From Nymphaea colorata (Eukaryota; Streptophyta; Magnoliopsida; Nymphaeales; Nymphaeaceae), in NCBI RefSeq assembly GCF_008831285.2, contig NC_045142.1:26487876-26551875 (forward strand): a DNA stretch of 64,000 bases, read 5' to 3'. The notes below the pieces were generated by a model. That model saw only the letters and a list, made by a program, of their open reading frames with translations, made no database searches and had not been told where the DNA came from. Made by a program: the position numbers and the translations under genes. How positions within the stretch are numbered: position 1 is the stretch's first letter; every line of letters starts with the position of its first letter. Positions 1 to 64,000 of this stretch are shown here, piece by piece.

Positions 1-290
1 ATTAAAACGAAATTGTTACCTTTTTACAAGCTTGCCAAAAATCCCTCTCGGATTCAAGAAATCCTAGGAGGTAGACTATAAAGTCCTAGCTCATGTTCAT
101 TTGAAGTTAATCATCAGTAACCAAACGATGCCTCCCAGAAGCAACCTCGAAAATCTAACCTATCTTTTTTTTCATTCTTCTTCCCTTTTTTCTGTTGTTG
201 TTGCATCTGCCACTTGAAGCATGCTTGTGGTGACCGAGGTACTAAGAAGAGGAGCATCACAGACAGTGTTCCACTATTGAAAATCCTTCA
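1..290 (+). repeat. 5' LTR (partial) of the degenerate copia element
   Basis: This stretch aligns with 4105-4474. It ends in CA at 290, immediately before a primer-binding-site-like sequence. The true left end is outside the window. It carries one copy of a roughly 60-bp segment that is doubled in the 3' LTR. Confidence 0.8.
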
Positions 291-291
291 T

Positions 292-305
292 TGGTATCAC
301 AGAGC
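292..305 (+). other. Primer binding site, initiator tRNA-Met type
   Basis: TGGTATCACAGAGC starts one base after the 5' LTR. It resembles the usual plant copia primer site TGGTATCAGAGC with a two-base insertion, which fits an old element. Confidence 0.6.
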
Positions 306-763
306 AGTTCTTCGAATCCAAAAATGACTTCTAGAGTGGAAGCCTCAGAACTGGCCAAGACCAAAAAACTCAATGGAACAAACTTCTATGCGTAGAAACA
401 TAGAATCATGTTGGCCTTGACCTTGGAGAAGTTGATCACACCAATACTACGATGTATGTTTAGTTGCTCTTAGAATAGTACAATTCATATAAGATGAAAA
501 AGTCAAACAGAATAGTTTGCCATATTAACAAGATGTTAGTACCTAGCTGTAGTGAGAAATATAATATCTGATAACATGCAGATATGCACCATCTTGAATA
601 GTCTACCACCTTCTTGGAATATGGCAGTCACTACCCTGAGTTTTCAGTTTGACACTCTAACTTTAGAGAAACTCCCATATACAATTAGCTATTGAGCAAG
701 AATGTCTCAAAAAAAAAATGATGTTGAACTTATGACAATTTAGGATAAACCACCTAGTAGCCA

Positions 764-1817
764 TAGGCCTGCACAACGAGTCGAGCCAACTCGGGCTGAC
801 TCGAACTCGCTCGATTAAACTCGGCTCGAGCTTGACTCGTTTATAAACGAGTTGAGTTCGAGCTTATAATGATACTCGAATAAGTAAACGATTCGAGTTC
901 GAGTTTTCAGAACTCGACTCGTTTATACTCGACTCGACTCATTTTTATAAAACGAGTTAAATTTTGAAAACCGATTCACCGGTTTAGGGTAAAAATTCAT
1001 CGGTTATATACTTTTTTCTTTCCCCCTTTCGAGTCTCTCTCTTCTGTCGACTCTACTATCCTCAGACCTCAGAGCTCTCCTCTCCACGACTCCACCGGTC
1101 CGCCGCACACCATCTCCACCGTCCGACATTCGGCATCTAACCACCAGCTGGTCCAGCTCCACCTTCCGGCCTGCCGAGTTCCGCCTGCGTTGCACCAGGT
1201 ATGTTCCCCTCTTTTTCATGCGCCCTTTCTTTGCCTCTCCCTCTCTTAAACTCTCGTGGTCTCTCTCTCAATTGTCCATGTTCTTCTACCGTAGTTGTAT
1301 TGGTTGCTGTTCGACCACTGCCGTTCGTTCAGCTCCACAACTGCCACCTTGCAGAAACGCTTGTCTCTGACTGTGATGTTTTAGGGATTTCATTTTCCCC
1401 AACATGAAACGCCTGTCTCTGACTGTTATTTTTTTAGGGCTTTCATTTTCCCCAACATGCAAGATCCATCTGAAGGCGTCTTCTCTTCTATCGCAGCAAC
1501 ATTGGAGCCGTCCGACCACCACCGCATTCCTCCAGTGTCCTTTGACTACCACCCCTCGTCCACCTGCACGATCTACGCCTTCCAGGTGCTCTGCGCCTCT
1601 CTCTCTCTCTCCCTGAATCTTAATCGAGCAAGAACTTTTGTGTACTCGAGTTAATCGAGTTAACCGAGTCGAGCTCGAGCTCGACTTTGTTAATCGAGTC
1701 GAGCTCGAGCTTGTGTTAGGCAGCTCAACTCGAGTTCGAGTCGAGCTCGAGCTCGTTGAGTCGAGTCGAGCTCGAGCTGGGCAAGCTTGAGCTCGACTCG
1801 GCTCGTGTGCAGCCCTA
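764..1817. mobile_element. Non-autonomous hAT-type transposon nested in the copia gag region
   Basis: The 1,054-bp insert starts TAGGCCTGCACAACGAG and ends with the inverted form CTCGTGTGCAGCCCTA. It is flanked by 8-bp direct repeats, AGTAGCCA (756-763) and AGTAGTCA (1818-1825), one mismatch apart. An 8-bp target duplication and short terminal inverted repeats are hAT hallmarks. About 180 bp at each end are dense in GAGTCGAG and GAGCTCGAG motifs in opposite orientation, giving long foldback-like subterminal repeats. The middle (about 1000-1620) is C+T rich and contains no transposase-like reading frame, so the element would depend on a transposase supplied elsewhere. Removing it rejoins the copia gag sequence. 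Confidence 0.8.
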
Positions 1818-1913
1818 AGTAGTCATGTGCATGTAAAACCAAAAAGAATTTAAAAGAGAAACAATGGCAAATATAAGAACAATTTTGCAGGTAATCAGAA
1901 AACACAAGGAACT

Positions 1914-3355
1914 GTGTTGAAATGCTACAAACGCGAAAAGCTTGGACACATTAAAAAAAATTGTTTGACAAAATTTCCAAACAAGAAGAACAACAATGGT
2001 TATGACAACAACAACAGGAAGAGAAATCAAGATGACTCCAACAGAGAAGTCATTTGTATTGTGTCAAAGTGCTTGTTCGCAGGTGAAGATCTGACTGGTT
2101 GGTGGATTGATTCGGGAGCTACTCATCATATTGCAAAGATGAAAGAAGGTTTGATTCATATCGAAGACCTGAGTCGATGAATGCAAAATGTTTATATGGG
2201 TAATAATTCATATTGTTATATTGTGGGAATTGTGTCATATCGTCTAAATGTTGGGGGCACAATTGTCATTCTTACTGAAGTCTTGTATGCCCCTTCACGA
2301 GGAGGAATCTGGTGTCTGTCCCCGCTCTAACTAAGAAATGTTTTGAAGTCTGTTTTGTTTTAGAAAAAGTCACATTGGGAAAACATAGAAAGACTATGTT
2401 TGGAGGAAAATATGTAAAAGAACATGACATATTTAAACTAAATGACATGAATAAAGCTTCTAGTTCTGCATATATTGACTATGCAATGAGTGTGAGTACA
2501 AACTTATGGCATGCAAGATTAAGTAATGTAAGCATTAACAAGATTAGGACTCTAGCACAACAAGGTATAATATCTGATATAATTATAAATGATTTTGCGA
2601 AATGCGAGTCGTGTTTGTATGAAAAAATGGCAAGAAAACTCTTTTCGTCCGAATTAATTTGGGCTATTGAATTGAAAATAATCCATACAAATATATGTGG
2701 ACCTTTCAAATGTCATAAAAGACCTAAAACTCATCCTTCATATTTGAGCGATTACTGTGTATATTTTGCAGAAGAGCTATACTATTTAGCAAACATTGAT
2801 GAAATGTTCAACAATTGACATATGACGAGGCCATAAACTTGTATGAATCGTCAGATTGGGTAAACATTATGGATAAGAAAATAGAATCCATAGAAAAAAA
2901 TTAAGTTTGGGAACTAGTAGATCTCCCTAATGATAGAAGACTCATTGAGTGTAAATGAGTGCTAAAGAAAAAGTATGAAACAGACATATCAATTGAGAAA
3001 TTTAAAGCTAAACTGGTGACGAAAGGTTTTTTCCAAAAAGAATGAATTGATTACTTAGAAACTTATTCGTTGGTAGCAAAGTTTGCAACAATCAGAATAA
3101 TTATGGCTATTGCAACCTTCTATGACTTTGATGTTTGTCAAACGAATGTGAAAATTGCTTTTCTGAATGGTAAGTTAAAGGAAACCATATATATGATTCA
3201 ACCACAGGAATATGTCATTAAAGAAAATGAAGACAATGTGTACAAGCTACATAAATAACTGTACGGTTTGAAACAAATGCCTAGACAGTAGTATTTTGTC
3301 TTTCATAAGGCAATTACAAAGCTTTGATACATAGCAAATCAACCATACCAATGTG

Positions 3356-3390
<35 letters not shown>

Positions 3391-3780
3391 GGAAAAGTGA
3401 GGGTCTCTTTTGCATCTTGTCATTATATGTTGATGACATTCTATTAACCAGAAATGACAATGATATGATATCCAAAACAAAAACTTGGTTACACACAATA
3501 AGCAAAATATGTAACATATAATATTGTAATTACCTTTAATGTCTTGATAAAACGGTTTCTGAAAGACTTGAGATTAGGTTTTGATCATAAACCAAATCAA
3601 CTATACTGTGATAATTAGGCAGCAATATCACTTATGAAAAATGGAGCTGTTTGTCCAAAGAGTAAACATATAATGGTGAAATATCATTATATCCATGAAA
3701 TGATTGAGAAAAATGAAATCTCAACTGATTACATGTCTACCAATGACATGGTGGTTGATTCCATAATTAAAAAAAAATAA
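1914..3780 (+). pseudogene. Copia gag-pol pseudogene fragments
   Basis: Plus-strand translation shows zinc knuckle CYKREKLGHIKKNC, protease motif WWIDSGATHH, pre-integrase LWHARLSNVS, RT pieces around KAKLVTKGF and IAFLNGKLKETIY, and YVDDI. The domain order is that of Ty1/copia (integrase before RT). In-frame stops and frame changes separate the blocks. A TA microsatellite (3353-3390) interrupts the RT just before YVDD. The gag start at about 323 is likewise broken by a stop within 30 codons. Not functional. Confidence 0.85.
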
Positions 3781-3993
3781 CTGAAGACTTGTTTACCAAG
3801 CATGTAGCCCATATGAAGCTAAGATATATCTGAAAGGTTGTGATGAAAAACTATTGAATAGAAAACTTGCTACAAACCTTGAAAAAATGTAAATTACGAT
3901 GGACAAACCAATTATGGAAAACCACATAACTAAAGGTCACGAAAACCTATACATAGTGAAAGCAAACTGACAATCTCATGGTCAAATGAAAAA

Positions 3994-4474
3994 TGTTAGA
4001 TAGTGGCCCTGAGCCATATCCTTCATCTCATAACTGTAAGAGGGTCCACTTGTAGTTACGAGATGAAATTGCCAAGAAATTGATTTCCAAAATTAAAAGA
4101 TTTCATTAAAACGAAATTGTTATCTTTTTACAAGCTTGCCAAAAATCCCTCTAGTCATTACCGAAGCTGGGATTCAGGAAATCCTGAGAGGCGGACTATA
4201 AAGTCCCAACTTATGTTCATTTGAAGTTGGGATTCAGGAAATCCTGAGAAGCGGACTATAAAGTCCCAACTTATGTTCATTTGAAGTTAATCATCCAATT
4301 AACCAAACGGCGCCTCCCAAAAGCAAACCTGGAAATCTAACCTATATTTTTTCACCCCTTATTCTTCCCTTTTTCATGTTGTTGTTGCATTTGTCGCTTG
4401 AAGAATGCTGTCGGAGATCGAGGTGTGCAGAAGAGGAGCATCACAGACGTTGTTCTGCTGCCAACAATCTTTCA
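3994..4474 (+). repeat. 3' LTR of the degenerate copia element
   Basis: Similarity to the 5' LTR is clear from 4105 to the terminal CA at 4474. The left boundary is uncertain; TGTTAGATAG at 3994 is a plausible TG start. A 60-bp segment beginning GGGATTCAGGAAATCC is tandemly duplicated here (about 4168-4227 and 4228-4287) but single in the 5' LTR. Confidence 0.65.
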
Positions 4475-7400
4475 GCCACCCTACCAGACTGGACTGAACA
4501 GATTTGGGCAACTTTTGGCTAGATCTTCATTTCAAAACAACCACATTCCACAGGAGCTTGAACATAAGCAACAAGCATGGTACTGATTATGATTTATAAA
4601 TCGCTTCTTCTGTTTCATTTCACCTTAAAAAATTTGGAAATCGCATTTTTTCTACTTCACAAAAAGCAAAAGGTTGCTCCTTAAATCTCTGATGTAAAAG
4701 TTGGATGGAAGAAGACGCAACTGATATTTAAAGTAGTAAAAAACAAATTCAATCGCTCATTTCCATGATTACATATCCTGAACCTACAAGACGTCTTTTA
4801 GGTAGGGGGAAATCGTTCTTATGCATTATTATCTTATAGCATTGACATTGTATGTTGAAAGCCTTTTGAATCCTATGAACCCTTGGGTGTGTTTGAGACA
4901 AAGGAAGCGCATCTCACAATAACTCAGTTTATAAAACAAAGTAAATTTTCTCAAAGTTCCAAAAAATTATATGTGCTCACAATAAATATGCCAAGCATAC
5001 AAATTTTGACACAATTATAGATGTGGTATATGTATATATATGGTATAAACAACAAGTTATATATATATATATAGAGAGAGAGAGAGAACTCCAATAGGAT
5101 ATTGTCTTCCTAACATTATTTGTAGTTGTATTAAACTTTTATTTTCGTAATTAATTTTATCTTGGATGTCTTGAAAATTTGAAGTACTAATATTTGTAGT
5201 TTCTTCAATACCCAAATTGTTAACTCAGAACATTCACCTCAAACTTCTTTTTTGCAAACTTTCATGATTTTTAGGTGATGCTATTACTTCAAAGATATCC
5301 ACTTTTTTTTTTTTTAATTTTCTCTTAGTCTTTCATCTTAAATAGATCAAACACCAATATGAGTTGGAAAGAAAGAGAAAAAGAAAGAAATTTAAAAAAA
5401 GGTAGGTATCAAAACCATACAAGGTGTTAAGACCCATAATGAATCATCAAAGTCCTTGATATATTACATAGATGATCGAAAGAAAAAAAACAAAGAAAAA
5501 GTTGTAAACTAGTATGAGGGTACCAAAATCCTCCATCTTTTTATTTTCCTTCTTCTCATAATCATTTATACACAACAAAATCAAAGGCCACAATGATTCG
5601 TTATAGGTTTGGCACCTAAGGGTTTAAATATATAAAGGATATATTCATCTCTTTTTTTTTCTCATTTTCCCTTAATTTCCTGGTTACTCTTTGCCTGCTT
5701 ATATATATATATATAAGGGAATTATTAGATGGCTCTACCGAAGAAAAGTTAAGAAGAAAGTAAGGGAAACATAGATGCAACATGTCCACCCTACGATCAA
5801 AGGCTAGGAAATTGGAAACCCAACTCTTGTATCGAATAAAGATGGAAACACGCAACAACACTCTTTTGTTATCGTATGCCTTTTCTTTTTTTCCTCTTCC
5901 CAATGTTGTCTACCCAAAAACAAGGGGAAGAAAGCAACGGGTTTCTGCCCATCATACAGGTAGACGTTGACGATTTTTTTTTTTTAAAAAAAAAGAAGTA
6001 GGAAGCTTTAAGTTCAAGAGGCTCCCACATTTATGATCTTTTATTCATCAATAAATTGCTATAGTGTTTTTTCTTTAAAAAGGAAAACAAAAGAGAAAAC
6101 CTAGAGTTTATTCATGCACTTCATTTTACACACCAAAAAACAAGTTTTTGCAGTTGATTGCCATTTTTCAAGAAAATGCAGAATCACTCATGCCATTAGC
6201 TATATATATATATATATATATATAGTTATTTATTAGTCACATAACAATCTAATCAAGACCTTTGACATGAAATATATGGATGGTTGAAAAAAAAAACAAA
6301 AATAAAAATATACCAACAATTCGATTATTAAAATGTTCATGACCTTTTTAAATTTTTCTTTTGTATCCATCGTGTTGATTATATATATATATATATATAT
6401 ATAAAAAGTAGACTGAAAACTTGATTGACTTATTATTTTCTTTTTACATCCAACTCCACCACCCCTCACCGGTAGCAGCCCTGCCCCACCGTTGCGAGAG
6501 CCCTATAGAAGAGAAGGGAAGCTGCTGGGGCTTCTCCTCCGCCTCCACCCTTGATCAGGCGGACCGCTGGTGGCGGCAGGGGGAGGGCTGCCGACCGTCA
6601 GAGAAGGAGAGGGAAGAAGAGGAGGAAGGGAGATAGAGAAAAAAGATGTTCATCAATATGAACTGTTGTTAGATTTGATCATATGGCTTACATTTGATGT
6701 TCCACGATGTCGTTATAAACTGAATGTGATTAGAGAGATTGACGTGTTGGATCAAAAAGCCAGTTTGACTAAAGAGGTAGCAAAACTTGTCAGACAAGGA
6801 GTCAATCGTGGTTGCTCTTTGAACTCGAGCTCTTCATTTTTTTTAACCTTAATATTATATGATTTGATAAAAATGAATTGAGCTGACCATGCAGCACGTG
6901 ATCATGTGGGCATGACTGACAAAAACGATCTGCCTTGTTTAAAAGCATTTCTTTTTAATACGCAAACTTAGGTGATGCAAACTCCTACCGCATCACAGAA
7001 AGATATATTCGACTGGTAATTGTGCAGGTGTGTAAGTGCATTCACACACTAACAAGGACAAGGTAGATAGTTTAATATCTGAATAGAAAGTTGTGAGAGG
7101 AGGAACGGACATTTTGGTAACTTGTTAAAAAGCTGCCTTTAGCATCCTTTTGTTTTCTTTTTTTTGTCTTTAGAAAAAAAAAATGTTTTAGTATGAACTA
7201 AGGGTATTTTAATCATTATACATATTAAACACAAAAAATTATGCACCAATATGACATAATATACGTACACTATACAGAGCACTTCTCACCCTAGGGCTTA
7301 TATATCTCTGTGTAGAGTTACATAAAAAGTAAGCCGGCGCTCATGAAAAATAAACCAGCGACTAGATTTATGCCAGCCGTTAGCACAAACAAACAACTTA

Positions 7401-8829
7401 GAACCTTCAATTTATACATACGATTCCAATTTCCACACTTTAGACTGCCTGCCTCTGGCTTGTCTGAACTGCTTGCTTGTTAATATGAAAAACAGGAAGT
7501 CCACTACTACTTGAGGACAGTGGCGGAGCCGTGGGCAACTGCACCAGTCTTTTGAAATTTCTTTATTTTTTAAGGTGCTTCCTTGGATATGTATAAATGT
7601 CCCACTAGATATGAGTATTTTTAAATGTTTTGCCCTTTCGACCAATTTTGCGGGCTCTGACACTGCTTGAGGACGCGAACCAAGCTCTTTCTTTCACGAC
7701 TCCACCACGTACGCAAACTCTTATTAGCCTTGTGCCCTTTCAAATTGGATAGGTTTTCAAGTCATTCTATAGTCCAATTAGTGAAGCTTCTATAAAGCCC
7801 TCAAGAAATAGATGTTAGAAGAATAATTCCTTTAGCACAAGAAAAGATGCTCCTAATGTCAGAGAAGTTCTCTTCCACAAGTTTGGAATAAGAGAATTTG
7901 TTGCTTCAGTGAATTTTCACCTCAAAAAATGCAGTCCCCATTTTCAAACAAATTCAAATGATCAAGGTTTGGTTCTAACACGATAGGCAACTAAAAAAAC
8001 AATACATGAACTCAAACCGGTGCTCTTTAAGTGAGCAGAAGCCACTTGAAAAAATGGCCGAAACCTGCCTTCATTCTCTCTATCCTCAAGATTCAGGGTA
8101 GTTTTGAAAACTAGGTGAACTTGTGGTATACTAGTCAATTAGAGTATCACATTACCACCATATACAGTCCAACGAAATAGTACCCATGAGAATCAAACTA
8201 GCAACTAGGCTTTTACCAGCCGGTCAACCTATAAGCTAAGCTACACCACTTGAATAACTCAAACCAATGTTTTCAAGCTTGATTACTATCAATGAATAAT
8301 GCGGTTGAAATCAATGCATGTGATGCGCCAACTGCATCAATTCACTGCCATGATTTATTCTTTAATTATTTCACATGTTTGTTATTATATTATGTCTTCT
8401 TTTAACAATTGATTCAAACTTATAAATCATTTTATGTTTTATTCCATAAATTTGTAGCAGATCTTTTGAACAGAAAGAATCGTTTCTCAATCGGAAAACA
8501 AGAGAAAAGAATTTGCAAAGGTCTGAATTTTGTTAAGAAGGGTTCTGTTCAAAAATTCATTCTAACACTACTGGTTAAAAAATGCATCAAATCAAGTGTT
8601 TAATGACTTTGGCATGTTAAGATACCTAGTGGATAACGTGCATCCATTTTTCTGTCCTCTCTTAAAAAGGAAACTTGGAAAATTACTTTAATCGAGAACA
8701 TGGAGCCATCAGGCAGCCCACAGGGAAAAATTCAATTTAACAAATCATGAGGATCGATCGATAAAAGAAATGGAGGAAAAGGAAAAAAATTCAGGCGTAC
8801 GCCTCACGAATTCCGCGATGTTGTGTGTA
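4475..8829. other. Intergenic region, no gene recognised
   Basis: AT-rich DNA. Short open frames lack homology that I recognise and have no supporting splice context. It holds TA microsatellites (about 5058-5073, 5700-5716, 6200-6224, 6379-6403), a short GC-richer patch near 6470-6640 and one hAT MITE at 7518-7665. The right part, from about 8700, leads into the presumed promoter of the downstream exonuclease gene. Confidence 0.6.
7518..7665. mobile_element. 148-bp hAT MITE with perfect 8-bp target duplication
   Basis: Left end CAGTGGCGGAGCC; right end, inverted, CAGTGTCAGAGCC (11 of 13 match). The flanks are identical 8-mers, CTTGAGGA at 7510-7517 and 7666-7673. This size, terminal repeat and duplication length fit a hAT-derived MITE. 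A related element lies at 50906-51121, with weaker relatives at 37665-37764 and 39950-40146. Confidence 0.85.
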
Positions 8830-8839
8830 GAGAAAAGTA

Positions 8840-9922
8840 ACCTCTCTCTCTCTCTGTGTCTCTCTCTAGACACCGAAGTCTAATGGGTCGTTAGAGGAAG
8901 AATTTTGATTTCGTTAGGAGTCGTGGGAGCAAAAAGCGGAGGTGGGGTGAGAGAGTCGGAGTTCCTTAGATCCGATTTCTCTCTCCGTTGCGTGCGAGAA
9001 ATCCTACCCTTTGCTTCTTCAACCGTCAATCCCCCTCTTCTAACAGTAGAAAAAGCCATTCTTCCCTCTGCCCTCCTCCTGTCTTTCTGAAGGAAAGCAA
9101 TGCCCATTCCTTTTCCTTTTTTGTTCAGGTAAGCCCTTGATCTTTCACTAGGATATCTTGTTCTACTTCTGTTTGTGGACGACGCTTTGTTGGTGATTTC
9201 GTTTTTTTTTTTTTTTTTTTTCTGGGTATCCAATTTTTTGCATGGTGGTGGTTCTGCATTTCTATTGGGACATGATTTTGTATCTGATAAGCTTTGGGGA
9301 TCCTCTCTCTTGGGTTCTACTGTTGATATGCAGTATTAGTGAAAAGGATTGTGGCTTCCTGTTGTTTGTCTTTTATGATAGGATCTTCGTTTGCTTCGTC
9401 GTTCCCATGATCTGTTATCCATTTTTATCTGTTGAATGTCCTTGGGAGCTCATTCAATGAGTTCAAATGAAGCCACATGTCCTTCTCCCTATGTTCAAGT
9501 TATGAGGACTGTCTGGCTGGATAGAAATTCATGAAATAGTAGTTTGGTTGATCACGTTGTGGCTTATTATCCTATCCGGAAAAGTGGGACCGGGACGTGC
9601 TGGCCAATTGCCTTATGCTCCGCACACGAATACTGCGCAAGTTATCTCATTTCTTTGATAAATGGCAGTTCTAAAAGACACGATAAAGGCAAAACCAATC
9701 AAGTAAATGGAAACAAAGATCAGATAGTTTGAGTAAAGAAACCAAATGCTTCTCTTGAATTTTTCAAGTCTTTGGAGGGTCATCTACTATAAGAATATTT
9801 CTTTTACAATTGAATTTAGATTCGTTTATTAAAGATCAATATTTTCTGTCTCGCATCTGATAAGAAGTCATTCTCCTGCACTGTTCAAAATTTCGTAGGC
9901 CTTGAACGTGAGACCAGTTAGA
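8840..9922 (+). promoter_or_regulatory. 5'-UTR exon and leader intron of the DPD1-like gene, with a possible intron-split uORF
   Basis: A CT-rich leader begins near 8840. A good donor (TTCAG/GTAAGC) sits at 9128/9129 and an acceptor (TTTCGTAG) ends at 9898, giving a 770-bp intron in the 5' UTR. An ATG at 9100 in the leader exon reads across this junction to a TGA at 9903-9905: an 11-codon upstream frame that ends 17 bases before the main ATG at 9923. The junction is inferred from splice signals only; exon start and promoter elements are not resolved. Confidence 0.5.
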
Positions 9923-12900
9923 ATGATCCTTTCAGGATTGCTTGGTCCTTGCCATAGACTACAGATAATGCTGAAGAGGAATTTGTCGCCCGCAACAATG
10001 GGCTTTTGGTCAGAGAACTTCAACCAATTGAACAGTTTAAGCTTTAGTTTTCACCGATTTGGTACATCCAGGGCTACTGGAGAATTGCCAATTGTGGGTC
10101 ATCAGAGGCTGCCGTACGTTTCAGCAAAAGCTGAAAGGAATAGTCCAGAGGTGCAGAGAGACAAATGTTTCGACATTAAACTTGATCTTGTTAGTGGGAG
10201 AGCTCAGATTATTGAAAAGCCCTCTACCAAGACCGTACAACTACCTGGAGTAAAAGATTTTCTTAGTTCTGATGTGAAGAAAGACACTGCTGGTAGCAGA
10301 TATCTGGAGCGACTTGCAACAATTTTTGTCTTTGATATTGAAACTACTGGATTCGGCAGAGACTCACACAGGATCATTGAGTTTGCACTTAGAGATCTTC
10401 TTGGAGGCCCCAACAGTACATTTCAGACCCTTGTCAATCCTGAGAGATATGTTCCAAATACAAATATTCATGGTATCAGCAACTATATGGTTAGAAGACC
10501 TGGTGTTCCAAGGTATTGTTACTGTGTAATCTATCATTATTTTTTTATTTGTGCTTCTTCGTAATTTATTAGCTTCATTTGTTTTAAATTTTTAATTAAT
10601 TTGGCGGTCATACTGTTATCAATTACGAGAAGCTACAAAGGATTATCATCTTGATGCATGTAGAACATGCACTTTTCACTCTTCATGGTGCCTAAATGAT
10701 TGTTGAAAAGAAAATGAATATTTCCATAAGGGACACTTTCCTCTCTGCAGTTAAAGCTTTGAAATTATAGCATTCCTTGGTCCATGTACATAATGTGCAT
10801 GTTGCTGAAGAGTAAATTTTAACTAAAACACGTATGACATTCTGTCTGAAGTATTATTACATAGGAATGGCATTTTTCTGGTGATGCCTGCTTAGTTTAC
10901 TAAATTAAGGCAAAAAATGGCAATCAAAACCACTGTGTTGTATTTACGTGTAGATAGTAATCTGAATCAGTCAATCAAACCTTGGCTTCTCTAATTCCTT
11001 GCTGGTTCTGATGATAGCTGAGTGAACAAGAAAATTAGGAGGAATATTCACTTGACAAATATAAAAGCAATGGCATGCTATAAGGCTGACAATTATTTAT
11101 AGAAGTCCCTAACATATATCTGGTGCTTATTCATCCAAGTTTGTGCACTTCAGCATTTTAAAACATGAAGTTTCTCTTTAGAAGTGATATAGTACTGTTG
11201 AAGATGTAAAAGGTAAATTAGGTGCACCAAAAGGAAAAACAAAATGTGTTTGTGTGTGTGTGTGTGTGTGTCCTAAACTTGGCTTGCAAATATTGGCCAA
11301 AGAGAAGGTTTGCTACATCACTTTCAGAGTGTATGTATGTAAGGTGAAATTTTCAGGGTGCTCAACTATATATCTATATAAATAAATAAATAAATTCATT
11401 ATTATAAGAATTTGTTTTTACCAATTTTCCTATGTATATATATATATATCATCAGATTCAGGACCTTATAGGCTCCACAAGTGGGCACATCAGCACACCC
11501 ACGCATGGATTTGTTGACATGGTTGCATGGATGTAGATCCAAGGTTCTAACACTTGATTGTAGAATAGGCTTCGAATGAGAAGCTTCAATTTGTGTGCTA
11601 TTATCTGGAAGGGACGTACTAGTAGATCCATCAGTCAATAGATTTTCATAAGGAATACACCTTTTTTAAATAGCCATTTGGTGTGAAAGAATATTCTGCA
11701 ACATTATCTAAATATTTTGTTATTGTGAATTTTTCTGTTTCTTAGAAACTTACAGATTAATAGATGAAGAGATGGGTCAAATTGATTATATAATCTGAAT
11801 TAAAGTTTACACATAATATTTTACCTGCAGAACATTGTCAAAGCTTCTATTCTCACTCTCTTGATTTTAGTTTTTCTGTTTCACAAGTTTGTTGCTTACT
11901 TCAGGGTTCTGTGTTGCAGGTGGAAAGATCTAATTCCTATTTTAATCCAATATGTAAATTCACGACAGAAGCCGGGTAGGCCAGTCCTATGGATTGCGCA
12001 CAATGGTCGCCGTTTTGATGTCCCCTTTATGCTTAAAGAATTTGATCGCTGTTCAATAGAAATTCCTTCAGATTGGCTTTTCCTGGACACCCTTTACCTT
12101 GCTCGTGAATTGGTGAAACCTGATGGTCAGACATTGTCTTTTTCCATGCTCAGGCTGATTTTGATTTTTTTCATTCGTTTTTGTACTATAATCAATCTTC
12201 ACGATACTCTCCATTTCCATTTACCATCTTCATATATATTTAAGTTTCTTAACATCTTTGTCTGCTATATATTCTTCCATATATCATGTTTCTTGTCTGC
12301 TTGAGCAGGTATCTGCACAATTGTATGTATAACATACATCAACCTTGATTGCATGCTTATTGAATCCTAAAAATAAAAGAAATGCTCTCTCTCTCTCTCT
12401 CGGTGGTGCAAAGAGTCGATACCAATTGCTAATGCTGAAGACCGTACCATGGAATTGAGCAGATCAAGTTCTGTTGGCTGCACTAATGTGAAGATTCACC
12501 TAAGGACTGCCTCACGTTAGCCTGTTTGAAAAGGATCAGGAATGAAACTTTAAGTGATTTTTGTTTTTGGTTGAGGGTTAAACATAAGGAACTAGGTCAT
12601 GAAAAAAGTATATCTTTTTAGCAGTTTTGACTTCAAGATGCTTTAATCCATATTAAATGAAAATTGTCAAAGAAGAACAAGAGTAATAATAAATGAAAGG
12701 AAAAATTGCAGTAGTATCATTCATAATCGGTTAAGAGCAAAAGAGAGAAAGATTGAAAGAAAAACAAGTGCCAGCTAGGGAGCAAAGCTTTGTTGATTCA
12801 GGACAAAGAACTAACTCCATGAAGTTGTTGACATTGTGGAATGCTTATTCTTGCTTGCACTTAGAACACACTTGGATAGGAAATCTCCATGTGGAAATGA

Positions 12901-14411
12901 GTATCAAAGAGATATTGTATCCTTAAACTGTTAGAAATTATGCAAATACGTGTGTTTTTTATGATTATATATGCTAATTATGTATATTTACATACTTAAT
13001 GCATGTATATCATATATGTATATTATTGTGTGCATATCTTAATAACATATTTCATATATAGGATATTTATTTTATTTGTGTTTATTTTTCTGCATTACTT
13101 CAATGTTTTATTTTGATCAAGATTGATATTTGACCAAGGTTTTCTAGCTATTGGCTAGTATCGAAGGACCAGCTGTCAGCTAGAATAGCACCTTGTTGGC
13201 TGTATATAATGAGGAGACTCCTTTTTTTCTCCAGGGCTCTCCCATTTTTAGTGAATACTACTGCATCTTGTATCATTTATAGCAAATTGTTTGAGTGATC
13301 TTGTGATTGGCCTTGAGTTCCTCAATTCAGTTCATTTTTGGGCTGTAATTGGGCCTATTGGAAATTTTGTGTGAATTACTTGGTGGTACATGGAACATTG
13401 TTAGGTGCAGGCCTAACACAGCCTTGCTTATGTCTTTACGTTTTTCAGTTCTGTTTCTGTTTCAGCACTCACAGATAGTTTACGGGTCGGGTCATCAGTT
13501 AGGTCATGTAATAAACCCACCCACTCGCACAAGATACATATATATACACCTTAAGGGAATCAAAACCATAATAAATGAGATTACTACCGAAGCTGGGCTT
13601 TGTGTTACTTTGTGTGGTTAAGACAGAGACCTAGAACAAGGAGGGAGAGCGATAGCTACTTGGTAGCTATCAAACATGACCTCACATTTTTCTTCTATAC
13701 AAAGAATTCAGCAGTTAACATGAGATTGAAGGATGGAAACAAGCCTGTATCTATATTAGGTCATGCTATAGAGTTTATACAGATAGCGCTCCAGTTGGGT
13801 GCATTTCCTTGTTATGATGTTAGAGATTCTGATAGTCTCTTTCTACGGCAACATATCAAGTCTCAACTGGAGGAGTTAAACATTTGTTCCCAGATCTGCA
13901 TAAAGTTCATGAGATTCCTTCTTTCATGCACAAGTACTTTGTTTTTGATGATTAAGACCATTTCCATAAACTACCAAGGCTTTAGTTTTGAGAATTGGCC
14001 ATTGACTTTGACTTGGAGGCATTATCGAGTTCAGACTAATTATCCCTTTTTGAAAGCGTGGTAGATAAAATGATTTAATTTTACCTTGTTATTATGGCCT
14101 TTCCCTTTTTGCCATAAGATTCAAGCTGAGCGCTAGACTGCTAGTTAAAGTTCTTTTATATTCGAGCTATACCTGTTCTAGATTAAGAAGCTAATGGTTT
14201 TCATGTTGTTTTCGTAGGATCAAAGCTAAAATCCATGTCATTGGAGGCCCTTCGTATGCACTATGATGTTCCACAATTGGGGAACGCTCACAGGGCAATG
14301 TCTGATGTAGATACACTGTCCTCGGTGCTTCAGAGGTTGACACATGATCTGAAACTGCCAGTCTCGGGTCTTCTTGATAGGTCTTTTAAAGCTTCAGATT
14401 TAACTTACTAA
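9923..14411 (+). CDS. DPD1: DPD1-like organelle DEDDh exonuclease
   Basis: Coding exons 9923-10512, 11920-12125 and 14218-14411 join to a 329-aa frame with phases that fit. The protein is a 3'-5' exonuclease of the DnaQ/DEDDh family. All catalytic motifs are present: Exo I FDIETTG (D138, E140), Exo II HNGRRFD (D230), Exo III HRAMSD (H290, D295). About 130 residues precede the domain; the first 50 are rich in Ser, Arg and Leu and poor in acidic residues, as expected of a plastid or mitochondrial transit peptide. Arabidopsis DPD1 (316 aa) degrades organelle DNA in pollen and in ageing leaves, and the order and spacing of conserved blocks fit it. The start at 9923 is the first ATG of the open frame in this exon; an in-frame TTG lies upstream but no ATG. 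Introns of 1,407 and 2,092 bp separate the exons. AATAAA near 14631 is a possible poly(A) signal. Confidence 0.9.
12933..13640 (+). mobile_element. Possible solo LTR or LTR fragment in the last DPD1 intron
   Basis: The segment begins TGTTAGAAATTATG, is AT-rich, and has a TATA-like stretch followed by CTCC-rich sequence near 13205-13240, as in copia LTRs. No clear right end, target duplication or internal region was found, so it may be a fragment. It accounts for much of the 2.1-kb intron. Confidence 0.3.
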
Positions 14412-17400
14412 TCCATGTAACTTATGACATCTCTATGGTGGTGTATGTGCCTTCTCATTGATTTGTAACAGCAGTTTCATTCTTTTAGGAGGAAAATTGA
14501 CCTCTCTAATGATAAAGAGTTCATTTGTTATACCCAGCACCTCCATCACTGTGTCCAACTTGTGTTCAAGAAGGCCAACCACTTACCATTCAGATGATGT
14601 ATCGCTGGCATGTCCAGAATATTGTAGTTTGAATAAATATGACACCTTGGCACACTGAAAATCTTGTGTGGTGCACACACACACGCACAGAGGGGAGGGG
14701 GAGGGGAGAGAGAGAGAGAGAGAGAGAACATTTTATAAATTCCCTTGGTGTTCCAGAGAAATTTAGTTCTTTTTTCTTTTTGGGGCAAGCACATTGGTTT
14801 TTGTTGACGACAGTCTCCGTCCTTAAACAGAGCTTTTTTTCTTCTGCCTTTGCTTTTTCGTTGCACTTATTCCCATGATTGAGAATTACAGGTTCAAGAA
14901 GTCATGAAGAACAATAGTCGGTAACTTCTTTTTGTTTGTGTGACCAGCGATTTTGTTTGCTTGTAACAAAAAATTGCAAGAATCTGAGAAAGTTGAACAC
15001 GGGGGAAAGCAAACTTACTGTTTTTCAATAAGTCTAAGGTCCACATGTTGCAAGAGGTGCTTCCTTTGTATAAAAGGCATGCTTCTTCCAACAGTTTCTG
15101 TGGCCACTGCATTTGTGCTTGAAACCCTTTCGGGGAGAACCGGAGTTGGTTCGTATCCTTGTGGGAACGATCCACTTTCTTAGAAAAAAATAGATTATTT
15201 TTCCATGAATCAAGCAGGAAAACCCCTTTAAGCGTTTCCTGGGATTCATTCCTTCGTTCTGTATTGAGCTACTGTTGGGCCTGTATGGGCCGTGCTGTTT
15301 AGATCACATATTTCTAATGACACAGGCAAAGACATTTACAATCATTGGTTCCAGCACCAACCTCTATGGATATTATCTTAATAACTTTGCTTTTTCTAAT
15401 CATGTTGTGTATTCTGGATTATTACAATGTCTATAGGTAATGCTAAGGCCTCTTCTGTGGCACACATAGCACTCCGTAGGAGAGAGAGAGAGAGAAAAAA
15501 GGGAGGAAAAAGAATGTTGACTGTCAGATGCAAATGATCAGGTATGGTTTGGGAATCTTCCTTTTGTCTTAATTGAACATGACTCGAATTTGATTTCCCA
15601 TGTGTTGAGCTGATCAATATGAATTAGGTACACTTATGCGGTCAGCTATGCCCAAGAGACTGTAGAAGGTATCCATGAATGATGAAGCATGTATTTTTAG
15701 GCTCTTTTGGGAAGGGCCATTTACGATTTTAATGAAGTATCAGGAAGGGGACCATTAGGCTTTTTAAAAAGGCTTTTAATGACGCCCTTCGTTCTGCCCC
15801 GAATGCAAAAGCCATCTACCAACCTACTGAGAAATCAATAAGTAGGTGGATCTATGATGGGCACCTCATTGTTGTTTACCTGCTTTTGATATCCCTAAAG
15901 CATTTACCCTCATATTGAGTCATGAATGTGATAACCAGGTCGATTTGGTTGGCTACTGTTCCTTGCTTTAAGCCATTCTACTTTTTATAGATCTCCGAGA
16001 AAACCTCTCTCTCTCTTTCTCTGTCCCTCCTTTCCCCACTAGGCATTTTACCCTTTTTTGTTGTCAATGGGCCCCAACTGTTGGTATTATGAGTAATCAA
16101 AGGAACAACCTTAGAACTGATCTGCCTTGTATGGGCCTCTGATTTGTTTGTAGGTGATCAGTGGGTCCTTATACAGAAGGTTCCTATCAAGCCTCTCTCT
16201 CCCTCTCTCTTTTGTTTGAGTAACCACATTTATTTCCAGTTGGCCCACTTATGTTATTATTTAGATGCTCAACTAAAAGGGACAGCTTAAGGACCAAGAA
16301 AAGGTAATGCTTTTGACAGCATCAGCCCCTGATTTGCTTGTTTGGTGACTTCTAAGGTAGAGTCATCCTATCAGGTAGGACGGCTGGCGAGGCCTGTTTC
16401 CATGAAGTTTCATCTCTGAGGAAAAATTGCCTGCCTCTCTCTCTCTGTCTGTCTCTCTCTTACTTTCTCCACTTCTCTCTCTCCGTGCATGTGTGTGGAA
16501 CGTGTCACTCATCTCGTCATTATCATGTTCAACATCTTGGCTTCATTCATTGCTTTAAAACTTTTTCCATCTTTGACTAAATGAACCACTGCTGATTCTT
16601 TCAGTTATTAAGACATGTTGATGTTATTCAAATGATCCCCACACTCGGCTTCTTAGTAGCTGATCCTCTATTCAGTTTCTGCATCTGTCTCTGCTTGTCT
16701 TTGTATTCTTCATTTCCTGTTTAAACCCAAATCTTCTGCCATCTTTTCGTCTGGCCTCAGAAGTTTCAATCTGTTCAGTTTGTATGGATTTTCCCTTTCT
16801 GGCATGCTGATTCTGATCCCATTTCTGCTTATGCGTGCAGTTTATCAGCATCTGACCCATTTCCAACCAAGGCGAACCAGAAATCGGCCCCAGTGACCGG
16901 CCGATTCAATAATTTTTGGATTGTTTGTACATTTATGTATTCATTGCTTTAGAAATCGACAGACTTTTTCGATATTTTTCTACAGATTCACAAGCAATTC
17001 TTCCGAGTCTGTGAATCGGCTGCTTCACCTGTAATTCACAGCCGACTTGGTTTCACCAATTTTAATATCATTGTTAAAGCCTGAATTCTCTAACCTTAGG
17101 ATGAGTATTTCATCCGACCACCCAAGAGAGCGGAAGCCCCCACCTACCTAACCCTTCGTCTTCCTCCTCTCCCCCCTTAATGTTTTTGTTAGGTTTGTTC
17201 TGACTGCATCAAGAGATCTCAAACAGTAAACAAATTAATAAATTTTTTATTTAGGCCTAAAGCCGAGGGTCCATGTCGTTAGGCTGAAAATCCTCCTACA
17301 ATTCGAACATTACTTTCTGGAAGCTTCTAGAAGCTCCTGATCGAGAATTTTTGAGTGGCAGAATGTTCATATGGAATTGTGCTTGCGATCAATGATACTG

Positions 17401-20400
17401 TCATAGAAATTGAAAAAACTGATTCCGATCTGCCAGGTTAATTTAGGTGAACCTGTAATGAACCGACAAATGTAATATTCATCACAATTTTCTTCTTGTT
17501 TTTCTCTTTAACTGTTCGATCAAATAAACAAATGATCTTTGATGTTATTAACAAGAGCTCATCAATGGTTCACAAGTTCAAAATAAGAATAAAGTAGAGT
17601 CAATGTAGAGGACAGGCATGCCTGCAATTTGGCGAGGGGACGTGGACTTCCGCGTCTTTGATGCTTTCAACCCACAAGTTGCAGCCCAAGCATTTTTTGG
17701 TAATCCCCTTTTCTTCTTCTTCTTCTTCTTCTTCTTCTTCTTCTTCTGTCAATCTGCTGGACTTATTTTATTTGATGGTCCATTTAAATTCATTCTTGAA
17801 TTCTAAGCAATTGTCACATTCATTTCTGCCTTCTTGTTATCAATAAATTTATCCTAATATTTTAATACACAGACTTATTTTCTTGATAATTTAACCATTA
17901 GTAGCTTGCCATTCACGTGTGTAGAAAAAAAAAAAGGTATTTATTTCATTTATTTATTTCTTACTAAAAGAACATTTCTTTTCATTGATTAAAAAAAAAA
18001 GTATAGCTTCCTTCTATAACTAATGTGAATTGCTCAAGTAAAACCCAACCATGGATTTGTCAATAGCAACAAGGCAAACATGAACTTGCCAACTGCCTTT
18101 TAAGGCAATGACATGAAAAAAAAAATTAAAAAAAAAAAACTTTATTTTATTGCTGTATGGATATAACTTTAGGTAAACAATCATTGTTGGACTATTAAAA
18201 TGAGGGAATGATTATTAAATTAGCAACTTTTCACTAAACACTTTTCTATCATCTGTTTCTTCACAAGCATGTCCCTTTCTTTTGAAGTTTGTGAGTGATT
18301 GGATTGGATCCATGTCAGGGAATCTATTGATTGCCAATGTCATTTCACTGCTTTGATTGACTTGGAAAATCTTGAATCCTTTCTATTTTGGCCAACTATT
18401 AGTCTGCCATTCATGGTTACCCTAACTACCAGCCCCTTGTTCTCCACATTTTTTTTAATTCTTAGTAAAAACCATAATACTTTAATTTATCATCTCCTAA
18501 GCACATTTGAATATCACATTTATATGTTTTTTTTTTTCACTTTATCTGTTTGTATGTGCATGTTGGTGCACTCACAATTGCTTATTGAGTATAAAATATG
18601 CTTTGATCTTAATAGATCCAAACCTTTAATCATATTTTCATGTATGATTTTCTTCAAATTTTATATGAGATCTCAAACTGGCTTTTGGTGTTTTAAATTC
18701 GAATCTAATCCAAAGTCAAATTTACCAGAATTGGAACCACATTATGATATATTAATAACTGATTTTAAAATGTATGGGCATTATACACGAGGAAATTTAA
18801 CTTGACATATTGATGCACATATTTATTTGAAATCAAAGTTGAATTCAAATTAAATTGGATAAATTTGAATCTAATCTAATTAATTAATCAGATGTCAAAT
18901 CATTTTTCATATATGTATTTTTCCAAGCAATTTGATCGAATATCCAATTCAAACTCAATCCATTGACATATGTCAACTTATTATTTTTGTGCTTCCAAAG
19001 TCCAAACCCAGTTTCTGACATGGTTTTAGATATGAGATAGGTTGGGAAAACCATTTCCTCGCCAAGTATTCTTCTGTCGTGCAGGTAGGAAAACCATGTC
19101 CGTTTCACATGGGAAAATTAATTCCCAAGAAAGCTCCAAAAAAGCGACGTGCTCGTCAAGTTTTGCCCGGTGATTGGTCGGTTGGTTGGGAAAACTTCGT
19201 CTCGCCTTCTTGCTCAAGATCATTCCTGGCCTTGACCAATGGCCGAAGGGCGTATCCGTAATTTGACATAGGAAACAAAAACGAATTTTATTTTCTCGAT
19301 ATTTATTGTTTGACGCGTAAGAAAATAAAGAAAAAAGGGAAAATAAAGAAAATTGTCAGTGAGTAAGTTGGGGTTGACAAGTGACAGCCATCAGAAAAGG
19401 GCAAAAAGGTTAACCACGGTTAAAGGCCTTCGCCTGCTTTCTCGGGTTCGGCTGACCACCTCTGGTTAGCTGACTCACCACAACCCCCGTGCTGCCTCTT
19501 CTACCCCCCGCCTTGTTCCCGACAATCAGTAACCCCCACTTTTACGACAAAATATCAGCAGTGCCATGCGCCTGCACTAGTCGCTGCTTCCTTTTATAGA
19601 GAAATTTGAGATAACCCGACTGTAGTTTGGAAATTGCAGATAGCCGGCTAAAAGCGATTGCTTATGCTTTTCATGACGTAGTGCATTACTTTTTAACTTT
19701 CAAGTTAGGAATGACATGCTTTCACGGGTTCTCTCCTTTTATTTCCTTCGACGATGGCTTTAAGTTTTTTATATCATGTAATTACATTTTTCCTTTTATG
19801 CAAGGAATAGACGCAGTAATGATCGTTGTCAATTCATAATAAATTCAGTTGAATTTTTGAACCAGCAATTTCACTTCTTTAATAAGAAAAGTCAACGGAT
19901 TTGATTTGAATCGGATGTGTCGCTTACTATATCTAATCTGATTAGATGTTCACATATTCGGATTTAAATGTGGATGAAAAAGTTTAATGGCATATATAAA
20001 TCTGATTTTAAATTTTCAATTTGACATTCATTTTCCCGTCCAAATCCAACCTTTACACACACAACCAAATCTAAACCGTATTGTTTCATGTTAAAAACAG
20101 ACTTCCAAGATATGTGGATGTTAGATGTATGATTTTTATGTGAGACTAAATTTAACTTTGAACATCACCTTGAATCACATCTGGTATTTATTTGAAACCA
20201 AATCTGAGTTTGAATCCAATTGGATGTTTGGTTCGAATGTGATATATTGGCATCTCTACTTGGTTGGCTCTATTCAGAGTTTAAAGCTTTAGGTTTGTGA
20301 ATTTCTCAATAATTGAAAATGAATGCTAACTAACGAATACGAGTTTGGAAGTATAATATGTGTATTTTCTGGCTAAATAAAGGCCTTGATTTTGGATGAT

Positions 20401-21100
20401 ACTGTGAGAACTAGATCACGATGATAGATTACTTACCAATAAAGCTATCCACTTCTCTCAATAGATTTAAGCTAAAACATTCTACTTGAAAAAGAGGACA
20501 AAAACATTAATAGTTTGCCGATCTTCAACTTCAAAGCAGATCAACATGCTCCATAAGTGATTCTCTTAATGTAATATCACTATTCGATCTGACATAATAT
20601 CCATAGACGTATGCATGGCAGTGGTGTTTCACATTAACAAAATCAACCACAGAACAACAACAAAAGGGGAAACAAAACATTTAAAAAGCCTACCTTTTAG
20701 CTTTGATATGAAATATAAGCGAGTCATACTTTTGGAATTTTTTTTAACCAACTTTGCTTTCATTTGCAACGTTGTGATTTCAAGAAGTGGCTCAAGTGAG
20801 AACATTTCAAAAGACACGGCAGCTCTTATTCTGGTAGTTAACAACAAAAGTGAGACTGGAGAAGGTCACTTTTGAAAATATGGCCAAAATATAGCACCTT
20901 AAATGAAAACTCGTCAAAAGGGCACTAATTTTAAAATTGAAACAAAACTGGAGGGCACTTTCGGACTTTGCAAATGACCGAGTGGCCCGGTCGAGAGGGG
21001 CGGGCGGGGCATCAGTGAAAATTGAGGAAAAGAAATGGTCATTTGTTGGGGAAGCCTCCCGAATTATTAAATTGAGAAATTCCTCCATGAACAGGTGAGT
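14412..21100. other. Long intergenic region, no gene recognised
   Basis: It begins with the presumed DPD1 3' UTR. The rest holds C+T-rich patches (15990-16220, 16430-16500), a GA microsatellite (14706-14727), a TTC repeat (17709-17747), and AT-rich stretches (18650-18960, 19890-20270) rich in GATTTGAATC/AATTGGAT-like words that look like decayed repeats. Short open frames show no domain I know and no splice partners. Confidence 0.55.
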
Positions 21101-21430
21101 GTGTGGCGTTCGTATTGGTTGGGGAAAGAAGAGAACGAGAGAGAGGCCCCCTTTCCCCCACCTCGTCCGATCTTTCCGAACTCGAATTTGAGGCTTCGCA
21201 GGCGCAGATCTCTCTCTTTCTCGTTCTCTCCCTCTCTTTCCATGTTGTGAATTCTGAGAGGTTAGTTGATCGGGCGGAGGGGAGGTTTTCGCCTGTGGTT
21301 TATCGCTGTCTCCTGGTTCCCTTGGGTGGTGTTCTTGAGTTGCGGTTGGAGGAGTTTAGGGTCTCGTCTTTTGTGGGCAGGTGGGGGCTTCTGGTGTTTG
21401 ATTGAAGACGTGGAGGGAAGGATCTGAATC
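21100..21430 (+). promoter_or_regulatory. 5' leader of the Di19 gene
   Basis: A GA/CT-rich, relatively GC-rich stretch with TCTCTCTC tracts precedes the ATG at 21431, the usual look of a plant 5' UTR and core promoter. The transcription start is not resolved. A short frame running through the leader ends before the ATG. Confidence 0.45.
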
Positions 21431-24400
21431 ATGGACGCCGATTCGTGGGCCGCTCGCTTCTCTGCATCCAAGCGCCACCAGGCCCTTCAATTCCGTTCCA
21501 GTAATCCTGATTATTCTCTCTCTCTCTGGTTCTCTTTCCGTGGGTTTTAGTTGTTCTTTCTTGTATGTCGTGTGATTTCGGGGTCTTTGGTCTGATTTTT
21601 CTGATTGTGGTTTCAATGGACGAATCAGGTGCGGATCTTCAGTTGAGTTTTGATGATTTCGAGACGGAAGAGGATCTTCGCGCGGAATTCCCGTGCCCGT
21701 TTTGTTCGGAGGATTTTGATATCGTAGGTCTCTGTTGTCATATAGATGATGAGCACTCGATCGAGGCTAAAAATGCGGTAGCTTTTCATCTCTCTGAGGA
21801 AACCTTCGGTTTTTGTCATTTTGGTAAATGATCGGTGGAATTTCTTTTCCCTTTATTGCTCGGATTGTCGTTCCTTTCCTTCTTTCTGTTGGGATCTCCT
21901 TGTAGTTCAAAACAATGATTATAATAAGTTGGAGACTGCATGTTGTCTCAATTTAAAGAATCTCTTGTTCGAATGGTGACTATGTGATCGTAGGTTGAGT
22001 TCCACTACGTGATCTGGTATCCGACTTGCTTTTCCTTCTTCTTTTTTTTCTCTTTTTCCTTTTTTGGTCAGTGAACTTTTATTGGGCCTTTTCTTGTTTG
22101 TGTCATCTACTGTTTCAGGAGACTGAAAGCAATGTCCTTGTATGTGGATTTTGCTTCTGACCTCTTATTTGTGGTCTGAGTAAATAGTTCATAGAATCTT
22201 AATTTCAGGATCATATCTTTTTTAGTGGACAACCTTCTGATGTTTAGTAACAATTGCATAAAATACTTCTTCTATTTCTCAAATAATTGTGCTGTCATCT
22301 TCAGGTGTGTATACTAGCTACCTTCCTGCCTAATCTGATCTTTTCTATTCCATTTTTCGCAGGTCTGCCCTGTTTGTGGAACTAGGGTAGGGATGGACAT
22401 GGTCGGGCATATCACTATGCAACACGGACATTTCTTTAAAATATCCTTCCTCCGTATGGATTGCATGCTTTTCTCATGTGCCTCCTTGCCTTTAAGAAAA
22501 TTTTTTGCTTCTACCTAAGTTCAAGTAATTGTTCTAGCATTGTGATGGCATGCCAATCTTTGAAGTTTGATAGGTTTTAAAACTGTTCGAATAGTCAACC
22601 ATTTCTCAAGTACTGTCATAGCTATTGTTCTAGTCGAGTGAGATGTGGAGTACTATACCGGTATCATTGATCTTATGTTAAACCACATTTCTTTCATGTA
22701 AATTTATGATTCTCGAGCCAGCCTCCATTTGGAAGCGATGCAAAAGAAGGCACCTGAACCAACTCATAAGTCATTCTCTGTGGAGTATATTGAGGTCGTC
22801 TTTCCAAGATTAAGCGAATTTCACCAATCGAGGAAAGATACTTGGTCAGTGTGACCTGTTCGGAAGTTATCTTTGAGATGTAAGATGATGATTCTATTCT
22901 GGGCGATGCTGCACCATGCATGTGTGGAAGATGGTGTTAAAATATTCCAGTCATCTTGTCAGCATGGCTAAAGTACTCTGTTAGTCTGTTTGGCTTTCCA
23001 GTTTGTACAGAGTATAGCGTCTTGAGAAGTCTGATAGTGTGTCAGTGCAGAACAATTGAAGTCATTAAAAGGTGTCCACTTGTCATTTTCCTGCAAACTT
23101 TTTCCCTTTTTAATGTTTTCACTTAAATTTCACTTATATATTGCTTAAACTGAGTATTTTTTTTCTCCAATGTTCTAAAGACTTCCTAAAAGGTTGTTGT
23201 TACTTTTTTCAAAAAGTTATATGATTTGAAAGCATGCTATCTTCTTGTGTTCCTTGATTGAAGTTCAAATGCAGCGCAGAAGGAGATTTCGGAAAGGATC
23301 ATCTCATTCTACAATTTCTATGTTGAGCAAAGAACTGCGGGAAGGACACCTTCAGTCCCTCCTTGCATCTTCATCTTATCCTGTTGCTTCATCCAATACA
23401 GCTCCCGACCCATTGTTATCATCATTCATTTACAGCATGCCCATGGTTGACGCTCCAGCTAAACCAGAGTTGAATTCACCAGTTGAGACAGTTTCTGATA
23501 AAAAGCCGTTAGATGATAAAGTGAGAGAAAGGTATGTCTGGTTGCCTGTTACTAAGTTACCAACAGAGTTCCATGGGCATTTTGTTTGGATACTTTATTT
23601 AGACAATTCATAACATGAACCAGTAAATTCTATAATTTTTTTTTTCAATTTCGTTGTAAGCCTGCCTCTCACCATTTTTTCCAGAAAAAAAAAATTGTTA
23701 TACAGCAAGGGTCGATGATGACTAAAGAGGAGAAGGATTAGAGTCCTCTAGGGGCTACTGTAAAAGGAAAAAGAAGTTAACAAACCTCTATATCAGCATT
23801 CTCCTTAAGAAACACAAAAATAAAGTAAGATTTTAAACCCCACCACTGAGAGAGCTTTTGCTGTCACTCTGAACCTCTTTCAGCCAATGCAACCATCTTT
23901 GATGGTTCAAGATATAGCTATCTTCTGCCATGAAGAATGTGCTTCAGCCTGGTTAGTATGTGTATCCTGCTTCAAGAAAGAGCTCTTAGATGAGAAAATC
24001 TCAACTCCGGCCTCTTGGCTGTTCTGAATATCCAAGATCCTGCCTAATAAGCCAGAGCTAGGAAGGGTGCCTAAAGAATTCCATCTGGCATGCTCCTGCT
24101 TTCTCTTTTTTCACTTAGTTTATTTATTTCAATGGTATTGGAACTCGTCTATTTCTTAATCTAAATAACTGACCCTGGGGCCTGGACCAGGTTGGATTAA
24201 TTCACCTATTTGTGAGTTACTTGGCTGCCAAATAAAACTCTTGAGCCATTGGCTAATAAGGGAGTGATTGGTTGCTTTTCAAACTTAACCCCACTATGAA
24301 CTGTGTTTAGTTGAACTATTTTTCAGCAAGTTAACTGATGATCAGAAATTGTTCTGGATTGGACTGTTACCTAAATGCGAAGCACCTAAAAGATCTAGCC

Positions 24401-24718
24401 AATGCAGGAAAGTTTAAACACAAATCCTGGTATCACATGTGGTCCTTACGTGGAGCCCAGTGCAAACAGGCAGTTTCTAGTATGCATTATGCACACATTT
24501 GAGTAACCTACTTTCATTGACAGCATGTCCTGACATAGGGTCCATTGGGGCTAGACATGCCTGACCCTATATTAGGGCCCATTGAAAGATTAAATTCATC
24601 CAGATTTCCTTCAGGCTTTCTGGCAACAGAGTGAACCTATGTGCAGGACCTCCTCGAAGAACCTTTACCCATTCAGTAGGCATTCCATATACATGTCCAT
24701 ATCAAGTTTGGGTAGGTA

Positions 24719-24749
<31 letters not shown>

Positions 24750-25894
24750 CAATTTCATTTACTGTCCTTTTCAAAGTCTAAATGCCACCTCTGCAGGCTT
24801 CTTGATGCCTAGCATAATTTATAAGGATATTTTGTTATTTACCGGTGCCACATGTTTTCTTTTAGTTGAAATAGTATAATCTAAGACGACTGTTTAATAG
24901 AAGTGCTTTTTTGTACTTCAAATTCAAGACCAGCTTGATTTGCGAAGGTGGAACTCTTAGCAACTGTATTCCAATAACAATGGTGATTAAGGGCCTAATT
25001 AGGTGCTCTTTTGTTAGCCTACAGCTTGAGGCCAGTCATTTCAAGGGTATATAGGTCAGGTTAATGGTTCCTTGTGAGTCTAAATCTGAGATCCGTCTTT
25101 ATCTCCAAGTTTAGGTGTTCGGTGGAAATTGTTTTAGTGGAGAACCTTCAACATCCAATCTGTGAACTATTGTTTACTACAGCAAGGAACCATCCTGCCA
25201 TTCTTGGTGAAGCTAAAAGGTTGCAAGAAATTGGTTATAAACTTATAATTGTTCAATTTCTTACCATTTGTGTGCTGTTTTTCTGTCTTTTCTCTTGCTT
25301 GAGTGTTTGTTTAGGCCACATTCATCTGACTTAGTAAGTGTTGATTGTAAGAACATTTTTGCAATTTGGATCTATTATTGGCATGTTTGTCATCCTCACT
25401 TGTTTTGGTAGGCCAGAAGTAGTAGGTGAGATATGCCGAGGATTAGGATTTTATGAATTTCAGCCAAATTTGAGAACCTTTGCTTTTGATTATGGTGTTA
25501 ACTCTAAAATGCAAATGGCAATGCCTAGCCATATATTGAAATGGGAAGCACATGTGCATGCTTGCAAGGTGCTCACTTTTCAAGTCCCAGCCACTTTTCT
25601 GATGTTTCAGATGGAGCAGCCATTTATGTGTCTAGTTCTTTTCTGCTTGTAGTATCATACTGGTAGCTTTTTCTGTCTCCGTTAAGATTGATAAACCCTT
25701 CATGTATTTGAGTGAATGAGTTGAACTTTTTGGAAATTTATTGTGTTCATGTCACTATGTTGGTCTGACTTTGCAAAATCCGTGGTTCCAGTACTGAACC
25801 GCCTGTGTCAGATAAGGACCAGGAGGAGAGGGCTCGTCGATGCAGCTTCGTCCAAGAGCTTTTGCTGTCGACCATTTTCAAGGACACGTTGTGA
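21431..25894 (+). CDS. DI19: Drought-induced 19 (Di19) family zinc-finger protein
   Basis: Exons 21431-21500, 21629-21777, 22363-22440, 23269-23531 and 25792-25894 give a 220-aa protein. The N-terminus MDADSWAARFS is family-typical. Two C2H2-like Di19 fingers follow: C46, C49, H61, H66 (CPFCSEDFDIVGLCCH) and C75, C78, H89, H94. A basic cluster (MQRRRRFRKG, about 100-109) is a likely nuclear localisation signal. The Di19 C-terminal domain contains ELREGHLQSLL and ends ARRCSFVQELLLSTIF. Family members are nuclear transcription factors in drought, salt and ABA responses; Arabidopsis members are phosphorylated by calcium-dependent kinases. Intron 3 has U12-type signals and sets the boundary after K99: keeping Met-Gln needs an AA acceptor, while an AG acceptor six bases further would give 218 aa. 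Intron 4 is about 2.3 kb. Family assignment is near certain; the exon 4 start is less so. Confidence 0.92.
22441..23268 (+). other. U12-type (minor spliceosome) intron in the Di19 gene
   Basis: No GT donor fits the end of exon 3. The intron begins ATATCCTTC, one base from the U12 AT-type donor consensus ATATCCTTT. Near its end, TTCCTTGAT (23250-23258) matches the U12 branch-site consensus TTCCTTRAY exactly. The 3' end is AA at 23267-23268 if the conserved Met-Gln is kept (branch to splice site 11 nt), or AG at 23273-23274 (17 nt). Both keep the frame. No AC lies at a suitable distance. Confidence 0.85.
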
Positions 25895-27608
25895 AAGCTT
25901 CAAACCATTTGATAGTCACCCGTGTCTCTTGGCTTAGCACAAGCCCTGCGAGCAGGGAAACAGCAGTGGCGAATCACGGTGAAGTACAGGATTGGCTTGT
26001 TTCCTTGCCTTGAGCTGGAGCGAAGACCCTTGATCTTGATAGATGGTATGGGGAATTGTTGGTTGATGTTGTAAGGTGCACTGTTTATAGATTACGGCAT
26101 GTAATATTTTCCTTTCCGGAGACCTTTGAGATGGAAAACAGCTTTCTAGTTTAAGTGGAAGCCATTCGCCCTAATGAAAATACGATCTGTTTTGTGTGGC
26201 TGATCCGCTGTGACGAAAATACATTGATTTTCTAACCTTCTCCCTTGTGGCTTGGAGCGAAACGCGCGTCATATTAACAAAAAGCATCCCGCAGTGTCAT
26301 GTTCAGATAAAAGCTTCCCGAGGGTGTTGAACAGAATCCGATCAAATCGTTAACCATAAAGCTGTCTCAGAATGAGAGCAAATCCTTGATCTGGACTTGC
26401 CGTTCGAGTTGAATGAAGTGCCGTCGTACCAACTTCCGCTAGGAACAGTCGACTGTGATGAAATTTAGAAAGAAAATCAGAAAAGGTACACGTCTGAAAT
26501 TCAAGAAAACTAATCCCACGCAGATTTGATATTTAATAATCTCCAAAAAGAACAAAAGCATGACACGCTACCAAGTTGATAGGTTAAAGTTCATTGCGGC
26601 TTGGACTTAACGTCCGATACAAAATTAAGATATCAGGCATCTCGAAAGCTTAAGGATGACAGGAAAGTCTTACATAATTTTCAAAATAGAAAATGGTAAA
26701 GATAGAATGGAAAACAATTAGTAGTAAAAGAATTATATGCGATGGAGCTTTGAAATAGATTACTCATTAAATACTAAAATTTGGTGAAAACAGAAAAATT
26801 AGCATAGCCGGTTGATTGTATAGCCTCTACCATAAGCATCGCTGAGTCTGACTTCCTAAGTGATGAAGATACACGAGATCTACAAATAGATCAAATCCAG
26901 CCTGACCAATATACCCGAATGATGGGTGAACAGTCATAGGCCCATAAATGTTGACGCCAGCTCGTTCAACTGATTAAAGCAACCGCAGCTATTTCTATTT
27001 CATACACCGGGAAAGGATGAAAGGTATCATAACATTTGCTTGCTTTTTAGCAATTAATGCGTCACCTGCTAGAGACTCCTCCAGCCGATTCGAATAGCAA
27101 CACAACTGTACAAAGAGAGCAAGATTACCAACATTATAAAACCTTTATGTAGACAATTATTTTGCTCGAGTTACGATCCTTCTCATTACCATAGAATACT
27201 GTTTACCTAAGTCACTTTGTTAAGGGTGCAACGCAACAACAGCGTCGGGGAAAACATGATACATGCACCAAACCTTCCATCAATACAACCCACAAGAAGC
27301 AAAACAAACCCAATCTCTCCAGGTACGTGATGGGGCCTGCAGCTGTAAAACATTGCGTGCTGATTCGTCGGTCCATTTAAATATAAAACACAAAAGTATG
27401 ATTTCCTCGCCCTTCTCTATGCTCAAGTGCGAGTTGCTGGCGTAACGATAGCACATCCTTTTTCTTTACAGAAACTTTGGAGTTCTTAAACTTCCGCAGT
27501 GCAAGCAACTAGACAGGCACCAAGCTGACGCCAGGAACAAAACCCTAAAGCAAATAGTTACCATCGCTCCCATATTCAAAATCCCCACAGCCACATGCCT
27601 TTTACCCC
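25895..27608. other. Intergenic region between convergent Di19 and DUF789 genes
   Basis: This contains the 3' UTRs of two genes that face each other. I see no further gene. Sequence composition is unremarkable and no repeat is evident. Confidence 0.6.
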
Positions 27609-30600
27609 TTATCTCCGGTAAGCACCACCACGGGAGACAAAGAAAAGGAAGTCAGGATGACTGACTTGGCGAAGTCTTAACCAGTTATCTGCCGCCTGCA
27701 GCAATGAGCTGGCCTGCTGGCGTTCGTAAGCTCCAGTAGGTGTCCACACAGAACTTTTAAATTTGTAGGAGGCTAGACCAAATATAGGAAGTGATAACAT
27801 TGGTGACACATCAGAACCTGAACCAGAAATGGTAGGATGGATGCTTCCCATTTGTGCAAGGTCACTTGCTGCGCCTGGCAACAACGAACAATATCAATAG
27901 GAGGTAAAGTATGTGTCATGCGTGTATATATGCCTATGCAAGGGGTGACATGACACAGGCATGCTATCAGAATGCTTCATTCATTCAATTTCTATGCATG
28001 AACAAAGAAAGGACATCAGATGCATCAAAAGGCCAAAATATGAATAGATCCCATAGACAGTGATACTCTACACATAATTCTACATATTAAACTCTTGCCA
28101 ATATTTCAAGAACATAGAACAATCATGTAACAAGTTCATGATATGACAGTAAAAAAGTAATTCAGCACTTCATTCTACAGAAACTTACAAGATTGGAAAT
28201 TCCTAATCTGAAAGTGCTGGTACCAAAGAAGCACCAAAACGACCCACGAGGACTTCACACACTGGTTAGTGAACTGGCCAAAGGTGCTCAAACTGGACAT
28301 CAAGAGCGTACACAGTGTCTCTTGTTGTAGGGCCCAAGCATCAAACAAACCACAGGAATAGTCAGACAAGGAGGCACCATAGACAGGGAAGGGAACTGTA
28401 ACGGTGTAACCTTGACCAATCTCCATTGCCTGCACGTGCATGACTCTAGATATGTAATCTAAAATCAGGATGCTGATTATCTGCAACTACATTGCAGTAT
28501 ATGGCATCATGACAATGTCTAAAACCAAAACCCTGACAATGACCTGAACGAATAGGAGGCTGATGTCAACAAGCACAGACTAGCAATAGCTAACGTGAGA
28601 CTGACCTGGAAGAATTCAGGGATCAGAGGTAGCCATAACACTTGTTGATGGACAAATAGCCACTTTTGGCCCTGCTAACTAATTGAAAAGAAAAGGAAAT
28701 TCATCTACTTATGTTGTCTCTCACATGGCAGTCGGTATAAGATCAGACTGATCAGGTCTGCAACTTCATATAAGCATGTCAAGGTTGCAAGCTTGACATG
28801 ATCTTTGTAAGCATTGCTTAAAATTCAATTGATTCGACTTGAACTAATTTTTAGATCGTACAGTGAAATGACAGTATTGATTTACTGGATTCTCATGGCA
28901 ACTTTGCAATTTCTGAAAGCCTTCAGTTCTACACAATCATTAGGTCCCGATTTTCAAATTTCAGAGAGCTCAATTTATCTGGTAACTACAGATGAATAGC
29001 AATATGCCAAGCTCATGTACAAAGAAGGCCACATTCAAAATCAAGAACAGATATCGCGCATTGAACATTATAGCCTCATAAATTACTGGATTCTACAACA
29101 TAAATCAGGAGAAAATCGAAACCATAGCAGGTACAGATTGGAAAAATAAATTAAAATATATATATATATATATATGCACACAAATGCTAACTAATTTCAA
29201 CTCCTCCAAACAAATATTCACCAAAGTGCAATAAATATATAACCATAGATGGTTTTAAATTACTCTAGCAGCTGTATATAACCATAGATGGTTTTAAATT
29301 ACTCTAGCAGCTGCTTATGCATCTCTGGAGAGAAAACACATGAGCACGGACTTGTGAGGAAGCTGGAGAAAATCATATATCAAGGCAAATGGTGATATAA
29401 ACAAGAAACAAAGTGCAAACCTTCCTTAGCTCTAAACTAATTGACACATTCAAAGGGACCAAGTTCAGAGCAAGAAGACAGAATCTATGAGCACGTATCT
29501 ATGAATTATGCATGATGCTAGAAGGATGGACACATTCAAGGGGACCAAGTTCAGAGCAAGAAGACGAGAATCTATGAGCACGTATCTATGAATTATGCAT
29601 GATGCTAGAAGGATGGACACATTCAAGGGGACCAAGTTCAGAGAAAGAAAAGACAAGGATCTTTATGCATTCTGTGTGCATGTATCTATGACGTATGTAT
29701 GATGCTAACAGGTCAAGAACAACCCCTACCTTTAAAAGGTGTAGAAAGAGAATGGAAAGTTAAAAAGCAAGCATCCAAATCCTGAAGTGTTGGACCCATT
29801 GGTATCCTGTATATTGGATACCTGCACCGGGTTACACATACACCATTTTAGTTAGTTGAACGATAGATCAAAAGATAGGCCATGGACAAGATACACTTGA
29901 TAAGGACAGTAATATTTAAGAAATAAAAAATATTGACCTCACCATGCAACAGAAATCCAACTTGCTGGCAACAAATCACAGCTCCTCAATGTGTTAAGCT
30001 TAGGAAACTGATTTGCAAGTTCCAGAATCTGGAACATGTTAAGAACCAATATTTGTCAAAAGAAATCAGACATAAAGACACTCACCAAGCACAGAAAATG
30101 CAAATCCAGTACAGGAAATGAAATCCAATACATGCCTTGTCTGTAAGGGGCTGCCTATTGTAAGGAGGATTCTGTTCAAAAAACTCAAACATGAGACAAT
30201 CACAAGAGTTGTTAGATGCATCGCCATCATCACTTGAAAAACCTCCTTGACTTATTGATGACTTTTCCCTTGCATAATCTCTTTCCATCCTAGGCGTGTT
30301 AATTTCATATGATGAATGCCAGCTCCATGCCCCATTGTTTGAACTCTTCATGCTCTTACCAAAATCAAGATCAGAACTGGCATCACTACTTGTATCCCGG
30401 TAAGATTCTCTATCACTCTCCTCACCAGGTCGCCTGAATAAGAAAAAGGAAGAAACATATAAAAATAAGGAAATTTATATTAGAAAAAGCTACGAAGTAT
30501 CTAAATTTCACAGTTATCACTTATCACCACCAGATATTTTCAATGCAAATGACGTGTATACATATCTGCCATTATGACCCTCCTTTACATTCTAACATAA

Positions 30601-32627
30601 AACCAAACCATATGTTTCTCTTTTTGTCGGCATTTTCAATAAACTCGTTTTCAAAATCAGCACCCTCTAGTCAAATTCATATTTGTGGGCTTATCTTCTG
30701 AATTTTCTAAAGTACAAATCACTAGTGTCAGCATAACAAAATGACAAAGTTTAAGAATCTTTAGTAGGAAAAGAATAGATCAGGTTTCAAGCATGCTTTT
30801 ATTAAATAAAAATAAACCACTGCAGACACATCTAACAAAATATGGTCAACTGGAGAACACCTTCAACTATGACTGTTTGCTAGAATGCATCATACATACA
30901 CATAGCTACACACAGAAACCCAACTAAGCAAACAGTTGATATCATACTGTCTACAGGAACAAAGAAGAGCATGTTGCATGTACAGCCACAAGGAGATCAA
31001 GATGTGAAGGAAAGACCAATGAGAAAAAGAATAAAAAATGCACCCAGGGACAGAAGAGAATGGGTTCCAGACACCAGTTAACAGGGGATGGATGGCATAG
31101 AAAGACAAAACAGGAGAAAGAGAATCAAATGGCGGCGATGAGAAAATCACGACGTTTGAATTTGTGTGCTAGAGAAAAATTGACATCTGTGGATGAGTCC
31201 AGGATAGTTCAAATCAGTTCAGAAAATAAAAGCTTTCTCCTATATTTAAATGCATTTTAGTTAGCTACATGGTTCATAATTGCTATCTTGCTCTGCCATA
31301 TTGCGCAAGTTTCCCAATAACTCATCAAAGACCCAAGATTAAATGACAATCATTTACTAGATCTTAGTCCCTTTTGGTTTAGTAGGTTATATACCTTATC
31401 GCCCTTTTTAGTTGTGTTCTTACTTTAGTGTATGATTCCTTTCAAAGCCTGCCAAAAGATACCGTGCATTTCCATCACTCCACCAGTTCTTTGGTGTTGA
31501 AACACCTAAGTATGACTAGAATTGCTACCTTATGAGTTATAGATTACTTGGAGCTGGATTATGATTTACTGATGCATGTTTTTTCTTCTCTTTTAAGTAA
31601 GAATTTACAGCAAAAATTGAAGTTACTTAAAAAGAATAGGGTAGAAAAATGCAAATCTCAAAATCAAACTCTCATGCACAAAATGAGTAGAAGCTCTCTT
31701 TCCTCAGTTCAAAAATTGAACTCTCATGCACAAACCTGGGCTCAAATTGATATTTTCCTCCTCAAAATGGCAAAAACTCCCCCACACTACTTGTAAGGGT
31801 GTCTAAGATCCGTGTGATGAAAGTTTTTTAGACCCAAATTTGAAAAAGAAAAGAAAGAAAAACAAAAAAAGTTCAGGCCCCCTTCAATTTCTGCAAATGC
31901 CATATTGTACCATACTGTATGATATTGTCTGATACAGACATGTAACACCTGTAAATGGTTACAAGGGTGACAATAAGTTGCAGATCCCTTGTTCAAGATT
32001 CATAAGCTGCTTGTAGCTTGGTTAGGCAAGCCTGCTTCACAAGTCAAAATAAGCTCCCAAATAATCAAACAAGCTGAGCTAATGAGAAGCATATTTTATT
32101 CCCAACCGTGCCAAGTTGCCAACTCTACTAACATGCTGTTGTGTACAGTGTAGAGAGTTATTCAACCATTCTGTGGAACAAAAATGATAAACTCTATTGA
32201 AAAGGGAAACAGCCAAACAGGAAACATTTTTTCAGTTCGTTTGAAATGGGAAATAGTATAATATCCACATAGAAGACTCACAAACATTACTTGCTTATCA
32301 GCATCATATAGGTGGTAGGAATTATAAAATAACTTCTCTATGCTCAAACATGCTATCTTGTACCCTGCAAATGAGAGTACTAAACCATGTACATAAGCAT
32401 ATAATTCAGGTACTTTTAAATTACTATAAAAAAACTATATATGCACAACTTACAAATTCAAAATCTAAATAAAGACAGGTTCAATAAGTGAAGCATCAGA
32501 TTACAAAACTAGTTTGTCCATATATGGCTGTATAAAAAAGGTGACAGAAACTGCTTAGCCACAACTCACAATATTTCACTTAGTCAACAACACGATAGTT
32601 TAGTCTTGTCAACTTTGTAATACAATT

Positions 32628-32670
<43 letters not shown>

Positions 32671-35600
32671 CATCCAAACATCCACCTCAATAACTTTTGG
32701 GAAATGGCACACCCTTCCTATACCTGAAACCAGATTACTTGGAAAATGAGATACCACTACGTACGTCACATAGTTCTCAAGCCTCCAAAAAAGTGTCACA
32801 CATAGTCAAAACAATAAAAGAAATTACAACATCCAATCATTTCCTCCAGCCATTCAAGATGGGGATTGGAAACTGGCAGCCAGACTTCGACAACCAGTTC
32901 AAAGCAAAATATGCCACTGAAGGCTGGCATTGGAAAGCAAACACTATGTTTGATTTAAGACTTTGCAGGCCCTAACCATGCTCACAAACGCTCAGAAAAA
33001 ACCTAAGGCAACTCTATTAAACCCATGCGTACAAAGCTATGCATATTTTTGCTGCACGCACATCCATGTGACAAAAATCTTGGAATTATAAAAAAAAATG
33101 CATAGAAAATCGGATCTCTTCATGGAAGATACTAACCAAATGACAAAACTATGTCTGATTATATCGTCATATTTGTGCTAAGGAACTAAAAGTCAACCAC
33201 GAGATGGTGTTTGATCCTTTCCCAATAATAAATTCCTTCTCACAAGTCCTTTTCTTTAAATAAACATGCTTACATTCTACAAAAGCAAGGATATTAACTT
33301 GCCGACAGTTACTTACCTCTCAGGGGGTTAGCAAAGTGAGAGAAGGCCTCAGCTGCCATACAGGCAGTTAAACTTTGAATCCTATGGGCATTGCTCCCTT
33401 GAACAACCGCATGCAGAATAGGCCCGTGTTTGAGGATTCCAGGCCTGGGGTTCATTGTATGTGTGGTTTCAATTTCCCCAGGAAACACATATATATGAAA
33501 TTATAAACCTTTCCCAAAAGTAAAACTCACGAACTTGGACATGTCAACCACTTAGTGCCCTTTGGTATTGTTAAAATATGGAACATTTCTAACAACATTT
33601 TGAGCCTATCACCCATAATAAACTGCCATAAGCTTTAAAGTTTAAACACACACACATACTCAACAGATGCTGGTGTAAGATATGAAATTGGTGGATTGTG
33701 GTCACACGCAAATATTTGAGTCCACATCCGCCTGATCCTTTTGCACCATAACTGTCATTGCATAATCTCTTATACTGGTTTTACTTTGAAGTTCGAACTG
33801 GTCTAGTAAGTTTTCAAAAAGGAAGAAAAATAGTTCTGATTTTCTCAAAATATTTTCTTCTCATAGACAGCTTTCAGAACAACCAAATGCAACTCCTTGC
33901 GCTTTTCTTCGTTTTCCTTTTAAATACATTTTTATGTCCAATGTCCAATTTCACAATTTTGTACTTGCCTCATGACTCTCACCAAAAACACATATCATTG
34001 ACATGGCCACATTGAAGTTTGAAAACTTACACTTTTGCCATAGGTTGCATATACATGCTTTACCTATTCACCAAGATGAGTCTGAAGACTCTGAACTAGA
34101 AAAAGTACAAAACAGTTAAGGATATCTATGAGGACTAGCACCCAAAAAATTGGTGCAAACAAGAAAGACACTCAGCGAGAACTCTATAATCCTCCCCTTG
34201 AGGGAATTTTCATTCTATAGCTAGAGAATATTAAAAAAAATCGATGCTGCCAGGGGGAGTGGCGATGCCATACGCAAAAAGGAAGAGACTCATAGAATGG
34301 CAGAGGCCAATAGAGCTTTTGCACATTTTCGTTAATGAAAAAATGGGAATAAAAAACGGATCTGGAGCTGCCGAACCTAAACCTGTGCTCGAGAGATAGC
34401 TGTCGAAAAGATTCAAATGTAAAAAAGCACGTTAAGGAATCCCATGAGGATAATGCATTAATATGTTCCTTGGAAGTTGGAAGTGCGCAATGCAGTAAAA
34501 GATGGTCAACATTAATAGCAAAAAAAAAAAACATGAAACAAGGTCTTACTGTGTTGATGCAAATTCATAACCATTAGCCAAACAACAAAAGGGCAAAAGA
34601 CATCACTCACCCGACATACCAATATGGTAGCTAGAAAGGAAACTACTTATTTCAAGTTTCAAGCGAAAATGTAACTCCAGACTTCTTAACAAGTATGACA
34701 ACCAGAAGTTTGTAAAAGAGGAGCGGTGTAGGCACATCCAAGTTCGTCTCCCCAGAAACTTGTTTATTATAATTCCATAGTTGATAAACCATAAAAAGAT
34801 TCAGCTTACATGTGGAAACTTGTGAATGACGCATACAATCACTGCAAGTGGTACTTCTCAACCATCCTTACTAGGAAGATAATCGTTTATGTTCGTTATC
34901 CAACTACACTAGCGCCTTAAGTCTGACATAAGATCAACAACACCACAATAATGTATTTAATGAACAGCACAAAATAAAAAAATCACAACCAAAGGAAAGC
35001 ACACCTAGGCTTCGACTGGGAGCAACTTGTAGAATCTGCATAGAGTTGGATAGCTGACAGATAAGGAACGTAATACTGTACAACGGAGTCACTTCCGTTC
35101 AACACTAACGGCACACCGGCTCCATATGCGCTCCATTCCTTAAAGGACTCCCATAGATCGCCAAGCATGAAGAAAGGATGGAATTCATCAGCATTCCCCC
35201 TTCCCCGCATAGCAGTCTGCCAGAAGCACACCCAGTAACTATATATTCGTGCAATGAAAGATGAAAAAGGAATCTGAAGCCACAATTTTTTCATTGTTTA
35301 AGGCTTTATCCAATAACTGTCATGACAAGAACCAAAGAGCACAAAAATGCAACGTTTCCCATTTCAGATAGCCCGTTAATTGGATAATCAACATAATTAA
35401 TGGACCAAAAAAAAGCAAAGAAATGCAATCATCGAACTAAAAAATGGAGGGAAGCCACGAATTCCACGATCCAAACCAGATAACCACAGAGTAAAAAATG
35501 CAGCTCATCAGTTGAGCCAAGAGAGAATCAGATGAGCCCGAACCTTAGGGAAGTACTGCGCGGGAACGCTCGGCGTCGTGGCCTGAAGAAACCGGTCCAA

Positions 35601-35879
35601 GTTTCCAGAATGGAAGTCCACGGAAGGAGAGCAGACATCCGAGTCCTCATCCATCACTTGCTTCCCGGGAACCTTCGATTCGTCCCGGCTCTCCGGAACT
35701 CTGGTGCCAGACACCGACTTCGACCTCACAGGATGGCCGCCACTGCTCCTGCTCCTCTGCAACTGCTGCTGCCTCTTGGCAGCGGGCACCGGATTGCTAA
35801 ACTGATCACCAAACATCTCAAACCCCAAACTCCCCTGCCTCAGATGAAGGGGGAAAGATCCAACAGGACAGCTCCACAC
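27609..35879 (-). CDS. DUF789 family protein, conserved central block not found
   Basis: Minus-strand exons: 35879-35544 (112 codons; an alternative Met at 35816), 35216-35005, 30433-30136, and a last exon 27874-27609. The first three join in frame and encode [20 protein letters not shown], then [20 protein letters not shown], a Ser/Asp-rich linker and [18 protein letters not shown]. The last exon encodes [25 protein letters not shown] and a C-terminal YRR. These are hallmark DUF789 blocks; the family is plant-wide and its function unknown. About 60 residues normally present between them (the block around WYPIYRIPTGPT) are not recognisable on either strand between 27875 and 30135. Exon 3 ends at phase 0 but the last exon needs one carried base, so direct joining would shift the frame. 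Exon 3 also has a GC rather than GT donor (AAG/GCATGT). The locus may be broken, misassembled, or use a diverged exon. Confidence 0.8.
29241..29320. repeat. 39-bp direct tandem duplication in a DUF789 intron
   Basis: AACCATAGATGGTTTTAAAT and the bases after it occur at 29241 and again at 29280, with nearly identical sequence through GCAGCTG. Confidence 0.85.
29443..29650. repeat. 86-87-bp minisatellite in a DUF789 intron
   Basis: Units starting AAGTTCAGAG occur at 29461, 29547 and 29634. The first two are almost identical over their full length; the third is partial and diverges after about 25 bases, though related words (GTATCTATGA, TATGATGCTA) continue to about 29707. Confidence 0.85.
32631..32668. 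repeat. (TC)n microsatellite in a DUF789 intron
   Basis: Uninterrupted TC dinucleotides, about 19 units, within the 4.6-kb second intron. Confidence 0.95.
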
Positions 35880-36140
35880 TCTCCGTCACCGCATGAACGT
35901 CCCAACCCCAAAACCGACTCGATAAGCGATCAAGCGAAACGTAGAAGAAACCCTAACCCTAGAATCGCACTCCTCCTGGAGAGGAAGTCCTATCGCCGGG
36001 GAAATGACAGTTACCCTCTAGCCGATGGACGGTAAGATCTAAATGGGCAGTCCAATCGACGGTCGGGAAAATGGGGAGATCAAGAAACCGCGTGGACTCA
36101 ACTCTCTCTCTCTCTCTTCTTCTTCTTCTCCTCAGAAGAT
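35880..36140 (-). promoter_or_regulatory. Leader and core promoter region of the DUF789 gene, with telo-box
   Basis: AAACCCTAACCCT at 35948-35960 contains the plant telo-box, commonly found near transcription starts of growth-related genes. CT/GA-rich tracts lie at 36101-36135. An ATG followed one codon later by TGA just upstream of the coding start forms a minimal upstream frame. The transcription start is not resolved. Confidence 0.45.
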
Positions 36141-37664
36141 CAGACCATAATCGGAAGAACAACACAAAGAGGGGAGAACTGGAGAAGAGAGAAAATCCAG
36201 AAGCGTCTGGAATTAGAGACAGTACTCCTCAATATCTCGATTTCAGTCAGAGGAAGACGAGAGAAACAGACAAGACCCGAAACCTCAAGTGTTTCTCTTT
36301 CTTCTTCTTTTTTTTGCTCACAGTTTTTCCTTTTGATGCTTTTAAACTTGTGGGTTCTAAGCTTAGACTCCTTGTTCTTGTTTATATAAAGGGAAACTCT
36401 TTTGCTAATAAATCTCAATAAGAAATTTTCAACCTTCTTTTGGATTTTTTTTTTCATACAAGCTGCACTCTTGCATGCCAATATTTAATGAAGGTTCATC
36501 TTCATTATTATAATATAAATCTTGTTAAGTTGGACAAAATCATATTATATTAATGTGAGGCCAAAGTTGAGAGTACCTTCCTTTGAGTGGGGGGTGTGGG
36601 ACAGTTGAGGAGTGTTGCCAGTATCGGTTTATTAACTGTATCGATTCATTGACTGGTACGCCATATTGTCCGATACACATCGACTCGTATCAAATAATAA
36701 ATAAACTTTTAACAAAACAATAATGTTTGATATCTTTTTTCTTTTTTTTGTTTCCATTTCTTGGCACATTCTTTCTTACCCAATGTGGAATAACATAAGC
36801 AAAATTTTCAAAAGGATTGTTGGCAAAACTGTGGGTATAGATCAAGAAACTTTTAAAGAAGAAAACTCTCAAATCTTAGACCATAGTCAAATGGTTGGCA
36901 CATATATATTTTAATAAACTTTTAGCTAATATTATAATGGCATTGCAATTATGGGTGCATTAGTGTATGCTCCTCCTCATGTTTTAATATGGAAATTTTA
37001 AAAATTTTAGTTTTTAACCTATATAAAAAACTTTAAAAATTAAAATTTGAATCTATAGTTCAGCCCTTGCAACAAAAATTTCTTGTCTCTGCCCTTGATG
37101 CAAATATAATTTTAAAAGTTTTTTATATATGTTAAAACTAAAATTTTTAAAATAAAACATTTATGAGTCCTCTTTACTTGAAATCTACCTTTCATTATGG
37201 AAACTTTCGTGATTACCTTCTTCTAAAAAGAGTGGTTTATGCGCCAACGACTTCCCTCTTTTAGTTGCCGGCAAGGCGGACTGAGTCAGCTTGTGCAAGA
37301 GGATAACACCAATGAGAATTGAACAAATGATCGGCTTTCTAACGGCTACTAGCTCAACCAATTACGCGAAACCTCTAGGACAATTTAGTTATTAATAGAA
37401 TAACTAAAGGTTGTTATTGTATCATGTGAGTGGTGCACGTCTCTCTTGCCTATTCCATATTTGTTTATTATTTGTGCCTAGATAGAACCTCAATCTGCCA
37501 TGCCATGAGGAAGGGGATGACTTTGGCCACATAAAGACAAAGGAAAGAAGGCTGACCCTTTTTTTTGTCTTATTTTAAATATATACATACATATTTTTAC
37601 ATCCATCATTTTTATAATAATTGCCCAACACAGACATATTCTTATAACACGTTAATCTCCAGTG

Positions 37665-37764
37665 CAGGGGCGTAGATAGGTGGGGGTTCCATGGGGCATA
37701 CGTCCTAAGAAGCCAAAGCTTAAATTACTTTGAATTAATAGGTTCAGTTATACCTGAGCCACTG
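37665..37764. mobile_element. Probable hAT MITE remnant
   Basis: Left end CAGGGGCGTAG and inverted right end CAGTGGCTCAG resemble the ends of the MITEs at 7518 and 50906. The flanking 8-mers (CTCCAGTG and CCTCATTG) agree at only 5 of 8 positions, so the target duplication is weak. Confidence 0.4.
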
Positions 37765-37811
37765 CCTCATTGGCAATTAAAATTTTGTATTAACTATATG
37801 TTTAGTACTTC

Positions 37812-37813
<2 letters not shown>

Positions 37814-37880
<67 letters not shown>
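37814..37880. repeat. (TA)n microsatellite
   Basis: About 33 uninterrupted AT units, the longest dinucleotide AT run in the window. Confidence 0.97.
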
Positions 37881-37882
<2 letters not shown>

Positions 37883-39949
37883 GCTCTGTCCTCTACCAAG
37901 AAGAGTGGTTTGTGTGCCGCACTTAAAGCTGGACCTACTTATGTCTTACGAAATAATTGGAAAAGGTGTGGAAGCTACCTCCCGGCATGAACATGTGCCC
38001 ACGTGCTCCTTAGGGGAGGTGGATTCTACACCGCCTCCTTCTATAACCGGGAAATTTGTCTCGACGATCACAAGCTCAAGTTTTATTTTGTGAGGAGATC
38101 GGTACTTTCATTGAAAACAATTGAGTAATTTAGTTATATCCCCAAAACATAATTTTTTCTTATTTGTTTTTTTGGCCATATAAGCATTGGTTCTTGTTCA
38201 ACTATAAGTTTATTTTCGTAAGTTGGAGTTTTTAAAAAGGTATTTGGCAACAGGAACTCAAATTTTTTTTGTTCGAATGTTTCATAAATGTGTTTTATTT
38301 TTAAAATATATTAAAGATTGTTTAGCACCAACAACAAATTGTTACTGTTCACTAGAGGTACATTTATGAAACTCTGTAACATAGTGTTTTATGAATTTAT
38401 CATAATTTTTTAAGCATAATCGCTGGACAGTAAGAATCTGTTATAAGTACCAAACGGCCCCTTAATAAAACAATGTCTTTTCTATTACCAAATGAAGCTT
38501 GTCATGTGACTTCTTATAAATAAAAAATGCTGCCTATATCCAAAAAGTTAGAAATTTATGGTCCTTATTGCATTACATAGCAAAAAAATTTATTAAAAAA
38601 AAAAAAAAAACCTAAAACCCTAACCAGAAGCTTGTGAGCACGAGCTTGAATTGTTATTGGTCAGACGAAGATGAGGAGGGGATATGAGATGAGTGAGAAT
38701 ATGACAAGTGGACCTTTTCTTCTTCTTCTTTAATTACACTAGATGGGTCGGGTCGGGTCGGATTGGATTTGAAGATTTTTGTTAATTTTTTTATTGTCTG
38801 AGTCTGCAGTGTCTGGTCTGTCCGCCAGCGCGTTCATCAGATCACGATGAACTTGTAATCGAACGCCTTGGCCGTCCGTTTGGGCGGCCATCCAACGGCG
38901 GATATTTCAAAGCCCATGAAAGCGGTGATTCGTATCCAGAAAGCCGCCGACACATAATTAATAATCACATGGCTCCTGGGAAGACTTGATCCAAGTCCAA
39001 CCGTGGACTTCGGGTGTCTGATTAATTATCCGACGCTGACTAAACGGGTCGGACCCAACTCGAATATTAATATTGTATAAATTTTTAATGATTCAATCCA
39101 TATAAGTAGGTTAGGTTTAACTCGGGTTGCGCGATTAGGGCCAGTGACCAAATCAAGCCAAAGGCAGTGTGTGGTCAACGTGTGGGCACTTGACCACACA
39201 CATGTTCATGCTCCATAGCAAATTTTTTTAGTTGTTTTTTAAAAATTTAAATGTATATAACTAGCGTTCCTTCGTCAAAATTTTCTAGCTCTGTTCTTGG
39301 TCAAAGATGGAGACATATTCCAAAATAACGAGCCAATAAATCCGGACATGTGTGTTTGAGGCTAAGCCCGGTCAAGATAGACTTGTTAAATCTTTTTAAA
39401 AAATGTTAAATATGTTTTGATAAGAAAGTTTATATGTAATCTAGTCGGATCTTTATCGGGTTTGGACTTGAAAGTTTGGATATGAAGCTGCCTATTAGTT
39501 CACTTAGTAATCGGATCCGATTTAGCTAAACTGATCCAACAACCATTTACATTTTCATACCAAACCAAGGGAAATGGGCATGGACCAACAATAGTGTTGA
39601 GCATAATAAATGCTAACAACAAACCACTCAACAAGAGGAGAAATCAAACATTATAAGAGAATTGGTTGCATGTATGAATAGAGAGTGAACATCACATGTG
39701 CAGCCAACCTGTTGTTGTGACTTTGCTCAACTGCATCATCAAAAGGCTGTGCTTCTCTCTCTATTCTATGAAGTTGGATTCCTGTTTTGATTTTAGTAAA
39801 CACTTCACATGTTCTCCTAATCTCATGGATTAATGCATTCAAATTATGGTCAGGTTGACCCAGAATGCAGTGTGGATAGGATAAGATCCAATATGGGGCC
39901 CCTGACCCATCCCCTCGACAAACAAACACATCCTTAGAACGGTTGGAAC

Positions 39950-40146
39950 CAGAGGCGGAGCGAGAAATTTTTCATGAAGGAAGGAGACCGAATTAAAGTT
40001 TCCAAATTTTGATTAGGGTCAAAATATCATTTTTTCAAATTTTTATATACAACAAGTGAAATTTTAAAAAATTTACACATATATATTTTAAAAAATTTTG
40101 AAGTCGGGCCAGAGCCCAAGCGGGCCCTACCTTAGCTCCGTTGTTA
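39950..40146. mobile_element. Probable decayed MITE
   Basis: The left end CAGAGGCGGAGC is mirrored by the inverted right end TAACAACGGAGC (8 of 12). The AT-rich interior and the GGGCC-rich right arm fit the common plant MITE group with CAGTGGCGGAGCC ends. No target duplication is seen. Confidence 0.4.
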
Positions 40147-41339
40147 CATCCGGTCGACTGGATCCGTACGATTCCAAAAATTCCGATCCAATTAGGATAA
40201 GATCAAACAATTATATATATTGGGCTCAGTATTTTGGGATCTCTGTCCAATACCAGACTCGAATGCACAATTTGGTTATGATACTGACTTAAGTATATAA
40301 TAAACCATAACTGAATCGATTCAGAACTCTTTTAGTGGTCAAATAAACGGTGAAGTAATTTCACAATCATATACGAACCAGTCCTTAAAATGGAGCAAAA
40401 TGACTCAAATGATCCATAAACCAGTATAGAACCGTGTTAATTGATTCAGAATCCACTAAATCGGTATCAAATCTGTATTAATCGGCTTCAAAACTAAATG
40501 AACCAGTTTGAAATAATCTAAGTAGGCTACAAAACCTTATGAACTATCTTGAGACTGCCTTGGGTCAGTCCCAAAACTTTATGAACTAGCAAGGAAACTA
40601 AGAACTGCCACAAAACCTGGACCAACTGGTTCTCAACCTAAGCAAAACGGTTCATGTAAAATGGTCCATTGGACCCAAAACTTTATGAACCATATCCTAC
40701 TTTAATTGGATCTAGTCTTTATTGGAACATGAACTCTAAGTCAAACACTTACATGAGACAGAACAAATTGGTGAGCTTCTTGGATCCATCATCCAAATCA
40801 TGCTCACAATTAAATGAACCTAGGTTATTGGATCCATAACCTGGATCCCTAGCCATACTACTCGAAAATCGATCCATTCTACTTTATTGGATCCATTAAT
40901 ATATGAATTTGTGTCAACACAGATCCAAATACTGTACTTTGATATGGTCCTAAAATGTCTTCAACCAGTTCCAAGCCTTTATGAACTGTTCAAAGACTAT
41001 AAAGACTAGAATATGAATGAAAGGATCCAAAATGAATATGGGTAAAGAAAATATTGGTTTCTACCCAAATGATCCACAACTTCAGATTCATATCAAGAAC
41101 AATAAACTAAAGACTAATTACTGAACTTCTAGACCCAGTCCAATTCTAAATGACTGGATCGGGTCTAAAGCAACAGACGCAAAAATATATATACACATCC
41201 ACTTTCATTCTATCTAAAACGAATCACATTTCAACGAGTTTCAAATTTTAATCCATAATTTAGATAGAAAACACAGACAAATGGGTTCTGGATGTGGATC
41301 CTTCTTGGATCTGAACCCAGTAAAACAGAGAAAGTAGAG

Positions 41340-42341
41340 TTTCTTTGGGGAGAGGCCGGGCGTAGTGCAGGCCTCCCCGCCATTACCGCTGCCACTTCAA
41401 GGTCGCCTGAGAAGCAGCCAGTCGCTACGGGGCCAAGGTGATAGTCGGACCGGCGATGCAACCTCGTGGCCCTTCTCGCCAGGTAATAGCTCGGATGCCC
41501 CCCTCCCAACAATCACCATGATTAGAGGAGGTCGAAGAAGAGGGAGAGGCGACGGCCGCTGCACAGCAGCCTCCTGCTCCCTCTCTTTCTTTCCACCCGA
41601 TGGGCCCTGTCGTTTCCCCTTTCACGAGTCCACGGAAAACCCGACGGCCTTCCCTCCCCATATACAGCTCTCAGCTCTGGTCCTTGTTCTTCAACAAAGG
41701 GCAACGTGACAGAGAAGCTGGAGGTCTTGGGTCACCCAATTGTTTTCTACATGGTAGATTGCAAAGGACATTTTATTTCTTCAAGCTTCTTATGCAGGGC
41801 CGTCAAACAGCAGAAAGGGTTTAGCTTGAAAAATTCCTCCAGAATTTCAAACATTTCTTTTGTGAATGTTTCTTTGCTGGAGATAAGCGATGTAGCCTTT
41901 TTTTTCTGGCAACAATTAAGTCCGTTTTCCTTCTGTTACTCTTATGCACTATCCACAGAATTCCGTTCCCGTGTTGTCCACTAATACTGTTCACTGAACA
42001 CAAATCAGAGAATTCGGGACTTACACTTTATTTCACGGCATCCATGATTGGCCAATATCTGCTGGTTTTATAGCCGGGATTCAGGAACGGAGAGAGTAGC
42101 AGAAGAATAGTTAAAACAGAAATTCATGTAAGTTTCTTACTTCTTTCCATAAGGCGAAATGGCATTTTCTTAGGGTCCTTATCGTGTTTCTTTACTTGCT
42201 CCAAATCGTACCAACCCAAGTGGAATTTTGAGGAAAATTTTTATTGAGATAGAAGAAAATTTGAATTCTGAGGGAACAAGAAGATGGTTTTCCTGTACTA
42301 AATTTTTTTGCTACCCTCTTTGTATTCGCAGTTTCGTGAAG
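41340..42341 (+). promoter_or_regulatory. Probable promoter and 5' UTR region of the ARMC7 gene
   Basis: A locally GC-rich stretch (41340-41710) stands out from the AT-rich surroundings, as plant leaders often do. An acceptor (TTCGCAG) ends at 42331, ten bases before the ATG, so at least one non-coding leader exon must lie upstream; GCCAG/GTAATA near 41481 is one possible donor. Open frames across the GC-rich patch occur on both strands and look incidental. Confidence 0.4.
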
Positions 42342-43651
42342 ATGTTCACCAACGATGCCAGGCAACTAGGGCGCACAGGAAAGTATGGGACCCCAAGAGA
42401 ACGGTACCTTCAGGTTGTATTGGTTATCGTACCCTTGATTTTGGAATGATGCTGTGAGCTGTGGTTTAATTGATGATTTACGAGTTCGAGCATCTTACTG
42501 TTGCCATCTTTTTTAGTTGCCAATTGTATTGCTTGTTGTCGTTGGTAGGTTGAAGCAGAGAAACACTCACTCAGAATTGCAGTAATGAATTTTAATTGTG
42601 TTCTTTGTTTCCTTGCTAATATATATAAACAAGAGATTTTTAGTTTTAATCCGCTTACTCTAAAATGTCTTTCAGATTACCTGTATTTTCATGTTTCCAA
42701 TTTCACTTGCATCGGCATAGTACACTAAAATTGCATACACTACTATCTAGAATCTAGATCAACTACACAGAAAGTCCTCGTCAGGTGTAGCATGTGATGA
42801 ACCAAAAGGTTAAGAACATCTGACATTCTCAATGTACCTAGCATCAGCATCTATTTGACTTTTTTTAGGAAGTCAAAAGGGTGTTTACTAATTTCAGAAA
42901 AAAAAATATTTCCTTCTTCTAATTAGCTGATCAAAGCTTGTTGCGACAGGTACTTTTGTTTTCTATTTGTTGATTTGTAGATTGTTTCTCAATTTATCCA
43001 TACTAAATTGGTTTCTATTGTATGACATAGGAATTAGTCACACAGTTTCAAAAGGCATCTGATGAAGGTATGGAATATTTTCATATGAAAATTGATTTTT
43101 CTCATACGTTACAGTTTTTATGTATTTGTAAGAGGACTATTTTTAGGGCTTCAGTTTTTTTTTACAGTCTTTTGCTGATTCAATTGTTTTTCTTCTGCAG
43201 AATCCAAAGAAAAGATTGTTGCACATTTGGCGAATTTTGCCTACGACCCATATAACTATGACTTTCTTCGTAGGGTAACCCCCTTAAAAGTCCATTAGAT
43301 TATGAGATTAATAATGTGATTTTTACCATGTGAGTGTGATGCTAAGCTTTGAACTTCTTATGAACAGCTCAATGTTATGGAGCTATTTCTGGACTGCATC
43401 ACTGAACCAAATGAAAAGCTGATAGAGTTCGGAGTTGGTGGCATTTGCAATGCTTGTGTCGGTAACACTAATAAAGTCTTATTCTTTAACAACTCATTTG
43501 ACGGGCAATACCTAGAATTTTATTTTTAGTATCAGTGTCATTTTATTTCGATTCAAATTTTTTTACCAGTACTACAATTGCTGTTGCTTTGACTATCATT
43601 GATAGAAATGTAGCACCAATATCTGTAACCCGAAAACAGCACTCACGCAGG

Positions 43652-43703
<52 letters not shown>

Positions 43704-46700
43704 ACAAGAAGAAACTGAGGAGAAGAAGCCGTACCCAAAATGGTTTGCACGGCCTCTATTTATAATCTCATTTTCAGAATTCTAAGAGTCTTCAATCGTA
43801 GAATCCTAGGAGATTTCACAAACTCCAAGGACATTAATTACATCATAGAAACCTAAGAGACTTCACATATTACAAGGATATTAACTACAACATAGAATCC
43901 TAGGAGACTTCCCATATAACAAGGATATTAACTATAACATAGAATCCTAGGAGACTCTTCACATGTTACAAGGACATTAAATATTTTAACACATTCTACA
44001 AGGAGGTGGAATCCTAAGAGACTCCTCTTCAACGTGCTGGTGAAGGATTTATATTTTAACACCCTCCCTCAAGTTGTGCATGGTTTTGCACCATGTACAA
44101 CTTGCCTTTTAGAAACCAGAATCGTTCCTTTGTTAATCCTTTTGTAAATAAGTCTGCAACTTGTTCATCTGTACGAACATAAATAGGCTGAATTTCCTTG
44201 TCTTCCACCTTTTGTCTAACAAAGTGTTGATCAATCTCAATGTGCTTTGTTCGACCATGTTGTACGGGATTAAAGGCAATGTTAATAGCGCTTTGATTAT
44301 CGCACATTAACATTGATGTTTTAATCTTTTCTCCAATGTCTTCTAGCAAATGTCTAACCCATGTAACTTCAGCAGTACCTGCAGCCATGCATCTGTATTC
44401 AGCTTCAGTGCTGGATCTTGCTACTGCCTTTTGCTTTCGACAACTCCAAGACACAAGATTACGTCCAATGAAAATACAAAAACCAGAAATGGACTTTCTT
44501 TGATCGGGATCTCCAGCCCAATCTGCATCTGTGAATGTCATAAGTTGATGTCCAGTAGTTATATTTTCACTCTTACCATAAACTAAGCCATCTCCTGCTG
44601 TCCCTTTAAGATATCTTAATATTCTTTTGACAGCATCCATGTGAGTATCTCTAGGTGCATGCATAAATTGGGATACTTGATTCACAGCATATATAATATC
44701 TGGTCTAGTAAATGTAAGATATTGAAGTGCCCCAACAATACTTCGATATTGCGTAGGATCTTCATATAACTCCCCATCTTGAGCACTTAGTCTTTGATTT
44801 AGAACACTAGGAGTTCCAACAGGCTTACAATCAGACATACCTGACTTTTTCAACAAATCCAACGTGTATTTCTGTTGTGTCAATGTGAGGCGATTATTGT
44901 GCCTATCAATCTCCACTCCAAGAAAGAATCGTAAATCACCAAGCTCTTTCATTTTGAAGTTTTGCATCATCAAAACTTTAGCTTCTTCTATGTGTTTTTC
45001 TGAATTGCCTGTGATAACAATATCATCAACATATATAAGAAGTAAAGTAAATATGTTTTCCTTTCGATAAATGAAAAGAGAGTGATCTAGAGGACATCTC
45101 CGAAAACCACATTCTTGAACCTTGCAAGAGAAACTGTCAAACCACGAACGTGAGGCCTGTTTAAGTCCATAAATAGATTTTCTTAGTTTGCAAACCCATG
45201 CATGAGAGTCTCCTTTCGTGTATCCTGGAGGTTGTTCCATATATACTTCCTCCCTTAAATCACCATGAAGAAAAGCATTCTTCACGTCCATTTGATGTAG
45301 TCTCCATCCATATTCAACTGCCAATGATATAATCACGCGAATTGTTCCCATTTTGATCACAGGGCTGAATGTCTCATCATAATCTTCTCCATATTGTTGT
45401 GTAAACCCTTTTGCTACTAACCTTGCTTTGTGTCTTTCTATGCTGCCGTCAGGTTTGTATTTAATTTTGTATACCCATTTGGAGCCCACTACGTTCTTTT
45501 CGTGTGGCCTCGGAACGATCTCCCATGTTCCACATTCATGCAAGGCATCCATTTCTTCTTTCATAGCCTTTCTCCAATGATGTGATTTTGATGCTTCATC
45601 AAATGAAGTAGGTTCTTCCTCCTTGCCAACTTTTGCCATGAATAACTGAAAATCAAGTGATAAAGAATCATAGCTAACCCACCTGTGAATGGGATGACGA
45701 ATGCGTTGGGATCTTCTAAGGTGGGGCATGTTGTCTTCTTCACTGTGAGCATCTCTGTCCCTTAGTCGTCGACTGTAGATAAGACCTGAATACCGATGTG
45801 CATCGTTGCTCTGTTCATTATTGTTTTCGTGATGACTTAATGACTGTGTTGGATCTTCTTGATTTTCACTTTGAGCCATATCCGACGGTTGTATTGCTCT
45901 CTCTGAATCTTCACTTTGAGGCACATCATTTTCTATAACAGGATCTGCATTGAATAACTGTGTACTGGTCCAGGGATCATAAGATTCAATGGTCATAGGC
46001 ATTTCATTTGTATTATCAAAACTATGTTCATCAAAAATGACATTTCTTGAAGTTTTGATACGTTTAGTTGTTGGATCATAGCATCGAAAACCTTTATATT
46101 CATCAGCATATCCAACGAATCTACATTGAATAGCTTTGTCTTGAAACTTGTTCCTCAAGGCAGCATCAACGTGAACATAGCATACACAACCAAAAACCTT
46201 CAAGTTCTTGTAATCAGGTTGTTTGCCTAAGAGTGTAAAATATGGCGATTTAGACATCAAGAGTGTCATAGGCAAACAATTTATTATGTATACAGCAGTA
46301 TGGAAGGCTTCAGTCCACAAGGAAATGGGCACATTAGTATCATGCATCATGCTCATGGCGCTTTCAACTATATGTCGATGTTTCCGCTCAACTACACCAT
46401 TTTGTTGTGGTGTGTAAGGGCAGGAAATTTGTCTAGTTATCCCTTTTTCACGTAGAAATTCAATAAAATCAAGCGAGGAATATTCTCCCCCTCCATCACA
46501 TTGAAAATGCACCACATTGGATGAAAATTTAGTTTGAATCATGGCATAGAAGTTTCGAAATATGTGAGGTACTTCTGATTTGTGTTTCATGAAGTAAATC
46601 CAGGTGAAACGTGAGTAAGAGTCAATGAATAAAACATAATATCTTGACCCAGACATGGAATCAATAGGGGCTGGCCCCCATACATCAGAAAAAATAGTTT

Positions 46701-48644
46701 CAAAAGGTTTGGAAGCCCTTTGATTTATATTATGGAAAGGTAAAACATGACTCTTACAAAGTCCACAACTTGAACATTTTTTGACACTTGAAGTAAGAGG
46801 TAAACTTGATCTTGGAATGAGACTATCTGTGACAAGTTTTTCAATGAAATGTCGACCACAGTGTCCTAGCCGACTATGCCACAAATCAGACTCCAAAAAT
46901 TGGTTAGGGCCCCTTACTTTTGATTGAAAATGGCAAGAACTTGGCACTGATGACGCATTATGAGAAAGAGAAAATGTCTTCAATCCTATATCAAAAGTGG
47001 ATGAATCCTTAGGTAGACATTCCTTGAGGACGTACATATTCCCTTGACGCTCCCCTCTAGCGAACATTTTCTTCGTTTGGAGGTCCTTGACATAGACAGA
47101 AGAAGGTGTGAATTCAACAGAAGAGCTTGTATCATCAATGAGTTTAGAAATGGATATGATGTTCTTTTTGATATTGGGAGCAAGAACAACATTAGACAGT
47201 GATAGAGACGAGGATGACAATGGAATATGTGCATTTCCAATATGTGTAATAGGATGAGATTTTCCATCACCTGTTATAATGCAACTTCTACCGTAATGAG
47301 GGGATAAGTTAGTCAATTTACCTGCATTTCCTGTCACATGGGTAGCTGCACCTGAATCCAAGAACCATTCTCCCTGCTCATTTTGCTTTATAGTCATCTT
47401 TGAGAATGCGGCCATCAATAGCTGTTGCATATCTTCAGCGGTGGATTTAGAACTTTGTCCTCCTTGTTTATAATCATGTCTTACCCCTTTGTTTTTATTT
47501 TGAGGATTAAACCAACATTGTGCCTTCATGTGTCCTTTCTTGTTGCACTGAAAACAAATTGGTATTTTTCTTGAAGTATCCAAAGGAGACATACCTTGGT
47601 TATGTGGTGTTGGTAGAATGCCACGACCACCATGGTTGGAGTTCCCATGGCTCTTACCAAACTTTACATTCATAGCCAACACATTTTGGGAGTTCCCTTG
47701 ATCAGTCCTTTCAATGACTCTTTTCATATTCATTTCATGTTGGAGAAGTTTACCTTGTAGTTCGTTGAAGGAAGGCAGAACAGGAAGGACCTCAAGAGCT
47801 GTAATAAAAGCATGATAATCATGCCCAAGTCCATTCAAGGTTTGCTGCACCTTTTCCTTATCAGAAATGTTATTCCCTGAGGCAGCAAGTTGGTCTGCGA
47901 CGGCCTTAATACGCCCCAAATAATCCATGATAGACGTTGAACCTTTGCTCAAATTCTGAAATTCTTTCTTTAAGTACATAATTCGAGCTTCTGATATTTG
48001 GGAAAAGGTATCAGCAAGGGTTTCCCATAATTCTTCTGCAGTACAATCATCAGAAACTGAAAGTAACACTTGTTGAGATAAAGTGGACAAAATATACGCA
48101 ACCAGACTTTGATCACGTCTCATCCACATAGCATGTTCAGGATTGTTGTCTTCATGAACAGCAATAACTTCTCCTGCCTCATTTTTTATTTCCTGTAAGA
48201 CGGATATTGGTGGAGCCTTTGTTGAACCATCGAGATGTCCAAAGAGGCCTTGACTTCTTATGAAAGGCATGATTTGCCTTTTCCAGATCAGATAATTCTC
48301 ATGGTTGAGTTTTTCGGTAATAAGGTGAGGAAGAAAACTTGAGGACATGCCAGAATGCGAAAGGTTTTCCATGACAGCAGAAAGGAATGGTATATAGGTA
48401 GAAGATGAGAGGGAAAGAAGACACGATATAACAAGATGTGTCCTTGGTAAGCAAGAAGAAAAAGGAACAAGAATTGCGCAAGAGAAAAGTAAATTCAGGA
48501 TAGAGACAAGATGAGAAAAGAGTTCTAACCAGATCAGACCTGTTTGGGCATTTCGTTTGGTAGAGATAACGTAACCTGGCGCTCTGATACCATGATAGAA
48601 ATGTAGCACCAATATCTGTAACCCGAAAACAGCACTCACGCAGG

Positions 48645-48724
<80 letters not shown>

Positions 48725-49717
48725 ACAAGAAGAAACTGAGGAGAAGAAGCCGTAGCCAAAATGGTTTGCACGGCCTCTATTTATAATCTCATTTTCAGAA
48801 TTCTAAGAGTCTTCAATCGTAGAATCCTAGGAGATTTCACAAACTCCAAGGACATTAATTACATCATAGAAACCTAAGAGACTTCACATATTACAAGGAT
48901 ATTAACTACAACATAGAATCCTAGGAGACTTCCCATATAACAAGGATATTAACTATAACATAGAATCCTAGGAGACTCTTCACATGTTACAAGGACATTA
49001 AATATTTTAACACATTCTACAAGGAGGTGGAATCCTAAGAGACTCCTCTTCAACGTGCTGGTGAAGGATTTATATTTTAACAATCATTACCGCCAGTTCA
49101 ACTGAGACAGTAACTGCTGAATGTTCAGAGCTTTCAGTTTATTTCTTCAGTTTTATGTGGCATGCCATCAGCCAGTTCCATTTTCAAACCATGATATGAT
49201 CTTCTAATTGACAAAGTTGTGATTCCAAAAATAACATTCTTTGGAGTCTCACCGTTTCCCAATTTGTCATTTATTTTGAAATTAAATTGATGTTATGTTT
49301 TTTTTTATTAAATTGATAATATATTTCATTTTTTGATTTGTTATTATTGCAGACCCCTCGAATGCACAGATGATAGTGCAGTCTGGAGGGATCCCCCTGA
49401 TTATACAATGTCTATCAAGTCCAGTGAAAAACACAGTATATCTTTTAAACTCCAATATTCAAGGTTGAAGTTGAGTTCTTTTGTGAAGTGGAGAACACAT
49501 GCCCAGTAATGTACCTGGAACAAATGTTTTGTTTTATTTTCAGGTTAATTATGCTCTTGCTGCTCTGTATTATCTATGCGATCCAGGTACTAAAACAGAG
49601 ATTTTGAAGCCTGAAGTTATTGAACTAATCAGACGATATTCGAAGGCAGAGGCAGTGAATGTTACTTTCAGCAACCTCGCGAAAGCATTTTTGGAGAGAC
49701 ATGTTGACGGATCGTAG
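42342..49717 (+). CDS. ARMC7: Armadillo repeat-containing protein 7 homologue
   Basis: Exons 42342-42413, 43031-43067, 43201-43274, 43368-43461, 49353-49435 and 49544-49717 join in phase to 177 aa. The protein begins MFTNDARQLGRTGKYGTPRE. Its helical repeats include HLANFAYDPYNYDFLR, ELFLDCITEPNEKLIEFGVG and GGIPLIIQCLSSPVKNT, and it ends in FLERHVDGS. Length and motifs fit ARMC7 (about 180-200 aa in animals), a small Arm-repeat protein. In animals and maize ARMC7 partners RBM48, and the pair acts in splicing of U12-type introns, at U6atac snRNA. All splice sites are GT-AG. The fourth intron is 5,891 bp because a 5,483-bp copia element plus its 5-bp duplication is inserted; without it the intron would be about 403 bp. 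The exons on either side are intact and in phase, so the gene appears usable if the long intron is spliced. Confidence 0.9.
43600..44061 (-). repeat. 3' LTR of the young copia element, 462 bp
   Basis: On the plus strand it runs from TGATAGAAATG to TTTTAACA. It contains a GA repeat of about 40 bp (43657-43696) and several degenerate repeats of about 45 bp built on CATAGAATCCTAGGAGACTT (43785-44010). Confidence 0.95.
44056..48372 (-). CDS. Copia gag-pol polyprotein, intact
   Basis: Starting at the ATG at 48372, the frame is 1,438 aa and ends in a TAA lying in the first bases of the 3' LTR. Domains in order: copia gag; CCHC zinc knuckle (273-286); aspartic protease DSG (339-341); pre-integrase LWHSRLGH (about 495); integrase with D563, D626, E662 in D-x62-D-x35-E spacing; reverse transcriptase with YVDD (1114-1117); RNase H with TDADWAGD and SSTEAEY; C-terminal LFTKGL. 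The proteins package, cut, copy and integrate the element's RNA in virus-like particles. Every catalytic motif is present and there is no frameshift. The frame is also open upstream into the 5' LTR (to 48771), but MENLSHSG at 48372 is the gag-like start. The second integrase site reads CDGGGEY, where many relatives have DNGGEF-like words; the catalytic D is kept. Confidence 0.95.
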   Translation of the reverse strand: MENLSHSGMSSSFLPHLITEKLNHENYLIWKRQIMPFIRSQGLFGHLDGSTKAPPISVLQEIKNEAGEVIAVHEDNNPEHAMWMRRDQSLVAYILSTLSQQVLLSVSDDCTAEELWETLADTFSQISEARIMYLKKEFQNLSKGSTSIMDYLGRIKAVADQLAASGNNISDKEKVQQTLNGLGHDYHAFITALEVLPVLPSFNELQGKLLQHEMNMKRVIERTDQGNSQNVLAMNVKFGKSHGNSNHGGRGILPTPHNQGMSPLDTSRKIPICFQCNKKGHMKAQCWFNPQNKNKGVRHDYKQGGQSSKSTAEDMQQLLMAAFSKMTIKQNEQGEWFLDSGAATHVTGNAGKLTNLSPHYGRSCIITGDGKSHPITHIGNAHIPLSSSSLSLSNVVLAPNIKKNIISISKLIDDTSSSVEFTPSSVYVKDLQTKKMFARGERQGNMYVLKECLPKDSSTFDIGLKTFSLSHNASSVPSSCHFQSKVRGPNQFLESDLWHSRLGHCGRHFIEKLVTDSLIPRSSLPLTSSVKKCSSCGLCKSHVLPFHNINQRASKPFETIFSDVWGPAPIDSMSGSRYYVLFIDSYSRFTWIYFMKHKSEVPHIFRNFYAMIQTKFSSNVVHFQCDGGGEYSSLDFIEFLREKGITRQISCPYTPQQNGVVERKHRHIVESAMSMMHDTNVPISLWTEAFHTAVYIINCLPMTLLMSKSPYFTLLGKQPDYKNLKVFGCVCYVHVDAALRNKFQDKAIQCRFVGYADEYKGFRCYDPTTKRIKTSRNVIFDEHSFDNTNEMPMTIESYDPWTSTQLFNADPVIENDVPQSEDSERAIQPSDMAQSENQEDPTQSLSHHENNNEQSNDAHRYSGLIYSRRLRDRDAHSEEDNMPHLRRSQRIRHPIHRWVSYDSLSLDFQLFMAKVGKEEEPTSFDEASKSHHWRKAMKEEMDALHECGTWEIVPRPHEKNVVGSKWVYKIKYKPDGSIERHKARLVAKGFTQQYGEDYDETFSPVIKMGTIRVIISLAVEYGWRLHQMDVKNAFLHGDLREEVYMEQPPGYTKGDSHAWVCKLRKSIYGLKQASRSWFDSFSCKVQECGFRRCPLDHSLFIYRKENIFTLLLIYVDDIVITGNSEKHIEEAKVLMMQNFKMKELGDLRFFLGVEIDRHNNRLTLTQQKYTLDLLKKSGMSDCKPVGTPSVLNQRLSAQDGELYEDPTQYRSIVGALQYLTFTRPDIIYAVNQVSQFMHAPRDTHMDAVKRILRYLKGTAGDGLVYGKSENITTGHQLMTFTDADWAGDPDQRKSISGFCIFIGRNLVSWSCRKQKAVARSSTEAEYRCMAAGTAEVTWVRHLLEDIGEKIKTSMLMCDNQSAINIAFNPVQHGRTKHIEIDQHFVRQKVEDKEIQPIYVRTDEQVADLFTKGLTKERFWFLKGKLYMVQNHAQLEGGC
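48593..49082 (-). repeat. 5' LTR of the young copia element, 490 bp
   Basis: Same sequence as the 3' LTR except for one substitution and a GA tract longer by 28 bp (48651-48718), which accounts exactly for the length difference. On the minus strand TATAAATAG (48785-48777) is a good TATA box, so transcripts would begin with a CT-rich leader. Confidence 0.95.
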
Positions 49718-50905
49718 TGAAGAATTGATTCTTAACCATGGACTTTGGTACTTCTTCAGTATTGATATCTGGAGCTAGACTTTAGATTGATTGGCCAATG
49801 CACATCCATCAGAGCAATGCGAGGAAGGATTGAAATGTTAAAGGGAAATCTACCAGTATTTGATCTGTCAGGTCAATTATTTAGGCCGGCATCTTCTCAT
49901 CAGATCTGTATCTGCTTGACTGTTGATCTTGTCGATCAATCAGCCCATTGCTACTGCAGGCTTCACTGAGGATCTTTCAGATAAGAAGTAACTTGGGATT
50001 CCCAGATTATATACTGTGAAGATCGTTTCCAACCAGTGGGAAATCACCCAGATTCTACACTTTCTGATTTCAAAAAAAACAATTATGGCCCAGTGGGATT
50101 CCCTTTTCTTTCTTGGACATGCGGGAATACACCATGTGGGATTCGAAATTTAGACGACTTGATTATGCTAGAACAATATCTGCCATCGGCTTGAGATTTT
50201 CCTTTGGAATGTGAAACAAGGTTATGAAAAGTGAGCTGGACATTTTCTTTTGAAAAATAAGCAGATACTGTGGTGAAGTGCTTTCCATCAAGATGGAGAA
50301 ACCGCTTTTTCCAATAGATTCTTTTGGCACATAAAGGGGGTTCTGTCGGAAGTCCTTGATTCACATGGCACCATTTATGGCAAAGATTTTGCCTAAGGGC
50401 TAGCTACTTTTTTGTACACAGACTGCCTTCTCTATGCTGTAGGGCAAGGCAATTCCTTTCAAACTGCTTAAGGAGGTTAGTTAGGGAACATATGACATCA
50501 ACGACTGCAGTAGGAAAAAGAAGCAGAAGAAGAAGAAAATTTGAACGACCAAAAAGATTGTAGTAAGCAGACAGTAGGTCTAAATTTGAGTACATTTTCC
50601 CAGCAGGCATTGCATCGGAAAACTGAAAATACATTTTCTTATAAATGAATTTAATGACGTTAATTCGTTTGCATGATGCTGGCAGTGAGGAAATAATTCA
50701 AAGTATAACCAACAAGCTTAAAGATGATTATGTCTCGATGGAAGCGATGGCTGGTATGGTCTGAATACAGTTTGATGCGAACTTGACGGCTAACGCCTTA
50801 TCAAATTAGCTTCATCAAAGTGAGAAGAGGTCCTTCCTGCTAGTTCAAGGATGAAGGCATAATGGGTCTTTGCTTGTTTGATTGGATGAATGGTGGCCTT
50901 CTAAG

Positions 50906-51121
50906 CAGTGGCGGAGCCAGGATTTTTATGCCAAGGGGCACTTGAGTTGACGACATAAGTTTGGTGTAGGCATGGCACTTGAGTTGGCGACATAAGTTTA
51001 GTGTAGGCATAGCATGCAATTTTTGAGTCGTGACAACGTGATCTTGAGACGCTATAATATGATTTTTGTTGGGCTGATGTAGGCAATTGCCCACACCAGC
51101 CAACAAGTGGCTCAGCTACTG
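50906..51121. mobile_element. 216-bp hAT MITE
   Basis: Left end CAGTGGCGGAGCCA and inverted right end CAGTAGCTGAGCCA agree at 12 of 14 positions. Flanking 8-mers CTTCTAAG (50898-50905) and CTTCCAAG (51122-51129) differ by one base, a hAT-type target duplication. Inside, a 37-bp unit starting CACTTGAGTTG is tandemly repeated (50939-50975, 50976-51012). Confidence 0.8.
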
Positions 51122-51122
51122 C

Positions 51123-51223
51123 TTCCAAGAATGCTTGCATCCAGGCAGGCAGAACGAATGAACACCCTGCTTCCAATTCCAAGAATGCTTGCATCCAGGC
51201 AGGCGGAACGAATTAACACCCTG
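51123..51223. repeat. 54-bp tandem duplication next to the MITE
   Basis: TTCCAAGAATGCTTGCATCC starts at 51123 and again at 51177, with matching sequence through AACACCCTG. The first copy includes the MITE's right target-site duplicate. Confidence 0.85.
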
Positions 51224-53264
51224 TTATGGCATAGAAACACCTCCTTTTCTTGAGGAACACTTCTAATGAGTATTAGGCACTTCCTCTCCATCCGTGAAAC
51301 AGTAACGCACTGTTATGACATATATAAACACCTCCCTTGTGTTCTTGAGGAACGCCTTTTATGTGTTTTGGGCATTTCAACAATATCCATAGAATATGTG
51401 GAAGGGTAACACTGCCATGCATAGAAACACCTTCCTTTATTTATTGGGGAACAGTTTATCTGTAACAGGCCTCTTTATGTTTGGACATCAGTCCAAAAGT
51501 CGTACTCATATTGTCTTGGTTAGCCTTCGACAAAATTTAGAGTTCTTCTAGGGCCATTTGGCATTCGAAACAGCATGTTATTCTTTCATGAATTTGCTTC
51601 AAAATGTTATTCTTTCATGAATTTGCTTCAAAATTGAAGTAGATTCATGTAACATTTTTTTTCATGTGTTTCTTATATCTATTCTAATTTTAGAGTAATT
51701 CATGAAACACTCACATGGTGTACCTAATACAAAACAGCCACTTCAGGATGCGTGAAGGAGGTCTTGCCGTAAGTGACCAGGCTTTTACTTTTCCGCTAAT
51801 TCATCAACCGTACGTCTTCGTGATTTCTTATCATAAATGCATAATAGTCATCACATGTTAGAGATGAAAAAAGTGTATTCTGTGGTTCATCATAAAAGTC
51901 AACACTTCAAACATATGATCGACAATCACAGGCACGATCTTTGAAGCTAAAAGCGAAGACCAAGAAACCATCACAGATATCACTTTCACAACCTGTAACT
52001 GAAAATGGTTAGATTCACAGTAATCCGTTTGATTCCGATTAACCATAAAAAAAGGGAAACATATATTTATTTAGCATTAAAGTAGGTTGGAGCCAGTGCA
52101 CTTCCACGTCGTGTGCTTATAGGAACCAACGCTGGTGCACATAGGAACAAAAATGATTTGAGCTCGATAATCTAAATACATTGAAATAAGATTTAGCCGA
52201 ATTTTGCCCTGCTAGAAAAACCAAATTAAAAAAACAACATATATAAATTTAAGTCCAGATACCAAATCGTAGTTCGTATCGAATGAGTAGGTAAAGGAAC
52301 CACTTCTATGTCCAATGTCTAGCTGCACTACTCAAAGGTGGAGCCTGACAATAATCCCACATGAAGCTTTAGTTTTGGAGAGTGTGATGCTGTTTGGCAG
52401 TGTGGGTAGTTTTGCATCAAAGGCAGTTCATGTGCAATAATGTATGGTGAGGAACGTGGACCTTCACAAAGAAGAATTAAGAGGGAGACAAGTGATGGGA
52501 AGTCTTCATTCGTGTCCCGACATCCTAGCCATAATCCAGCCAAAGAGTCTTTACCTTTTTGCCTCCCCCCCCCCCCCTTACCTTTTGCTGACAACCTCAA
52601 ATAAGGGTAGCTATAATCACAAGCCCTGCTGTTAGTCAGGGTGCTTATTTAACTGAGGTGCCTCAGAGAGTCCTAAATTTGATCACTTGACTCTGCAATG
52701 CATCCATGTGCATTTTTATCGGCTGCTGCTGCTGCTCTCTGCATGTGCACGGATGTCTGTAAGCTTCAAGTTTGTTTATGCAAGATAAGCTGCTTATCAT
52801 GAGCCACCAAGTGGCTACAGCCTGTTTGTTGCTGCACTGTGACTATAAAGATGGTTACCTTTTTTTCTAGAAAAGCTTGCTGGTATATGCATTTGAAAGA
52901 ACAATTGACGGTGGAAGAAAGAAAGAGAGACGCTGGTTCAAAAGAGGGTTTTAAGGCACCGCGGCATGAGTCAAGCAGAAAAAGGAAAATCTTATATTCA
53001 AATGCCAGAAATTTCAATTCTCAAATGGTACTGTAAGATCATTGATACTGAATATTTCTTCTGCCAAAGAAATTGAAAATAAAATTTTATTGATTTATAA
53101 TCACAGAATTGTCGGGTAAAAAAAATTTTACCGACAAAAATACTACATCTACACAGAATATTAATGGAAAAAATTTCAACAGCGCCCATGAAGCTCGTGA
53201 AACTAGAAAGAGGAGAAAAAAAGAACTGGCTTCCATAAAACGAGCCAACAAAGAATGGAGGTAC

Positions 53265-56200
53265 CTAAACGCGCGTCTTTGCAACTTCTTTTGCAATCCT
53301 GCCAACCACGTTGCGAACAAATTCATTAAAGCATTTGGAACAGCATTCATTTATTAAGATGCACAAACTAAAACCATCTGTTGCATGGTCACAGTTTGGC
53401 GGTTGAACCGATACAGCTTGACTTCTCGAGCACTTGATCCCGTAGGCTGCTAGGATTGTGTGTGTAGATCGTTTTGCAATGTCCTTGAAGTCACCACGCT
53501 CTGCCAATCAGTTAATCAATATCATTTTAATAACCTTTAACAAAGTATCAAACTTCATTCATGGTTGTCAAAAACAGAAGGGAAACTACAGCACAGTATC
53601 GAAGACCCAATTGATTGAGAGACAAACGAAACGGATACTAAAGAGACTCGAAGAAGGTCCAAATGCATTAACCCATTAAATTCCATAATTCTGCAAGAAT
53701 GTTGACAGCATTAGAAAGAATGGACACACTCGTCAACACATTGCGATACACCGTGTCTGCCATGGGACAATGATCATAACGTTCCATTTTAAGCCGAGTC
53801 CAAAATAAGTTGAAGATAGAAGTTCTATAGCATCTGTAAGACCAACAATTAGATCAATTGGTCTGGCCATAAGGCTCTATTCGTGAAAGTCATTTTCATC
53901 ATCAAGCGATTCAACTGGTCAATTAACATAAAGTGCAGTTATGAAGATTGAATTACACTAGTAGTATAAACACAAGGAATAGAGAGGACGTTATATAAAA
54001 CCAAGAACAAGAAAAACAAAGAAGCAGATGAAGGCCCCATATCAAAACGAACTTAACTCAAATATGGAATAAATTTAAGCAAAGATCAATAATATACATT
54101 TTTCCTTTGGCCAGACTACTTCATCAAAAGCACCAGAATCACCATAAGGAATAATCTCATAATACGTAAGGATTTTACTAAACAACCTGACTTGTGGTGC
54201 TAAACAACCGGACCTACTATTCTCGCTGAACTAACAAGGACCTGAAGCTCTCAACATGCCGTCAATTACAGCAACTCCACACATTGTTAGAGCATACAGT
54301 TTCAATCGACAAATCCTTCAAGATGAGATACTTTATGTCAAATATACGTTGCATGCTATACCTAAACATCTGCAGAAATGAAATTAGGTTCTTGGATAAA
54401 TTTCAAACGAAAAATATTTAGGATAAACAAGCCCTATACTGTTGAACCTGAAAATAGCACTATCACACTTAAATATTGTACCATTATCCTTACAAAGATC
54501 AAGGAAACAGAGACCCGGATTCTCACTGAAGTGCTGTCATTCGGTACCATTCAGATGGTGAGGTTATGGCTAAATCAAGCTGCCACAACTTCAAAATAAA
54601 TGATGTGATATTACAGGTAGCTAACAAATTATTTTGTGATTTGAAGGCTGCAGGCTGTTGCTTGTTGGTAACATTGTGACAACATTTGATGCTTAAGTGT
54701 CGACCACAATATTGGCAAGCGCCAAGCTGCCAATCTCTGTTCACCTGGCAAAAGAGTTCAACTTAAAACCTTCAAGTTGAAGAAGGTTAAGGTTCCAATA
54801 GCTGAGGTTCACCTCTGCTGACATAATCAGGCAAGGGTTCTGCCTAACCCAGCTTACCTATCAATAAAAGAGCAACAACAAACTTTATTACCATTCCTTT
54901 CAAATATCATTAAATCTAGGAAGATGTAATAACCAATGTAACAGTATTAACTATTATATCCACCTAGAGAAAACCTTCCAGAACTATCAAGTTGAAGAAG
55001 GTTAAGGTTCCAATATCTGAGGTTCATCTCTGCTGGCATAATCAGGCAAGGGTTCTGCCTAGCCCAGCTTACCTATCAATGAAAGAGCAACAGCAAACTT
55101 TATTACCAAACCTTATTAACATCCCTTTCAAATATCATTAAATCTAGGAAGATGCAATAACCAATGTAATAGTATTAACTATTAACTATTATATCCACCT
55201 AGAGAGTCCCTTCCAGAACTATCATGCATCCAATAGCTTCCTGCTGTTCATGATCCCAAGAAGGTTACACCTTGGTCTTACCAAAAAGGCACTAGAAACC
55301 GACAACCAACCATACGCTTGGCCCATGTTTGTACCATAAATTCCTGAAATCTAGTTTCTACTAGTACAACAAACATCACATGAGCTACTAAATCCCAATG
55401 GTCTGCCTTTCTTTCTGCATCCAAACATGTCAAAGCAGGGTGATACTCTGAAGTCTGAAGATAAGGCCGTATGGTAGTGACTCCAGTAAGACAGCTCACA
55501 TCACTGATCAGTCATCACCAAATTCATACAAGAAAATGATAAATAGCAACCACTACCTTGATCTGAAACCCAAGTTCTCACTGTTTATGCAACCATGTCT
55601 TTAACCACAAGACATTAAAGGAAAATCAGAAAGCTTCTTTTTTTAGTTGAAGGGCTTTACCAAAAACTAACCTAGTTGACCTTATTGCTATCTGGTGCCT
55701 AACTTTCTGCTCTTTCTGAGTGCCCCCTTAAGACCCTCCAATGGAAAATACATTTACACATGAATACCTTGTATGACAGATCTGCTCTTGGTTCTAGTAT
55801 CTTGAATCTCACCAGGGATTGGATAACCAATCAGCATACCATAGAGTGATTACAATAAGATTAGAATCAAGGACAATAGATGCTTTTGACTTTTCATTAA
55901 TCACATATAAGTTATGGTACCAGTTAAAATGATTGCAGATTTGAGTGCGCGCGTGTGTGTGTGTGTGTGTGTGTGTATGGCATGTCGTGCCCCATAGTAT
56001 TCTATATGTGCTTGAACACCCTAAAGGGTCAATGACGGGGCATCACATACTAAGGGGTAGAAACACAACTACGACTAGGATTGAAATAATAAAAAGCAAA
56101 GACAAGGCAGTTTCAAAAATTACCCAAATATTCATGCATCATTTCAGATTCACAAAAACGATCCTGAGCTTTTCTAATTTTTCTGACAACCCTTAACATT

Positions 56201-59200
56201 TCAAAGTGGGAAAATTGACACATCCCCTTTGATTTTGAATCAGGACTTCCTTTCTCTGAAAGTTGAAAAAACGGTTATCTACTTCCGAATTCTTCTCCCA
56301 TACAGAGGAAAAATTAATAAAAATCCCATAATGGCAATCACTTGAATTTAGGTCCTCCTAAGAAAGGTTCACCCTAAAACAAGTGAAGTGAATTGTGGCA
56401 TATTGTAAAAGTCAATATGCCACAATTCATGACAACCTAACAGATCAGGCAAATAAAATTCTTACATGGTAAGCAAAGAAGTAAACTAACAATACATAGA
56501 ATAAGTTTCAACATTTGATCTAAGAAGAGAATTCATAATAATTTGTCCATCTTAAAATCTTGCATTTGAAGCACTTGGAATAACAAAAAGTGTCTGTCGT
56601 TCAACATCACTTCACACCTATGTGACATAAGTACTGGTACGGACCATTTTCAAAAAACTTGAGTACGGAGGCACGTCCACATATATTTTATAATTATAGA
56701 TATGTATATTACTGTATTAAATAAATATAAATATATATATATAACAAAAATAAGAATTCAAACAATAAAAAAGCCACATGCATGATTCAAATTGTATAGA
56801 TTATGTAGAAGAAACTAATGAATAAAGTATAAAAGTAACAACCATACTAAAAATAAATAGAAAAAACAAAGAAAACCCTATTTTTTTGGACAGAAATGGA
56901 GTTAGTCAATGTTGACAGATCAAAAAAAAAGAAAGGATGAATACCATCATCCTTGGTATGTTGACCATACACAGGACATACCCATGGGCATCCCTATACC
57001 AATATCCGTACCCGTATGGTATGGGTGCTGCTCCATAAAAGCAGTATCCATGTGACGAAGCAGGAGTTCAAGAAAATGGCAATATGTTTGCATTGAAGAC
57101 AGGCAATTGACATATACAATTTCATACTCTGAGAGTACATGCTTCAGAAACATGCTAATATGTGGCAACTAAGACAAAAAGAAACATATCACACATTAGT
57201 CATGATAGTAAAACCAATACATCCACAAAAGAAAAGACCAGCTTAACAGAGAAGTACATACCTATATAGCCTTCTTTGACCAAAGCTTTTAGATGAGGTT
57301 TAACCAATGCACAAACTTGTTCTTTTGCATCATGCACCTGCGAACTGTCTGCATCATCATTCAGCACAATCCTAGGTTGTTCCTCCAGATCTTGCATTTC
57401 TTCGTACCACACTGCTCGTGGATGAGCTACTTTAGGCTCACAAGTGGAGATATTTTCATCAGAAAGATTATTAGAAGTGTAACTATTTGGGCATTGAACA
57501 GTAGTTCTCAATCCGCTCACGCTTGGAGACAAGTAACTTATGTGTTGCAGATGCTGAGACGAACTTTCTCCAAAGCTATCTATTACAGTGGAACTCGCAT
57601 ACCTGCCACTCTCATTAAAAAGGTAACCATCAGATCTATCACATTTTGATCTCCCAAGCTGCTCTTTCACTCCAAGATCCTGCTCCTCAGGTCTGATTGC
57701 ACTACTATTATAATTTCTATTTAATAATCTATTACTTACTTCAATGAAATTAGGCATCTCACTCATTCTATTACTAGTAAGCATTGAGTGTATCTGGCGC
57801 CGTAACCTGCGTCTGCCCATGACAGTAGAGGCACCTGCTCCTAAAGTAGGCGAAGTAGTTGCAGAATCCCCACAGACAGGAAACCTAGGAGCTGCATCAT
57901 TTATGTGGCAGGAAGGTTGGCTAACTGAAGTCCTTAAACATTGAGAACTAGGGCCAAAAAGTGAGGGAACATCAATATGAATGGCATTTTCAGGATATGA
58001 AATGCAATCAACAAACTGCTCTTGTACAGAACTGCGCAGTGGCCGCAAATTGGAAGATTCTGGATCAGAAGCTTTACAACCTTCACAGTACCAATTGCCT
58101 TCAGGAACTACCATCCCAAGACCAACACAATAAGTGTGAGCAGAGGAATCACAGATATCACAAAGCAGCATGAGGTTATCATCACCACCTTGGTGGCACT
58201 CCATACAAACTATATTGGCATAGGGATCAAGGTAACTCCTCAGCTCTTCTTCAGAAGGTTGGTAAACCTGTAAAAGTCCAAAAGAGAAAAAAATGAAAAG
58301 AAACAAATTGTCTTCAAAAGTAGCACAGGTAAATACAAAAAAAAGAAAAAAAACAAACAAACAATTCAGCTCATTCAATTAATTTCAACTAAATTGACCA
58401 GGAAATACTACAAAGAAAAGACGCTTCGTTGCAGTGCTTCTTGTTCTTGTATCTTGTTATTTAACAATATTGACAAAGAAATACAGATTGATGAAATGTC
58501 ATTCTTTTGAGACTAGAAATTTTATTGGTTTGGTTTCTTAACAGAGTAATCCAGAAAAACCAAGGGTGTGACTAGTGACACCTTCGCTGACAGTCGAAAT
58601 TGGGTTTGTGAAAACCCAGTTTTAACAAAATGCTGTTTTCAAAAGAGAATCCCACACGTAGACCAGGTTTTTGCCTTGTTGGCCAGTTTTAAAAACTGGT
58701 TAAAAAAGCAGGCTGTCACAAAACCTGGTTTCCACAATACATTGTTGAGGAGGGATTGAGTACAATGTCACCAATGTATTCCTCCTAAATAGCAAACATA
58801 TTTTACATATCATAATGGTAGTACTTGACAACATTCAATAATGGGAAAATCTTAGTATGTGACAGCCTCGATAAGGGCAAAATCAGAACATTATTTTGAC
58901 TGGTTCCTACTACAGTAACAGCAATATCCCAATGCCATTAGAATCTATGTAGGACATTACTAACATCCATCAGACTAGTTGCCTTTTATCATTGCCGACT
59001 ATTGCTATTGCTTAACCATCACAAATTCATTTTCCTTTTTGATATTTGCACTTCAAGAATGCTTAACCTGTGTCCAGTACAAACTATCCTCTCTTTTAGA
59101 TGATGATAACCACAGTTTGAAAAGGTTTAAAAGGTATGTTCAGACAAGTAGCATCTAGATTGTAAGGCTTGGAAATCAACTTGTTTGCCCTTTGTTACCT

Positions 59201-62200
59201 ACACCTAGTTCCTTGAAAAGAACGGTTAGAACATGTGCAGTGATCAAGGATATGTACAGCATAGAATTTGCAGCTCTCTGCTTTCACACAACTTCCTCTT
59301 AGGCATTCATATTCTCTGTCTTGACACAACATTGTCTTTAGCTTTTATGTTAGACACAATTGAAAACATGAAAATAGCAATTAAATCATGTTAAAGATGA
59401 TATACGGGCTAGATTCTTCTTTGTAATGTCAGATCAGTGCAAATCAATCAGGCCTCAATTTAAGACCAGCTAATAGCCAACTCTGTGATTCGTGCAAGCC
59501 ACTCAGCAACTTAGATAGGTCATAGTCTTCTAGTTCCTTAAGTAAATGACAAATTTATAGTCGTTAATGCAAAATTTCAAAATTAAGATGTACATATTTA
59601 TTACATCAAATATATTTTTTAATATACAAAATAGAATATGTGCTTTGCTGTAAACCTAACATAAGCACAAGTTACATTAATAATACAAATCAATAAAGGA
59701 GAAAAATGCTGAAGAAGTACACGGCTGAAACGACTCAGTGGAGTCAATAATAAAACTCATTCAACTTCGTTAAACATGATTGATCCAGCTGAGTCAAAAT
59801 AATGAAATATCAAGACATCAACAAAACAAAACAGCACAACTCTAGAACATAGAGATGACCAGAAATAATTTATGTTTTATAGCTCTAGCACTTCTTAAGC
59901 TTTTTTCTCTTTTTATATATACATAAATTGCCTGTATTGCACCATGTCAAGGTTGCAAATTTCTGGAATTTAAGTTATATGAGACTGTTGTTCCTCCACA
60001 TATTTTTACATCTGAAGGAGAACAACTGTTGTGTTTAATAAAAACAGAGTACTTGTGAAGGAAACAAAGACAAATTTAACGTGGTTCGGCCTTGAATGAC
60101 CTACGTCCACGAGAACTCTCTCACTCTCTAACTTTCTTCAATATCATCGTTAGAGAGTGGTTCCATTAAATAACTTGTCAATGAGAGTTACATTTAGGAT
60201 CCACATTTGGTGGATCTGTTACAGATGATAATGGTAAAGGATCTTGTCCTTTACTTTTGTTCTTATCTCTTTCTTTTCTTAGCTGATCATGTGTATCATC
60301 AAGTTTATCGCATGATCTTCCTTCCATGATTTCCGATAATTCTTGCCTTTTATATTTATCATTGTTAAGTAAGGAGATGATAGAAATAAGGGAACAGAGA
60401 TTGACTTCAGGAATTGAGAGAACAGGTTTAACAAAATTTTCTATTTTGAAATAACAAAAAATGGTGGTACGGAAAGAAGTACGAACAACATGATTATAAT
60501 TGAAGAGTGATCATTTGAGGTTCCACCGTCAGAATGGACTGCTCTCTAGTGAAAAAGTAAAGGAACCTTCATTCAGGCCCGTCCACATGGATGGGGTACC
60601 ATAAATGCTATGTGTGAAAAGATCCCTGAGAAAGCAAATAAGGGGAAGCATATGGTTTGGAAGCAGAACTTATGCCTACATGATAAAATTGACCAGCAAA
60701 GATACGTAAGCTTGTGAGGTCGTGCAAGTGATTCTCCGGTTAGTCAGAGTCATGTTCCTGATCAGTGATAAGCTGAAAAACTCACTTCTCAAATTCAGCG
60801 TCCTTTACAACGTAGCGATGGCACCTACATAGCTGCATCGGTACATGTTTAGGAGAAAGAGAGTATGAGAGGATGTGGTTTAAAAGCGCATGTTTAAGTG
60901 TTTAATCTGACCAAAATTTTACGATGTTTAGCAAAGTCATCTAAGGCAGCTCAAGCATGTCGCACAAAGACTGGAAAACATACAAGTAGGAAACTATGAA
61001 GCCCAGCAACTTGAAGATACTAGAAGCGGATGAAGCACAAATGTACAAGACCAAAAGAAGCATCAATAGCGTAATGATTGAAACCTACTGAAAACAAGCC
61101 AAAAAAAGGCAACTACCTGATTCCTGCATGGAACATTTATCGTTACATTCCTTAGGCAAATCCCCGAGTTTGATAATTTGTCAATAGTCTCGAACCGCTG
61201 TTTGCACATCGGACACCTTGATTCGACCTTTGACCATTCCATTATACAAATGAAGCAGAAAAAATGATCGCAACAATTTAGCTTGCCACGAACAGTGCCC
61301 TTCCGTTCTTCCGATAGACAAATCCCACATACTTGCTTACAAAAATCTGTAAGCTTCTCTTTGCCTTTACACCCAATTCTGTCCGCCTCAACAACGAACT
61401 TCACAATCCTTCCATTTTGTTCTCGCGGACCCGAATCGCCCATAACCTGATCCCCTTTTAGACCAGGGGAGCGTCTCGAGCGCGTCGCTAAAATCACATC
61501 CGGTACCTCCATCGGAATATCAGTTTCTTCATCTGACACAACGAAATCCGCATCTGACAAAGAATCTAAATCGGACGGAGTTTCTGCCATCTTTCTCTGG
61601 CTCGATCTCTTCTTCTTGGCCTTAGGGCTTGACCTTATCCTCTTCCTGCTAGTATTCTCTTCTTCATCCTCAAAATCATCGTCGTACTCGTACTCGTCCT
61701 CCTCCTCCTCCTCTTCCTCCTCCTCCTCCTCCTCCTCCTCCTCCTCTTCTTCCGACGAAGCAACTCTCCTACTACGTCGCTTCCTCGTCCTCTCGACGGC
61801 AGATTTCCGGACCTTCTTGACGGAACCTATCGTTCTTCTACCTTTCCTTCTCCTTACTCCTGCCACCTTCCTTTTAACAGAATTCCTCGCAACAACCAAC
61901 TCCTCCTCTTCCTCCTCATCCCCGGTGCTATTCTCCGATCCAGGATAGAAATCTTCGTCCTCCTCCTCTTCATCGCACGAAACTCTGCTTCTCCTTCTCG
62001 CTTTCTTGATTCTGCGGCCTGACAATTTTCTTCCAGGTTTTTTCTGTTTGATTTTTCGGGTTCTCGCACCTGAACCATCCGAATCTTCCGAACCGCTGAA
62101 ATCACGATCTTCCTCCTCATTCTCCGCCTCCTCCTCGCCGTCATCGCCAGCATCGCTGCAGTCTTCACAATCATCTTCATCGTAATCCTCGTCCTCCTCG

Positions 62201-62310
62201 TCATCTTCCTCCTCCTCCTCGTCCACGACGAAATCCTCATCGGAATCGTCGGAGCTCTCGCCCCTCCGCCTTTTCCTCCCTCCTTTAAGCGAATTCTTCC
62301 CCCGACTCAT
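53265..62310 (-). CDS. Acidic nuclear RING finger and PHD finger protein
   Basis: Exons 62310-61117, 58267-57262 and 53500-53265 join in phase to 811 aa. Residues 1-270 alternate acidic runs and basic patches and include a 19-residue Glu tract, typical of chromatin-associated proteins. A C3HC4 RING (about 328-371: CGIC, CDHFFCFIC, CPMC) suggests ubiquitin E3 ligase activity. A PHD finger follows at the start of exon 2 with all eight zinc ligands (C419, C422, C434, C437, H442, C445, C459, C462); PHD fingers bind histone H3 tails. A long Ser/Asn-rich linker leads to a conserved C-terminus (ATHTILAA-like motif here STHTILAAYGIK, then PPNCDH and CFNEFVRNVV). The layout resembles plant RING/PHD proteins such as Arabidopsis At3g05670, from memory. 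Introns are about 2.8 and 3.8 kb. The start is the ATG before SRGKNS. Confidence 0.88.
54773..55223. repeat. 215-bp tandem duplication in the last RING-PHD intron
   Basis: CAAGTTGAAGAAGGTTAAGG begins copies at 54773 and 54988. The two copies stay highly similar, with an insertion in the second (extra AACCTTATTAAC-like bases and a doubled TATTAACTAT). Confidence 0.88.
55945..55976. repeat. (GC)/(GT)n microsatellite
   Basis: GCGCGC passes into about 13 GT units, inside the last RING-PHD intron. Confidence 0.9.
60040..60240. mobile_element. Possible retroelement fragment in RING-PHD intron 1
   Basis: AACGTGGTTCGGCC followed by TGACCTACGTCCACG is a pair of words I associate with repeated LTR-derived sequence across many plant genomes. 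No ends or target duplication were found. The assignment rests on memory of that motif. Confidence 0.35.
61697..61751 (-). repeat. Glu-coding trinucleotide tract
   Basis: A CTC/CTT run on the plus strand reads as GAG/GAA on the coding strand and encodes the long Glu tract of the RING-PHD protein. The repeat is impure (a few CTT among CTC), which suggests it has been stable for some time. Confidence 0.9.
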
Positions 62311-64000
62311 CCCCAGCCCAAGAGATCTCCCCCCACGATCAGATACCTGAAGAAGGACAAGATCCCAACCCTATTTGGAAGCAATTCCACAGCGCAAGGT
62401 CGAGGGAGAGAGATAAAGAGAGAGGGAGAAGGCGGGTGAGCAATCCACGAATCTGCCAGTAAGAACGAAAAGAATTTGTAGCTCCTGTACCTTCGCAATT
62501 ACCATAATGTCCTCATCCTTTCATTACCTTACGGGGCGAGGCAGCCGTTAATAAGTTTGAATGGCCGCCTTTTCCAAAATGTGGGTCGGATGAGATCCAA
62601 AAAGTGTTGATCCGTACCCGACCGTAATACTGCGAGGTATATTTAAAATGGCAGAAATAATAGGAAAGAAAAAGTAAAATGGAAAAAATCCATTTTTGGT
62701 GGCTACAAAGAAAAGAAAATTCACGCGACATGTTATAGTGAAAATTTATCTTATTTTTTATCTTTTAATATAACAAAAAATAGGAAAAAAAAAAGTCAAA
62801 GATTGAGATTGACATTGAGAGGGTCTATCATCTAAATAATTAGCACCTACGAATTTTTATGATACATTTATTTATAATTCGTAAATAATAAATCTGACGA
62901 TCTTTAGTTTTGGGCGTCAAAAAACAAAAACAAGAAAAAAAAAATCTTTTTTAAAGTTTCGAATTAGATGAGGTGATTTCCGGGTCTGGATACACAGCTA
63001 TCCAACACGGATCCCATGCGTCAACGACATGACGAAGGGCATAGTTGCAATATCTTTGACATCCGTCGGCTTTCATGTAAGAGGCGAGGGAACGAGGCGT
63101 GCTGACGCAGCGAAGCACCAGGGTCTTGCCTGAGCCTTACGCGTGGGACCTCGTCCCGAGCCACTCGGCTGTGTTTGACCGGTTCGGCGAGTTGACTTGA
63201 CCCAAACCGAGTCCGAGCGACCGCCCGCGGAAAACAGGAAGACGGCCGCAACCTTCCTGTCAAAGGGTCGGGTCGCCCGCCGTAAGACCGAACCGGGATT
63301 CTTGCTGACTGATACTTGGATCGGGTCTGGATCCCTAAAAATTCCTGCACGTGGGTCTGGATCTTGAAATAGCAAGCTCGTGCTGTTGTTATCAGCCCTT
63401 AAATTGCATAATCAATGGTGTTTCTATAAGTTCTCAGCCTTAATACAAGATTATCTGGCATTCGGATCAGAATTTATTGGGCACAGATCCCTCCAACTCA
63501 GCTCATTTTGATTTCGGTAACTCCGGGTCTGGATTCCTGCCTGAAATTAGTAACCCCCACGTGAATATCTCATGTTATGGTGGTGCCCTATTTGCATCCT
63601 AATCCAAACTCGAGCCACTATTTGCATCCTAATCCAAACTCGAGCACATTCCAAGTCCAAATCCAATTGCTAACCGACCCGTAAAGATGTATCAACGTGG
63701 TGCCCGTAGCGGATGACTGCACTCGCAAAGTGTGTGTCCATAACCGATTCCGATTCGGATATAATCCATTTCTTCTTCTTCTTCTTCTTTTTTCGGCAAT
63801 CAATTTGTCCGAACTAGTGAAATGAAGATTGGATCTCCCCTTGAATGAATTATATCCGAATCGGGGATGGCATTATCAGTTCCAGGTATGAATATTTTAT
63901 CGATTCAGATTCTCAATCATCCGGTATATGATCAATTACCTACGTTTTGTTTTAGGTATATTACGAAATAAATAGCTCAATCGTGATCGTCATGTCAAAT
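62311..64000. other. Upstream region of the RING-PHD gene and intergenic DNA
   Basis: A GA-rich leader (about 62395-62440 on the plus strand) precedes the RING-PHD start on the minus strand. Beyond it the sequence turns AT-rich, then a GC-richer patch (63060-63300) holds words such as GGGTCGGGTCG and GGGTCTGGATC, which recur elsewhere in the window and look like repeat debris. TTCTTC tracts lie near 63772-63790. No gene is recognised. Confidence 0.5.

Follow-up and report, generated by a model that had tools for sequence, protein, structure and literature searches.

A probable U12-type intron with AT-AA ends in a Di19 gene of Nymphaea colorata

The splicing of minor-class introns depends on U11, U12, U4atac and U6atac: the donor is recognised by U11 and then by U6atac, while the branch site is bound through base pairing with U12. 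Minor introns with the ends AT-AC, AT-AA, AT-AG and AT-AT have been grouped as A-type, and human cells splice them in a CENATAC-sensitive manner (PMC8280824). In plants, non-canonical ends occur in about 4% of the conserved minor introns, and almost 75% of these non-canonical introns are AT-AA (PMC10639083). Elsewhere, the share of U12-type introns with ends classified as 'other' was given as 1.1% for Arabidopsis, 1.2% for maize and 3.8% for rice, with none in soybean (PMC7367187). For U12-type introns, the optimum distance from the branch site to the 3' end is 11-13 nt and AT-AG ends are disfavoured; the choice of the 3' splice site has been called error-prone, and alternative splicing is nearly absent owing to rigid distance constraints (PMC3584512).

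Di19, a drought-response gene of plants, appears among the U12-intron genes that need U11/U12-31K for splicing (PMC3422263), and the splicing of Di19-2 was defective in Arabidopsis u11-48k plants (PMC4892727). In a later paper, Di19-2 splicing showed no significant change in 31k lines (PMC5853960); published results for the splicing of Di19-2 are mixed. The available text of PMC3591102 mentions At-Di19-5 solely in connection with NMD-coupled alternative splicing. Both Di19 and KCMF1 are absent from the available text of a paper on U12 intron positions in human and Arabidopsis (PMC2426677), and AT-AG is absent from that of a paper on U2AF1 and ZRSR2 (PMC10853781). The combination of Di19 locus numbers with 'U12-type intron' gave no literature match. 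Printed Di19 peptides near the junction led to no relevant paper, the sole match being on metabolic modelling and unrelated by its title. An AT-AA intron in Di19 was not named among the literature matches listed, and a record may well exist, for example in supplements. Both the U12 intron type and the AT-AA ending are already known in plants, and the Di19 intron described here is a good new example of them, not a surprise.

The analysed DNA (hereafter the window) is a stretch of 64,000 nucleotides from Nymphaea colorata. It contains an open Di19 gene of the plant type on the forward strand (21431-25894), which runs from ATG to TGA and whose five joined exons encode 220 amino acids (Table 1). 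Two Pfam domains, zf-Di19 (E 4.3e-25) and Di19_C (E 1.6e-19), matched exons 1-4 with scores that exceed the curated cut-off, and the C-terminal of the protein reads SFVQELLLSTIFKDTL. With five exons and four introns the gene matches the usual layout of the family: across seven species, 31 of 36 Di19 genes had four introns (PMC8954995), and the six Di19 genes of common bean all consist of five exons (PMC11169598). Introns 1, 2 and 4 have GT-AG ends. A pseudogene was considered and rejected, as the reading frame is open across all five exons.

Table 1. Positions of the Di19 exons, of intron 3 with its splicing signals, and of the competing GT-AG intron. Positions are those of the window.
Feature	Positions	Strand	Remarks
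Exon 1	21431-21500	+	joined exons read open
Exon 2	21629-21777	+	joined exons read open
Exon 3	22363-22440	+	ends ...HGHFFK, phase 0
Intron 3, U12-type AT-AA (favoured)	22441-23268	+	828 nt; motifs, spacing, frame, protein match
U12 donor ATATCCTTC	22441-22449	+	exact match to RTATCCTT
Rival GT-AG intron	22454-23263	+	in frame, zinc finger kept, adds ISFLLQ before MQ; not favoured
U12 branch site TTCCTTGAT	23250-23258	+	branch A 23257; exact TTCCTTRAY
ATGCAG	23269-23274	+	Met-Gln codons opening exon 4 (AA used) or end of the intron (AG used, 834 nt)
Exon 4	23269-23531	+	starts MQRRRRFRK...
Exon 5	25792-25891	+	stop codon 25892-25894

Searches for Di19-like sequence outside plants gave 5 stretches that fit a pattern in viral contigs and 37 in prokaryote genomes, none of which was confirmed in either set, which fits a gene of plant origin. 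The protein is weakly similar to the E3 ligase KCMF1 (E 7e-06); a published proposal makes Di19 the plant equivalent of KCMF1 within the UBR4/BIG complex, which would extend its function beyond that of a transcription factor (PMC7618180). An Rfam search at the gathering threshold and a tRNA search of the whole window gave no matches. Other open frames were observed in the window as well. On the forward strand, the frame at 9899-10564 carries an RNase_T exonuclease domain (E 2.5e-06), and a fragment at 2279-2818 with a GAG-pre-integrase domain (E 3.7e-10) is probably the remnant of a retrotransposon. On the reverse strand, the matches for the pair of open frames at 57200-58378 and 61063-62370 were a PHD finger (E 4.2e-08) and, only slightly above the curated cut-off, a RING finger (E 2.9e-06).

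The original prediction described the donor and branch site of intron 3 as near-perfect signals for the minor spliceosome, and both proved to be exact matches to the consensus. To estimate the probability of such matches, we resampled the gene with a first-order Markov model. The donor motif RTATCCTT arose in exact form at a single given position with a probability of about 5e-5, and the exact branch motif with one of about 5.5e-4 across the 12 allowed placements; if the two are assumed to be independent, their product gives a joint chance of about 3e-8. A chance origin of the U12 signals was rejected on this joint value. The donor octamer ATATCCTT by itself is not rare, with two occurrences on the forward and nine on the reverse strand of the whole window. 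The exact branch motif TTCCTTRAY occurs once on the forward strand of the window, at the branch site of intron 3, and twice on the reverse strand. The donors of introns 1, 2 and 4 deviate from the U12 consensus by 3, 2 and 3 mismatches, respectively, and their branch sites by 3 mismatches each in the best case. U12-type introns characteristically lack a distinct polypyrimidine tract; the pyrimidine fraction before the 3' end did not set intron 3 (0.60) apart from introns 1, 2 and 4 (0.45, 0.85 and 0.60). Intron 3 is in phase 0, which averages about 22% of the minor introns, a bias against this phase (PMC10639083), and it thereby belongs to the phase minority, which counts against the minor-class reading.

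Four of the nine reverse-strand occurrences of the donor octamer lie in the direct repeats of a likely recent LTR retrotransposon (43653-48973, reverse strand), whose two 300-nt repeats (43653-43952 and 48674-48973) are 99% identical and which encloses an open frame of 1574 amino acids (44056-48780) that by eye has the look of a copia-type gag-pol. Another occurrence of ATATCCTT is at 34125, and an exact branch-like site TTCCTTAAC is at 34439 on the same strand. These two do not form one intron, because their order is reversed, with the branch-like site upstream of the donor-like one.

Intron 3 shares the donor and branch consensus with canonical AT-AC U12 introns. Unlike these, it has no AC within the 35 nt after the branch A, so that the usual terminus is missing near the branch, just as had been predicted. 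Other possible 3' dinucleotides in the same 35 nt are AA (5, 11, 12 and 24 nt past the branch A), AG (6, 17, 22, 25 and 28 nt) and AT (13 and 30 nt). The relevant ends are the AA at 23268, 11 nt past the branch A, and the AG at 23274, 17 nt past it. A cut after 23268 yields FFK/MQRRRR in phase 0, and a cut after 23274 yields FFK/RRRR, also in frame. The sequences around the two splice sites (AAA/ATAT and CAA/ATG) have two letters in common on each side, which results in five cut positions with an identical mRNA, and RNA reads by themselves would therefore be unable to tell the five apart. We assigned AT-AA because only with these ends does the intron begin at the consensus U12 donor.

The junction was also compared with a related protein, PDB entry 9qt9_C ('Protein DEHYDRATION-INDUCED 19'). 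Its listing gives no organism; presumably it is the Arabidopsis protein, given that a cryo-EM study describes Arabidopsis UBR4 (BIG) with AtDI19 (PMC7618180). The protein produced by the AT-AA intron aligned with 9qt9 across the junction without a gap (GSLFKLQRKRKSRK vs GHFFKMQRRRRFRK), and the residues LQ of 9qt9 occupy the position of MQ (FKLQRKRK vs FFK/MQRRRR). The alignment scored 201.8 bits for the AT-AA protein, 192.1 bits for the AT-AG protein, with a two-residue gap, and 190.5 bits for the best protein from a GT-AG intron, with a six-residue insertion; this is a comparison with one relative, and the differences are comparable to a gap penalty. Hence, the comparison favours the AT-AA junction and offers good support for it, not proof. 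Motifs, spacing, reading frame and protein match are direct observations on this intron. Judged from its sequence, intron 3 is most likely an A-type intron of the minor class, dependent on U12 and removed with AT-AA ends.

The original prediction had also denied that any GT donor fits the reading frame, which is incorrect. Pairing the GT donors between 22363 and the read-through stop with the AG ends between 23228 and 23319 gave 12 in-frame GT-AG pairs, and three of these (22454/23263, 22454/23296 and 22478/23263) keep the zinc finger whole. The other nine, with donors upstream of 22440, lose parts of the second zinc finger and were rejected. According to the most plausible pair, 22454/23263, a U2-type intron would have superseded an old U12 intron and placed ISFLLQ between FFK and MQ. 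Introns are known to convert from U12 to U2 type by way of a cryptic site close by or a slight shift (PMC3584512, among others), and this intron is in frame and leaves the zinc finger intact. On a matrix that is an approximate plant consensus, its donor scores -2.2, somewhat under introns 1 (-1.2) and 2 (-0.3), with intron 4 at 6.4; however, 36% of the 3148 GT dinucleotides on the forward strand score equally high. The six inserted residues are missing from 9qt9, the AG at 23263 is only 6 nt past the exact U12 branch site, and a disused U12 donor and branch site would be unlikely to remain exact. We set this intron aside because of the inserted residues and the exact U12 signals, and not because of its donor; it appears highly improbable.

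The remaining alternatives retain the U12-type intron and concern its 3' end, for which AA or AG had been predicted. The U12 type and the AA end are supported by the 11 nt spacing and the gap-free junction, and the AG end is less favoured. If the AA were skipped and the in-frame AG used, the result would be an AT-AG intron (22441-23274) and a protein without Met-Gln. This would keep the reading frame, AG is a frequent 3' end, and AT-AG is among the listed A-type endings (PMC8280824). Yet its AG lies beyond the optimum of 11-13 nt past the branch A, AT-AG ends are disfavoured (PMC3584512), and the resulting protein has the two-residue gap against 9qt9, which makes exclusive use of this AG very unlikely. 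Measurable use of both the AA and the AG, giving two proteins that differ by Met-Gln before the basic cluster, overlaps with the AT-AA explanation, since the AA may remain the main form. The two acceptors lie six bases from each other and both preserve the frame, and an error-prone choice of the 3' end would be compatible with their joint use. Against this stand the near absence of alternative splicing in U12-type introns, with their rigid distances (PMC3584512), and the fact that CAG is the Gln codon, so that its presence is explained without a role in splicing. We regard joint use as rather unlikely. The AG at 23274 is a possible acceptor, as yet unsupported, and AT-AA is most likely the main form of intron 3.

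For the AT-AA intron, removal could proceed as follows. U11 and then U6atac would recognise the donor ATATCCTT, and U12 would pair with the branch site TTCCTTGAT. The second step would take the 3' end by distance, about 11 nt past the branch A, where AA stands; the AA would be used because no AC follows the branch site. The product would join FFK to MQRRRRFRK in phase 0, matching the junction of another Di19 protein. We infer from these features that intron 3 is actually removed by the minor spliceosome and that its AA end is used.

Among the described systems, intron 3 resembles the intron of Arabidopsis Di19-2, which is a published U12-intron gene of the same family (PMC4892727, PMC3422263, PMC5853960). 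Judged by gene family, the two are likely to be the same intron. Intron 3 also has the same ends as the AT-AA minor introns of plants (PMC10639083), in the available text of which Di19 is not named. The original prediction called AT-AA a rare class; it is indeed rare, yet it is the commonest non-canonical ending of minor introns in plants (PMC10639083). The CENATAC-dependent A-type (AT-AN) introns form a class that covers both AT-AA and AT-AG, as described from human data (PMC8280824). A more far-reaching reading combines two propositions: that the AT-AA intron is old and shared in the multi-copy Di19 family, and would explain much of the excess of AT-AA in plants, and that the downstream AG serves as a second acceptor, giving an isoform that lacks the residue pair preceding the basic cluster. 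This combination seems distinctly unlikely.

Intron 3 is a clean case, because the AC is absent and a U12 intron at this site must end in AA or AG. It would therefore be a handy substrate for asking whether the 3' end in minor-spliceosome splicing is set by the distance from the branch site or by the dinucleotide. Gene finders that expect only GT-AG or AT-AC introns will probably misplace exon 4 of this Di19 gene.
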